A stretch of 64,000 nt of DNA, from NCBI GenBank assembly GCA_037349105.1, contig JAYJMM010000041.1, positions 9,050,501 to 9,114,500 on the forward strand, in the 5' to 3' direction. This stretch comes from Limnomonas spitsbergensis (Eukaryota; Chlorophyta; Chlorophyceae; Chlamydomonadales). Position 1 is the stretch's first letter. The number at the start of each line of letters is the position of its first letter. Below the pieces are notes generated by a model. That model made no database searches, was not told the DNA's origin, and saw only the letters and a program-made list of their open reading frames with translations. Below are positions 1-64,000 of this stretch, piece by piece. The position numbers and the translations under genes are program-made.

Positions 1-2339
1 GGTGACCAGGACCCCAGAGAACCTCAGTCACCCCTCCTGGTGCCCATCCCCGGAATAATTCCAAGATACTCAGGACAGGACAGGTGTTCATAATGCCTTC
101 AAAAGGTTTTTGTTTTAGCCAAAGATTCACCACACTTTTCTGGCCATGAAGTCGTAAAGTATCAAACAGTGAAAGCGGGGGCGACCCTGCTGGAGAAAGT
201 CAGAAATAAAGGCCGCGTCAGGTACTGACGTCAGCAGGTGTCAGCTCCGAGCGGGATCTCGCTCCGGGGTGGGGGTCTTTTTGAAAAGCGCTGAAATTAC
301 CACCACGCCGGACTGGAACTATCCCGATGACCAAGATACCAAGATACATACCACCCGTGTCTTTTTCACGGGGTCCAGTTGGAAGCGTACAAGAGTGCAC
401 CGCCCGGCCCTTCATTATTTACCATGCCTTACCTGCGAGTTTAGCCTTGTCGAATTGGTGCGTCGCCTGGACAGCAGAGAGTGCAATGTCAAACGGTGAA
501 TATATGGTATGCAGTAACGGGAAATATCTCGGCATGGTCAGAAAACGCTGTTGGGTAGCAAGCAAAGGGCCAGGGACTCAGTGCAGGGCTGAGCAAGCAA
601 GTGCAAACAGTGCGTGGTGGGGTCAGGCATCGCCTGCCCGCATGCATGCGTATTGGGCAGATGCGAAGTGTTCCCTCGCAGTTGTTCAATGGTGGATGGC
701 TGGGAGGCACGCAGAAGCTGTTCGGGATTCGTCGATTTCCACTCGCAAGCGCACCTTATCCATCAGTTTTCCGAACATTTTGATAGAGGATGTTACAGTT
801 GAGTGTGGGCGTGTGCTTGTGTGGTTGTGAGACGCGCCTGGTAATGGATATATGTGGCTTGATAATCAAAGAAAGCGCATAATTCCCCTGTAGCCTAGCT
901 CTGCCCTGCATCGTTTTTCGTAGCGTGCCTCTGTCCGAACTTCTAACGACTCTCTGGAACTTACTCATTTAATTCGTAGCGTGTCACCCCAAGGTGGGTG
1001 CGTGGGTGGGTGGGTGGCTCGAGGGCAATTGCTGGGAACCTTCCCCTTCACCGCACCCTGAGAGGTCACCTTCCCCTTCACCGCGCACTATACTTCTCCA
1101 ATAGCTTTCCAATCTTTCCAAACAAGGAAACTAAAAAACCTGACGGAAATGCCATGTTTACGCTGGGGAATCGCTGGGACCGAGTGTGCGTCGCTGTACG
1201 GGAAATGTTGGTAACTAACGCCATTAACGCGGGGAAATTAAGAAGGTCAGAGCCGTCCAGACTGACACAATACGAAACTTTAATCAATTTATGTTGATGC
1301 ATTTCGTAGCACCCAGTCGACCGAACTGTTTAGCGCACACGTCGAAGTTGTTGGACAGACCCAGCAAGAGGCCAGACGCGACCAGCACCTCGACAAGACG
1401 ACAACCACCGTGTCAAGCATGCACTGACGTCGACATCGACTGACGCCAGCGTCATCATTATTTTTTGACCCTGGAAGTATTTCAAATCTGATGATGAGCA
1501 TGCGCACATCGAACCCCGTTTCATATCCCATACATTCCAATGATCTGCCTCATCCTCCTTCACGTCGCACCCCTACTTTGCCATTGTATGCCCTGCCTAG
1601 TGCGCTGCACGCTGCGCGAGATGCCTACTTTCCCCCTACTTCCACGTTTTCCCCCCTACAGAAGTCACTATTTCCCCCCTCCCCCCATGCCATGCATCGT
1701 CCTTCATGCCCTGCCCTCCCCTCCCCATGTCATGCGTCATTAACCTCTCTCCAGGAAAATTCTGATGTGGGCGGATGAAAGAGCAAAAAATAGGAGGGCT
1801 GTTTGGTTACTTTGGTACAATTTTCTACACCCTCTTGCATGGCAATTCTGTGTGCTTGCATGGTGACTCTCCTGTGCCAGTTGTCCAAGTTTAGGCCCAT
1901 GCTCGGGCATTGGGAAGTTGCGTTGTTATAAATCAGCTCTGCTTATAGTGCATCACTGCCTTCATCTTGCCCTCATCTCTTGCGCGAAACATACCTACCG
2001 TTCCCATGCATGTTCGGTTCTATCGGTTCAGTTCCCACACAAGTTTCCACCGAACCGTACTTTCTTACTTGGTAAACCTGTCCCCCCTATGTACATGACA
2101 TCAGGCCTGTTGCGCCGCCCCCACCACGTCCCGACTAACCACAACAATCTGCTCAACCAACCACTATACTCGCTATGCCACAACCCTACCATAAGTCATC
2201 TATGAGAAATGCGTTTTGGCCACACAACATTTGTACATATGCGAAATAATTGGCCTTGTCGCCCGGAAACAAGCTAATCGTTTGAAGCCCCGAGCACAGC
2301 TGGCAAAATACCTACATCACCCAGATGTGTTAGAGACTT
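1..2339. other. Intergenic, no gene recognised
   Basis: Short open frames on both strands overlap one another and show no recognisable protein family or consistent splice pattern. There are C/T-rich stretches (about 1550-1740) and GTGGGTGG-type simple sequence near 1000. Exons of the deacetylase gene whose exon lies at 2777 could be hidden here, but none was seen. Confidence 0.5.
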
Positions 2340-2344
2340 CAACG

Positions 2345-2530
2345 CTTTGAACCAGGGCAGGCTAGGGCGGGATGCCCTGGCTCTTGTGGAGGATGTGGTA
2401 GATAACGTCGAGGTGTAGACGTTTCAGAGGCCTGGCCTTCCTTTCTACTGTTTTCCAGCCTTTTGTGGTGTGTCCCTTGACTTCCCCCAACCCTCCTTGG
2501 GTCTTTGTAAACAAGACAATGCTGTTTACC
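2345..2530 (+). mobile_element. Dispersed LINE-like 3' end, copy a (truncated)
   Basis: The plus strand encodes a short C-terminal peptide, DALALVEDVVDNVEV, followed by a stop, then a tail with T-rich tracts (TTTCCAGCCTTTTGTGG). The same C-terminal peptide (ALAFVEDVVDIVEA-like) followed by a similar tail recurs at 8000-8150, 9450-9520, 11730-11790 and 12350-12400. The shared 3' end with variable 5' truncation is typical of non-LTR retrotransposons. No reverse transcriptase is present in this copy, so the LINE assignment is inferred. Confidence 0.4.
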
Positions 2531-2776
2531 CATTTGGCTGGCTGGCTGCATGTGACCATGTGTGTGTGGCTGTCCGCACAAGGCACAGTGACTGCGTATG
2601 ACCTTGTGTGCACACGAGTCACCGTGGCCACACGTGGCTGCTTGCAACTTCATCCTGGCAGCTGCAGACTGATGGACAGGAAAGGTATCTTGCTTGTCTT
2701 GTGCACGGGGAACTGTGACGGCGCATGGTCACATCTGACCTAGCTGCCTCTCCCACTCTCGGCCCCCCCCTGGCAG

Positions 2777-2898
2777 GCTGACCCCTTGGGCGGCTGCTGC
2801 TTGACTCCTGCCGGCTACTTTGATATGACGAGGCGGCTGGCGGAGCTGGCCCCCGGTCACAGGCTGGTGCTGGCACTGAAGGGAGGCTACAACACGAG
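2777..2898 (+). CDS. Isolated exon of a class II-type histone deacetylase
   Basis: The exon is bounded by a good acceptor (CCCTGGCAG) and donor (AG|GTGGGT). It encodes ADPLGGCCLTPAGY, then a helix-like stretch, then RLVLALKGGYN. This matches the region of arginase-fold histone deacetylases that carries the zinc ligand Asp of the DPLGG motif and the downstream LEGGYN glycine-rich loop. These enzymes remove acetyl groups from lysines of histones and other proteins. Odd point: the usual Glu of LEGGYN is Lys here. I could not find flanking exons on either side; a LINE-like fragment lies about 240 bp upstream. It is either one exon of a gene extending left of the window or an orphan fragment. The homology call is firm; gene integrity is unknown. 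Confidence 0.65.
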
Positions 2899-3789
2899 GT
2901 GGGTCAGGGAGCGTTTCTTAATCTAAACAAACATGCAGTGTACTTGGTCATTTACCGCAAACATTGGTGCTGGTGAAGCGATTCTGGCATGGGGCATAGC
3001 TGATGCTAATTTTCTCGGGACCTGCCTAGATTGGGCCGTGATGCTGACGGGTCTGTCCAATATCTGTTTCTGGGGAGGCATGTTGAGATAAAGATGTAGG
3101 ACATTCAACGGAGTGCTTTGGTTTTGCATCCCTACACCACAAGTGTTGAACCCCATTCCACACACCACGCTTGAATGCATGAGGTCCCCACTCAACACGT
3201 GTGAGGACCTTCCGCCCCAGTAGTGTGGATTAATTGTGCCCCACCTAGCCCCGCTCCGTTTCCCCTGATGGACTGCTGATTGTGCCGTAGCATGTGTATG
3301 GACAGCCTTCACCACATGTGTGGAACCCCACACCATGTGTCTGCCACCCGCAGGGTGAAGCCGACTGTGTGACGGCCTCTGTCTGAGCTCTGCTGGGTGA
3401 CAGTGATGCGTCCGGGAAAGATGCAGGTCAGTCACCCCTGGGCGGTTATTAGGGTTCGGGATGTGCGTCCAAATGTTTAGGGATAAAGGGTTTGAACTGA
3501 TGTAGTCATGTACGTTGCCGCTGTTCCCTTGATATCAAAGTGTGTCAAGCTCCTTTTGGCTGTTCATTGTTTGGATGTTCGCGCCAGCCCACCTTCAGCA
3601 GGACTCATAGCGGCCACCACTAGGCTGATGGGGACCAAAGCTTGACCGGCCATTGGCTGGTGGCCGAAGCAACATGGCCTGCTCCACCATGCCCCCCCCT
3701 GTAAGCCGTGATGCAGTGCATCAAACATTCCTGGCTTCAATATTTTCGAATGACCCTTCAATACACAATGGTGTTGCCCCTGCATGCAG
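2899..3789. other. No gene recognised
   Basis: This stretch follows the deacetylase exon. I searched it for the next deacetylase exon and saw no convincing one. Two loosely similar segments containing CACACCA and TGTGTGGAACCCC (near 3120-3170 and 3305-3340) look like a degenerate duplication. Confidence 0.4.
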
Positions 3790-3884
3790 GAGGCAACGCG
3801 AATGTTGATGGCATGGTGGGGGAGGAAGGGCCGAGCGTATGGCCGTCGCCTGCAACTGGCAAGATATTGCGAGGCGTATCCAAG
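3790..3884 (+). CDS. Possible single exon, unknown protein
   Basis: A 95-bp open segment lies between a plausible acceptor (CCTGCATGCAG) and donor (CCAAG|GTGAGA). It reads EATRMLMAWWGRKGRAYGRR and continues LQLARYCEAYPR. Composition is basic and helix-like, and no family is recognised. It is about 900 bp downstream of the deacetylase exon, so it could belong to the same gene, but the peptide does not match the deacetylase C-terminal region that I know. Weak evidence. Confidence 0.25.
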
Positions 3885-4649
3885 GTGAGACCCAGAGCAG
3901 GAGGTATGAGAGGTATGATCTGGAGATATCAGGTCACCTCTCCGATCTGGAGATCTTAACAATGGATGCAGATCCCGATTTTTAGCTCCATGGAAACTGT
4001 CATGTTCCACTTGTTGCCCTGTAACAGCGCCACGTAACGCCATGTATGTCTGTGGGGAACATTAGGGGTGCCTGCTGTGCAGTGCAAATTCAAGCAAACT
4101 TCAGGTGCAATTTATTCAGCTCCATCCCGGCCCGCGGCCGGTAGGGGGGGGGGGGGACTTGTTCAGCATGCCCTGCTATTTGGGCTCAGGGCCTTAGGCC
4201 GCGCTTGGCTCGGCCCCAAGTGACTCAGTGGTAGCCCTGACTGGCGGCCCGCCAAAATCGCGCTAATAAAGCAGCGGTGCCTCAAGACCGAACTACATCT
4301 CTGCAGATGGCGGCACTTTCAAGGGTGACTGAGTGAGGAAGCGCACACGGCAGTGTTCCATGAAGTGTGCACTTGGCCACCTTTTGGCAGCCGCTGGGCA
4401 GTCACCAATGGGCCAGTGGAGACACAATCTGTGACCGGTTACAGCCGGTGGACCAAGCAAGCAGGGCACGAGGCCCCCACATGCTGCATGTCATGATATA
4501 CCTGTAGCTGAACATTATCATGCACCCTTAGATTAGCAGTGTAACACAGGCTTCGGAGCTCCTCCTAGATTTAAGTGTGACTTTCCCGTGTAGAAAAGGC
4601 ATTTGCGTATCTTGGCTGGGTTCAAGAAGTCATGCATGTGTCGGTTGAG

Positions 4650-4915
4650 GCTGCTGCTCATGCTCTTTTTAGGTGCAAGACGGGCACTGGCCCGTCTTGG
4701 ATGTTCGATGAGCTGATGCTGCTTCTGTTTTTCGGCTTGAAAGGACACAGACGCGACTTGGACGATTTTGATAGCCTGCTGTTGCTGCTCTTTTGAGGTG
4801 CAGGTAGGGCATTGGTGCGACTTGGCCGATTTTAATAATATGCTCATGCTGCTGTTGCAGGTAGGGCATTGGCGCGACCAGGCTGATTTCAATTTCAGGT
4901 GGGAGGCTTACCTGC
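4650..4915. repeat. Degenerate tandem repeat (about 63 bp unit, roughly four units)
   Basis: Units share GGTGCAGGTAGGGCATTGG, GCGACTTGG and CATGCTGCTG segments, most clearly at 4795-4900. The overlapping minus-strand frame is open only because of the repeat structure (recurring CPTC peptides) and is not treated as a gene. Confidence 0.45.
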
Positions 4916-6770
4916 ATCGCCTGGGTTCGGACCAGCGCTTACGTGGCAGCTGACAGCCTGGCGGTAGCTATCGAACAACTGCGCCTTTGTGTCTGTGGGA
5001 TGATAAAACAGCAGAGAAAACGCTTGTGGAGGGGAGAGGAGCTTGGTCTAACGGGTGTAATCAGTGTGATGGTGAAAGAACACCAAATGAGGGAGGGGAG
5101 ATCAGGTTGGTAGAAGTCAGTTTACGAACTGTTATATTGCCAGCGCATTCACTGAAAGGCCTGTCGGTTGTGTCAGTTAGATCTGTTAGAACATCAAGGC
5201 ATTCACCCTGAGGTGTTTTTATCAAGGGCCAACCAGTGTAGGCCTGTGAGTGGCATTAGCCGTGGCGACTTCAGATTCTGCTACCAGAAGCTAGGGTAGC
5301 CAACACCTGTATTGAGGTAGGTATGGTGGTATGAAAACTTGAATGAGGCTGGGTTTGGTTTAAGTTACTAGTTTTTGGATCAGTCTTATTCGGTGGTCTG
5401 AACTTTTAAGACCAATACTGGCTGGGTCTGGAAGGACATGCTCACCTGGCTCTCAAAAGTTATCAGATTATTTCGCTGTCCAGCAGTGGTTTGACATATA
5501 CTCGTATATGCATGAGACTGTTGTCCACTTCACCATTTGAACACTCGTAGCGTACGTATCATGTTTGATGGCAGCCCGAGTGTTTTTAAGCAAGGTCCAA
5601 AGTGTAACGTCACTGACATGTGTGATGGCGGTCAAGTCTTCATAAGCACGGCTTCGCATCAAAATTCACAGTAAGCAGCTGCCATGCAGAGCCGGTTCAA
5701 CTCACCAGTGTTTATTCTGCAATACACCAGATCACCTTTGGGCGGCCCTTAATGGTAGGATAGGGATTAAAACTGAATCCGCCCATGCCATCCAGCCCAT
5801 TCAGCAAGGCTTGCTGGACCAGGCCACAGCCTCGGGTCGTGATGCAGCTGATTTGCAGCAAATTTGTCTTGGAATTTAGTGTGATTCACGTAGCTGCTCA
5901 ACCAAGCGCCTGGCCCGTTATTGATCAATCCAGTGCTAGAGGAGGCTTGAGACGAGGCTGCGAGCAAAGCGTCACCTCAGGAGCTCATCGGCCTGCCATG
6001 TCTCATCATAATATGCGCCAGGATCTGCATGTAGCGGAACGCTCCCAGCAGCTGTGGCCATGCGGCGGCGCGCATGGTGGGGCCGGCTGCGCATGCTGGA
6101 GCACACTGGCCTTGGGCCATGCAGCAACATGGGCGGCAACTGTGAAGGAACGCATGATCAAGTTATTTTCCTTTTTCCTGCTATAATATTGTAATCTAGT
6201 GGCGAAAAAGAGGTGGTTTAGTTTCAACTGTGCAGAGACGACGCTTGCTCGGCGATGCGGTACAATGTGGGTTTTGCGAGAAGTCGGAAGCATGAGTAGA
6301 AATTGTGGTATTTAACAATGATAACCCCCATTTCACAAAAGAGTCCTGCTCAAGTAGCTGATGAGCATTAGAGATGTAAACCCTGGCGCTGTAAGACCCT
6401 GGCTTGGGAAGACCAAGACCTGAGCCGCGATCAATACCTCAGCGTCTTCTCCCGGCCGGCAATAACGGATACGTCGCTTTGCAAATGTTCATCGTTATCA
6501 ATTAATATCGAATGGACTACTGGTATAATCATACGGTGGATCAAGGCCTCCAATGTTGTGAAGTGAGAATCTTAATTTTGCTAGCAAGATTTCATCGGCA
6601 TCATGAAGACTAAAATGCACTAACAGAACGGCGTAGGAAATAATGACTGTGCTGATTCCGATCAACTCTGGCCATGGCGTGATTACTTTCCTGGCGAGAT
6701 TACATTTTCGGCTTTGATCTGGCTATGCATCCTTGAAGCCAGGCTCATGTCTCACTGCACTCAACGGCTC
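4916..6770. other. No gene recognised
   Basis: Ordinary complexity, AT/GC mixed. Short frames at 5785-6186 are coding-like in composition (Ala/Gly/Trp rich) but have no recognisable domain or splice context. Nothing further is supported. Confidence 0.4.
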
Positions 6771-6774
6771 GATA

Positions 6775-7600
6775 ATAAGATGGCAGAAAAGCAGACAGAG
6801 ATGGAAATTGGGCGGCTGGCCAAACTGGCTGCCGAGAACAAGCTTGATACTGAGCGGCTAGCCGGAGGGGCCGCCGAGAAGGAGCCTGCGATGGCGCAAC
6901 TGGTCAATACCATGGAAAGGGAAAAGGAGGCGGTGGCCAGGACGAGGGCCGTGATGTCGCCTTTATCCCAACTGAAATGGTAGACAGAAGCAAGATCAAC
7001 TACATCTTTCAACTCCGGTTTGGCGCTTGTGCCATGGTGTGGCTTGTCGAGGTTAACAACGATATATATGTATGCCTACAAGATATCTATGATGAGTGTT
7101 ATGATTTCATGAGGAGGGGTGTCACACTGCTTGTTTAAAGATGGTCTAGCGTTGTGCAAATCAACTATATGACGACCACATACAAGCAGTGTGACACCCC
7201 TCCTCATGAGATCATCACACTCACCAACGGAGTTATCTTGCATGCATATAGATCGCCGTTGATCTCGACAAGCCAGACCATGGCGCAGCCGCCAATGCCG
7301 ATTTGAAAGATGATGTTGATCTTGCTTCTGCCCACCATGTCCATATGAGTGGGGTAAAGGTGACATCACGGCCCTCATCCTGGCAACTGCCTCCGTTTAC
7401 CTTTCCATCATATTGACCATATGCGCCATCGCCGGCTCTTGCTCGGCATCCCGTATGGCCAGCCGCTCAGTATCAAGCTTGTCCTCAGCAGCCCGTTTGG
7501 CCTGCTGCCCAGTTTCTAGCTCGGTCTGCATTTTGCTATCTTGAGCCATTGAGACGTGAGCTGCGCTTACCGCGCTGTCAAATCTGCCATCACCATCCAT
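6775..7600. repeat. Large imperfect inverted duplication with coiled-coil gene remnants
   Basis: The left arm (about 6775-7137) and right arm (about 7186-7600) are imperfect reverse complements around a short centre that repeats CAAGCAGTGTGACACCCC. Both arms encode the same coiled-coil peptide in opposite directions: the left reads LDTERLAGGAAEKEPAMAQL and the right, on the minus strand, LDTERLAIRDAEQEPAMAHM. Both continue into AVMSPLSQLKW-like or AVMSPLPHSYG-like tails. The arms differ at many positions, so the duplication is old. It could form a long hairpin. Confidence 0.6.
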
Positions 7601-7880
7601 TGAGCCACCATCTCAATATGTTCCACGGGCCTTGCCATATATAACCTCGCAGCCACCGCATTCAGCCTCTCGGTGTCCATCTCTGCATGCCGCATATCAT
7701 CCGACACTGCCTTGAGCACAACGGCCAGCTCAACCTTGGCCCTGCCTCCGCGCATCTAGTTGCGCAAATGACATCTCATTTGGCGGATGTAGCCGCATGC
7801 TTCGCTTCCGCCAGTTTTGCCTTGGCAGCCATTGCATGGCCATCAACATACTTCCTTAGCTTGTGTCAGGTTGCACAACT
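7567..7880 (-). pseudogene. Coiled-coil protein remnant
   Basis: The minus strand carries broken frames such as KAKLAEAKHAATSAK and AEMDTERLNAVAARLYMARP. They resemble the coiled-coil peptides in the adjacent inverted duplication, so this is probably the upstream part of the same decayed sequence. Stops interrupt the frame. Function unknown. Confidence 0.35.
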
Positions 7881-7889
7881 TGTCAATGA

Positions 7890-8155
7890 TGTTACACCTC
7901 TGGGCCATGCTCAAATAAGGCTCGGCCGCGTGGGCGCCTCACTAAAGAGTTGGGAGGACAGTTGGAAAGGAACACAGAAGGGGGCATGACAAAATAAATG
8001 GGGAAAACGTGAGGGGAGAAATTGAAGGGACAAAACAAAAGGTTGGAAACACACAAAATACAAAGGAAGTTCCAACCTCTGAAAAAGTCCATGCCTCAAC
8101 AATATCTACCACGTCGTCCACAAAGGCTAGGGCATGTCACCCGATGTTGCACAAC
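7890..8155 (-). mobile_element. Dispersed LINE-like 3' end, copy b
   Basis: Read on the minus strand, this encodes HALAFVDDVVDIVEAW and then a T-rich tail ending in the GGCGCCCACGCGGCCGAGCC-type block that also ends other copies (9300-9345, 11900-11930, 32205-32225, 37125-37145). The shared terminus and conserved C-terminal peptide define the family. Confidence 0.45.
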
Positions 8156-8229
8156 TTGTAGGGTTCATTCCCAACCAACTGGTCAGTAGGGGGGGTCTTG
8201 GTAGCTTGACTTGGTAAGGCAAAGATTTA

Positions 8230-8580
8230 ATCCACATATATCGGGCAAGATGAGGGTTATGCGGGTAGGTGTAAGGTTCAGTTGGGGCTTATGACCTCGA
8301 GCATTATCATGTGGGTGGGTTTTGGGTACAACTACGGCTGACCTCGGGCATTGTGTAGTTGGGGACTGGCCTCAAGCACTGTATGAGTGGGTCTATGGTT
8401 CAGCTGCGGCTGATGTCCTCATGCGTTATTAGAGAAAGCTGGGTTTAGGGTCCTTAAGCCCTCGTGGCATGTCCTTGTGTGTTGAGCACCCCCCTCCCTC
8501 ATTTAGCCCATGTGGCATGTCATAGTGTGCTCAGCCCCCCCCTTCCCACCCTAAGCTTGTGGCCAATCCTAGTGTGCTCA
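8230..8580. repeat. Degenerate tandem repeats
   Basis: Roughly 60-bp units with GGGTTC/AGTTG(G/C)GGCT(G/T)A(T/C)G and CTCGGGCAT cores lie at 8240-8430. They are followed by about three units of GTGGCATGTC(C/A)TTGTGTG with C-rich spacers at 8465-8580. Divergence is high and the unit borders are approximate. Confidence 0.4.
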
Positions 8581-8599
8581 TCACTATCATCACCTATTT

Positions 8600-9180
8600 T
8601 CCTCTCTAAACCCTATGCACCCACGTGACTCATCCTTCAATAATATCCTCCAATCGGACCCTTCACTCAAAACCCTGAACATCCACTATACCACCACCCA
8701 CCCATCCAACTGACCCCAACCATGTCTCACCCAAGGGTGCCTAAAGATTGCTTGGATGGAGTCATGGAGAGACGTGTGGTGGGATCTCGTACTAGGATCT
8801 TGGCCATGCGGTCTTTTTAGTCCTCAGAGATCTTGAGGTTGGGCGGGACTTTGTAGTCCCCTTGAAGAATCCGCTCAGCATGTTCGAGAGATTGCATCAT
8901 ATATGTATTATGTTTATTATTATTGCTTTATTGTGTGCAAGATCTCGAGGTGGGAAGGTACCTTTTAGTCCACATGGAGGATCGGTTGAAGGAGGAGATA
9001 CGAGGGAGGTTGGGAGCCAAGGAAGGAGACACGTGTGTCCGACAGATAGATGTTTTTCATATATGAGATTTCGAGGTTGAAAATTTTATTTTCTGCGTTT
9101 GCCTTGTCCAAATGAAGGGCCACCTTAAGAAGAGAGAGTAGGGGGTTGAGGAGGAAGAGCGGAAATATCATGTTCTAGTT
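8600..9180. other. No gene recognised
   Basis: Contains AT-rich tracts (8890-8930) and repeated GAGATCTTGAGGTTGG / GAGATTTCGAGGTTG-like words near 8826, 8938 and 9064, possibly a degenerate repeat of about 115-125 bp. No coding signal. Confidence 0.35.
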
Positions 9181-9184
9181 TGTG

Positions 9185-10395
9185 CTAGACTGACTCAAAG
9201 ATGATGAGCTCGTATGGGACCTTGCAATCCGCAAGGAGGGTCCACTGCAAAAGGAGATAAAACTTGTGCGGCATGTTTCCATTTATGTCAATGGCGTTAC
9301 ACCTCTGGGCCATGCACAAGAAGGCTCGGCCGCATGGGCGCCCAATTGTCCAGAGGGGAGAAAAGAGGAAAATAAAAGGAAGGGGGGACAAAAGAAATGA
9401 ACAAAAGGAGAGGCCGGGAGGCAAACAAGTCCGACATTTGAGCTCATCTAGTAACCAGCCCTCCACAATGTCTACAATCACGTCCACAAAAGCAAGTACA
9501 TCCCACCCTTGCTCGGCCTGGTAAAGTTGGCGGAAGTTCGTGGCACCGTTGGGGCCTGGGGGGACCTGCCACCCCCCGCTCCCTTAATTGCTCCCTGACA
9601 CTAATACTGGGGCATCGGAAGCAAGCATGTAGTTAATGTAGTGCATCCTTCACATGCTCGCCATTACCACTTGACCAACATCGTTGGCGGCAACAACGTG
9701 CCTCTCGCTGCTGACCGCTGCGCCGTCCTCTGGTAACAGGCGTGCTGATCGCGCCAAACCTTAGTCTTTGTGCAAACACAAGCACACTCCCTCGTGCTGG
9801 TGCGGCTTTTGGCATGTGTCAGCACGGCGCCCGCCGTGGTCTGGAAACATGCGCAGTAGGTCGCCCCATACCTGTGCTCGGTGGTAGGGTCCCTAGGGTC
9901 CCCCCCGCCGCCGCTTGCGTCCATCTGCGCATGCTCATAGGTTGCGTCAACTCGAACCAACACCTTTGTGACGGGTAGTATGCGTTGTAGGTCAGCTGCT
10001 GCCCCCCGCAATGTGGGGGCGGCTGCCCCCTGCTTCAGCTCCTCCAGTGCACCTTGCAGATCAGAGCACCAAGGGCATCCTCCATTGCCCATATATCTAG
10101 ATATGTGTTTCTTTGACTAGAGGGTACATTTCCGAATGGCAGCAGGGGGTGTGGGGGGAACCGGGCGTTTTCATACCGACACACTGTGGCACCATTCCAC
10201 GTCTCTTCAAGACGCATTAATGGGTTTTCGAACGTGCGCAAGTCAATTGAGTGTTCCTGTGCCTCTCCTTGCGCGGTGTTGGCAGTGTGGACATCGCCGT
10301 GCACATTTCTGCGGATTGCGAGTCGACCGTATTGGCAATCTACATCATCAATTGCAATACATACTTTTGTCACAAGCTTGCGGCCCTTCATTTCT
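9185..10395 (-). mobile_element. LINE-like element 3' portion, copy c (decayed)
   Basis: On the minus strand two long frames overlap (10391-10035 and 10092-9664) and appear to be one coding region broken by a frameshift near 10070. Peptides include KVCIAIDDVDCQYGRLA, LQGALEELKQGAAAP and YGATYCACFQTTAGAVLTH. Downstream follow NGEHVKDALH and ACFRCPS, which match the DGEHVEDALHVCFQCPS peptide of the copy near 31880. The conserved tail VLAFVDVIVDIVEG and the GGCGCCC terminal block come last. A Cys-rich HxxxCP-type peptide close to the C-terminus is usual in LINE ORF2 proteins, so I infer a non-LTR element. No RT motif is visible in what remains. Confidence 0.4.
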
Positions 10396-10630
10396 TAAGA
10401 CCGCAGCGACTGTAAGGTTCTAGCCTCCCGCCAGCTCGGGCCTGTGGCTGTCCAGCTTCGAAGCTTAAACTGGGTGGACATTACTTAATGTCCTAAGCGA
10501 AGGGAGAATATGAAGACAAGAAGGTATTTCTTAGACACCGTCACCGAGTCTCACAAACGTTACCATCTGCAACTGGCAAGGGGGGCATGATTTCTAGTCT
10601 GAAATTGAAGGCACGATGGACGCGAAGTCC
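10396..10630. other. No gene recognised
   Basis: Short spacer between two repeat remnants; nothing identified. Confidence 0.3.
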
Positions 10631-10905
10631 ATCATTCAGTGTGCCACCGCAGATCCCTCCACCCATGCAATTTTCAGAGTTTCCATTGTGCAGATGCCTT
10701 GGATATCTCTCCCCAAACGCACTTAATGCAGCATTTCAATTGTGTATTGGTGTCACACCTGCCCCACAATCTCTCCTCTCAGAATGCAATTTGCAGCGTT
10801 TCATTGCACTCATGCAGCATGTAATGTTGTAATAGTGCACCAGCCCCACAAATCCCTCCAACCTGTAGCATCATGCAGCACGAGAGCGGCAGCATGACCT
10901 AGGCT
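10630..10905. repeat. Degenerate tandem repeat containing ATGCAGCAT cores
   Basis: About four imperfect units share CCCCACAAATCCCTCC-like and CTCATGCAGCAT-like words. Related words occur downstream of the LINE-like tails at 11990-12070 and 15100-15210, so this motif probably belongs to the same repeat family. Confidence 0.35.
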
Positions 10906-10919
10906 ATGCAAGGTAGAGA

Positions 10920-12075
10920 GGTGCCTTTGGCTGCCGCGTTGCAGCGTGTCCGCCGCATGGCCTTCAAGGTGTGCAACGCATGCAGCCAACTACCGTGATG
11001 TGGTGTGGGCCATCAATCACGTCATTTTTTTTTTATTCGTTTATTTTAAATTCGTCAGGCCGCGGCATTGCCTCAAGAGCAGAATGCAGTCCAGCTTCCT
11101 TCAACATCTGCGCCAAGCTGCATGGCTACTTGCGTACGCTTTAAGCTGGGGGGGCATGAGGGAGCAGATCCAGCCGTTACAACTAGGTTGGTGGCAGCGT
11201 ACGTACGACTTCGCTTCTATGCAATGCAGCGGTCGCACCAGCAGCACAGCAAGACAGCTCACTCATGGCGGCAACCATGGCGGCCGACATGCAACTCGCA
11301 GTCAAGCAGGGCACCGGAGGCCCCAATTGGTACAGTGAATTGCTAACTGCCTTGTCAGAGGAGCTAGAGCTGGGATCAGCCATCCCTGGCAAACTGCGTC
11401 AGACAGCGACTGACCTATAGCCGCTACCTGTCACACAGGTGCTAGCGCTAGTTGATTCAGCCATTCAGCTTGCAGCGTGCGCACGAACTTGAGGCTGCGG
11501 CTTGGCGCCGTCAGCACGGCTGACACTAGAGGATGGCACAGCGGTCAGCAGCGTGACAGACGTTGAGACTGCTTGCGATGTTGGGCTAGGGGAGACGGCG
11601 AGCATGTGGAGGAAGCATTGCATGTCACAACGCTTCCTTCACATGGAGGAAGTATTGCATCCAACGTGCAAGAGCGGGGATGGGCAGGTTCCCCGAGTGG
11701 TGCTAGAGATTCTTCAAGTTGTACCGGGGCAGGACTGGGGTGGACGACCTGGCTTTTGTGGAAGACGTGGTAGATATTGTTGAGGCGTAGGCGTTTTCAG
11801 AGGCTGGAGCTTACTGTTTCTTTTCCAACATTTTTTTTGTCCCTAAACTTTATTTCCCACTCTTCCTTTTTTCTGCCTTTTTTTTTCCAACCCCTCAATT
11901 AGGCGCCCACTCGGCCGAGTCATTTTATGCAGGGCCCATACGTGTTACGTTTTTGCCCGTAAGTGTGCACTGCATGCAGCACTTACGTGTACTTGTCCCA
12001 CTTAACCCTTCACTCATATTGCAGCATGCAACTGGCAGAGGAGATCCGGTCACCACTAAACTGAGCACTGGTGTC
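10920..12075 (+). mobile_element. LINE-like element 3' portion, copy d
   Basis: Broken plus-strand coding sequence includes the peptide RGDGEHVEEALHV at 11590-11630. The C-terminal block FFKLYRGRTGVDDLAFVEDV then VDIVEA and a stop lies at about 11705-11790. It is followed by a T-rich tail and the terminal block TTAGGCGCCCACTCGGCCGA. This is the best preserved version of the family C-terminus. Frameshifts separate the blocks, so the copy is dead. Confidence 0.45.
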
Positions 12076-12174
12076 CCCTTATAAATTGCCATGCATTCTG
12101 GCTGCTCATCTGCATGCTTTACCTGAATTTTTGTGCTGAATTTCACCCCCTTCTATCCTTTAGGTGGCATTTTG

Positions 12175-12600
12175 ACTGGTTGGCGCGGTGAGCACAGCCG
12201 ACACTAGATGATGGCGCAATGATCATTGCCCCAACATCAAGGCGTTACTTACTGAGCGGGGTGTGCTGGTCCCCAGATCAGTGCTATAGACTGCCACCAG
12301 CTTTACCGGGGTCACAGGCAGGGGTCCCAGGCAGGGGTGGCAGGCACGGGAGGCCCTGGCTTTTGTGGAACATGTAGTTGAGCTTGTTGAAGGCTAGTCT
12401 CTTCAGGGCAGGGGTCACGGTTTGCCTGACCTCTTTGCTGTTGTTCGTCTTGGCATGTCAAATTTGGCAGGTCAAATTTCTTTCCCATCTTTCCTCAGGA
12501 CTGACTTCTCCCTTGGATTTTCCTACCTGGCTTTTTGTCTGCCGTGTGGCCGAATTTTATTTAAGCAGGTCCCACAGGTGTCACCTCATTAACTGGTTGG
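12175..12600 (+). mobile_element. LINE-like 3' end, copy e
   Basis: Begins with a segment matching copy d (GAGCACAGCCGACACTAGATG versus GTCAGCACGGCTGACACTAGA), then EALAFVEHVVELVEG followed by a stop, then a T-rich tail. It lies directly behind copy d in the same orientation. Confidence 0.4.
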
Positions 12601-13540
12601 GGACATCAGCCGTTTAGAGGGAATGGATTCACCCGGATTTTAGTCATGGACGGCCCCAATGCCAGGTCAGATCTTGACACTAAATTTGCATTCCTTCAGG
12701 CCTTCGTGTGAAAAAGACATGACTATGCTCCAGTTGTTGAGGACCCGTGATTTTCTGGTGATCTGGATGTATTTAAATGCCAAAATATGCTGGTGTAACC
12801 ACTAAGGGCCAAATCCAAAACAGCACGTCCCGATCAGACATGATTCTGATTGAATTGAGACCCCTGCTCCTGGGGTTCCCTGGGACAGATAGGCAAGCAC
12901 GGTACCGGTATGTGTCGAGCTTGACCTGCAGCGTGATAAAATCCGCGGGATCAGGAAATGGCCAGAAGGGATCGGTTCGAGAGTCCTGGGGTAAAGAAAT
13001 GGACCACGGCTGCAATTTTGTCACGAGGGACCAGTGATCCAGAAGTGTTTGAGGTATCACGAGCGGACTGATGAAGGAATAGGGCCAATCAGGTGGAGCC
13101 AATCATGCCCCCCCCCATGGTGCTGATGAGAACTGCCAGCCATGCACCTTGGAAGCCAGCAGACTCGCGCAACAGACTGCCAAGTGCGATTTGTATGACT
13201 GGGGTGGGTTCGGGGTTTTGTCTCTTATTCCGTAACCATAACACATTGTGACGTCTCCTCTATCAGATGACTAGGTGGCCTTATTCGGTACTGTGTGATA
13301 CAGGCATTTACATACATGCCGCTATCCTGCAAAGTGCGCCATCACTCCGGGGTGGTTGAATCTACCTACTTCGTCGCCAAAAGGAGTGACTCAGCGACGC
13401 CTCGGCAAATCCGCGTCAGGTCGAGACGACGACCCTGCTGTGGGATGACCTGATGCCCCCAGAGGGCGTCATAAATGGCAGGCAAACTCTTCGTTCTCGT
13501 CAGATTGGATCTGCCTGCAGCCATGGGCAGGCTAGGTACG
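12600..13540. other. No gene recognised
   Basis: Short overlapping frames on both strands; no domain, splice pattern or repeat family recognised. Confidence 0.35.
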
Positions 13541-13705
13541 TGGGAGGGCAGGGTAGGGCAGGGCAGGACAGGGCAGGGCAGGGCAGGGCTGGGCAGGACA
13601 GGGCAGGACAGGGCTGGGCTGGACAGGGCTGGGCTGGGCAGGGTAGGGCAAGACAGGGCAGGGATGGGCAGGGCTGTGCTGGGTAGGGCAGGGCAGGGCA
13701 GACGC
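13540..13705. repeat. GGGCA/GGACA pentamer minisatellite
   Basis: Plus strand is a run of GGGCAGGGCA, GGACA and GGGCT pentamers. All frames stay open because no stop can form, so the overlapping 130-290-aa frames are artefacts. A related CCCTG pentamer run occurs inside intron 5 of the gene at 26144-31749 (29033-29100). Confidence 0.75.
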
Positions 13706-13859
13706 TGTCCTCTGACAGCGGACCAGGGGGGCGCATGTTGCGTTGTTATACTGTTTAGGAAAATGGGTTTCAAAACCCTGAACCTTAATCCCGGAACTCA
13801 TGGGCACAGCGTTGCACTTAGGGGCTACCATGGGTGGACCCAAAACAGTGACAGTTGGA

Positions 13860-14060
13860 CAGCCTGTCTGTCACCTTTGCCAAACAAGCCTCAGCAATTG
13901 CAGAGGCTGCACGAGGAGATGGGTGGGCTGTGGGAGGAGCTGCAGTACAGCGCCCTCACTGGTAGGGAAGGTGCCAGCGCGGTGGACGCCGAGGCCGGGG
14001 CAGTCTTGGGGTGCAGGGTGCCCGAGCTTGAGGCCTTGCTGCAGGTGCATGCACTTGGGG
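13860..14060 (+). other. Possible coding remnant (coiled-coil-like)
   Basis: The plus frame reads PNKPQQLQRLHEEMGGLWEE and later VPELEALLQVHALGGG, a Glu/Leu/Gln-rich helix-like peptide with no stop for about 200 bp outside the minisatellite. It may be a fragment of a transposable-element protein similar in style to the one near 39370-39460. No family is recognised. Confidence 0.25.
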
Positions 14061-14269
14061 GGGGGAGGATGCATATCGTGACTAGTTTGTGTGTGTTTGT
14101 AACTTTGAGCCTAACCAGGCCAGACGGTTGGCTTCCTTTATTAACTATTCAGAGCATTGCATTTGCATCAAGGCGAGAGATATGGGCAGAGCAAGGCTGG
14201 CGCACTCCCTCGCCTCCCTGCTCTTCACACGATTTTGTGTTTCACTCCTTCCCTCTCGGCACATCATTG

Positions 14270-14412
14270 TCCTACGCCATCCCCTCTCCTCATGCAGTTC
14301 CTCTTCGTAGTGCAGCCTTACGCCCTCCCCTCTCCTCATACAGTTCCCCTTTGTAGTGCAGCCCTGTGCCATCCCCTCTCCTTATACAGTTCCTCTTTGT
14401 AGTGCAGCCCGC
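14270..14412. repeat. Tandem repeat, about 54 bp x 2.6
   Basis: Units read (C/T)GCCATCCCCTCTCCTCAT-CAGTTCC-CTT(T/C)GTAGTGCAGCC. Three successive copies at 14270, 14325 and 14370 differ at a few positions. Confidence 0.65.
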
Positions 14413-14899
14413 CTCTCCCTGCGCATGAACGATTCCTACCCCTTTCGCCCAGTCGGTCCCGGCCTGCATACCCTCTGCACATCAGCACTGATCTTCCCCT
14501 TCATGGAGCGAGAAAGGCCGATTTTGTCGGCCCAGAGGCGGGTGGCTCTGCGGACCAGGTCCCTCTAAAAAACGCATAGCTGAGGTGTAAGGGTCGAGCT
14601 GCATGATGAGAGTGTGAGCCATGTCATGGATCATGGGAAGGGATGTGTGTGTGTGTGCATTATGGCCGCTGTGTGCCATGGTCGGGCCGAAGACTTCAGA
14701 ACAGAAATTTGCCTCAAGACTTGGATGTGCCTTGCTCGTTTAAAGTAGAGCCTTAAGTCGTAGATATGACGTTGTACAAACATATCCCTGTTGTCGAGAA
14801 CTGCCTTCTCTGGGAGGATCTGGGGAATTAAAAGTATGCTTTTTATTTGAGGAGGTGTTTTCCTTTTTTTGCTTTCGGTCAGGCTATAATATAAACTTA

Positions 14900-15235
14900 G
14901 GGGAACCTTCACACTGCTCTTCCTTTTGAGGGATGGTTACTTGGCGTCATTTTGTCCCTCTCCCTTTTCTTTTCCCCTTCTGGCATAAGTTTCGTACTGC
15001 CAACTGACTTTCGGGCGCCCATTTCTTGTGTAGTGCCATGAAGTGTAATTATATTGACGTGTAATTATATTGGCTCATGGAATAGGCGTTTGCGCGCACC
15101 TGCCTCACAATTCCCTTCACTCATAATGTAGCATTTCAGTGCATGCCTGACCCACTTCACCCTTCGCTTATGTAGCATGAAGCTGGCAGAGGAACCCCGG
15201 GGATCACCCAGCGGAGCAGAGGTATGTGGCCATGT
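14900..15235 (+). mobile_element. LINE-like 3' tail, copy h (tail only)
   Basis: T-rich tail with TTTTCTTTTCCCCTT, then CGGGCGCCCATTTCTTGTG, then CCCTTCACTCATAATGTAGCAT and AGCTGGCAGAGGA. This order matches the end of copy d (11820-12065). No coding part is preserved. Confidence 0.35.
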
Positions 15236-15564
15236 ACCGCGCTTAGTCCCAGTCATGATGGAATGATCGTTGATGTTGGTTGTTGGCTGGGAACCAAGAT
15301 ACCCACAAAAAATGTGCACACCGTAATTCGTATCTTGCGATGAAAACAGTATACATATATGCAAAATATTCAATGCGTGCTTGAATGCTAAGGTTTAATA
15401 GTCTAAGAAACATCGGTTGAGTTATGATTTCATGCAAATCTAGTTACAAATCAGATAACAATAGCCAAAATATCCGTTACTGCCGAAGACATTGGAAAAT
15501 CCCTGGCAATATGAATTCCAAAGGATTTGAAATATCCCTCGGCTGACATCAACACAACTGAGTC

Positions 15565-17472
15565 TTACAGAGGAATCTTGCAGCACACTAGTTGCGTCAG
15601 AATTTCCTGTCGGATCTTGTTAATATCACTCATGCCGAAGTCGAAGGTGGCTGCGCCCTTGCCAAGCAGATCAGCAAACCTATAAAGGGTACAAACACAC
15701 AAATGTTTCAATATGGTCATAATTTTCAATATCGACACAACTTGAATTGCCCCCTCCGCATAATCTGACCTCTCATGACCATGGGCCTCTGGGCTCATGA
15801 CATGCCCCCTCTAGGCCATGCTCCCTTTACTCCAAAGGGCCGGACCAGGCCCAATTAGTGTAAACAATAAGCAACAGTCCGAGACAACTCACTTCAAGCA
15901 GAAGACCCCGCAATCCACTGTATTGGTTTGTTGTGGGACCTTCGGGAAGATTCGTTGCCAGTTTGACATGTCAACCTCCTCACGACCTTTTGACTTGTAT
16001 TCTTCTTTCATCCATGTTGCCAAGCATTCCAAAACATTCTTGTCTCGCTGACACGGAGGCTTGCCGAACTGTTATGTTCAAATCATGCAACACACTTAAA
16101 TGCTTCCAGTGACGATGTTTATAACCCGTTCAAGTAACCAAACATTATAATTTCAGGATGAGTACATATTTGTGTCAGTCCTGTGCATTAGGGTGGAAGT
16201 GACCTAGACATGTCGTAAACCAGAGGGTGATACTTGGTGATACTCACATCCATGGAGTTGTACAAGGATAACTGTTTTTTCTTCTGGTCTATCTCTGCCA
16301 GTGTCCGGTGGCTATTGGAGTTGTTGATGATGAAAACGAGCTTCTCAACCTTCAGAATGTTTGTTTCCTCCTGAAAACATCAGTTACATTCAATCATGTA
16401 GTCATGACGCATGATTTTCACGAGACTGTTGTGCTACAACTTGTTTTAAGCATCCGTGTATGCATACCAGGATAACTGACTAGGAACATGAAAGCCCAGA
16501 GGCGATGCACCTACCTTGCCAGCCGCACGAAGCCTCTCGGGCAGGGTCCATTATTTTACATTTGCGTAGACGTAAGCGTAGCCCTTCGGAGTGGCAAGAT
16601 GATCGGGAGAGAGGCTTGAGAAGAAAAAAGTGTTGAAGAAAAAGGTGTTGAACCCCACATCGCTGAGTTGTTGCCTGTCCTGTAAGAGTAATGGTTATAA
16701 TCAAGGAAAGCTGGACCAATCATTCAAGACACAAAATAACTTACCTCCAGGAGCAGGGCATATAAATTCATGATCTCGTCATTGAGCTGACACCTCGAAT
16801 TGTTCAGATCGTCCCAAGGTGGCGAGGCTGGGACCTCTTGAAGCCTCTGCAATGATTTTCTGGTGATGTCATAGTTCTTATAGCTTATTGCTTTCTCTGC
16901 TAGAAATGTTTTCTTTGCTTCCTCAAATAGATTTTCGTCGCTGAGGAACACCCAGTCTTCGATGGCACCACAAATCGTCTCAGGGCCCACATCGGCACTA
17001 AGAATTAAGCGTGCTGCATCGCTGAGTAGCTTAGGGTACCGCTGGATGACTTCCGTCAAAATCTCCGATGGGGTCAAGTCTTGTTTCTCGAGACACTGTG
17101 TGATGAACATTTCCGCTGTTCCCTGTGGAAACACAATGGGCGCTCGGGCTGAGAGAGTGTTTCAGAGAGTGCATGTTTGACCTGTTCCCTTTATTATCTC
17201 ATCATGCACGTTTAGAATTAGACTGGTGGTGCTAAGGGTTAGCCAGCTCATGGGGGCCATACTTGGTCAAGTTTAACATCTCGTCGCGACCCTAAATCCT
17301 CACATACCATCAAAACACAGTTAGAAATATAACATCACGTGTGGATGATATGTAATACCTGCTGATTTCCCACAATCGGGCTGTCAGGAATCTCGACTCT
17401 TGACCAGGGGTGACATCCCGCTCGTGGGCTCCCAGTATTATCACCAAGGAAATGACCGGTAATGAACACATC
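15565..17472 (-). pseudogene. ULP1/SENP-type (C48) cysteine protease gene, in-frame stop
   Basis: Six minus-strand exons join in phase: 17472-17359, 17122-16745, 16679-16515, 16370-16248, 16047-15893 and 15679-15565 (1050 bp, ending in TAA). The C48 fold is recognisable in order: QLNDEIMNLYALLL, VGFNTFFF, YAYVYANVK then WT, KLVFIINNSNSHRTLAEID, QTNTVDCGVFCLK, and the C-terminal FADLLGKG region. Such enzymes cleave SUMO or other ubiquitin-like modifiers. The catalytic Cys (DCGVF) and upstream Gln region are present. The His is followed by Arg instead of the usual Trp, and the expected Asp of the YDS element is Asn (LYNS). A TAA at 16553-16551 falls where Arg or Gln is expected. An alternative donor just before it could bypass the stop but would delete conserved residues. 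A start upstream of the first exon was not found; it may be fused to the neighbouring methyltransferase gene. Confidence 0.7.
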
Positions 17473-17723
17473 CTACATCACATAACAGCACCACTCATAT
17501 GTTGAATACATTGTGAATTCAGATTAGTCATTTCTCATATGTCTCAGGATATATATGTCAGCAGAAATTGTGTTCGAGATAAACAACAACTAGGGATCTT
17601 GTCACATTGAAGTCAGCATCCACATGAGATGTGACAAGTGAAGCTAAGGAGGGCGAGACACGCATCACAACTTGTGGTCCACTATTATTAAAATTTCAAA
17701 TCAGAGGACCAGCCTTAACATGT

Positions 17724-20011
17724 TCAATGGTGCCTAAGTTTGTCAGCCTGAAACTTTTGCTCCTTCAATATGGACTTGACATCTTTGCTGTTGAAGACAG
17801 GCAAGGATGACAATTCCAAGACCTTTGTAGAACACAGAGGGAGGGGGTAGGGTTTAGCGAAAGTGTAAGCCTGAAGCCTCTCGTTGCGCCCCCCTGACAT
17901 CTTGACCGTAATGGGCGAGCCCACCATGCGAACAAAGCCAAATCTCCGGGCCGCCATAGCAGCTTCCATCTGCTCACTCAAAGGTGCAGAACTATTGACA
18001 TCTACCCAGCGAAAATGCTGGACGATGGTTACAATCCTCGCTGTCCTCGACTTTTGGAAGACGTCGCCAACAGCTCGCTCGTCAACACCGTTGAAACCTT
18101 GCCAACACGCAAGGATGTGCGTCGCCGGCTCAATGCTGGAGATGTTGCTGACACTTTCACAAATGGTGATAGGCAGCTTCCTTTCTGGTAGAAAAGCCTC
18201 GATTACGTCAACCTTCTTTGCCTCTCGCATCTTTATCATGGTCATACTGATCAAAGACTCAGCCTTTTGGCACTTCAGACCATCATACTCGACGCCGTAT
18301 GCAGCTTTGGCACCTTCGCCTATTGCATGCATCAGAAACCGGCTCAAGCCAGACCCGATGTCTAATACTGTGCTGTCGGTGTCAAACATGGTGAGACGAG
18401 TCCATAGCATTAAAATGTCTGTAGTCCCGGCTAGGGTCAGGGTGCCGTAGGTTCCGCCAGACCCATTGCCACCACCGAGTAAGTCTTCACAGACACTCAT
18501 GTTGTTGAATAGTGTAGATTGAAGTGCACTTTTCTACGCACAGAAATTAACATGTATTTGTCATGAGAGAACACATGCAAGGACCACAATTTAAAGAACT
18601 CAGACGGTGTATGTCAACTCAGATACCCTAAACTATAAACACAGTGTGCACATCCTAAGCAATATAGCATAACTACTTTTTGTGATGATTGGTCTTCATA
18701 ATCACAATCAGTCTGTATCATAATCAGTATTTTGTTGTAGCCAGTTTCCAGTAGCTTTACTTGCGCCTTTCATTTACAAGAACTTCATTCCTCTGAAGTG
18801 CCTTCACAGACACCTCATAAAAGGTGTGTACATCAAAGATTTAAACACCATGTCAATATATTTCTATGGGCACAAAGCAGAATTTCCATGTTCAATCTTG
18901 AAAAATAAATGCAAGGAAATAATGTATTCGCTGGTGAAAGACAAGAACGTTCATACTAACGGTATCTAGCAAGTCGGTAACGCATTTATCTCCGCCCTCT
19001 TTTTCTCGGACAATTTTGCCGCATGAATCATGGACGCAGACCTAAAGGGTGCCGACTGATGCCTGGCAGCGGGATGTACGAGAACACTTTCAACCGACGG
19101 TTTTGCAGTCAGTTGCTTTGCCATCTCAAGGTTTCCGCTCCTGACATATTTTTTTATCAACTCCTTGAATACTGACTGGCTCTCAGGTATGCACCCGATG
19201 TAAGCCTCCCATTGTTTTCTTTCGCGTTGAATTTCCCGTTGGGATGCAACGACACTATTCGCTTCGCTGGCTAGCTGGCTGGCAGGATGATAGGAGCTTG
19301 TCCCAATCCCGGCGCTCATTTGTGGATGTGGACGAACATCTGAACCCTGCATTGGTAATTACACGAGTAACTACCATTGCCGACATATTTTATAATATAA
19401 ACAAGTTGCCATGAGCTTTTAATTTGTAGACAATGACCGCTCAATGTCTTAGACTTTGCACATGCAAGTGTGTGACAATTCATGCCATAAATAAATATAA
19501 TGTTGCTTTCAACCTTTCATGCCGTAAAATGTCTGAGATCAGATTACCGTTCCAGACATGAGTACACAAAATAACGCGCATACAACGAGGTGCCAAATCT
19601 GCCATACATAAACTAAGCTCAGTGCGTTATGTTACATGGCACGTAATGAAACGAGACCCCGAATACTTAAGAAAACACCAAACCCACCTGTCCTCGATCA
19701 CTGCCCGCTGCCTCATCGCCGGGTGTTGCCTGGGCGCCTGATGCAGCCTAGGCGCGCGTTGCAGCCTGGGCGCTCGATGCAGCCTGGGCGCCCTTAGCTG
19801 CCTGGGCGCTCGATGCAGCCTGGGCGCCCTTAGCTGCCTGGGCGCTCGATGCAGCCTGGGCGCCCTTAGCTGCCTGGGCGCTCGATGCAGCCTGGGCGCC
19901 CTTAGCTGCCTGGGCGCTCGATGCAGCCTGGGCGCCGTTAGCTGCCTGGGCGCTCGATGCAGCCTGGGCACCCTTAGCTGCCTGGGCGCCCGATGCAGCC
20001 TGGGCACCCAT
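17724..20011 (-). pseudogene. SAM-dependent methyltransferase-like gene with repeat N-terminus, in-frame stop
   Basis: The last exon (18533-17724) encodes a class I Rossmann methyltransferase. Motif I is TVLDIGSGLSRFLMHAIGEG and the acidic SAM-ribose loop is AAYGVEYDGLKC, followed by CWQGFNGVDERAVGDVF. The order resembles DOT1-like lysine methyltransferases, but I cannot assign a substrate. An exon at 19346 onward (GSDVRPHPQMSAGIG, then a charged helix) and a small one ending at about 18952 (DSCGKIVREKEGGDKCVTDL, phase-compatible with KSALQSTLFNN) lie upstream. The junction between these two is unresolved. The N-terminal exon (20011-19688) is a 12-residue Ala/Gln repeat. One unit has TAG (19750-19748) exactly where all others have CAG, so the gene is probably dead or read through. 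It is next to, and co-oriented with, the ULP1-like gene. Confidence 0.55.
19750..20010. repeat. 36-bp coding tandem repeat (about 7 units)
   Basis: The minus strand repeats GGCGCCCAGGCTGCATCGAG with CGCCCAGGCAGCTAAG to give the dodecapeptide SSAQAAKGAQAA. Units are nearly identical, with single-base differences (AAN for AAK in one). It forms the low-complexity N-terminus of the methyltransferase-like gene. Confidence 0.8.
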
Positions 20012-20064
20012 TGTTGTCACAATGCCCGGGGTAACCTCAGCGCCCGGTGGTGCCCTAGACCCTT

Positions 20065-20305
20065 GGTTCAATGAATGTGTGCTAACGGCCCCGCTGTTTG
20101 CAGTCCCATGAATGTGTGCTAGCGGCCCCGTTGTGCGCAGTCCCATGCATGTGTGGTGGCTGCCCCGCTGTTTGCAGTTCCATGTTTGTGTGCTAGCGGC
20201 CCCACTGTTTGCAGTCCCATGTATGTGTGCTAGCGGCCCCGTTGTTTGCAGTCCCATGTATGTGTGCTAGCGGCCCCGCTGTGCGCAGTCCCATGTATGT
20301 GCGGC
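20065..20305. repeat. 37-bp tandem repeat (about 6 units)
   Basis: Unit core GTGTGCTAGCGGCCCCG(C/T)TGT with TTGCAGTCCCATGTAT. It lies directly upstream (minus-strand sense) of the coding 36-bp repeat. Two variant units have TGCGCAGT in place of TTTGCAGT. Confidence 0.75.
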
Positions 20306-20344
20306 TTCTTACCATAGTTCAGTATCAGGTCATGCCATGGTAAG

Positions 20345-23300
20345 AGCTGTCCCCCCTCTCCACAGCACACTCTCACCCCCTCAGCCACCAGTCCCCCCTC
20401 TCCACAGCGCACTCTGACCTCCTCCGCCACCAGCCCCCCCTCCCCCCATCGCATTCTGACCTCCTCCGCCACCAGACCCCCTCCCCCGAGCGCACTCTGA
20501 CCTCCTCTCCTACCAAGCCCCCCTCCCCCAGCGCACCTTGACCTCCTCCGCCACTTGTCTTCCTTCCCCCAGCGCACTCTTAACCTCCTCCGCCAGCATA
20601 GCCAGCAGTCCCCCCTCCCCCCAGCACATTCCGACCTCCTCCGCCACCAGACCCCCCTCCCCCAGCGCACTCTGACCTCCTCCCCCACCTGTCTCCGCTC
20701 CCTCCAGCGCATTTTGACCACCTCCACCACCAGACCCCCCCCCCCCCTCTGCACACTCTGACCTCCAGTCCTCCGCCACCAGTCCCCCTTCCCCCCAGCG
20801 CACTCTGACCTCCTCCGCCACCAAGCCCCCCTCCCCCCAGCGCACCCGGACCTCCTCCGCCACTTGTCTTCCCTCCCCCCTACGCACTCTGAAATCCTCC
20901 ACCAGCAGTCCCACCTCCCCCAAGTGCACTCTGACCTCCTTCGCCACCAAGCCCCCCTCCCCCCAACGCACTCTGACCTCCTCGGCCACCAAGCCACCCT
21001 CCCCCCAACGCACTCTGAACTCCCCGCAAGCAGCCCCCTCTCCCCCGAGCGCACTCTTGACCTCCTCCGCCACCAGTCCCCCCTCCCCCCAGCGCACTCC
21101 GACCTCCTCCGCCACCAGCCCACCCTCCACCCAACACACTCTGACCTCCTCCACCACCGGTCCCCCTCCCACCAACACACTCTGACCTCCTCTGCCTCCA
21201 GTCCCCCCTCCCCCAAGCGCACTCTGACCTCCTCCGCCACTAAGCCCCCCTCGACCCAGTGCACTCCTGTCTCCTCCGCCACCAAGCCCCCCTCTCCTCA
21301 GCGCACTCCGACCTCCTCCGCCACCAGCCCCCCCTCCCCCCGCGCACTCCAACCTCCCCGCCACCAAGCCCCCCTCCTACCAGCGCACTCTGACCTTCTC
21401 CACCACCAAACCCCCCTCCCCCAGCGCACTCCAACCCCCTCCACCACCAAACCCCCCTCCCCCAGCGCACTCCAACCCCCTCCACCACCAAGCCCCCCTC
21501 CTCCCAGCGCACTCGGACCTCCTCCGCCACGAGCCCACCTCCCCCATCGCACTCCTGTCTCCTCAACAACCCCCCCTCCCCCTCGCTCACTCCGACCTCC
21601 TCCGCCACCAGCCCCCCCTCCCCCGGCGCACTCCAACCTCCCCCGCCACCAGCCCCCCCTCCCCCAGCGCACTCTGACCTCCTCCACCACTTGTCTCCGC
21701 TCCCTCCAGCGCATTTTGACCACCTCCACCACCAGCCCCCCCCCCCCTCTGCACACTCTGACCTCCAGTCCTCCGCCACCAGTCCCCCTTCCCCCCAGCG
21801 CACTCTGACCTCCTCCGCCACCAAGCCCCCCTCCCCCCAGCGCACTCCGACCTCCTCCGCCACCAACCCACCCTCCCCCAGCGCACTTCTCCTGTCTCCT
21901 ACGCCACCAGCCCCCCCCCCCCCCCCAGCAAACTCTGACCTCCTCCGCCACCAGGCCCACCCTCCCGCCAGCGCACTCCAACCTCCTCCGCCACCAGCCC
22001 CCCATGCCTCCAGCGCACTCCAACCTCCTCCACCACCAGTCCCCCTCCCCCCAACACACTCTGACCTCCTCCACCACCAGTCCCCCTCCCCCCAACACAC
22101 TCTGATCTCCTCTGCCTCCAGTCCCCCCTCCCCCCAGCGCACTCTAAACTCCTCCGCCACTAAGCCCCCCTCGACCCAATGCACTCCTGTCTCCTCCGCC
22201 ACCAAGCCACCCTCTCCACAGCGCACTCCGACCTCCTCCGTCACCAAGCCCCCCTCCCCCCGTCGCACTTTGACCTCCTCCGCAACCAAGCCCCCCTCTC
22301 ACCAGCGCACTCCGACCTCCTCCGCCACCAGCCCCCCCTCCCCCAGCGCACTCCAACCTCCCTGCCACCAAGCCCCCCTCCTACCAGCGCACCCTGACAT
22401 CCTCCACCACCAAGCACCCCTCTCCCCAGCGCACTCCAACCCCCTCCACCACCAAGTCCCCCTCCCCCCAGCGCACTCCAACCCCCTCCACCACCAAGCC
22501 CCCCTCCCCCCAGCGCACTCCAACCTCCTCCACCACCAAGCCCCCCTCCCCCAGCGCACTCCAACCCCCTCCACCACCAAGCCCCCCTCCCCCCAGCGCA
22601 CTTCTCCGGTCTCGTACGCCACCAGCCCACCCTCCCCCCACCGCACTCTGACCTCCTCCGCCACCAGGCCCCCCCTACCGCGAGCGCAGTCCAACCGCCA
22701 CCGCCACCAGCCCCCCATGCCTCCAGCGCACTCCAACGTCCTCCGCCACCAGCCCCCCATCACCCAACACACTCTGACTTCCTCCACCACCGGTCCCCCT
22801 CCCACCAACACACTCTGACCATCTCTGCCTCCAGTCCCCCCTCCCCCAAGCGCACTCTGACCTCCTCCGCCACTAAGCCCCCCTCGACCTAGTGCACTCC
22901 TGTCTCCTCCGCCACCAAACCCCCCTCTCCACAGCGCACTCCGACCTCCTCCGTCACCAAGCCCCCCTCCCCCCGTCGCACTTTGACCTCCTCCGCAACC
23001 AAGCCCCCCTCTCACCAGCGCACTCCGACCTCCTCCGCCACCAGCCCCCCCTCCCCCAGCGCACTCCAACCTCCCTGCCACCAAGCCCCCCTCCTACCAG
23101 CGCACCCTGACATCCTCCACCACCAAGCACCCCTCTCCCCAGCGCACTCCAACCCCCTCCACCACCAAGTCCCCCTCCCCCCAGCGCACTCCAACCCCCT
23201 CCACCACCAAGCCCCCCTCCCCCCAGCGCACTCCAACCTCCTCCACCACCAAGCCCCCCTCTCCCCAGCGCACTCCAACCCCCTCCACCACCAAGTCCCC

Positions 23301-24930
23301 CTCCCCCCAGCGCACTCCAACCCCCTCCACCACCAAGCCCCCCTCTCCCCAGCGCACTCCAACCTCCTCCACCACCAAGCCCCCCTCCCCCAGCGCACTC
23401 CAACGCCCTCCATCACCAAGCCCCCCTCCCCCCAGCGCACTCTTGACCTCCACCGCCACCAGTCCCCCCTCCCCCATGCTCACTCTTGTCTCCTCTACAG
23501 CCCCCCCTCCCCCTCGCGCACTCCGACCTCCTCCGCCACCAGCCCCCCCTCCCCCGGCGCACTCCAACCTCCCCCGCCACCAGCCCCCCCTCCACCAGCG
23601 CACTCTGACCTCCTCCCCCACTTGTCTCCGCTCCCTCAAGCGCATTTTGACCACCTCCACCACCAGCCCCCCCCCCTCTGCACACTCTGACCTCTAGTCC
23701 TCCGCCACCAGTCCCCCTTCTCCCCAGCGCACTCTGACCTCCTCCGCCACCAAGCCCCCCTCCCCCCAGCGCACTCCGACCTCCTCCGCCACCAGCCCAC
23801 CCTCCCCCCAGCGCACTCTGACCTCCTCCGCCACCAGCCCCCCATGCCTCCAGCGCACTCCAACCTCCTCCGCCACCAGTCCCCCTCCCCCCAACACACT
23901 TTGACCTCCTCCACCACCAGTCCCCCTCCCCCCAACACACTCTGACCACGTCTGCCTCCAGTCCCCCCTCCCCACAGCGCACTCTGACCTCCTCCGCCAC
24001 TAAGCCCCCCTCGACCCAATTCACTCCTGTCTCCTCCGCCACCAAGCCCCCCTCTCCACAGCGCACTCCGACCTCCCCCGTCACCAAGCCCCCCTCCCCC
24101 CGTCGCACTCTGACCTCCTCTGCCACCAAGCCCCCCTCTCACCAGCGCACTCCGACCTCCTCCGCCACCAGCCCCCCCTCCCCCAGTGCACTCCAACCTC
24201 CCTGCCACCAAGCCCCCCTCCTACCAGCGAACTCTGACATCCTCCACCACCAAGCACCCCTCTCCCCAGCGCACTCCGACCTCCTCCGCCACCAAGTCCC
24301 CCTCCCCCAGCGCACTCCAACCCCCTCCGCCACCAGTCCCCCCTCCCCCATGCACACTCCGACCTCCTCCGCCACCAGCCCCCCTCCCCCATCGCACTCC
24401 TGTCTCCTCAACAGCCCCCCCTCCCCCCCGCGCACTCCAACCTCCTCCGCCACCAGCCCCCCCTCCCCCAGCGCACTCCAACCTTCCCCGCCACCAGCCC
24501 CCCCTCCCCCCCGCGCACTCCAACCTCCTCCGCCACCATTCCCCCTCGCCCCAACACACTCTGACCTCCTCTTCCTCCAGCCCCCCCTCCCCCCAGCGCA
24601 CTCCAACCTCCCCCGCCACCAGCCCCCCTCCACCCAACACACTCTGACCTCCTCCACCACCAGTCCCCCTCCCCCCAACACACTCTGACCTCCTCTGCCT
24701 CCAGTCCCCCCTCCCCCCAGCGCACTCTAAACTCCTCCGCCACTAAGCCCCCCTCAACCCTGTGCACTCCTGTCTCCTCCACCACCAAGCCCCCCTCTCC
24801 TCAGCGCACTCCGACCTCCTCCGTCACTAAGCCCCCCTCTCCCCATGGCACTCTGACCTCCTCCGCCACCAAGCCCCCCTCTCACCAGCGCACTCTTACC
24901 TCCTCCGCCAACAGTCTCCCCTCCCCCAAA
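20345..24930. repeat. 4.6-kb minisatellite block with higher-order structure
   Basis: About 110 units of 39-43 bp, plus-strand consensus built from CCCCCCTCCCCCAGCGCACT, CTGACCTCCTCCGCCACCA and AGC. Stop-free units keep all three minus-strand frames and some plus-strand frames open for hundreds of codons; these are not genes. Longer segments repeat with a period of about 713 bp (22179-22397 matches 22892-23110), so the array grew by higher-order duplication. The plus strand is C-rich and nearly G-free, and the minus strand is G-rich with many GGGGG runs. Confidence 0.9.
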
Positions 24931-25555
24931 ATGCTATAGATGGGCCCTAGTGGCCCACTTGCTCTATAGATTTTGGTTTAACCCTTTAATTCCCCTTCTA
25001 TAACCCCCACTCCCCATTTCCTTTCTTTCATCATTCCCTCCTTCCCCTAAAACACCTCCTCCATGTCCTCTGTCCAATGAACCTCCACCCTACGAGTGTG
25101 GCTTTGCCTGCCCTTATAAAACAAGGATTGCAAAAACGTTAAATGAGGGACATCATGTCGATTAACTGGATTGTTTGCCCCATTTGTAGCAACTTGGCTC
25201 ACTTGGCATTTTTGTAGGGGCTGGACAATAAATGGCAGGTTTTGAGATCTTTGGTAGGGGACTAGGCAAGAAATGGTAGGTACAAGCCAATTCTGGTAGG
25301 TCGGGGAATCATAGCCCTAATTTTTGGTAAGTTGGCTGAAATCGGTAGGAAAACCTACCAGTTTTGACACCACCTACCTACCAAAACAGGGGGTTTGAGT
25401 AGTAGTGCGACAGCGTGCTGCCCTGCTCTAGTCGTTGCGTTGCAGCTTACGTTCGACCGACTCAAAGTGGGGCCATCTTACCACTGGTTGCTTTGATCCA
25501 GCAGCCTCGTTATGCTGCCCATCTGATTGATCCGCACGTAGTGCTTAGCCACGGA
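24931..25555. other. Spacer with short GGTAGG repeats
   Basis: No gene seen. Around 25250-25385 the words TGGTAGG, GGTAGGTA and ACCTACC recur in both orientations. The remainder is of ordinary complexity. Confidence 0.4.
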
Positions 25556-25935
25556 GCAGAATTCTGCCTGAAACAGAATTCTGCTTGGCTCCAAACATAT
25601 GTCTCTGTTCGGTACAGAATTCTGTTTGGGAACAGAATTCTGTTCCTAAACAGAATTCTGTTCCTAAACAGAATTCTGTCTCTGTTCCGTACAGAATTCT
25701 GTTTCTGAACAGAATTCTGTTTCGAAACAGAATTCTGTTTATCGAAACAGAATTCTGTTTCTGAACATAATTCTGTTTCGAAACAGAATTCTGTTTATCG
25801 AAACAGAATTCTGTTTCGAAACAGAATTCTGTTTATCGAAACAGAATTCTGTTTATCGAAACAGAATTCTGTTTCTGAACAGAATTCTGTTTCGAAACAG
25901 AATTCTGTTTCGAAACAGAATTCTGTTTCGAATCA
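25556..25935. repeat. Palindromic EcoRI-site minisatellite
   Basis: Some 20 copies of the 12-bp perfect palindrome ACAGAATTCTGT are separated by short linkers (TTCGAA, TTATCGAA, TTCTGA, TCCTAA), giving units of 18-20 bp. Because both the core and the TTCGAA linker are palindromic, the array reads nearly the same on both strands. It ends 210 bp before the start codon of the gene at 26144. Confidence 0.9.
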
Positions 25936-26143
25936 TTATGTTCGTGCGTGCATAACATGAGTCTGTTCGTGCGGAGATCTGTGCGGCACTGGCTGCTGAC
26001 TGGGCCGCTTCGTGGTTCCCCTGACGGTAAAGGACAGAATCCTTCGGCCGATCTGTACACGCTTTTAGCGTCATCTTAATTTCGTTTGCCAGGGAAATAG
26101 TAAATACGAGTCATCAATTATCGAACTTTGGTCGCTCCTCTGC

Positions 26144-29100
26144 ATGGCTCGAGATAAACCAATGCATCACATCCTCTGGTCAATCCTCGTCCTTCTCTTT
26201 CTCTTGACCACTGTGCTACTCACTGTCACAACCAGCAATCTCAGCCCCAGGCGTGGGCGTGATGAACTTTGTGATGGCAGCCACTCAGATCCAGAGCTAG
26301 GACCCATCGACAGTCGGGGTATTGATCCTCAGCCCATTATCCATAATGAAACACCTCATGCTGCTCGTCAAACTTTTATCATCGACGATGGTGAGTGTTG
26401 CTTGCTTTGATACCGTACACTTATTCTTGGTGAGGGCATTGCATTTATTGGCAACGTAATATCGTGTGCCAATCTGGCAAAGCCAATGATACGCCATGCC
26501 TTGCCTATCCAATTTCATGCTGTCATATCGACATATCATGCAATAATATGCCATGAGGTAATCCAATAGAGGGAAGGCTCCCATAACTTGGTACCGGTAG
26601 TGTCATACTGCTTGAGCCTACACTAGATTCCTCTTGGGTGGGACAGACTCGTATATGGCATGACCAACGTATTTTGTACTTCCACCTACCCATCTGCAGT
26701 TGTTGAGAACATTGATGGCACCATTGCAAGCACCTACCTTGCAACCACGGCCACAGAAGCCTCTCTCCTGGACATGGGCTTTGAACACGGTGATGGCGAC
26801 AATGGCCATGACGGCAGTGGTGATGAGGACGATGGTGATGATGAGAACAGTGATGGCGAGGGCGGAAAGCCTTTAAAGAAGCGGCAAGCTAATGCAGTCG
26901 TCTCGTCAGCATACGATGTCCTGTTTTCCACCAAGCGTAAAGGTCTGAGACCCCTCCCGGAGAGACAGCAGCTCGCAACCAGACTTCACCAACGCATGCA
27001 TAGAGATGGTCTCCTTCCTCATCTTGTGTCTCCGAGTGATACCGAGTTAGCAGCCCACATGATTGCCAGTGGCTCCTTGAGAGAGAGTTTGGGCCATGGA
27101 GTGAAATCCTCAGGCGGTGGGCAACACGTAGGCGTCAAACGCTCCAGAATGGCTGCACTTTCGATGATTATGGGTGAGCTCTTGAGCCTGTAAGACCCAA
27201 ATATCTCCGAACCCTAAAGAGTGAACCCTAAACCTATAACTCTACAGGAGAGATCGAGGCACGTGATGCATGATTTTTTCTTGTTTAAATTAACCCTCAA
27301 CCCTAAATTTGTGGCGGCAGAAATAAATGGAAACTCACCGTGAAGGAATACCTGTACTGATGTCTCGAATCTATGTAAACCATACTTGAGCAAACTTAAC
27401 ACTGAACACTCTTGTTGGGTTCTTATTTCCATGCATGAGAATGATGACTGATACTTTTGTCGGTTGTCTCAATTTTCTCCAGGCCCGTGGGTGACAACAG
27501 AAAAACTTAAGACGAAAGCGGCTGCTTTACTGGGAGTCTCGTGGCGTGCAGTGGATAAAGCTTCTGTCGAAAATGAGAGGGTCGGGATGGGCATTGCAGA
27601 TGATTTCTTCGTACCCTATCGCAACAAAGTGAGTGTGGTGATAGGTTAAGTGGGGATAGCCTTGCCTTCTCTTTCTCTCAGATGTACCACTCCTCCTCCC
27701 ATACTAATGAGTCATGAGTGTCACTAGCATCCGCTTGACTGATTGACTGCCGTTACACTTTCATCCGCTTAACATCCGCTCGACTTATTGACTGTCATTA
27801 CTCTCTTAATTTTGTTAAAGATTGCTGATAGGCCCCTCGTTCATGTACCCTACCTGACATCCATTAGGGGACACGTGAATGTAACTCACTTGTGCTAATA
27901 ATGGACCCGGGGGGGTGGAATCATTGTCGATATATTTAATGGAGGGGCACACAACTGTGTAGTGAAATATATATATTTCGAGATCGAGGTTACAAATCAT
28001 TATGGGAATCACACTCGATCTGGGGAGGATATGCACTAGGATCATACTTCGTGACTTCTGCTCGCTAATTTGATGGCATGTATGCATAGGAGAACAAGAA
28101 CAAAATACCTGGTGCCCATCTGGACTTAGCAAAGAATTTCTGGGTGAACAACTCATCTCCGTCTCCAAATATGTTTGACACGAGGACCGTGCGAACGGTT
28201 GACCCAGTTACAAAGCTGGTCATTAAGGAGAAATTGGCCCTGCATGTGGTCAAGGAGAGCACAGCTGAACTCTACGAGAGGTTTAAATCAGAATCTGCAG
28301 GTGACGTGAAGATGGGTATCAAACTGTTCAACACTCAACGCCCGAACTATGTCAAGACTCTCACGGTATGTAAACTAGTGTGCCTCGCCTGATACATGCT
28401 CTCGTTGCCACCATCTGACACCCACTGCCCAAGTCCATCTTAGTGCACTCGCTGCCCCCATTCCTTTTGCACTACATTTGCTGCCTTGCACACACTTCCC
28501 TGTGTTTGATATCTCTCGCTCCTCAGTTCTCACACATCGTGCCCCGCATTCTCCAAGGGCTCTCGTCAATGCCTTCATGTGTTCTTTACTTGAATCCTCT
28601 CATCTCCGATCATTGCTTCACATCTTAATGAAGCCTGCCACTCACTTCTATCCTTAGGAGGGTGGCCGCACAACGTGCACGTGCGTCAAGTGTGTCAATA
28701 TGGAGTTCAAGGTCAAGTTGTTGTGCTCGAACCTCGACGCCTTTGCAGTGGACTTCAAAGCGGCGCTCAAAGACCGACTACTGGCAGTGGGTGCCTCAGA
28801 CAAATGCTTCAACACCACACCATCCAGTGGCAAAACAGCGAGCGTCTCCATGTACAACATAAAGACAGCATGCCTATGTGCCAAACCATCCGGTTGCAAC
28901 AGGCAATCGGGTATGGATGACATCGCATCACTATTCCACGACATCAATTGCTTAACTGGTGGTTGCGACAAATGCGGAATTGATTCAGCATTGCCTTGGC
29001 AGTTAAAAGAGGGCTCGGAATACAACGAGCAGGTTTGCCCTGCCCTGCCCTGCCCTGCCCTGCCTGCCCCGCCCCGCCCTGCCCAGCCCTGCCCCCTGTC

Positions 29101-31749
29101 TGCCCTGCCCCCTCTCATGCCATGCCATGCCATGCCTACCCTGCAATGCCCTGTCTGCCTCTGACCTGACCTGACCATGCCATGTCATGCCTATTCCAGG
29201 CTCTAATGCTATTCCTGGGATGCGCAGGTGAAATACAAGTCGTTCCATAAGGAGGGTGTAGTAACCGCTGGAGGTCCACAAACCAAGATTGACCTTCACG
29301 TGGTGACGAGCACACTATCGGAAGTCACCGAGTTGATTCGTTGTGGCTGGGGTGACTGGGTTCAACACGACTTCCACAAGAGGTGGCAGAAGGCACAGCA
29401 AGCCTCCTGCATTACAACCCTGGGCAAAAACGAGATATGCACGATTGCTGACTTTGCTGAAAAGTTCCAGTACCAAGTGAGTGTGACAATGGATGAAGGC
29501 AATGTTACACAGCTTAGCACCATTGGTGCTGATGAGTCGGATTTGAGTGGTATCATGGATACATAGGCAGACATGTCCCATGGCGTTACTCTCTCGTATG
29601 CTTGTTTTCATGTGATCGTAGTATGACTACGAAGTCCAGAGTATGTACTTCACGACCAAGTCTGCAACTCTCTTCATAGTCATTGTCTGCATCCCCAAAG
29701 ATTGGGTCGCCGGCAGCAGACACACAATCATGGAGACCCATGCTTTCTGGAGCGAGGACAAGGATCAAGACAACTACTTTGTAGACGTTGCCTACAGAAA
29801 GCTTCTAGCGAACTTGCGAGACAGGCAAGTGTCATGCTACGTAGTGAGCTTAAGGGCTACGACACAAAGTCATCCAAGAGGACAGCTGTTAATATCGTGT
29901 GTACGAGTGAATTTGGGCCGCTTGTAACTCATTATTTGCACCTTTTCCTGGACGCAGGTTCCCTGAAGCTAAGGAAGGAGTCTTGAAGTGGTTTCAGTGG
30001 TCAGACAACTGTTGCAACCAGTTCAAAAACAAAGAAGGCTTCTATCTGAGAACCAAGTACGACAGCATGCAGGTGGATTTGGAGCAACATATGGGAGCTC
30101 CCGGCCATGGCAAGGGCACGTGGGATGGGGAGGGCGGCGTGATCAAGGCCTCTGCTGCAAAGGAGCTCGTGAAAGAGAACGGAAGCCACCTAACAACTGC
30201 GGAGGTAATTTTATGAAGATTTAGTATACTACCCATGGCCCAAGCCCATGCCCGGCCCAAGCCCAAGCCCAAGCCTGACCCTTGCTTGGCCTAGACCCCG
30301 AAATTTGCCCCAAACCAGTGGGGCCATGCCCCAACTTTGTCCCTGAACCCTGCACTAGACCATTGCCCCATCTCTGCGCCAGTCGAGACACTTTATCCCT
30401 ATACTGATTGAATTACAATCCTACACTTCATGATTTTTATATCCTCAATGTCCATGTTCAGGAATTAGTGGAATACTGTCAGAGGGAACTTCAGACCACA
30501 GCCGTGGTGAAGGATAAGAAGGTATAGTCAATTGGGGAGACATAAGGGTGATGAAAATGTGTGAGGATTATGATAGGCTGCATTTGTAATAGTTAATGAA
30601 AGATCTCTCGTAAAAACGTGACGCCATATTTTGTTTGATGACTTCAGATAACTCAGCGCGTCTTCTACCTCATTACTGTGAGCGAGCTGAAAGAGGCTCG
30701 AAAAAATGCTGGATTGGAGGTGACCCACATAAAAGGTTCATCGACAGCGTACTCCTTCAAGTTTCTGCCCCATGGCGTCATGCAGATGAGGTATCGCAGT
30801 TGTTTTTGCCCAACTTGCCGGGGTCTTGGTGACAGCTACGTAGACACGACACACTCATGCCCTAACCACAGCTTTATTGGCACATGGATGGAGCGCACGG
30901 CAGAGTGTGTTCAGGAGAAGAATGGCAAGGAGCGCACCGCCAACGAGACCGGCGTTTTCCTTTCTCGTGGATTGGGTCGTCTCTCCTCAGGCACTGAGCG
31001 CATAGTCGCCCTAAGGTGAGAGGATTGAGAGTTATGCCAACCACTTCTTTGAGTGATTGCTAGCTCGGTGAATGTCTTGATACATGTGGGGATGGCAAGG
31101 CCTTGTTTTCACTGCACAAATCTCATGTGCCTCCTTGGCTCTGGACAGGCAATATATTAAATATTGTGTCTCGAATGGCCATGATCATGGTAGGGTAATC
31201 TGCACTATTGGCACCTCACCCTGCCTATCCTAAACCCTCAACTCTCAACCCTCATTTTGGTGTAGGCATGCCGACCCTGAGTTTGCCGACTACCCATACT
31301 ACTTGATGAAAGTGACTGAGAATCACAGCAACAAGGGCGGGATCCAGGCAGCTATTGAAGATGGTGTCAACTCATTTCGCCGTGGATCCCTTGTTCTCGT
31401 CGGTTACTACTTCGAAAAAATCACCCCCCCCCTTGACAGCAGTGGAGCTGGGCCCTCGAGCAACTATGATGGCCTGGTTCTACGCCTACTCCATGCCAAT
31501 AAAGTTGTTGTTCAAGCGCACTCCGTCATCGCAATCAATGTCATCCTGGCCAAGGACACATCGAGATCCAAAGCTGACAAAGGACAATACATGCTCACAC
31601 TCGAGGAGCACGAGCGGATCCAACAGCGATTGGTAGGCGACGCCAGTGGTGACGATGCTGACGCATATAACGTTGGTGGAAATGATGAGACTGCAGAGAT
31701 TGTTAGCGAGGACGGTGGGCCTGAGGGTGAAGATGATGACATGCAATGA
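26144..31749 (+). CDS. RNase H-fold transposase-like protein, 11 exons, 1042 aa
   Basis: Eleven exons join in phase: 26144-26390, 26700-27173, 27483-27628, 28090-28365, 28658-29032, 29228-29476, 29622-29824, 29958-30204, 30462-30521, 30648-31015 and 31266-31749 (3129 bp). Intron 7 is GC-AG (ACAG|GCAAGT); the others are GT-AG. Exon 1 has a hydrophobic segment (about residues 9-30). Exon 2 is Asp/Gly rich then basic. Exon 5 has paired cysteines (CTCVKC, CLCAKPSGC, GGCDKCG), likely a zinc-binding region. Exons 7-8 carry FQWSDNCCNQFKNKEGF and APGHGKGTWDGEGGVIK. That SDxxxxQFK ... HGKGxxDGxGG arrangement recalls a widespread eukaryotic transposase-like family whose name I cannot give; the Asp residues would be catalytic. 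A CFCPTC motif lies in exon 10. The C-terminus is acidic. No internal stop is seen, so the gene may be functional. Either an active or domesticated transposase, or a host gene. Confidence 0.7.
29033..29110. repeat. CCCTG pentamer microsatellite in intron 5
   Basis: Run of CCCTG/CCCCG pentamers directly after the donor site of intron 5, the complement of the GGGCA-type minisatellite at 13540-13705. Confidence 0.7.
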
Positions 31750-31859
31750 GTGCAAGACATGTGCATTGACGCGCCACAAAACGTCTGGCCATGCATCTAG
31801 ATTTTAACAAGCACGGTGCAAAATTCTTTTTGATATCATGCCCATTCTTATTTTCATCT

Positions 31860-32265
31860 GAGGGTAGATGGCGAGCATGTGGAGGATGCGCTGCATGTCT
31901 GCTTCCAGTGCCCTAGCGTGAACGAGAGACTTAGGGAGAGAGGTTGGGCAGGCCACCCAGAGGGCGCCACAGACTTTCAACAGTTGTATCGGGGCAGGCT
32001 TGGATGGGAGGCTCTGACGTTTTACGCTTTGTTGAGGCCTAGTTTTTGTTGCTCTCCTTTGCCGCTTGGGAAATAGGCTGTGAGGGGCAAGGATACTTCG
32101 TGCTGCCTTTTCCTTTTGGGGCAGTATGTTTTTCTCCTGTGTGTCCTTCTCCTCCTTTCCCACTTACCTTCAGTTTCTTTTCTACTCTTCCAATGGGACA
32201 GTTGGACGCCCACGCGGCTAACCCTTTTTGTGCAAGGCCTGGAGTTGCTATGGCATTGACTTATT
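31860..32265 (+). mobile_element. LINE-like 3' end, copy f
   Basis: The plus frame reads DGEHVEDALHVCFQCPSVNE, then RLRERGWAGHPEGATDFQQL, then YRGRLGWEAL. The HxxxxCP-type Cys/His peptide is characteristic of the end of LINE ORF2 proteins. It is followed by a T-rich tail and GTTGGACGCCCACGCGGCTA. It starts about 110 bp after the stop of the transposase-like gene. Confidence 0.5.
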
Positions 32266-32324
32266 TTCATCCTACATGGCTGGAAAGAGGGAAATATTGG
32301 GTCCCTATGTTACAATAAATTGTT

Positions 32325-33770
32325 AACATTCATAAATGGATGGCTCCATGGACTATTGTTGCCCATCCTATTCTCAATACCCCATTAAGTTTCAAGCTCC
32401 TAGATACCTAGGTCACTACCTCCCCTCGCTGATAGCTCACTGGACTAGTGTAGCCCATCTTATGCTCAATACCCCAATAGTTTCAAGCCCCTAGAAAACC
32501 CAGGCCACTACCTCCCCTCGCTGATGGCTCCATGGACTAGTGTAGCCCATCCTATGCTCAATACCCCATTTAGTTTCAAGCCCCTAGAGAGATCCCAGGT
32601 AACCGCTTTCTCTCGTTGATGGCCCCATGGACTAGCGACGCCCATTCCATGCTCAATAACCCATTCAGTTTAGAGCACTAATGGGAACCCATGCCACGAC
32701 TCCCCCCCCCTCGCTGACGGATCACTAGACTAGTGTAGCCCATCCTATGCTCAATACCCCATTCAGTTTCAAGCTCGTTAATGAACCCAGGCCACGACCT
32801 CCCCTCGCGTATGGCTCCATACACTAGTGTAGCCCATCCTATGCTCAATACCTCATGCAATTTCAAGCCCCTAGAGAACCCAGGCCACAACTTTCTCTCG
32901 CTAATGACCCCATGGACTAGTGTAGCCCATCCTATGCTCAATACCCCATTGAGTTTCAAGCTCGTAAAGGAACCCAGGCCACTACCAACCCTCGCTGATG
33001 GCTCCATGGACAAGTTCAACCCATCCTTTTCTCAATTCCCCATTCGGTTTCAAGCTCCAGGAGTACCTAGGTCACTACCTCCCCGCATTGATGGCTCACT
33101 GGACTAGTGTAGCCCATCCTATGCTCACTACCTTATGCAGTTTCACCCCCCTAGAGAACCCAGGCCACTAACTCCCCTCGCTGATGGTGCCATGGACTAG
33201 TGTAGCCCATCATAAGCTTAATACCTCATTCAGTTTCAAGCTCGTAAAGGAACCCAGGCCACTACCACCCCTCACTAATGGCCCCATGGACTAGTGTTGC
33301 CCATCCTATGATCAATACCTCATTCAGTTTGAAGCCCATAGAGAACCCCGGCCACTACCTCCCCTCGCTGATGCCTCCATGGACTAGTGTAGCCCATCTC
33401 ATGTTCAATACCCCATTCAGTTTCAAGCTCGTATAGGACCCATGCCACGACCTCCCCTCGCTGATTGCTCATGGACTGGATAGCCCATCCTATGCTCACT
33501 AACCCATTCAGTGTCTAGCTCATAGAGAACCCAGGCCACTACCACCCCTCGCTGATGGCTCCATGGACTAGTGTTACCCATCCTATGCTCAATACCTCAT
33601 TCAGTTTCAAGCTCCTAGAGAACCCCGGCCACTACTTTCCCTCGCTGATGGCTCACTGACCTAGTGTATCCCATCCTGTGCTCAATACCCCATTCAATGT
33701 GAAGCTCGTAAATAATCCAGGCCACTACCTCCCCTCGCTAACGGCGCACTGGACTAGTGACCGTAATAAA
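32325..33770. repeat. 94-bp tandem array (about 16 units)
   Basis: Units contain GCTCCATGGACTAGTGTAGC, CCATCCTATGCTCAATACCC, CATTCAGTTTCAAGCTC and GAACCCAGGCCACTACC. Copies differ by 10-20 percent. The array fills the space between the 3' ends of the convergent genes at 31749 and 33958. No coding capacity. Confidence 0.85.
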
Positions 33771-33957
33771 ATGTGAAACATAGGTGTCGCTGCAAGGAGT
33801 TTATTGATGTCCACCAGTAGGTGAAAATAAAACGAATCGTTATCTAGGACAGAGCGTTGTTGGGGAGCCATGGTCATCAAAGGGCAAACCATTGAGCATG
33901 GTATTCTCTCATACAGATTGTCACGTTTGTGGCTAGCTCGAATCAATACTACATGAC

Positions 33958-36629
33958 TCATGAGCTAGCCATATTGCGAGCCCTAGTGACGGTGCACTGA
34001 TTGTGCACCAAGGCAATACCCATCCTGGATCCCCTGGTTGGGCTCGTGCTACCATGCAAATGATGAACAGAGTTGACGTTGGCGATAGTGACACCAGAGA
34101 GCTTTATTTTCACCATGCAGCAGTCGAGGACAAAGCATCCACCATTGGCGTGCGCATCTTCACTCCACATGATGATTGTACCAGCACTTTGGTCGCGCTC
34201 GTCGATGTGGGAAACGAGAGAAGCATTGCGAGTCAAATGCGCTGATGAGAAAGGAATACGCACACTCGGCAATCGGAATTCTCCAATACCTGAGCAAGCG
34301 TCCTCATGGAATCTCACCATGTTGGGCATGACGCGGGCCATTTCGTTCAACACAGGGTTCATGACACTTGCCAACCCGTCAGCCTGTCCTGACCGGCTCC
34401 CCTTGTATGCCTCCACGTTTCCCTCCCGATGCTGTCCCTGCAAAGCAAAGAACGTGGCAGTGGATAGTTGCAGGAGGGGGGTGCAAGTCAATAAACCCAG
34501 GTCGAAAGGCGGTCACAGAAAGAGTAGCATTCGGGTGTCTCAACCAAAGAGTCGTGTTAACATATTGCGGGACTTGCAGAGTGTGCACCGCCCGTATCCC
34601 CTAATAAAAAAAAAACGACACACTGAGACACGTGGTGCAGTCATACGCACACAACAGTCCAAGATATAGATATATCAGATTGCATGCATGTAGAGCGAGA
34701 GCAATTTCAGTTTTGAGCCGTTGGCGTCTTGCATTATTAGGCATGACACTTAAAGACAAGAATAAGGTCCGACAAGTCGAGACCATGCTTTCATTAAATT
34801 AGCAAAACGATGGTGGTCTAAACTCACGCTATGACAGTTGGCAGAAAATCCCAAGTTCAGGATGTTACAATCTCGTGCCTTGTTTTCCGTCACATGACCG
34901 GCCTCCTCGCCTGTCCTGTATATGGCGTGCAGGCTCTCGTACGATGTATCCTGCCCCCTATTTGTCATAGAAATAGCAGGAGATTATTGGCTACCATAAT
35001 GTGGAGTGTCCAGAGAGGTCCACAGAGCAAGTACAGGACCAGGTATGTAACCATGGTAAACAATTCGGCATCATATGTCCCGTACATGTTCCTTACGGCA
35101 ACATCAGGTCGGACGACAAGCGACAGAGAAAGGACGATCCAAAGGCCTGATAGACACCCGATCAGTGTCAAGCGTCAGCATAACAGCATAAGCATTGGGG
35201 TATCCAAGCGTCAGCATAACAGCATAATCATTGGGGTATCCAAGCGTCAGCATAACAGCATTAGCACTGGGGTATCCAGGCATCCATGTATCAGCACTGG
35301 TGCATCCAGGAATTAGCATAAGCATTGGGACATCAAGGCATCTGCATTGCGGCACTAGCTCGTTGTTCTGACTATGGCTCGTGTCACTGACTCGAGATCT
35401 CAGATTTGACTGAAGACGGTAAAGACTTACCAGCTTGTCTCCTGACGTGTTGACGTCGTTACCATCTCCTCCCATCGTCCATTCGAGGATGGCACTCCCA
35501 GCACTAGGTCTAGGGGTGCCTCGCCTAGCATAGACTTGGTGACTACTGAAGATTTCTGCCCTGGAAGTTACATCCTGCAGGTGTAGGTGATGAGAGCTTA
35601 GGCATTGTCATGAACACAACAAAGTTTATGAGTTAAAATAGGTGACTATCCTTGACCAGTCATGGATGTATTTAGCATTTGAGCAAAATGTGGGAGGCAT
35701 GATTACTTGCAACCCCTCAGCACTGCCCTGTATCTCGTGGGAACTACAATCCAACCCATAGACACTTACCTCAAGCCTGGCATAGGCACTACGCTCTTCC
35801 CCACAGGCATTACCCTCTAGTGTAATCTTGCCTCACCTTTGCCAAACTGTTCAAGCGATCCCTCTCACTGACCAAGGCTTGGTGAAACACATCCTATGGG
35901 GATTAAAGGAAGGGACAGTCATGCAAGTTTGTCGGAGTTTGGGCATGTTAATGATGCATGGCACCTACCTTACACCTCACAATCTTTGCCGTGGCTCGGC
36001 TCACGCGACCGTAGCACTCTTCGGCTGACTCAAATTGTAGGACTTGCCAAACCTTTTGCTGGGTCTCCTACATGGAAGGGGGGTCCATATACGAAGTTGT
36101 ATACTGGTACTCACTGGTCACACAAATTTGCAAGTTAAGCACTCTCCATGCACCGAAACACTGCCCAGCCCCATCCCACCATGCCCCCTGTTTCTGGCAA
36201 GGCCATGCAATGACTCCAAGCAAGACCGGTCCACACATGATAACGAAAATGTGCTACCTGTGTCAGCAGGCCGAACAGACTCTTGATGTCAACACTCCCC
36301 AATCTTGTAACCAGGATGCATGGTGCACGTGTCTCCACCGACCTTCGTGGACACAGAGCGAACGAGGTGAGGCCACGAGTGGTGTTAAAGGCGTGGCACA
36401 AATCTGAATTGCACACACGCACACACACACACACCAGTATGGAAACAGGAAATGTCTGGTGCTCCCCAGCTGCTGCTGCACTAAGGGCCGACCTCAGCAG
36501 ATAAAATAGGACGTAGATGTACGCGTCGAACATGACGTCCAGCTGACGGTGTTGTGTGCCGTAGGCTGGGAAGTCTGACGTGATCGACCACCCTCCCGCG
36601 GTCATGGCGACCGAAGGTATCGAGCTCAT
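33958..36629 (-). CDS. Spliced gene with C-terminal 2-oxoglutarate/Fe(II) dioxygenase-like domain
   Basis: On the minus strand the last exon (about 34437-33958) encodes NASLVSHIDERDQSAG, then ANGGCFVLDCCMVKIKLSG, then VNSVHHLHGSTSPTRGSR and ALVHN. The HxD, the distal H (HHLHG) and the following Arg fit the double-stranded beta-helix of 2OG-Fe(II) oxygenases. The family could be TET/JBP-like or prolyl-hydroxylase-like; I cannot choose. Upstream exons supported by splice sites and phase are 34957-34828 (GQDTSYESLHAIYRTGEEAG), 35574-35431 (DVTSRAEIFSSHQVYARR), 35893-35837 (DVFHQALVSERDRLNSLAK) and 36067-35981 (ETQQKVWQVLQFESAEECYG). Less certain ones lie near 36265-36305 and 36350-36405, and a possible first exon starts at 36629 (MSSIPSVAMTAGG). 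Some internal junctions (34440-34600, 35050-35120) are unresolved, so the gene may be damaged. It converges on the transposase-like gene across the 94-bp array. Confidence 0.5.
35165..35320. repeat. 37-bp tandem repeat in an intron (about 4 units)
   Basis: Unit: AAGCGTCAGCATAACAGCAT followed by AAGCATTGGGGTATCC. Two units are nearly identical, and the later units decay (GTATCAGCACTGGTGCATCC). It lies in an intron of the dioxygenase-like gene. Confidence 0.7.
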
Positions 36630-36639
36630 TTTGTATTTA

Positions 36640-37100
36640 ATAATAGGAAGGGTGGAAGAAAAAATGCGTCTAATGGATACAGAGTTTGTGTGTGGGGGCT
36701 AACGTGCAGCACACCAGAGAGGTCGTGAAACCCAGGATTGTGGTCATGAATCACACGTTCGAAGTAGTCGTTTCCCTGACTAGATTGGATTACGGCCGCA
36801 ATAACTCATGCGTAAAAATTCTACAAAATGCCCCCTCCTCTTCCGGCCCGCCGTCCCACTTCAACCAAAATAGTGTGACATGACAATGTCAAGACACATC
36901 ACACTATTTATAAGCACTGGAGTCATGGGTCCATGAGTTCACAATTCTTGTTTGCCTCTGTCCCTGACTATCGGTTGATGCTAAGGTACATTCCAATGAT
37001 TGTCTCGTGATGACGTCGACTTATTCTTAGCCGTAATCCTAGTTCACTCCGAAATAGCGAATCCACATGCATTCCTCATCCTCAGTCGGGTTGGAGTAAG
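36640..37100. other. No gene recognised; probable upstream region of the dioxygenase-like gene
   Basis: No domain recognised in either strand. Position directly 5' of the putative first exon at 36629 suggests promoter sequence, without identifiable boxes. Confidence 0.3.
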
Positions 37101-37104
37101 TCAC

Positions 37105-37270
37105 ATGTCTAGACTAAAAAAATGCTGGGCCGCATGGGCGCCCAAAGGAGACATGAGGCACGAGGTGAGAGGATAGGAGGAGAGGGGCAGAGGAGAGAAG
37201 GAAAGAGCCCACCCCAATCCAAGGGAAAGGAAGTCCATAGGGTCCCCAGCCCCTCCAGAGTCTAGTCCTA
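37105..37270 (-). mobile_element. LINE-like 3' terminal block, copy g
   Basis: Plus strand has CTGGGCCGCATGGGCGCCCA followed by A/G-rich sequence, the reverse complement of the family terminus. Only the extreme 3' end is recognisable. Confidence 0.3.
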
Positions 37271-37699
37271 AATTAGAGAGATCGTACATACAAACTATTC
37301 CGAAGATTCCGAAGACAGTCCTCAAGGTTTGAGGGTTGACGAGTACAAGGGCCCGAAGAGTAGCGCATACAGCAACACTGAAACCAAATTCAGGGGGTAC
37401 AAGGGTTGAGGTTCAAGTCATGTCAACCTCCAAGTAGTGCCTACAACAGGAATGAGACCGGCGTCAAAGTACTAATGCAATGTACCCCTAGACTTAGGGC
37501 CTGAATCCTTCACTCTATATCCGTAACTGCCCTCGAGTAAGAGACAATCAAGCATTATACACGTGGGCGTCGAGTCCACACTGAGAGACATGACGCGTGG
37601 ACGCCAAGAAACGTAGCACATGTTTCATGATCCAAGCAGGAGCATTCTAATTCACATAAAAGCACTCTAGGACTTCATGAGTTGCCGAAGTAAGGTGCG

Positions 37700-37980
37700 G
37701 GTATAGGTACACGTGGTAGTCCAGCTGGGATTGCGCATTTTGCTAGGACTGGGGGCCCATCTCGATGTGCATGTGCACAACGTGGCGTCCTTGCACACAC
37801 CCATGGCCTCTCTTTCCTGTCAAAGGCATCAGGAGTTGAAAGAAAGGAAGCTGTGGAGGTTTCTGAAGTCTGTCATGAGAGGGCAACGGATGAAATTCCA
37901 GGGTGCTAAATTGCAGGGTACCAAAGGCCAGGGCAACCAATTCCAGAATGCGAGGAGACGCTTTATCAGTGGGTATCTTT
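37700..37980 (+). repeat. Dispersed repeat, copy 1 (pair with 39470-39715)
   Basis: Shares ACGTGGTAGTCCAGCTGGGA, TTGCTAGGACTGGGGG and CATGGCCTCTCTTTCCTGTC with 39470-39715. Both encode a related basic peptide (ASLSCQRHQELKERKLWRFL here, ASLSCQRHQEVKEKKL there). Probably fragments of one transposable element. Confidence 0.6.
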
Positions 37981-38039
37981 GCTCAACCCTCAACTAACCC
38001 CCCCCCCAATTTAGCATGAAATCTTGTCGAATTCCCGGC

Positions 38040-38400
38040 CTGTAGGTTTCACATGTATGGTTCAGGGTTCAGAATGACAGATAAACCTACCCTCAGGTAT
38101 TGGATGTATGGGTTCAGGGTTAAATGATATTTTGTGACCTGTCCCTAGACTGTATTGTGTGTGCAGGTCAGGGATCAGGATTACAGATTACACACCCTAC
38201 CCTCAGATATTGCGTGTGCAGCGTATCGGTGCAGGGCTATAGATTCCAAACCCTACCCCCAGGTATTGGATGTGTGGGTGCAGGATTAAGGGTTAAAATG
38301 TTCAAACCCCACCCCACCCAGATATTGTGCGCATGGGTGCATGGTGCATGGTTTTCGATGAAACATCCTCACCTATGTGAATGCATGTATGGGTGCAGGC
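38040..38400. repeat. Degenerate tandem repeat, about 60 bp
   Basis: Successive units carry CCTACCCTCAGGTATTGGAT, GTATGGGTTCAGGGTTAAA and variants. Copies at 38080, 38190, 38255 and 38315 are clearest. No coding potential. Confidence 0.45.
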
Positions 38401-39149
38401 TGGTGGCCTCTTGCCCCCCGGTGATGGCTGATATCCCGATGCCGTCACCAGCGTAATATCTTGGATGGGCGCCAGGATAGCATGCAGCCACCTGGGGTGG
38501 GGGGGGGGTCCGTGTCGAGGTTTGAGGATGGAGGGTTGAGGGTTGAATTATTATCCAGCATATACCTGGAGGGGATGCCCACCGGGCGAGACATAAATCA
38601 GGTTTTGTAGATTGCACCAGACCATCTCTCAAGGGTGGCAGGAATATGCCATCACTGGGCCGATGGGGTCAAATCTGAGTCTGGCCGACCAGCCGGGGCC
38701 CAAGCATTTGGGTCCTTGCCGCAACAGGCAAGAACCCTGTTGCGGGAAGGACCCCGGCGTCAAGGAGAATGGGGTGCTGCAACCTCCACACTTCCATGAC
38801 AACATTTCTTTTCCAGGAAACATTGTTAAGAAACATAACATGAACATGCAACCATGCTAAAAATGTCAGGGCAGTGACAAAATCGGTACACAACTCATAC
38901 CTGGCCGCGCCGACCGGTCGCGCCGACCGACCGGTGGTGGCAGCGGTGGTGGTGGTGGCGGTGACTCTGACTACGACGACGGCCGCTGCGACGGCAATTG
39001 CCATGAAGGTGGCGGCGGCTGCCATGGCAGCAGTGGCATAGATGTTGTCGCCGAGTGCGCCCGCACCCGTATGCGAGGCCACTGTTGCCGCCGCACCAAC
39101 TTCCTAGTAGGCGGTCCCGCTCTGTAAGTGGGGCTGTCGCCGTACGGCT

Positions 39150-39715
39150 AATGTGCAGCAGTTGAGGCTTGCCAATGCCGCCACTGATGCCGTGGCTCAG
39201 CAAGCGCTGCGCGGGGGGACCGAGACCCCTCCGGTGGGGCAGATGAGCGTTCGGCCCAGAGTGTGGCGGCGCGTGCGGCTTGGCGCGAAGCATCATCGGT
39301 TTTTGGTTGCGTTCCAAGCTGACAATGTGCCTGCCAAGCAGCTTGGCATGCAGAATTTGACGAGCGCCAAAAGCACCCAGTCCTGTTGGAGGAGCTGGAG
39401 CGCGTGAGCAGGGAGATGAGAGACGACGGGTGTGAAGTAGGGCAAGGACAGCTGGCTGAGGTAGTACTACACGTGGTAGTCCAGCTGGGAATGTGCATGT
39501 TGCTAGGACTGGGGGGGCGATCTTGATGTCAATGTGCACGACATGGTGCTCCTGCACACACCATGGCCTCTCTTTCCTGTCAAAGGCATCAGGAGGTGAA
39601 AGAAAAGAAACTGAGGAGTTTTCTGAAGGCTGTCATGAGAGGGCGACGGAGGAAATTCCAGTGAGCAAAATTCCAAGGTAACAAAATGCATGGTGCGATT
39701 AGACAGTTCATCAGC
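39150..39715 (+). mobile_element. Transposable-element remnant with coding fragment
   Basis: A short open stretch reads FDERQKHPVLLEELERVSRE and continues MRDDGCEVGQGQLAEV at about 39355-39460. It is followed directly by the repeat shared with 37700-37980. The helix-like peptide and junction suggest the end of an element-encoded protein. Family unknown. Confidence 0.3.
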
Positions 39716-39719
39716 AGGT

Positions 39720-41524
39720 AGTATTTGAGCTCAACCCTGAACTAAACAAAGGGCAACCCTAAACCTCGAGGAGGTCAACATGGGGCATGATAGGGTCAAG
39801 GGTTTACCAGGGCTAAGGTGCTTCACCCTGACCCCCAGCAGGTCAAGGAGGGCATGATGGGGTGTGAGAGAAAGAGTCGTTACGGGGCGGGAGAGGAAGG
39901 GTCGACAGACGGCACGCGCGGGTTAGAGGCCTGGGCTGGTTTGGGGTGCAGGTTTGGGGTGCAAATGTTGCTTGAGACTGTGTACAGGAACTCCATAGTT
40001 TTCAACTGAGTATTTTATGGGGCGTGTGCGCACTGTCATAAACGTGGCATGCTGCATGAGTGAAAGTTCAGTTGGTTGTCACACAGTATGCAAATGTGTG
40101 TCTTGGATTGCAACATACAACTTGCATGCCAAAAGTATTCCCCGCCCGAGACCCATGTCGACCCCGTCCATTTAACTGCAATGTGAGTAACAAGCTAGTC
40201 GCACTATCCAGGTTGAGATTCGCCAAGCCGGTCATGCATGCCCCGGGATCGTGCTACCAGTACGATTCTGCAGGTATTTCAGCTCGTGGGACTTGTCGCT
40301 CGTCGACGGTATCGATGTGCTGTTCGTTTGCATATTCGCCATTCGCCAATGGTTTTCTGACATGACTAAATTAACTCAAGGCCTGTAGCTGGGTGGCAAG
40401 GTACTTGGCAACATAGATGTCCTGACTCGTCGCCGATCATGAAGCATTAGAGACTAAATCTTCCGGGACGACAGCAATAATGTATTTATTAAAACCGATA
40501 GCCTACACGGTCGACACATATGCACAAATCCCCCTGTACCGTACTTCGCTCGACTGAGTCCGCACCTTTATAGCAGCTAGCGCTGCAGTAGGAGCATTGC
40601 GGGACATAATCGAACTGCATCCATGCGAAAACCTTATAAAGCTTCGTATAAAGACGTTACATGCTGAAATTGAGTCGGGTTCCGAAAACGCCCGATCCCC
40701 TGCTGCCATTCGGAAATGTACCCTAGAACACCTATGGAAGGCGGCCATGTGAACACCACAAAGCCAATGTGGAACAAAACATGGGATGGTCATGGAATCC
40801 ACTCTCAATCCACTCTTAAATAAATCCCAAATTGACAAATCTGTCCCCACGTGGATCATCTTGTGCAACTTTGGGGGTCGGACTTAGTTGCTTGTCCGCA
40901 TGCCGCTCAAAAGGCAGGGTAAGCCCGCACATACAGCAATACAGCATGACGCCACACGATCACACATATGCAGTATGCAAGCAAGAAATCAATACGGAAT
41001 CTGAGCAGTGTAAGAGCTGTTGGTGGTGCGGAATGATGCCCGAGAGCCACAAATCTGCAGTATCCAAGGAAGAAATCAATAAGCATACTACTACTCATAG
41101 TATGAGCAGAGTAAGGGCTGCTTCTGAGTCGTGCGGCATGATGTAAGGCAACCACACATCTGTAAAGTGTGACCACACGGCGAGAAGGCCATTACGCAAT
41201 AGAGGTGGCATCTGAGCGACATAGAGCGGCTAGCATCCCCTACAATAACACTTAGCAAGCAATCCCCGATCCCTCGTACATTACCTCAACCCTTGAACCA
41301 CCAGCATTCACAGAGATACATGCCTAAGTTGATAGATGTCCCGTATCCCATATTGCCGTTGTACATCTTGCCCTTGGTCGTCAAGAAAACATGATGACTT
41401 CCGGGGCGAGGTTGGCTGAGTGGCGTCCCCAATCAAGACCCAAGGGCAGATTGGAACTTTCATATTGCATGAGGTAGAGGGAAAACATAAAGGCCATATG
41501 CACCGGTGGGGCGCTGAGGAATGA
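39720..41524. other. No gene recognised
   Basis: Mixed sequence with small repeated words, for example GCAAGAAATCAATA(C/A)G and AGAGCTGTTGGTGG versus AAGGGCTGCTTCTGAG around 40975-41125, which suggests an old local duplication of about 95 bp. Nothing else supported. Confidence 0.35.
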
Positions 41525-42334
41525 TGTCACAGTATATTACCGTATACGTGACAGAACCGTTTAGACCGCAGTTAGCGGCCTCGGGGACTCCGCAGCTTCT
41601 CTGCGGAGTCTACGGATTTGAACTGAGACCTAGAAACCCGCTTACGCCGGTTGATTTGACAGATTGTACCGTATTCTGAATTGGGCCTGCCGGGTCCCTG
41701 TATCCCGGCAGTTGCCTAGGCTAACTACTTCGTCCCTTTCTAAAGGACAGACCTCTTATGTAACAAGCTCCGGCCGGCACCCAATGCATGAGGCCTGAGG
41801 TGTTCATAACGTCAGTACCTATATCAAGTCAAGACTAGCTCCGCCTCAGCTGAACTACCTGGAGACAAGTACCTCAGTAGTGAACCGAGACCCTGCCGAA
41901 GAAGAAGTACGCAGTCAACCTCCCGGCTACCTCACCGCGTGTTGCGCGGTAAGTGCCCTTAACATAGCCCAGCTGGATCGCGCCCAGACGGCCAGAAGGC
42001 CTACGCTACCATACGTCTATTGCTATACATACAAATATCCAGCTCTACTGCTTAACTCGCTGAGCACTCGCAGCCAGTGAAGAGTCACTGAGCCTGCCCG
42101 TAGGCGTCCGTCACTGCCGTGAGGAAAGAAGTCCGCCACGGACCTGAAGCGCACATCGCGTGTCCTTTAGAAAGGGACGAAGTGGATTTAGCCTGATCAG
42201 CTTGATTCGCCAATTCCTGCTAAAGGTGCTTGTGCAGCGGAATTGGAATTTTGTTTGCATGCAAACGACCTTGGACAGCGTTTGAACTGCACTTTGCTGT
42301 GGTAATCTCCAGAGAGAGATTGCCAAGTTAAACC
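41525..42334 (+). repeat. LTR-like repeat U, copy 1
   Basis: An 810-bp repeat starting TGTCACAGTATATTACCGTA and ending GCCAAGTTAAACC. It is homologous throughout to 43827-44640, to 60277-60917 (first 641 bp only) and, inverted, to 61148-61954. All four share the same outer terminus TGTCAC. Conserved inside are a 10-bp-stem hairpin (41586-41610) and a second, GC-rich stem (TGCCGGG/CCCGGCA). This copy is the left border of the retroelement cluster and is clearly diverged from copy 2. Confidence 0.8.
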
Positions 42335-43825
42335 CTGAGAATCGCTGAGCGTGGCAGCTTAGTGTTGAGTCCAGGAGAGGCTTGAAGATCTGGCTGTGGA
42401 TTTAAACACCCAGCAGATAATTACCTGTGTGACTGCAGATTGTGATCAGGTGGATCCAATCTTTCATCATTGACAGAAGTGAACTTGTGGATAGAACATC
42501 CAAGTTTGAAATCTTGTGGGTGTACCAAAGGATCCCCGCAGGGACGCAGAGCTGAGCGGACACTACGCAAGAGGCTACATCCACGCAGGGCGTGTGACAT
42601 CCACGCAGGACGTGAGACATCTAGAAGCAGCCCAGCCAGCAAGGTGGGAAGAACTGAAAAGGCGAAGGAGGATTCCGCCAGATTGAAATTAGTGAGCAGA
42701 AAAGCAGGAAGGCAAGGCCTATCCTGCATATTGCTGTACCTGCCATCCGATCTTGGCTCGCAAGCCCTCACCAGATTGCAGTAGGAACAAGGGGGCAGAA
42801 GCCTAAAGTTAGCAGATCCTGTAGGGGGTGTCGCCAGCACGCTTGCAGGACCGTGCGGTTCGTAAATTGCCTGTAGGAATGACAGACGTAGATCTAAATC
42901 CCGATAGGCACCAGCACCCTGACGCCCAACGGAGAAGTGGGCGTCTGAGGGGGCTGGAGCCGGGTGTAAACCCGATGGAAGCTAGTGATGAGCTGGCTGC
43001 AGAAGCCCTGTTGGTGGCGGCGAAGCTGGCAGGGCCAGTGGGACCGCCCGCAGGAGACAGCAAGGTGCCAGAACCGGGCCGCGTACCGCCCAGAGAGGCA
43101 GGGGCGCAGGCAGACGGCTCAGCACTAGTGTCGCACAAAGGGATCAGCCGAGGTGGGCGAGTGCCCCAATCAACCCTGGATATTCCAAGGCAAGGCCTGG
43201 AATATGCGCAGTGGTTGAGACAGGGAGGAAGAACCCCTGAGCTGACATTGGACCCGGCCGTTGAGGTGTCGCAGACCAGTGGCGCAAATCGGGACAGTGG
43301 TCCAGAAGGCGCACCAGAGCAGGACTTGCCCAGTGGGGCAGGGGCCGTGCAACGAGTCAAGAACGAGCCCGATCACGGTGATCAAGGGGCAGGCACCTCG
43401 GCAGCCCCAGAGGGGGCAGCAGAGTGCGGAAGAGCAAGAGACCTAGGCAGTGGGCCAGAATACGCGACGCAGAAGAGGCTAATGAGAGTGGCAAGTGCTG
43501 CGCAGTGCGTTAAAAAGGAGAACGGGGCGATGCCCCGTGGTGGAAGTCAGGTGATCAGGAAACCTGCAGATCTGCAGGCGGTGGGTGGAGCACAAGCCGC
43601 CACTGCGGAATGGCCCCCAGTAAAAAGGAAGGAGGATCTGGCTCAGCCAAGAGGGTGGAACAGGCTAGGGCAGTGGGCCACTGGAGTGTGGAAAACTATG
43701 ATTGGATCCACCTGATCTCAATCTGCAGTCATACAGGAATTATCTGCTGGGTGTATAAATCCACAGCCAGATCCTCAAGCCTCTCCTGGACTCAACACTA
43801 AGTTGCCGCTCTCAGTGATTCTCAG
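42335..43825 (+). mobile_element. Non-autonomous internal segment with 126-bp inverted ends
   Basis: This segment lies between U copies 1 and 2. Its first 127 bp (42335-42461, starting CTGAGAATCGCTGAG) reappear as reverse complement at 43700-43825 (ending CAGTGATTCTCAG). The left end corresponds to the leader that follows U in the large element (44641 onward). Between the arms lies a short frame homologous to the N-terminus of the large polyprotein. The arrangement U-leader-orf-inverted leader-U looks like a deletion/snap-back derivative of the large element. Confidence 0.65.
42879..43715 (+). CDS. Truncated N-terminal domain protein of the DNMT retroelement, 278 aa
   Basis: The ATG at 42879 corresponds to the start of the large polyprotein; both begin MTDVDLNPDRHQHPDAQRRS. 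An in-phase upstream ATG at 42828 exists only in this copy. The first about 90 residues are nearly identical to the large protein, then similarity falls, and it resumes weakly at RGWNRLGQWATGVWK (compare IGWTGILQWATDLWK). The frame ends inside the inverted leader repeat. No zinc knuckle, protease, methyltransferase or integrase is included. It may be a gag-like accessory or interfering product; function unknown. Confidence 0.55.
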   Translation: MTDVDLNPDRHQHPDAQRRSGRLRGLEPGVNPMEASDELAAEALLVAAKLAGPVGPPAGDSKVPEPGRVPPREAGAQADGSALVSHKGISRGGRVPQSTLDIPRQGLEYAQWLRQGGRTPELTLDPAVEVSQTSGANRDSGPEGAPEQDLPSGAGAVQRVKNEPDHGDQGAGTSAAPEGAAECGRARDLGSGPEYATQKRLMRVASAAQCVKKENGAMPRGGSQVIRKPADLQAVGGAQAATAEWPPVKRKEDLAQPRGWNRLGQWATGVWKTMIGST

Positions 43826-43826
43826 G

Positions 43827-44640
43827 TGTCACAGTATATTACAGTATACGTGACAGAACCGTTTAGACCGCAGTTAGCGTCATCGGTGACTCCGCAGCTT
43901 CTCTGCGGAGTCTTCGTATTTGAGCTGAGACCTAGAAACCCGCTTACGCAGGATAAGTTTGACAGGTTCTACCGTACTCTGTATTGGGCCTGCCGGGTCC
44001 CTGTATCCCGGCAATTGCCTTGGCTAGTTACTTCGTCCCTTTCTAAAGGACAGACCTCTATTGTAAACAAGCACCGGCCGTCATCCGTGTATGAGGCCTC
44101 TAACGTTCACATAAGTCAGTACCCTTACTCAAGTCAAGCCTAGACCAGCCCAGCTGAGATAGCTGGAGACTAGTACCACAGCCAGAGAACCGAGACCACC
44201 CTGCCGAAGCCGAAGTACGCAGTCTACGTCCCGTCTCCCTCCCCGCGTGTAGCGCGGTAAGTGCACCTTAACATAGCCCTGCTGGATCGCGCCCAGACGG
44301 CCAGAAGGCCTAAGCTACCTAAGTCAATTGCTATATACACAAATATCCACCTAGCTGCTTAACTCGAAGAGCACTCGCAGCCAGTGAATAGTCACTGAGC
44401 CTGCCCGTAGGCGTCCGTCACTGCCGTGAGGAAAGAAGTCCGCCACGGACCTGAAGCGCACCTCGCGTGTCCTTTAGAAAGGGACGAAGTAGATTTAGCC
44501 TGATCAGCTCAATTTGCCAATTCCTGCTAAAGGTGCTTGTGCAGCGAATTGGAAATTTGTTTGCATACAAACGACCTTGGACAGCATTTGAACTGCACTT
44601 TGCTGTGGTAATCTCCAGAGAGAGATTGCCAAGTTAAACT
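43827..44640 (+). repeat. LTR-like repeat U, copy 2 (probable 5' LTR of the large element)
   Basis: An 814-bp repeat with terminus TGTCACAG. Positions 43827-44467 are identical, base for base as read, to 60277-60917, an offset of 16450. Hairpin GACTCCGCAG-CTTCT-CTGCGGAGTC is at 43888-43912. An internal inverted pair (ACTTCGTCCCTTTCTAAAGG near 44029 and its complement near 44466-44488) brackets the middle of the repeat. The plus-strand 105-aa frame in it is not considered a gene. Confidence 0.75.
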
Positions 44641-45183
44641 CTGAGAATCATTGAGCGTGGCAGCTTGGTGCTGAGTCCAGAAGTGGCTTGAAGATCTGGC
44701 TGTGGATTTATACACCCAGCAGATAATTCCCTGTGTGACTGCGGATTGGGATCAGGTGGATCCAATTTCTCATCATTGACAGAAGTAAACTTGTGGATAG
44801 AACATCCAAGTTTGAAATCTTGTGGGTGTGCCAAAGGATCCCCGCAGGAACGCAGAGCTGAGCGGAAGCTACGCAAAAGGCAACATCCACGCAGGGCGTG
44901 TGACATCCACGTGGACGTGAGACATCTAGAAGCAGCCCGGCCAGCAAGGTGGGCAGAGCTGAAAGGGCGAAGGAGGATTCCGCCAGATTGCAACTAGTGA
45001 GCAGAAAAGCGGAAAGGCGAGGCCTTTCCTGCATAGTGCTGTACCTGCCATCCACTCTTGACTCGCAAAATCCTCACCAGATTGCAGTAGGAACAAGGGG
45101 GCAGAAGCCTAGCGTTAGCAGGTCTTGTAGAGGGTGTCGCCAGCACGTTTGCAGGACCGTGCGGTTCGCTAATTGCCTGTAGA
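44641..45183 (+). other. Leader of the large retroelement
   Basis: 543 bp between repeat U and the start codon of the polyprotein, homologous to 42335-42878 of the upstream derivative. Several short upstream frames start here. No primer-binding site could be assigned with confidence. The first 127 bp are the segment that is inverted at the right end of the derivative. Confidence 0.5.
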
Positions 45184-48100
45184 ATGACAGACGTAGATCT
45201 AAACCCCGATAGGCACCAGCACCCTGACGCCCAACGGAGAAGTGGGCGTCTGAGGGGGCTGGAGCCGGGTGTAAACCTGATGGAGGCTAGCGATGAGCTG
45301 GCTGCAGAAGCATTGTTGGTGGCGGCGAAGCTGGCAGGGCCAGTGGAACCGCCCGCTGGAAACTGCAAAGTGCCAGAGCCGGGCCGCGCACCGCCAAGAG
45401 AGGCAGGGGCGCAGGCAGACGGCTCAGCGCTGGTGACGCGCAAAGGCATCGGCCGAGGGGGTCCAGTGCCCGCCGATTTCAGGGGCAGCCTGGAATTCGA
45501 GCAGTGGCAGACGCAGGCTGGAACACCAGAGCTGATCTTGGATCAAGCAACAGAGGTGTCCCAGAGCTGTGACACGCGGCAGAGCAGCGAGCCCAAGGCT
45601 ACGCCCCAGCAGAATCCGCCCAGGGTGGCCAGGGTTGCGCAACGGATCAGCGAACCCAGTCAGCCGGATCAAAGGGCCGAGGAAGCCGCAGCACCAAGAG
45701 AGGTTGCAGGCTGTGATAAAGCATGCCCAGACAAACAGCGAATGAAAGCAGAGGAAATGGAGGCCAGGAGTATGCCTGCAGGGGTCAAACACGAGGAAGC
45801 TGAGCCCCAGCCAGCAGCGGGCAGGCAGAGCTCGCAAGTCGGCAAGGAAAGGGAAAAGTCAGCTGTGCCGGTAGGAAATCCCTGGGCTGACCAAATATCC
45901 GAGGAAGAACTGTCAGATCCAGTTCAAGAAGAGAAGGGGCAGCAGTCTAAGACAGGACTGCGCCCAAGACAGCAGCTGCGACCGCGCAGGGTGCTGGTCA
46001 GAAGAGGAGCTGGATCCACAGTTTACGGGACGCCGCTGTCCAGGTTTCCGCCCAGTGTGGGCAGACCTGTGCAGAAATCCAAGGAGGGATCTAGCAGCCT
46101 GACACAGAGAGACGACAGCCACAAGGAAATCCGGCGAGGATTTTTTTACGATCCGTCAGGAGCGCAGGATACCAGCCCGAGTGAGCCAGAGCACCCCAGG
46201 GCTGGGGGAGCAGCGTGCGGCGAAAAGGAGTCAGAAGTACAGGTGCAGCCAATCGGTTGGACAGGAATTTTGCAGTGGGCAACGGATCTGTGGAAGCAAG
46301 TGTGCTCCAGGACGTTCCTGCATTTCCAGGACCAGGTCACAGCTATTGAGGAGTTCAAGGCCCATCATCTGCAGGGATGGGCAACAAAGGCCATGCTGGG
46401 TATCCCCCACACAGGGCAGGACAGGGCAACGCTGTTAGCCGCTCTTGGACAGGTGTCCAAGGGAAGGGCGGGACGCGAAGCAGCACTGGCTGTTAAGGCC
46501 TTCGCAGACGAGTGGTGCAATGAGGTAACAGGAAATCAAGTGGAACCTGGATCCGAGCCGGAAGAGGAGGAGGACCAGGCATGGGAAGGATTTGAAACAG
46601 CAGTGCAGCGACCGGAGGAGCTCAGGGAGGTGCAAAGGTGGCAGCAGCAGGCAAGAGCCGCGCCTACCCCGGCACTCAGGTCAGAGGCCTTCGAGGTCAG
46701 CAGCGAGCCAAGCCTTAGGGGGCGACCAAGGGGCAGGGATGCGCCCAGAGCCAGCAGTCCAGCCGCCAGCGAAAGGGCGGAGTTGACTAGCCGATCACTC
46801 GCCAGGATGGCAGAGCAAGGCACAGCAACACGTAGAGCAAGCAGGCAAGAGTCTTATGCGTTGCTACGCATAGTCGAGGACAAAGAGAACACATGCCAGG
46901 AAACCCAGGTGGATTACATCAAGGAATTCCTGAGGAACAGGCAGGCGGGCACGGCAGGTGGAGCCAGGAGAAATGAGCCTGCAGGCAGCGCACGGAGCAG
47001 TGGTCCAAGAATGCAGGAAGCCAGAGAGGAAACGCAGTCGGATTCCTATGCCAGGAATTACACAGGCGGGACGCAGCCAGGTTGGCAGAGCCAGGAGCCG
47101 CCCAGGGGGCAGGCATACAACAGAGAACAGCCAAACCGGCATAGCCAGGAGCAGCCCAGAGGACAGGCAAACGGCAGGGAACACCCAAGCCAGCATAGCC
47201 AGGAACCGCCCAGAGAGCAGGCAGATGGCAGGGAACAGCCAAGCCAGCAAAGCCAGGAGCAACCCAGGGGACCAGCGGAACACAGCAGAGGGGTGAGGCA
47301 TGAGCAAGACCAGGAGCTGCCCAGGGGACAGGCAGAGCCGGGCAGAGCGCAGTCTTGGAGGCCTGGCTCTGACAGCAGACCAGGCAGAGGCGAATCAGAA
47401 CGGCTGCCACCCGAGGGAAGTAGAAGCTCTGCAGGAAGGGCAGGCGGGCAGCCATCGCGAGAAGATCATGATCAGGAGGAGGATTATTACAGACACGACA
47501 GATACCGTTCAGGTCGCAGCCCATCGAGGGGCGGCGGTGGAGGATCTAGGTCACGGTCAGAGTCGGTTGATTCAGGACCAGGAGGAGTGGACAGACGCAG
47601 GCCAGGAGCCAGGCAGGAGTCCAGCGACCAGGAAATGAAGAGGCTCGAGAGGGAACAGGCAAGGGTGAACCTGCAGCTGCAGCAGCAAATGGTCCTGCAG
47701 CTGGCAGGGGTAGCCAAATTCACAAAAATTCCAGCCATCCAGGGCAACGTGCCAGTGTTGGATATGTCGCACCCAGGCGCGGTTGCAGCCAGGAAATATT
47801 GCCAAGCATGTGGATATTGGGGATCGCACAACAGGCTGGCACTGTCAGACGACCCGCCAGCGCTGGCTGTGGTGGCCGGAGAAATAGCTGGGTCGTGCCA
47901 GTCGCCATCAGCCATGACGATGTTGGTGAAATCACTGGTCAAGCTATGGGACAGCAAGCCGGCTAGCGTGGGGCCACTGATGGTAGCCATCAGGGCGGCG
48001 CCCCATGCAGGAGACAGGGCTGCCAGAGAAGCAGAAAGGATAAGGGGGATGTGGGTTGCCCCAGCAGAAGAGCAGTGTTGTGAAGCCTCGCTGCTAACCT

Positions 48101-51100
48101 TGTGGATCAAAGTGGTTCAAGCAGAGGTGGGAAAGCCAACCTCGGATGAGAGGACAGCCATTTCCAACCTCAGGCTAGGGGTGAAGACCACTCTCGACCC
48201 TGACGTCAAGCCAGAGGAGACGGTGGAAGCATTTGCTCACAGAGTGCTGTCGACAGCAGAGTTGCTGCAGATCTCAAGGGATGCAGTGGACCACTTTGGC
48301 AGGAGGCACTCAGTCTCGCATCTGTTCCATGATGGACTTCCAGCGCTCGCTAAGGCCAAACTGAGCAAGTTTGTTATGACCGTCCCAGGGTACCTCAGCA
48401 TGACAGACGAAGATCAGATTGCAGTACTCACACAGCAGGTGGTGCTGTGGGAAAAGTTTGCCCTGGAAATGGGGGACCTAGGAGGCGCAAGCCTCAAACA
48501 GATGGCCAGTGGGCCTAGCCAGGGGGAGGCGCAGTCCAACAGAACACGGAAGGAGAGAACAGGACAATGGGAGATGCGGACACGCCTTGACGGGGCAGGG
48601 AACCCCGCAGGTGCAGCAGCTGCCCAGCAACAGCGGAGTGACAAACCCAGAGGAGTTACCTGGGCAGATCAATCAGGAGCACCAAATTACAGCGCAGAAG
48701 GCGCTGCAGGGGCAGTCAAGGCATGCTACCAGTGTGGTAGCACGGCGCACCTGGCCAGGGATTGCAGGGCGCCCAGACCCAGGGATGAGCGCAGGCCGAC
48801 GCCACTTGCTGCTGACATTACAGCTGGGCAGTCCAGGCCGCAGCAGCAGCAGTACCCGCTCCCACCAAGGCCGCAGCAGAGTCAGCCTGCAGGCAGACCG
48901 TACGAGCGGAATCAGAACAACAGGCAGTACCAACGGCCAGGGCCTGGCCAGGGGGGTCAGGCTCAGCAGGCAGCACACGTGTCTCACCTAAGCAGCCCAA
49001 CGGGGCAAGCCGAGCCAGAGGGCTGGCAACAGACTATGGCAGAGATGCTCAGCGAGTCCGTAGCACTCATGACGCAGGTTGGGCTAGTGCCCAAATCCGC
49101 AGGATTCAAGCAGGCGGCTCACAACGCTCGTCCTAGGTCATTCTTGCCAGAACCCTGTCCAGAGGAGGAACCTGAGCAAAGGCTCGTGGAACCTGCCTCC
49201 AGGAAGGGAGCAAAGAGACTGGTTTTGAGCAAATTAGCTGACGATATGTCTGACATCCGACTGCAGGTGTTCAAGTTGAACGAGAGGCTGACGGCGCTGT
49301 CATTCACCACTATGCCCATGGGTTCAGAAGACCACAGGGGTAAGGCCAGTAAGGGCAGGCAGGAAAGCAGGGTGGTCACAGCTGCACCAAGGCTGCAGTA
49401 TTTTAAGAACGACAGAAGCAACCTGGAGCAATGTGTGGGCCTTATGGTCAAAGGAAAGGTCCTGGTGGCACAGAAGGCCCTCATGGACTCAGCGTGCTCC
49501 TGTCATGTGATCACAGTCAACATTGCAGAACAGTTAGTCGCCATGGGGGCAGAGCTGATCAGGACGGATGAGAAGATCCGCACGACAGACAATGCAGGGG
49601 CAGATCTGTATGGGGTGCTGTTCATTTACGTGGTGTACGGATATGGAGGGCCCAATGCTATTATGGAACCCACGGTGGTCAGGGTCGTAAAAACACCGCC
49701 CGATGCATACGAACACTTGGTGGGGAACCCGGAGTTTCTCAAGTACAATGGGGTTTTAGAGGCAGCAGGAAGGCTGACATTACGCCCCAGAGATGGCCCC
49801 CAGACAGTCCGAAGGGTCAGGGACCTGACGCTGCCGTTGGTCCTAGCATCCCCAGCAGGAGGGTACCAGGCAGCAGCAGTAGCATGGGCAGGAATCCGGT
49901 GTGGATTTGCAGAACGCGAAAGGTGGCCCGCGGCCAGGGTAGAGGAAGAACACGAGCCGCTCTTACAGCACGCCATGGCCACACACGCAGGTGCCGCCAT
50001 GAGGGCTGACCAGAAGGTGGGACAGAGTCGCGGAACAGCCGCAGGTGCAGGCAGAAGCACCGCAGATGCGAGCAGGAGCAGCCGTGAGGATCCGCAGGAG
50101 ACTGTGTCCAGGCCGCGCCAGTGCGGGCAAACGCAGGCTGCAGGGCCCAGGGAGGGCAAGGTGAATGCCAAGGCCGCTGCGTCACTGCCGGGCCAGGCAG
50201 CAGCACAGGCAGTGGCCGCTGCTGAGTTAGCAATGGCACGCAAGGCAGAGTCAAGGCCGGAATACGAAAAGGAGGTCATTCGGAGATGTGTGGAGGCAAG
50301 CCTGCGCTACCCATGCGTCTTGTGCGGAGAACCTGGCCAGCACTCTACAGAGAAGTGTGAGCAGAGGATCCAGGAGATACTGCAGAGGCCTGAGGCAGGC
50401 CCCGCAGCCCAAGGAACATCGCCAGGGGCCAAAGGGCGAGTAGGCTTTGGAGGAGCCGCAGCAGCAAGAGCTGCGTCAGCAGGACCCAGCAGGCACTCGG
50501 AGGTGCAGGTGCCTGGCAAAGGCGAGAGGGCCGGTGCGGCTGATGGGGGCGTTATGGACGTCGCCCCGGCAGCAGCAGAAGGGAAGCAAGGGATCACAGC
50601 AAACCGTGAACAGGAGGAGCCTGTCGGCAGAGATGAGGGGGAAGTATCAGAGGAATCAGAGGAGGAAGAAGTCCAGGATCGAAGGACCCCGAAGTACATG
50701 CAGGTGCTGAGGCTGCAGCAACAAGTAGAGTTACTGCAGCACGACGTCAAGGCAAGGGAAGAGCTGCTGTACCGCCAGGCGGCTGCAACAATTGAATACC
50801 TGAGGTTGCAGCAGGTCAGGTGGACAGGCCTCCATGACACCAATATACGGCTCACGGAGGTACAACGGCAATACATCTTGCGTGCAGACCAGCTGCGAGC
50901 GCTGTACGACAACCTGGGGAGCCAGCAGACCGGAGAGCAGCTGCAGGCCGCCATCCCAGGTGACCCGGCGCTGGCAGAGCATATGGCAGCCATGTTTCAA
51001 TCCGCAAAGGAGTTAGCGGAGGAGGACGAGAACCTGAGCCAGGAGAAGCTGCAGGACCAGGAGCAGCAAGCCACTGGTCAGCAAGAACCAGGGGGCAGTG

Positions 51101-54100
51101 GCGGGGCCAGGCAGGCCAGCGGGGAAACGCGAGTGCGGCACAGGGGAGCAACCCCAGATGACGCCGGGCATACAGTAGCCAGGGAGCGCAGCAGGAGCGC
51201 GCAGAGGGCTCGAAGCGCAGAACGCCGCGGGGCGGTGCCTACACCAGAGGCGCGAACCCAGCGGCCAGACCGCGATGATAGCTTCGACAGGCCCAGCAGC
51301 AGGAGGCAGCAGTCACCCAGCGGGAATCGTGGGAGCCAGCCCAGGGGCAGGTCGCAAGAGCGAGGCACGGGTAGCCACGCCAGGCCATACCAGCTTGAAC
51401 AGAGAATGCAGGATAGAGGGGGAACCTCCAACCAGAGCCCGCCGGGCAGGGCCCAGGCAGGACGCAGCGTGATGGGGGGACAAAGGAATGTCCTCGGACC
51501 CCGCGACGGGGGGGTGTGCTTCAACTGTCAAAAGCCAGGGCACTTCGCTAGCGCGTGCCCAGAGCAGGGAGAGGCCTCGCAGCCTGGCGACAGCAGCCGG
51601 TTTGACCGGTCACGGGCAGCAGGAGGCCCGGAAAGGGGCTGGGGAGTCAGAGGACCAGGCAGGAGCCAGGAGGCGTCAGAAGATAGCATGAGGCGAGCTT
51701 ACGAGGCCGCCACAGGGGTCTCCTTTGAAGAGTGGAAAAGGCAGCAGGAGACAGCTGGACCGAGTGAGCTGCCAGGCCCGCCAGGACGGCCGGGCCCAGC
51801 GGGGCAGTCTTACAACTCCAGGTGGGTCAGCCAGGAGAGGCACACGTGCATGATGTCGGTCCATGAAGGGTTGGGGCAGAACGCAGCAGCTCGGGGTGTG
51901 AGCTACCAGGCCGCAGCAATGCCGGTAACATTCCAGGTGGTGCCAGAGGGGCAGGTGGCCCAGCAAAGGCACCACTGGCAGATGGTGGTAGAGGCCCTAG
52001 CCATGAATCACTATGGTACACGACCTGCAGGATCAGCCAGGTCTATGGCACATGCCGTGGAGTTTCTCAGGAACCTCCAGCAAAGGGGATGCCCGGCCCC
52101 ATGTGAGGGATGGCCTGGCATTCTCCAGCAGTTTCTCGACAAAGAATGGGACATCTACAATGCCCAGATGGATGAGTTTGAGAGGATAGAGCAAGAGGCA
52201 GGACCCCAGCACAGGGCAGACGGGTGGGAAACCAGTTCCAGTGAGGCCGGCACCAGCGACTCAGAGGAAGGCCATGAGCCTCAAGCACCTGTGGCAGTAC
52301 ATGAGGAAGAAGCTGCCATGCCCTGCCCAGGTACCCCGGAGGGCAACGCGGACACAGGCGTCGGGGTAGCGGTAGCAGCCGCCGGGACCCGGAATGGGCT
52401 CAGCAGGCAGGATCACCACCCAGGGGCCAAGGGGGCGGCAGCTATGAGTTCAGAGGACACTACGGTGGGGGCCGTTAGGACCCATCACAGTACAACCTCG
52501 CGGTCCAGCGCAGCCAGATGGGAGGAAGAGGACAGAGGGCTGCAGAGCAGCCGCAGCAGGGGCGAGAGGCCCGCTGCAGGGAATGAGGATTCCCAGTTCA
52601 CCCAGGCCGGTACAGGGCACCGGGGCCGGTCGGGCAGCAGAGGGCGGGCTCGCCCTGCGCCAGACCTGCCGAGATTGCCAGAGAGCAGGTGCTTCGTACA
52701 ATGGTACCGCCTGGGGGAAGAAATGCCAGAGGCATCGTCTTCAGAAGCTATGATCACTCTGCCAGCGCAGTCCAAGGATGGGCTGTGTAGGTTGCAGAAC
52801 CATAGGCTCCTGGAGGACAGGTCACACACGTGCGTCAACATAGCGGCAGCCATGCAGGCAGTGGCCAGACTGATCTTTCCATGGGACGCGGTGACAGCAG
52901 TCCTGCTGGGTGCAGCACTCAAGGGGTTCATCCAGCCCAGCACAAGGATGGAGGTTTATATGCAGAGGGGATGGTCACAGCACCCCATCTACGCATACTG
53001 CGTCAGCGAAATGGTGGAGCTAGCCGTCAAAGAAGGCATCACAGCAGTAGCCGCAGCCGACAGGGCGCACCCAGACGTGCCGGATAGCGCGCGCACCGAG
53101 GGGGCGTGGCAGGGTGCACAGCCCGGGTTCATGCGCACGCCATGGGCAGAAAACTGCGTCCACCAGTTGATGGAGCAGCCCGCCCTCAGAGACCGCGCCT
53201 TCTATGTGCCAGTGCAGGCCTTAAGAGAGCACGGATGGGGCGACAGGCCTGAGGATGGAGCCCACAGCGGGGCAGGGCTGTGCCATGCCGATCGGCCACG
53301 GCGGTGTGAGGCTACAGTTGAGGCATCGGTCACCATCCCCAGGATGGTCGCAGGGCAAGCTGTACCATGGGGAATGGACCCTGGGGAGGCCAGGGCGGCC
53401 ATCCCAGTTCAGCAGCTGGTAACTTACTACTACGAGGAGCTGGAAGAGGGAGAGATGCCTGCGTCAGCAGCATGGATCCACATGCATGCGTCGAGGGACG
53501 ATATGCCAGTCTTCCTGTTCGCCAGGTGCGAAGGGAACGTGGCGATCACCAGGTGTGCATCAGTCGACGAGGCAGAATTTCACGCGCACACGCACGCCAG
53601 GGGAGCAGACCCAGCAACATGGGCAGTCATGCTCATGGCGTTGCAACGGGTCCTGCTCCCAGGACAGCTGTCAGCAGCCATGCGGCACGTCTGGGGCGTG
53701 GATGATCAGTGGGCGCCGCTGGAAATGACAGACTGCCCCACATGGCCATACGGGGCCCAGAGGTCGCCAGCGGATGGACCCATGTGGGAAGACGAGGAGG
53801 AGTTCGCGCGCTCGCCGTTCGCAGTGGAACGGTTAGAAGCGTGCGTGCACCAGTGGGTACGCTGGGAGAGGAAAGCGTGGCACGACAACAGAGCCAGCAG
53901 CGTGGGCCCGTATTGGCAGGCAAACGGCATGACAGTACAGCTGTGGAGGCAGGCGCACCCGGCAGGGGTGCGCACTCTGCACCCCCTGTTCAGAGGAGCA
54001 GGGGCGGATACCTACATGGAGGAGCTGGAGGAGCTGAGGACTCAGCCCGTACCGGGGCGCTGGATGGTGGGCAGATGGGGTTCCCACCATTGGGACCCCG

Positions 54101-57100
54101 CTTCCATCACTGACGGGCCAATCCAGGACACATACCAGGAGCCAACAGAGCAGGGCCATGTCGCCTTCGTCACCACTCTCGGGGCAACAGCATCCTCTTG
54201 GGAGGGGCTGGAACCCATGGAGGACATGGAGGTGTCAGCCCTGGAGGCTGCAACCGGGGATTGGGCGGAGACCCAGACGGTCCCGGACATTGCCAGCCAT
54301 GAGGACGGAGGGCTGCTGGAAGAGAAGAATGAAGACCCTTCAGAAGGGCCACCATCACTGGTGCAGGATTCAGAATCGGAGGATGAGTGGGGCGCTGACA
54401 GAAGCCCGTGCCCAGCAAGGATCAGCCTCACAAGAGCTGATACCGGGGATGCAGATGGGATGGAAGAGCCAGCCAGCGCAGGCCCTGGACCAGGGAGTCC
54501 GGTGTGGGGCCGCGTGGAGGACTTGGTACAACTACGCCAGGAATGGATGCGCGAGGTTGCTCAGGAGCAAGCAGCCATGGAAGAGCGCAGAACCAGGAGA
54601 GCCGAGATAGAACGCAGCAGCAAGGCCGCGCTAGAGGAGACGGCACACAAGGTCACAGCAGGGGTGAGCCCGCAGCAGGCAGCAGACCAGTACGCTGGCG
54701 AGCCCAAGGGGGCAGCAGCAGGCCAGGCGAACAGCAGGAGCCCAGGGGACGTACAGATCAGCCCGCCAGCACAGGCAGCAGCGAGGGAGCCTTGGGGCGA
54801 CCCAGCAGCATACAGCGCGGAACGCTGGGTGGCAGTGCTCAGACACTTCGTGGATGAGCTAGACGTGCTAAGAAGGCAGGAGATGGGGCAGCAAGAGGCA
54901 AGCCAGGAGGCTAGCCTAGTTTTCCGGCTCAGAATGCTGCCACAGCCCGACCCGAACCCCAGGATGGGAGGTTACAGCAGGGCGGTCAGGGAGCTACAGG
55001 AGGAGCTGACAGAGAGAATATCAGCCCTCAACAGGATGGGGGCAAAAGGAGGGGACACCCAACAGCCGTCGGAAAGCCGCAGCAGCCAGGCGAGCACCAG
55101 CAGGGGGGAGGCCCTTGCAAGGATGGCTGCCGGCGCTCGGGCAAACTCGCGACAGGGCTGTGGGCCTGAGGAGCCCGCGGATGACGGCAGCAACACTGTG
55201 CAGCGCGCCATTCACAGGCAGGAGCGGACGGCACATGGCAGCACAGGTCAGATACCAAGAGCAGGGCCAGAAAGGGCTGGTGCGGCTTGGGCTGATGCTG
55301 CCGAGTTGCGGGGGAAAAAGTCCAAAAAGGCTAGGCGGCGCGCGGGAAAGGCGCAGAGGGCAGCCGAGGACAGGAACCGTGGCAGCAGACCAGGAAGGGA
55401 CTGCCCAGTCCTGCCACTCAGGATCAGCCAAGTGGATCTGGAGATCACATGGGCCATTGGACAGCAGAGGCCGGCGCAGAGCGCAGAGCCAGGCGCACAG
55501 CCCGCAGAACACCTACCGCAGAAACCCGCGAGGCAGATACCAGCTTGCAGAGGACTTCTCACCTGTACAGCATTCAAGGGGATCCTTACGGGGGCGCTCC
55601 AGCTGATACTGGTGTGGCTCCTGCTGTCGGTGTGTGTGCCAGGGGCGCGAGCCACCGGGCAGGGCGTGCGAGGAGGAGGATTTACGGCAGGCCAAGGGGC
55701 TTTTGTGTCTGGACAAGAGGCAGCAGCAAAGCTGTCGTCTGGATGGTTGCGCCCACCAGCAGTCATTCCCATGGGGAGTGCCAGCCGGAGGGGTGCCTGC
55801 AGCCAGCAGGAGAGCTGGCAAAGTGGCAACGACACTGGCAGGGAAGAGCCGCCCGCGGAGGACGACCCGCAGGCGGCTGAGATGATCGACATGTTCCAGC
55901 CGGGAGGAGTCGTGGAGCCGCCCGCGGAGTACGTCAAAACCAAGGAGGGGTGGTTGCTGGGCCAGCACCCCGACTTCACTGCGGCACAGCAGGAGAGCCT
56001 GGAGCAAAGCCTCAGGGATCGCCAAGGAGCGTTCGCTTACTCCATGGAGGATCTGCCTGGCTACTGCGGCACGCAGGGCCTGGACACAGCTTGTCTGTCG
56101 GGTGGGGCAGTGCGGGCCATGGAGACCAAGGGAGTCGTCCTTTTCGAGCCCTTTGGAGGTATGTGTTCAGGGTTGGAGATGGTGCTCAGGGCGGGTATCC
56201 CAGTGGTTCAGTACCTGTATGCGGATATCAGTGAGGAAGTCAGAGAGATCGCAGGGGGGCGCCTGGTGCAGTTGCACAGGAGATACCCCCAGTTGTTTCC
56301 GGTCAAAGCGTTTGATAAGGCGTTCAGAGCGTTGCCCCAGGATGTGTATGCCATTACGGCAAAGCACCTCCAGGAGGCGGGCGCCCAGGAGGGGCGTCAG
56401 TGGTTCATGGTAGCAGGCTGGGAGTGCCAGGACCTGTCATCAGCAGGCAAGGGGCGTGGGCTCGAGGGAGAGAGAAGCAAGTCTTTCTTCCCGTTAGTCA
56501 AGCTGTTGGGTACACTACAGTTCCTGCAGGGGCCTAGGCCGCCAGCGTACCTGATTGAGAATGTGGCAATGCAGTTGAATCAGAAGAGTGTGAAGGCCAG
56601 TGTTGAGGCTTTTCAGGAGGTGTGCCGGATTCTGGGAACACCGGCGCTGTTTGACGCAGCGCAGGTGGGATCTTACGCCCACCGCACCCGCAACTATTGG
56701 GGGAATATTGCCCCAGCAGCAGATATTGAATTTGTGATTCGTGCGTCGACCAGACCCCACGGGGGGATTGTAGACGACATTCTGGACAAGGGCAGCAAGG
56801 CCCAAGTAGTATCATGTCCGGACAATGGGGGGTACCGCATCAATGTAACTGGGCAGCCCAGGAAAGTGCTGCCGTGTTTGATGGCCACGCCCTCATCATA
56901 TGCTTCCAGGAACGGGCAAAATGGGATGGTGTACAGGCCCATGGGGGACTTGCAGGAGCCCAATGCAAACGAGCGTGAGCGCGCCATGGGGTACGCTGTA
57001 GGATCCACATTGCCGCGCCCGGACTTCCCAGAGGCAGCCAGAAGGGCAGCCTTGGGTAGGGGCATGGATTCATGGGCACTAAGTGCGTGGCTCAGTGTGG

Positions 57101-59235
57101 CACTCGAGTGTGCTAAGATCATTCCAGCAGAATTGACACGCAGGGCAAAGCTGCCAGGCCGGGACAGGGACCCAGCTCTGGGGGCGACTTTAATGTCCAG
57201 CCACTTTGCCCTCGCTACTGCAGGAAACGCATGCTCCGGCAGCGGAGAAGCGGCCGCGTCATACAGACAGTGCCTGGGGGAATCAGCCGCGGCAGACTGG
57301 GCCGACGCGGCACAGGAGCCAGGTGGGAATGCGTCTGCAGAACAAGTTGATGTTGGAATCAAAGTACCCAGGGAAGCAGAGAGTGAGAAGGACCAGCCAG
57401 GTTGTCCTGCAGGACCGTCGGCTAGGGTCGATGTGTGGGCAGATGAGCCCGTCTTGAGGTTTCTCCGTGAAAAGACTTATGTCCAGGGAACAGAGCTAGG
57501 AGAACAGACTAGAATACAGCGCAGAGCAGCGCCATTCCAGTGGGAATCAGAGAGGGGAGGAGTCCTGATGAGACTCATGCCTGACGGTAGACGTTGTGTG
57601 GTGCCCAGGCCAGAAGACAGGCTAGCAGTGATCCAGACAGCGCATGCAGGTACGGGCCATTTTGGCAGCCACCGCACGGCTTTCATGGTCATGCAGCAGC
57701 ATTGGTGGCGGGGACTTCGAGCAGCAGTCAAGAAGGCGGTGCAGGAATGCGGTGTGTGTGACAGGGCCAGGGCGTCCACGTTCAATCACATACAGCCCAA
57801 CCTGCACCCGCTACCCATTGAAGGGTTGTTTTTCCGGTGGGGAGTGGACCTGTGTGGTCCATTCACGACCACGTCCAGGGGAAATCGGTTCGTGATGGTG
57901 TGTGTGGAGCATTACTCAAAATGGGTGGAGTTAATCCCCATTCCAAGCAAGGCGTCTGATGTGACGGCCTTGGCGTTCTTTCAAAATGTTGTTGCACGAT
58001 TCGGGGGATGCGCAGAGGTGGTGACAGACCAGGGAACAGAGTTCCAGGGTGAATTTCAGGACATGTTGTTGGACTGCTTCATTGACCATCGCACCACTTC
58101 TGCCAACCACCCCCAGGCAGACGGGCTTTCAGAAAGGGCTGTCCAGACCCTCAAGGCAGGCCTGCGCAAGTGCTGCGAGGAGGGCAGCAGCGACGAGTCC
58201 TGGGACAAGATGGTGCCCTGGGTAGCCCTAGGCTTCCGATGCTCGCCGCAGCAGGCCACGCGCATGGCGCCGTACGAGGTGCTGTTCGGACAGAGACCCA
58301 CCTTCCCCTCCAGAGTGGGGGCGGACCTCTGGAGCACAGCCAAGGTGGCAACGGCAGAGGAGGCAGCAGACCTGCTCTTGGCCAGAGTGGCCAGGATCAA
58401 AGAGGCACTGCCAGTCGCGGGTGAGCATCTAAAAATTGCGCAGCACCGCGACAAGCTGCGATATGCACGCATCCGTGGGGGAGGGTATGTCCCCCAGGTC
58501 AGGCGTTTTGCAGAGGGAGATTACGTGTATGTGAAGTATTCATCAGAGCGACGCAGCCTCGATCCCAAGGCCAGGCCTGAGATCCTCAGGGTCAAAACAC
58601 TGGGGGCAACGGGAACTTTGGTGTTGGAAGGGGCAGATGGCCTCACAGTTACAGAGAATGCAGTCAATTGTTCTCCATGCCACTTGCCCAACCTCAGGGG
58701 AGTGGTTGATTTCAGTGGAACCAGACCCAATAACAGCCTGTCATGCGAGGTGTGCCAGCTGCCCGATCGCGGAGAGGTGATGCTTTTGTGTGATGCCTGC
58801 AATACAGGTTGGCACATGGACTGCTTGGTACCAGTCCTCGAGGAGGTGCCTGAGGGCGAGTGGTTGTGCCCACACTGCACGCCGGACGACAAGGGAGCTG
58901 GGCCCGCTGCTGTAGCAGGGCCCGCCACAGAAGAGCGCAGTTTACAGGTCCAGGGGCGACCAAGCCCAGCAGCCAGAGCGGCTGCCAGGACAGCCCAGGA
59001 GGCCGATGTCTTGGACAGGCCTGAGGTAGAAGTCATGGCCACCAACCCAGCAACAAGGCAAATGGAGCGGGGCATCGCAAGACCAATGGCGAACGGGTTG
59101 TATGACATCTCGTACACCACTGGCCGGGGAGAGGCCAATGTCACCCCGAGAGCAGTTGCAAGAAGGGCCAAGGTGGCCAAAGAAGCAGCAAGGGAGGAGG
59201 AAGAGTCAGCCTTTGAGGATCTTACCGGGACCTGA
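45184..59235 (+). CDS. Giant Gag-protease-cytosine methyltransferase-integrase-PHD polyprotein (4683 aa), no RT
   Basis: One uninterrupted 4683-codon frame. Order: disordered charged N-terminus with Gln/Pro/Arg repeats (about 640-760); capsid-like helices (about 850-1120); CCHC knuckle CYQCGSTAHLARDC (1181-1194); aspartic-protease motif MDSACSC (Asp1435); second knuckle (1711-1725); coiled coil (about 1840-1930); third knuckle CFNCQKPGHFASAC (2112-2125); about 1300 residues of unrecognised sequence; a hydrophobic segment (about 3457-3490); the Ty3-type pre-RT linker ending AYSMEDLPGYCG (to 3629). Then comes a cytosine-C5 methyltransferase (about 3645-3985): FEPFGGMCSG, GWECQDLS (Cys3748), IENV (3792-3794), HRTRNYWGN, GRGMDSWAL. 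The integrase follows: zinc-binding HHCC, then Asp4222, Asp4282 and Glu4317. Last are an SH3-like tail and a C4HC3 PHD finger (4521-4565). No YxDD or RNase H motif is found. It would assemble particles, methylate DNA and integrate, but needs RT in trans (inference). Confidence 0.9.
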   Translation: MTDVDLNPDRHQHPDAQRRSGRLRGLEPGVNLMEASDELAAEALLVAAKLAGPVEPPAGNCKVPEPGRAPPREAGAQADGSALVTRKGIGRGGPVPADFRGSLEFEQWQTQAGTPELILDQATEVSQSCDTRQSSEPKATPQQNPPRVARVAQRISEPSQPDQRAEEAAAPREVAGCDKACPDKQRMKAEEMEARSMPAGVKHEEAEPQPAAGRQSSQVGKEREKSAVPVGNPWADQISEEELSDPVQEEKGQQSKTGLRPRQQLRPRRVLVRRGAGSTVYGTPLSRFPPSVGRPVQKSKEGSSSLTQRDDSHKEIRRGFFYDPSGAQDTSPSEPEHPRAGGAACGEKESEVQVQPIGWTGILQWATDLWKQVCSRTFLHFQDQVTAIEEFKAHHLQGWATKAMLGIPHTGQDRATLLAALGQVSKGRAGREAALAVKAFADEWCNEVTGNQVEPGSEPEEEEDQAWEGFETAVQRPEELREVQRWQQQARAAPTPALRSEAFEVSSEPSLRGRPRGRDAPRASSPAASERAELTSRSLARMAEQGTATRRASRQESYALLRIVEDKENTCQETQVDYIKEFLRNRQAGTAGGARRNEPAGSARSSGPRMQEAREETQSDSYARNYTGGTQPGWQSQEPPRGQAYNREQPNRHSQEQPRGQANGREHPSQHSQEPPREQADGREQPSQQSQEQPRGPAEHSRGVRHEQDQELPRGQAEPGRAQSWRPGSDSRPGRGESERLPPEGSRSSAGRAGGQPSREDHDQEEDYYRHDRYRSGRSPSRGGGGGSRSRSESVDSGPGGVDRRRPGARQESSDQEMKRLEREQARVNLQLQQQMVLQLAGVAKFTKIPAIQGNVPVLDMSHPGAVAARKYCQACGYWGSHNRLALSDDPPALAVVAGEIAGSCQSPSAMTMLVKSLVKLWDSKPASVGPLMVAIRAAPHAGDRAAREAERIRGMWVAPAEEQCCEASLLTLWIKVVQAEVGKPTSDERTAISNLRLGVKTTLDPDVKPEETVEAFAHRVLSTAELLQISRDAVDHFGRRHSVSHLFHDGLPALAKAKLSKFVMTVPGYLSMTDEDQIAVLTQQVVLWEKFALEMGDLGGASLKQMASGPSQGEAQSNRTRKERTGQWEMRTRLDGAGNPAGAAAAQQQRSDKPRGVTWADQSGAPNYSAEGAAGAVKACYQCGSTAHLARDCRAPRPRDERRPTPLAADITAGQSRPQQQQYPLPPRPQQSQPAGRPYERNQNNRQYQRPGPGQGGQAQQAAHVSHLSSPTGQAEPEGWQQTMAEMLSESVALMTQVGLVPKSAGFKQAAHNARPRSFLPEPCPEEEPEQRLVEPASRKGAKRLVLSKLADDMSDIRLQVFKLNERLTALSFTTMPMGSEDHRGKASKGRQESRVVTAAPRLQYFKNDRSNLEQCVGLMVKGKVLVAQKALMDSACSCHVITVNIAEQLVAMGAELIRTDEKIRTTDNAGADLYGVLFIYVVYGYGGPNAIMEPTVVRVVKTPPDAYEHLVGNPEFLKYNGVLEAAGRLTLRPRDGPQTVRRVRDLTLPLVLASPAGGYQAAAVAWAGIRCGFAERERWPAARVEEEHEPLLQHAMATHAGAAMRADQKVGQSRGTAAGAGRSTADASRSSREDPQETVSRPRQCGQTQAAGPREGKVNAKAAASLPGQAAAQAVAAAELAMARKAESRPEYEKEVIRRCVEASLRYPCVLCGEPGQHSTEKCEQRIQEILQRPEAGPAAQGTSPGAKGRVGFGGAAAARAASAGPSRHSEVQVPGKGERAGAADGGVMDVAPAAAEGKQGITANREQEEPVGRDEGEVSEESEEEEVQDRRTPKYMQVLRLQQQVELLQHDVKAREELLYRQAAATIEYLRLQQVRWTGLHDTNIRLTEVQRQYILRADQLRALYDNLGSQQTGEQLQAAIPGDPALAEHMAAMFQSAKELAEEDENLSQEKLQDQEQQATGQQEPGGSGGARQASGETRVRHRGATPDDAGHTVARERSRSAQRARSAERRGAVPTPEARTQRPDRDDSFDRPSSRRQQSPSGNRGSQPRGRSQERGTGSHARPYQLEQRMQDRGGTSNQSPPGRAQAGRSVMGGQRNVLGPRDGGVCFNCQKPGHFASACPEQGEASQPGDSSRFDRSRAAGGPERGWGVRGPGRSQEASEDSMRRAYEAATGVSFEEWKRQQETAGPSELPGPPGRPGPAGQSYNSRWVSQERHTCMMSVHEGLGQNAAARGVSYQAAAMPVTFQVVPEGQVAQQRHHWQMVVEALAMNHYGTRPAGSARSMAHAVEFLRNLQQRGCPAPCEGWPGILQQFLDKEWDIYNAQMDEFERIEQEAGPQHRADGWETSSSEAGTSDSEEGHEPQAPVAVHEEEAAMPCPGTPEGNADTGVGVAVAAAGTRNGLSRQDHHPGAKGAAAMSSEDTTVGAVRTHHSTTSRSSAARWEEEDRGLQSSRSRGERPAAGNEDSQFTQAGTGHRGRSGSRGRARPAPDLPRLPESRCFVQWYRLGEEMPEASSSEAMITLPAQSKDGLCRLQNHRLLEDRSHTCVNIAAAMQAVARLIFPWDAVTAVLLGAALKGFIQPSTRMEVYMQRGWSQHPIYAYCVSEMVELAVKEGITAVAAADRAHPDVPDSARTEGAWQGAQPGFMRTPWAENCVHQLMEQPALRDRAFYVPVQALREHGWGDRPEDGAHSGAGLCHADRPRRCEATVEASVTIPRMVAGQAVPWGMDPGEARAAIPVQQLVTYYYEELEEGEMPASAAWIHMHASRDDMPVFLFARCEGNVAITRCASVDEAEFHAHTHARGADPATWAVMLMALQRVLLPGQLSAAMRHVWGVDDQWAPLEMTDCPTWPYGAQRSPADGPMWEDEEEFARSPFAVERLEACVHQWVRWERKAWHDNRASSVGPYWQANGMTVQLWRQAHPAGVRTLHPLFRGAGADTYMEELEELRTQPVPGRWMVGRWGSHHWDPASITDGPIQDTYQEPTEQGHVAFVTTLGATASSWEGLEPMEDMEVSALEAATGDWAETQTVPDIASHEDGGLLEEKNEDPSEGPPSLVQDSESEDEWGADRSPCPARISLTRADTGDADGMEEPASAGPGPGSPVWGRVEDLVQLRQEWMREVAQEQAAMEERRTRRAEIERSSKAALEETAHKVTAGVSPQQAADQYAGEPKGAAAGQANSRSPGDVQISPPAQAAAREPWGDPAAYSAERWVAVLRHFVDELDVLRRQEMGQQEASQEASLVFRLRMLPQPDPNPRMGGYSRAVRELQEELTERISALNRMGAKGGDTQQPSESRSSQASTSRGEALARMAAGARANSRQGCGPEEPADDGSNTVQRAIHRQERTAHGSTGQIPRAGPERAGAAWADAAELRGKKSKKARRRAGKAQRAAEDRNRGSRPGRDCPVLPLRISQVDLEITWAIGQQRPAQSAEPGAQPAEHLPQKPARQIPACRGLLTCTAFKGILTGALQLILVWLLLSVCVPGARATGQGVRGGGFTAGQGAFVSGQEAAAKLSSGWLRPPAVIPMGSASRRGACSQQESWQSGNDTGREEPPAEDDPQAAEMIDMFQPGGVVEPPAEYVKTKEGWLLGQHPDFTAAQQESLEQSLRDRQGAFAYSMEDLPGYCGTQGLDTACLSGGAVRAMETKGVVLFEPFGGMCSGLEMVLRAGIPVVQYLYADISEEVREIAGGRLVQLHRRYPQLFPVKAFDKAFRALPQDVYAITAKHLQEAGAQEGRQWFMVAGWECQDLSSAGKGRGLEGERSKSFFPLVKLLGTLQFLQGPRPPAYLIENVAMQLNQKSVKASVEAFQEVCRILGTPALFDAAQVGSYAHRTRNYWGNIAPAADIEFVIRASTRPHGGIVDDILDKGSKAQVVSCPDNGGYRINVTGQPRKVLPCLMATPSSYASRNGQNGMVYRPMGDLQEPNANERERAMGYAVGSTLPRPDFPEAARRAALGRGMDSWALSAWLSVALECAKIIPAELTRRAKLPGRDRDPALGATLMSSHFALATAGNACSGSGEAAASYRQCLGESAAADWADAAQEPGGNASAEQVDVGIKVPREAESEKDQPGCPAGPSARVDVWADEPVLRFLREKTYVQGTELGEQTRIQRRAAPFQWESERGGVLMRLMPDGRRCVVPRPEDRLAVIQTAHAGTGHFGSHRTAFMVMQQHWWRGLRAAVKKAVQECGVCDRARASTFNHIQPNLHPLPIEGLFFRWGVDLCGPFTTTSRGNRFVMVCVEHYSKWVELIPIPSKASDVTALAFFQNVVARFGGCAEVVTDQGTEFQGEFQDMLLDCFIDHRTTSANHPQADGLSERAVQTLKAGLRKCCEEGSSDESWDKMVPWVALGFRCSPQQATRMAPYEVLFGQRPTFPSRVGADLWSTAKVATAEEAADLLLARVARIKEALPVAGEHLKIAQHRDKLRYARIRGGGYVPQVRRFAEGDYVYVKYSSERRSLDPKARPEILRVKTLGATGTLVLEGADGLTVTENAVNCSPCHLPNLRGVVDFSGTRPNNSLSCEVCQLPDRGEVMLLCDACNTGWHMDCLVPVLEEVPEGEWLCPHCTPDDKGAGPAAVAGPATEERSLQVQGRPSPAARAAARTAQEADVLDRPEVEVMATNPATRQMERGIARPMANGLYDISYTTGRGEANVTPRAVARRAKVAKEAAREEEESAFEDLTGT
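56127..57140 (+). other. DNMT3-like cytosine-C5 methyltransferase domain within the polyprotein
   Basis: Residues about 3649-3985. Motif I FEPFGGMCSGLEM binds SAM; ADISEEVREIA is motif II; GWECQDLSSAGKGRGL is motif IV with the catalytic Cys; LIENVAM is motif VI; HRTRNYWGNI is motif VIII; ERERAMGY and GRGMDSWALSAWL match the C-terminal motifs. The HRxRxxWGN and GRxxxxW signatures are closer to DNMT3/DRM-type enzymes than to DNMT1. The Pro before the catalytic Cys, almost invariant in the superfamily, is Glu here. All motifs are in natural order with little room for a target-recognition domain. Confidence 0.85.
57640..58430 (+). other. Ty3-type integrase domain within the polyprotein
   Basis: The zinc-binding module runs TAHAGTGHFGSHRTAF to CGVCDRARA. 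The catalytic core has GVDLCGPF (Asp4222), VTDQGTEF (Asp4282) and ADGLSERAVQTLK (Glu4317), giving 34 residues between the second Asp and Glu, one fewer than usual. It is followed by the conserved PYEVLFGQRP segment. All catalytic residues are intact. It would insert element cDNA into the genome. Confidence 0.9.
58744..58878 (+). other. PHD finger at integrase C-terminus
   Basis: CEVCQLPDRGEVMLLCDACN, then GWHMDCLVP, then GEWLCPHC: a full C4HC3 PHD set with the Trp before the last Cys pair. PHD fingers often bind the histone H3 tail. Here it occupies the place where many Ty3/gypsy integrases carry a chromodomain, so a chromatin-targeting role is inferred. Confidence 0.85.
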
Positions 59236-60041
59236 AGCCCGGAGCGGCAAGGCCGCTGAGCACGTGACGTCACCCACGCCGTAACTGGCAAGGAGCGGGC
59301 AGGCGCCTACAGTGCAGAAGTGCAGATGCAGCGCGGCTTGTCCTAGTACCCGGTAGGCAGTGGGCCAGCAGCCAGCAGACCGAAGACGGAAGACGCAGGA
59401 GTAGAGTTACGGAAGCTTCATGAAAATTTGTTCTCAAACACCATAGCAGCAGGGCTACGGTAGTACATATGTTATGAAGATGATGAGCAAGAAGAATTAG
59501 TCAACTCGGGCAATGATTACACAGCAGGGGGCGGATCACGCTGCTACGGCGCACATTTCCTGTGGCCTTTGAAGACCAGGCGGCTATGGCGCAGTGGGGC
59601 GAGAGCAGCGGTTGTTCTTAGCTTGACCTGATAACTTTGAAATTTCTCTGTTTGCTAGCCAATAGTGGGCTGAACAGCTTGAATATGTAGGGTTCTGCGC
59701 ATCGCGCTTCAGCTGAACTCGGTTGATTTTTTTTATTTCCCTGATCGCAGATTGCCTGAACCAGGCAGATTTGCAGATTGCCTGAACCAGGCAGATTTGT
59801 AGAAGGCCTGAACCAGGCAGATTTGTAGAAGGCCTGAACCAGGCAGATTTGTAGAAGGCCTGAACCAGGCAGATTTGTAGAAGGCCTGAACCAGGCGGAT
59901 TTGTAGAAGGCCAGAACATGGCATATTGGCAGATGATGATTTGAGCTTCTACGTACATATTTTTCCAGAAGTTTATTTCAGTACCACCCCTTTTCCGGCT
60001 CCCCGCGCATGCCTGGAGGGCTTAACGCTGGGGAGCGGGGG
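59236..60041 (+). other. 3' untranslated region of the large element
   Basis: No gene. It contains the 26-bp tandem array at 59750-59925 and ends in a purine-rich tract (GGGGAGCGGGGGGCGAG) at about 60030-60046. That resembles a polypurine tract of the kind that precedes a 3' LTR. Confidence 0.5.
59750..59925. repeat. 26-bp tandem repeat (about 7 units)
   Basis: Unit GCCTGAACCAGGCAGATTTG with TAGAAG or CAGATT. The core CCTGAACCAGG is itself a short inverted repeat. It lies in the 3' region of the large retroelement. Confidence 0.85.
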
Positions 60042-60274
60042 GCGAGTAAAGTGGTAGGGGCGGTACCCACGAGACGGAGACTTCTATGCAGAGACATCCA
60101 GTTAGGACCTTCCAGTTACAGTTATCTAGTTGACACACTCTTGTCTGAAGTACAAGGAGCATGAGTGTACGGTGATGTACCGTGTTTGTGAGTAGAGGAC
60201 ACCTCTCTAAGGTGTCCTGACCGGAGTTTACGGTATTTACCATAGTATTGCAGTTACTGCTTTATGGTGCGACA
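60042..60274 (+). repeat. 233-bp direct repeat R, copy 1
   Basis: Starts GCGAGTAAAGTGGTAGGGGC and ends TTTATGGTGCGACA. Identical to 60915-61147 as read. It sits directly after the purine-rich tract and two bases before U copy 3. Confidence 0.8.
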
Positions 60275-60276
60275 GC

Positions 60277-60917
60277 TGTCACAGTATATTACAGTATACG
60301 TGACAGAACCGTTTAGACCGCAGTTAGCGTCATCGGTGACTCCGCAGCTTCTCTGCGGAGTCTTCGTATTTGAGCTGAGACCTAGAAACCCGCTTACGCA
60401 GGATAAGTTTGACAGGTTCTACCGTACTCTGTATTGGGCCTGCCGGGTCCCTGTATCCCGGCAATTGCCTTGGCTAGTTACTTCGTCCCTTTCTAAAGGA
60501 CAGACCTCTATTGTAAACAAGCACCGGCCGTCATCCGTGTATGAGGCCTCTAACGTTCACATAAGTCAGTACCCTTACTCAAGTCAAGCCTAGACCAGCC
60601 CAGCTGAGATAGCTGGAGACTAGTACCACAGCCAGAGAACCGAGACCACCCTGCCGAAGCCGAAGTACGCAGTCTACGTCCCGTCTCCCTCCCCGCGTGT
60701 AGCGCGGTAAGTGCACCTTAACATAGCCCTGCTGGATCGCGCCCAGACGGCCAGAAGGCCTAAGCTACCTAAGTCAATTGCTATATACACAAATATCCAC
60801 CTAGCTGCTTAACTCGAAGAGCACTCGCAGCCAGTGAATAGTCACTGAGCCTGCCCGTAGGCGTCCGTCACTGCCGTGAGGAAAGAAGTCCGCCACGGAC
60901 CTGAAGCGCACCTCGCG
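60277..60917 (+). repeat. LTR-like repeat U, copy 3 (truncated to 641 bp; probable 3' LTR)
   Basis: Identical to 43827-44467, the only two copies of the four that match perfectly. It breaks off at CCTCGCG and runs into repeat R with a 3-bp overlap (GCG). The segment 60277-61147 as a whole begins TGTCAC and ends GCGACA, an LTR-like inverted terminus, so R could be the natural end of the LTR. Confidence 0.75.
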
Positions 60918-61147
60918 AGTAAAGTGGTAGGGGCGGTACCCACGAGACGGAGACTTCTATGCAGAGACATCCAGTTAGGACCTTCCAGTTACAGTTATCT
61001 AGTTGACACACTCTTGTCTGAAGTACAAGGAGCATGAGTGTACGGTGATGTACCGTGTTTGTGAGTAGAGGACACCTCTCTAAGGTGTCCTGACCGGAGT
61101 TTACGGTATTTACCATAGTATTGCAGTTACTGCTTTATGGTGCGACA
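60915..61147 (+). repeat. 233-bp direct repeat R, copy 2
   Basis: Second copy of R, between truncated U copy 3 and the inverted U copy 4. Both R copies end in GCGACA next to a U sequence, but in opposite U orientations. Confidence 0.8.
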
Positions 61148-61954
61148 CAGGGCTTAACTTGGCACTTCTCTCTATGGAGGTTACCACAGCAAAGTGCAGT
61201 TCAAATGCTGTCCAAGGTCGTTTGCATGCAAACAAATTTCCAACTTCGCTGCACAAGCACCTTTAGCAGGAATTGGCAAATCAGGCTGATCAGGCTAGAT
61301 CCACTTCGTCCCTTTCTAAAGGACACGCGAGGTGCGCTTCAGGTCCGTGGCGGACTTCTTTCCTCACGGCAGTGATGGACGCCTACGGGCAGGCTCAGTG
61401 ACTATTCACTGGCTGCGAGTGCTCTTCGAGTTAAGCGGCTGGCTGGTTATTTGTGTATATGGCAATTGACTTAGGGGCATAGGCCTTCTGGCCGTCTGGT
61501 CGCGATCCAGCAGGGCTATGTTAAGGGCACTTACCGCGTAACACGCGGAGAGACGGACGGGACGAGGCTGCGTACTTCTTCTTCTGCAGAGTCTCGTGTC
61601 TCTTACTGGGGTACTTGTCTCCAGCTAGTTCAGCGGAGGCTGAGCTAGTCTTGACTCGAGTTGAGGTACTGACTTATATGGAAGCTGCTGGTCTCAAAGA
61701 CTGCCGGTGCTTGTTACAAATAGAGGTCTGTCCTTTAGAAAGGGACGAAGTAACTAGCCAAGGCAATTGCCGGGATACAGGGACCCGGCAGGCCCAATAC
61801 AGAGTACGGTAGAACCTGTCAAACTAATCCTGCGTAAGCGGGTTTCTAGGTCTCAGCTCAAACACGGAGACTCCGCAGAGAAGCTGCGGAGTCACCGATG
61901 ACGCTAACTGCGGTCTAAACGGTTCTGTCACGTATACTGTAATATACTGTGACA
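61148..61954 (-). repeat. LTR-like repeat U, copy 4 (inverted)
   Basis: Full-length reverse complement of U, from CAGGGCTTAACTTGGC to the terminus GTGACA at 61954. It carries the conserved hairpin at 61869-61893 and differs from the other copies at many positions. It forms the right border of the cluster. No obvious target-site duplication is visible when the sequences outside 41525 and 61954 are compared. Confidence 0.8.
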
Positions 61955-62655
61955 GGGGGCATGCTTATACCTGCTCCCTCAACTTTGCCTACACGCTTGG
62001 GCATGCATAGGGAGCAAGAATTTAGCGCATCCTCCTTGTGCTCGCAGTTTCCCCTAGCACATCATCGTTGGCCAGGATCGTTGCGCCGTCTTCTATCCTA
62101 GTGTCGGCCGTTCTCATTCTGTCGGGCCGCAGCCTTAAGTTTGTGTGGCTCATGGCTTGCGCCAATAAGGTGCCCACCGCCAGTTGTAACTGGGTGCCAT
62201 GGAATGCCTCAGATCATATATGATGATAGCTTTACTATCATATGCACACTCCATCGCTACTTAATTACAATAACGGCACCATTAACTGATTTTTCAGATT
62301 TGTATTGGGCAGCTTTAAACAGGGTACAACGGTCAGTAGCTGATATCAAACAAGGCGTCAACATGGAAACCAGCCAGACAGGATCAAAATCATGGTGCGT
62401 ACTGATGAATCTTATATGCAAAATATGACAATCGAAATCCCATTTTGGTGGAGCATTCCAATCGTGAATCAGCATGTAGGTCATATAGTGCACTGGTTTG
62501 GTAACCAGTACGGCAATACCGGTACTTGCCAAAGGCCATGATGTCGCTGAATTAAATCAGTGTTGGCGACATGCACATTGCAAAGACCTGCATGGACAAG
62601 TGAAACACCGGTTTAGTTGGTAGAAATGGGGAAAGAATGGCAGGGCATGAGATGC
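61955..62655. other. Spacer between retroelement cluster and histone H3
   Basis: No gene recognised. The minus-strand sense of 62580-62655 is the 3' flank of histone H3. I looked there for the conserved histone mRNA stem-loop (GGCTCTTTTCAGAGCC type) and did not find it. Confidence 0.45.
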
Positions 62656-63102
<447 letters not shown>

Positions 63103-63252
63103 CTAGAGATTGAAATCGACATTACTTTATCCTGCGGCACGTAGCCCTTGTCTGCTGATCTGGGTGTATATGTGTCCACGGATCGGATCAGCAGACTCGG
63201 CCATCAAATTTGTGTGAGATCGTCTACTCTACTTACAACACGATTCTGATGC

Positions 63253-63294
63253 GTGGAGGAACTTTCGAAACCACCCTTTCGAAAGTTCCTCCAC
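63253..63294. promoter_or_regulatory. Inverted-repeat element in the H3-H4 intergenic region
   Basis: Perfect 18-bp arms GTGGAGGAACTTTCGAAA (63253-63270) and its complement (63277-63294) around a CCACCC spacer. The same core recurs in the two direct repeats nearby. It is a candidate bidirectional histone promoter element or mobile-element terminus. Confidence 0.5.
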
Positions 63295-63299
63295 CCGAT

Positions 63300-63343
63300 C
63301 TCGTGGAACAGGTGTGGAGGAACGGGTGGAGGAACTTTCGAAA
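63300..63343. repeat. 44-bp direct repeat, copy 1 (partner 63778-63821)
   Basis: CTCGTGGAACAGGTGTGGAG followed by GAACGGGTGGAGGAACTTTC and GAAA. The copy at 63778-63821 differs at one position (GGGGTGG for GGTGTGG). The two lie 478 bp apart, between the divergent H3 and H4 genes. Confidence 0.75.
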
Positions 63344-63856
63344 GGGTGGAGGAATGCATTCTTTTCCGCGGAGGGGGGGGGGGTCCGCGGAACTATTGAA
63401 CTATTGAGCTCATTGCCAGCGTGGCCGAGATAATTTCTGCGCCCTTTCCTTTCTATATGACGTTAATCGCAAGTTCTTTCTTTAACTTTTGATGTCTTTG
63501 CGGCGATTTGGCGTGGATGAAGGGACCAAACGACGGCTCTTTCGATGATGGAGCGAGCGATCTACAGTCACACAGGACTGCGAGCGATCTACAGCCACAA
63601 AAATAATGTGCGACATCCATAGTCGGTGTGCTAGAGAGAATAGCAGAACGATATGCAGCAATGATATACACTGCAAGGAAGAATGCACGAAAGAAATGAA
63701 ACAGGCGGCAGAAAAGAGCGCTGTGAAGATCTCCCGTACAGAACTCCAACCTTCGCCATTCTTCCTCCATCTCACGTCTCGTGGAACAGGGGTGGAGGAA
63801 CGGGTGGAGGAACTTTCGAAAACTTTCGTATTTTTCCTCCACACGTGTTTCCTCCA

Positions 63857-63861
63857 CCAAT
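63857..63861 (+). promoter_or_regulatory. CCAAT box upstream of H4
   Basis: CCAAT within CCTCCACCAATCAGAATCGG, 74 bp before the H4 start codon, a usual position for histone gene CCAAT boxes. No clear TATA box was seen for H4; a GATAAA word about 60 bp upstream of the H3 start is a weak candidate on that side. Confidence 0.4.
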
Positions 63862-63901
63862 CAGAATCGGGCTGTCATACAGGGTATGCTAGCAAATGTG
63901 A

Positions 63902-64000
<99 letters not shown>

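Follow-up and report, generated by a model that had tools for sequence, protein, structure and literature searches.

In Klebsormidium nitens, the KnitGypsy-Dnmt3 elements carry a Dnmt3-class DNA methyltransferase (DNMT) within the Pol frame of a Gypsy retrotransposon, and the DNMT is under purifying selection (de Mendoza et al. 2018, PMC5890265). In the sections of that paper considered here, the repeats are given a DIRS structure combined with Gypsy domains, and the DNMTs are termed intron-less (PMC5890265). Splicing has been described for other retrotransposons. According to the excerpts of the literature used here, Drosophila copia and barley BARE1 encode a single Gag-Pol frame, from which splicing yields a Gag-only RNA; each has one intron, that of copia covering 2950 nt and nearly all of pol, and that of BARE1 104 nt (PMC3735527). 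CRR of rice, a Gypsy element, splices out rt (PMC3735527), and in Ogre of legumes, also a Gypsy element, the intron lies between two frames and its removal joins them (PMC3735527, PMC6317226). For CRR and Ogre, the same excerpts describe neither a DNMT nor multiple introns for individual domains (PMC3735527, PMC6317226), and splicing terms are absent from a paper on centromeric elements (PMC3059260).

The element analysed here lies in a 64,000-nucleotide stretch of Limnomonas spitsbergensis DNA; "the window" denotes this whole stretch. Like KnitGypsy-Dnmt3, the window element has a Dnmt3-class DNMT in its Pol frame and repeats in the order A-coding-B-A-B. A sister copy, L009, has the KnitGypsy-Dnmt3-type layout, with reverse transcriptase (RT) and RNase H (RH) before the integrase (IN), whereas the window copy is without RT. 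With the copia, BARE and CRR type it shares a single Gag-Pol frame and, as judged from DNA, an rt-removing intron with splice consensus. It differs from KnitGypsy-Dnmt3, to which it is likened by description and for which the sections considered mention neither spliced nor RT-less copies, in that the RT, DNMT and integrase stretches appear to be separately excised. It differs from copia and BARE1 in that four putative introns lie over the enzyme regions, are lost in many combinations and are known from DNA copies, integration of the spliced forms being frequent.

Results

Organization of the window copy

The element spans window positions 43827-61147 and has the ends TGTC...GACA. Its parts are as follows.

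43823..43826, no strand: target-site duplication CAGG, left, matching CAGG at 61148-61151
43827..44467, + strand: terminal repeat A1, beginning TGTCAC, 99.845% identical to A2 over 645 bp
45184..59235, + strand: single open frame Gag-(PR)-linker-DNMT-IN-PHD (open reading frame and Pfam)
49483..49509, + strand: protease-like motif MDSACSCHV (by eye)
56035..56070, + strand: pre-RT linker AYSMEDLPGYCG (motif; RT-RNase H comes next in 17 of 20 sister stretches)
56119..57220, + strand: DNMT3-like cytosine methyltransferase domain (Pfam, sequence alignment and predicted fold)
58744..58878, + strand: PHD finger (Pfam)
60042..60274, + strand: repeat B1, ending GCGACA, 100% identical to B2
60277..60917, + strand: repeat A2, two bases (GC) past B1 (identity to A1)
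60915..61147, + strand: repeat B2 and element end (identity to B1)
61148..61151, no strand: target-site duplication CAGG, right, matching the left CAGG

The frame runs through 4683 codons with zero stops. Pfam places two stretches of CCHC zinc knuckles in it (best at residues 2111-2127), followed by DNA_methylase at residues 3741-3838 (E 4e-5), Integrase_H2C2 at 4144-4197, rve at 4219-4310 and PHD at 4521-4565, while the linker AYSMEDLPGYCG begins at residue 3618. RVT and RNase H families are absent from the window frame at E<=1. A preliminary description of this DNA had placed knuckles, linker, DNMT and integrase, and no RT or RNase H, in one frame of this length, with which the Pfam matches and the linker motif agree. 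It had also listed a protease motif; the DSACS motif (residue 1434) is a reading by eye, and Pfam gives no match to a retroviral-type protease in the frame.

The two copies of terminal repeat A are 99.845% identical over 645 bp, with approximately one difference, and the two copies of repeat B are 100% identical over 233 bp. From these near-identical repeats, the window insertion looks very young. The open frame of this copy therefore says little on maintenance, and the earlier reading of an uninterrupted frame as a maintained design is not supported. The repeat order A-coding-B-A-B of the window copy is DIRS-like despite the rve integrase and the 4-bp target duplication; the meeting point of B1 and A2, GACA-GC-TGTC, resembles a circle junction. 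A diverged 5' part of the same element, approximately 90% identical, lies upstream of the copy (window 41525-43166), and an inverted, likewise diverged piece of repeat A lies directly downstream (window 61148-61954).

The observed/expected CpG ratio is 0.56 in the coding part (45184-59235) and 0.61-0.62 in two other parts of the window, and the terminal repeats A and B, at 0.92 and 0.81, show milder depletion than the coding part. Between the window copy and L028, transitions are approximately 3.5 times more frequent at CpG than at other sites, a ratio inflated by counting CpG in either copy. Elsewhere, the window holds a long C-rich array with a period of 42, approximately 109 copies and strong GC skew (20351-24927) and a second array with a 93-bp unit (32339-33759). 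Pfam found no family in four other open reading frames of the window, and Rfam gave no match over the window.

The methyltransferase and its relatives

The window DNMT matches DNMT3A in sequence (E 2e-8). Its structure, predicted by AlphaFold2 with a pLDDT of 89.9, has DNMT3A as its top PDB match (E 1.9e-18, TM 0.64/0.80), and the window methyltransferase is thus DNMT3-like by both sequence and predicted fold. Across a 22-row alignment of relatives, the catalytic motif keeps an invariant Cys-Gln, which lies in WECQ at the place of SPCN in DNMT3A. No relative of the element DNMT was found in one scan of viral contigs.

Among the relatives obtained by protein search, some, such as P0012 and P0015, have RT, DNMT and IN together, and P0005 has the order of the present family as judged by motif order. 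In P0023, the DNMT lies between the protease and the RT part, and P0031 (Closterium) reads CCHC-protease-DNMT, with the RT family absent from the 1062-aa model. The named green-algal protein matches are from Haematococcus, Cymbomonas and Closterium. The same genome holds other DNMT-like genes, L001 (C30:291933-295874) and L003. L001 has the top PF00145 score, is open in one piece and adjoins a frame that resembles, by eye, the tail-fibre chaperone type; an origin by insertion of giant-virus DNA is speculative.

The RT-RNase H stretch in sister copies

The genome searched comprises 260 Mb in 124 contigs and contains many sister copies. Twenty 9.9-kb stretches around the best of these were compared with the window, and 17 of them carry an RT-RNase H stretch between linker and DNMT, 1731 bp long in 16 sisters and 1729 bp in one (L016). 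Like the window, the other three (L010, L015 and L028) are without it. The extra stretch of L009, the one scanned, matches RVT_1 (E 6e-23) and RT_RNaseH (E 1e-30), and the order in L009 is linker, RVT_1 and RNase H, then DNMT and IN. In all of the 17 copies but L016, thus in 16, the stretch has a length divisible by three and contains no stop. L009 and the window share 99.9% identity across the 5.2 kb compared, and an unspliced copy, C27, has a stop-to-stop frame of 5291 aa. By these alignments, the order of the family is linker-RT-RH-DNMT-IN-PHD. The position of the missing stretch, hereafter intron A, is as follows.

56077..56078, + strand: junction A, site of the lost 1731-bp RT-RNase H intron, GTGAGT...TGCAG (sister comparison)

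Unspliced copies read CACGCAGG/GTGAGT...TGCAG/GCCTGG at this position (slashes mark the intron borders), and the window reads CACGCAGG followed by GCCTGG, with the flanks joined to the base. We infer splicing at A because a stretch with the spliceosomal signature GTGAGT...CAG is precisely absent. A group II intron with its own RT was considered and rejected, as RNase H follows the RT and the ends are GTGAGT...CAG. Group II introns carry an RT of the group II type and have the ends GTGYG...AY.

Searching with up to two mismatches gave 71 pattern matches to the RT-less junction (1 with a reversed-pattern control), and the RT-bearing junction has 338 pattern matches (control 0). The RT-less junction is genuine at 50 of the 52 places examined among the 71 matches, so it is no deletion unique to this copy. 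The same junction A also occurs in L073 and L074, which belong to a subfamily approximately 22% diverged in the left flank. Copies with and without RT between linker and integrase thus exist side by side in this genome. The preliminary description had proposed that a DNMT was swapped for RT, which does not hold, since RT-RH sits exactly between window positions 56077 and 56078 in 17 of the 20 sisters.

Three further putative introns in the Pol region

Comparing copies with the window revealed three further recurrent losses, each of the form GT...AG. The lost stretches were located in the window by copy comparison.

56159..57223, + strand: intron B, 1065 bp, in frame, GAG/GTATGT...CTGCAG/G, covering the DNMT after motif I
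57323..58116, + strand: intron C, 794 bp, frame-shifting, CAG/GTGGGA...CCCCAG/G, covering the zinc domain of the integrase and the bulk of its core
58421..58807, + strand: intron D, 387 bp, in frame, CGG/GTGAGC...TACAG/G, covering the integrase C-terminal part and half of the PHD

Junction B has 53 spliced and 385 retained pattern matches (controls 0), the spliced junction C 65 (control 0) and the spliced junction D 60 (control 1); matches for B, C and D were inspected within the fetched stretches. The fit between introns and domains is close and imperfect: motif I of the DNMT is left in the exon by B, and C stops short of the end of the integrase core. Junction placement is ambiguous by only 2, 3, 5 and 3 bases for A-D, respectively.

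Stretches A, B and D are coding introns whose lengths keep the frame and which contain no stop, as judged in the window for B and D. The usual intron C (794 bp) is not a multiple of three. A second acceptor lies 4 bases downstream, CAG/GCAG/ (window 58110-58121), and its use gives an intron of 798 bp that is in frame. Its use resembles that of tandem splice acceptors and is rarer, with 6 matches at up to one mismatch (control 0) as against 65 for the usual acceptor. L043, one of the six, stays open, and L031 and L048, which have lost the usual C and D, meet a stop 116 codons past junction C. Exitrons, which are coding introns inside exons, have been described for host genes. Introns A, B and D are like them in being in frame and stop-free, whereas C is so only via the rarer acceptor, the usual C being frame-shifting.

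Splice-site strength and combinations of losses

Splice sites in L009 (9.9 kb) were scored against a generic consensus, with weights chosen in knowledge of the sites. On this scale, the donor of A is the best among the 496 GTs of L009, that of D is in the top 3, and those of B and C are in the top 18. Among the 1033 AGs, the acceptor of B is the best, those of A and C rank within the top 5, and that of D within the top 80.

Comparison of 66 stretches with L009 yielded 114 deletions at least 30 bp long, of which 112 matched one of the four stretches: 48 matched A, 25 B, 23 C and 16 D. A is over-represented in these counts, as 46 of the 66 stretches were picked by junction A or a near match, and B-D are unselected. 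The two unassigned deletions are one in L033, which is A with its edge shifted by a flanking deletion, and one in L020, which lies beyond the coding part.

Junction matches were grouped by position into 138 clusters, leaving out two false A matches. Junctions within a cluster are spaced by 81, 96 and 308 bases with the intervening introns gone, plus 1065 or 794 if B or C is kept, exactly as predicted by whole introns kept or removed. By junction pattern, the clusters represent 14 of the 15 combinations, namely A, B, C, D, AB, AC (2), AD (1), BC, CD, ABC, ABD (2), ACD (1), BCD and ABCD, a tally in which clusters with a single junction cannot prove that the remaining introns are kept. B and D alone together have no case among the 138 clusters. 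Sequence comparison directly gives A alone (window), D alone (L011), C and D (L014), loss of A, B and C with D kept (for example, L035 and L037) and loss of all four (for example, L031 and L048); by position, C65 has lost B and kept A. In L048, where all four are lost, the segment L077 matches window 45894-55794 colinearly at 98.9% identity with no gap. As read from this one fully spliced copy, splicing takes Pol and leaves Gag.

Spread of RT-less copies and selection on the enzymes

A tree was built from 43 copies (24 RT-less and 19 RT-bearing) with the RT insert left out; 16 of the 19 RT-bearing copies came from the 40 nearest the window and three from the junction list, and 20 of the 24 RT-less copies were picked by junction. 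The state of A requires at least five changes on this tree, four of them forced by well-supported branches. The RT-less label is clustered, since shuffling gives 14.3 changes and none of the 500 shuffles goes down to 5; many RT-less copies therefore have an event in common. Under the assumption of no regain, 12 losses of RT are needed on the tree as resolved, and no fewer than 8 with weak branches collapsed. Spliced and unspliced copies can be identical elsewhere: over 1170 columns, no difference separates the spliced window copy and L010 from the unspliced L009, and none separates the spliced L015 from the unspliced L016. Recombination between co-packaged RNAs could inflate the number of loss events.

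The 4-bp target duplications are CAGG for the window and TAAG for L010, both RT-less, and AGAA for the RT-bearing L009. Because the window copy and L010 both are without RT and have different target duplications, they were inserted separately and must have taken RT from another source. A clade of seven RT-less copies carrying the DNMT (L059, L060, L061, L062, L067, L069 and L070) has a mutual identity of 98.0-99.7%, which points to the multiplication of one RT-less form; all seven are free of stops over the 1.2 kb read. The earlier proposal that the element borrows RT thus keeps its core, in that RT-less DNMT copies do move with RT from other copies, and loses the swap on which it was built.

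Values of pN/pS are 0.077 for RT-RH (16 distinct sequences), 0.085 for DNMT (17) and 0.011 for IN (15), and 0.21 for a non-enzyme stretch (18). As judged by these ratios, the RT, DNMT and integrase stretches are under purifying selection, the low pN/pS indicating that the introns code for selected proteins.

Discussion

Splicing at A-D followed by re-integration is, in our judgment, a highly probable explanation of the RT-less copies, and excision of A-D from RNA by the spliceosome is very likely. The full element would be a Gypsy-type single frame of Gag-(PR)-linker-RT-RNase H-DNMT3-integrase-PHD, with its Pol enzymes inside four spliceosomal introns that are optionally kept: A with RT-RH, B with the DNMT, C with the integrase zinc domain and core, and D with the integrase tail and half of the PHD. 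Unspliced RNA would give the whole polyprotein, and spliced RNAs would yield Gag with some or all of the enzymes left out, the usual removal of C breaking the frame and bringing translation to an early end. Spliced RNAs with intact ends could be packaged, copied by the RT of full-length copies and integrated; it follows that RT acted in trans on RT-less forms. The window copy would then be a young RT-less retro-copy spliced at A alone.

What the splicing is for is a separate matter. Overproduction of Gag, known from copia and BARE1 (PMC3735527), fits the pattern because the copy with all introns spliced keeps the equivalent of window 45894-55794 free of gaps, and we lean slightly towards splicing as a means of setting the Gag:Pol ratio. 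A broader proposal, to which we give an even chance, is that Pol is a row of removable enzyme introns giving up to 16 RNA forms, by which the output of RT, methyltransferase and integrase would be set and from which RT-less, methyltransferase-bearing lineages would be shed, living on the RT of full copies. The main competitor of these functional proposals, which shares the splicing step and denies it a purpose, is cryptic splicing that leaves dead-end processed copies. In its favour, kept forms outnumber lost ones (338 versus 71 pattern matches for A and 385 versus 53 for B), and the usual C breaks the frame. However, the donor and acceptor of A and the acceptor of B are best or near-best in 9.9 kb, and the four introns tile nearly all of Pol with none in the equivalent of window 45894-55794 of one fully spliced copy. 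In addition, A is in frame and stop-free in 16 of 17 copies, B and D likewise in the window, and junction A is common to the L073/L074 subfamily, approximately 22% diverged in the left flank. We therefore regard purposeless splicing as a serious contender that falls somewhat short of an even chance.

Explanations that dispense with splicing fare far worse. Reverse transcriptases do produce deletions of the template-switch type, and the 2-5 ambiguous bases per junction would suit template switching during reverse transcription or deletion between short direct repeats. Yet dozens of copies share identical ends with at least 4-5 changes on the tree, GT-AG borders all four stretches, and only 2 of the 114 deletions fall outside A-D, one of them being a shifted A; moreover, a nearby GCAGG repeat at A would give a junction one base shorter than that observed. 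Such deletion is thus very improbable. A designed RT-less element with a DNMT truly in place of RT is more improbable still: the linker does lead directly to the DNMT in 24 of the 43 tree copies, picked by junction, and the seven-copy RT-less DNMT clade is 98.0-99.7% identical and open over the 1.2 kb read, but RT occupies the exact site in 17 of 20 sisters, L009 among them at 99.9% identity to the window over 5.2 kb, and RT-less copies take several positions on the tree. Some RT-less lineages may nevertheless be established parasites. Long repeats are prone to collapse in assembly; nevertheless, 50 of the 52 places examined show this junction to be genuine, and two RT-less copies of nearly identical sequence differ in their flanks and target duplications, which leaves an assembly error in the window copy a negligible chance. 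Against splicing itself, B and D alone together are unseen, the acceptor of D does not stand out (80 of the 1033 AGs reach its score), and the donors of B and C are good only (18 of 496). Splicing followed by re-integration is nonetheless the reading we retain.

No DNMT retrotransposon with domain introns was found in the open-access literature searched. Within that literature, what is new here is that the enzymes are covered by four separate introns, that these are lost in varied combinations and that integrated copies record the losses. In the cases cited, splicing for more Gag in single-frame retrotransposons uses one intron per element. Here, each Pol enzyme region would act as its own removable intron, and the DNA copies let the splicing choices be counted. 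RT-less, methyltransferase-carrying elements would arise repeatedly from the full element and spread on borrowed RT, and this spread bears on the question of why retrotransposons carry DNMTs.
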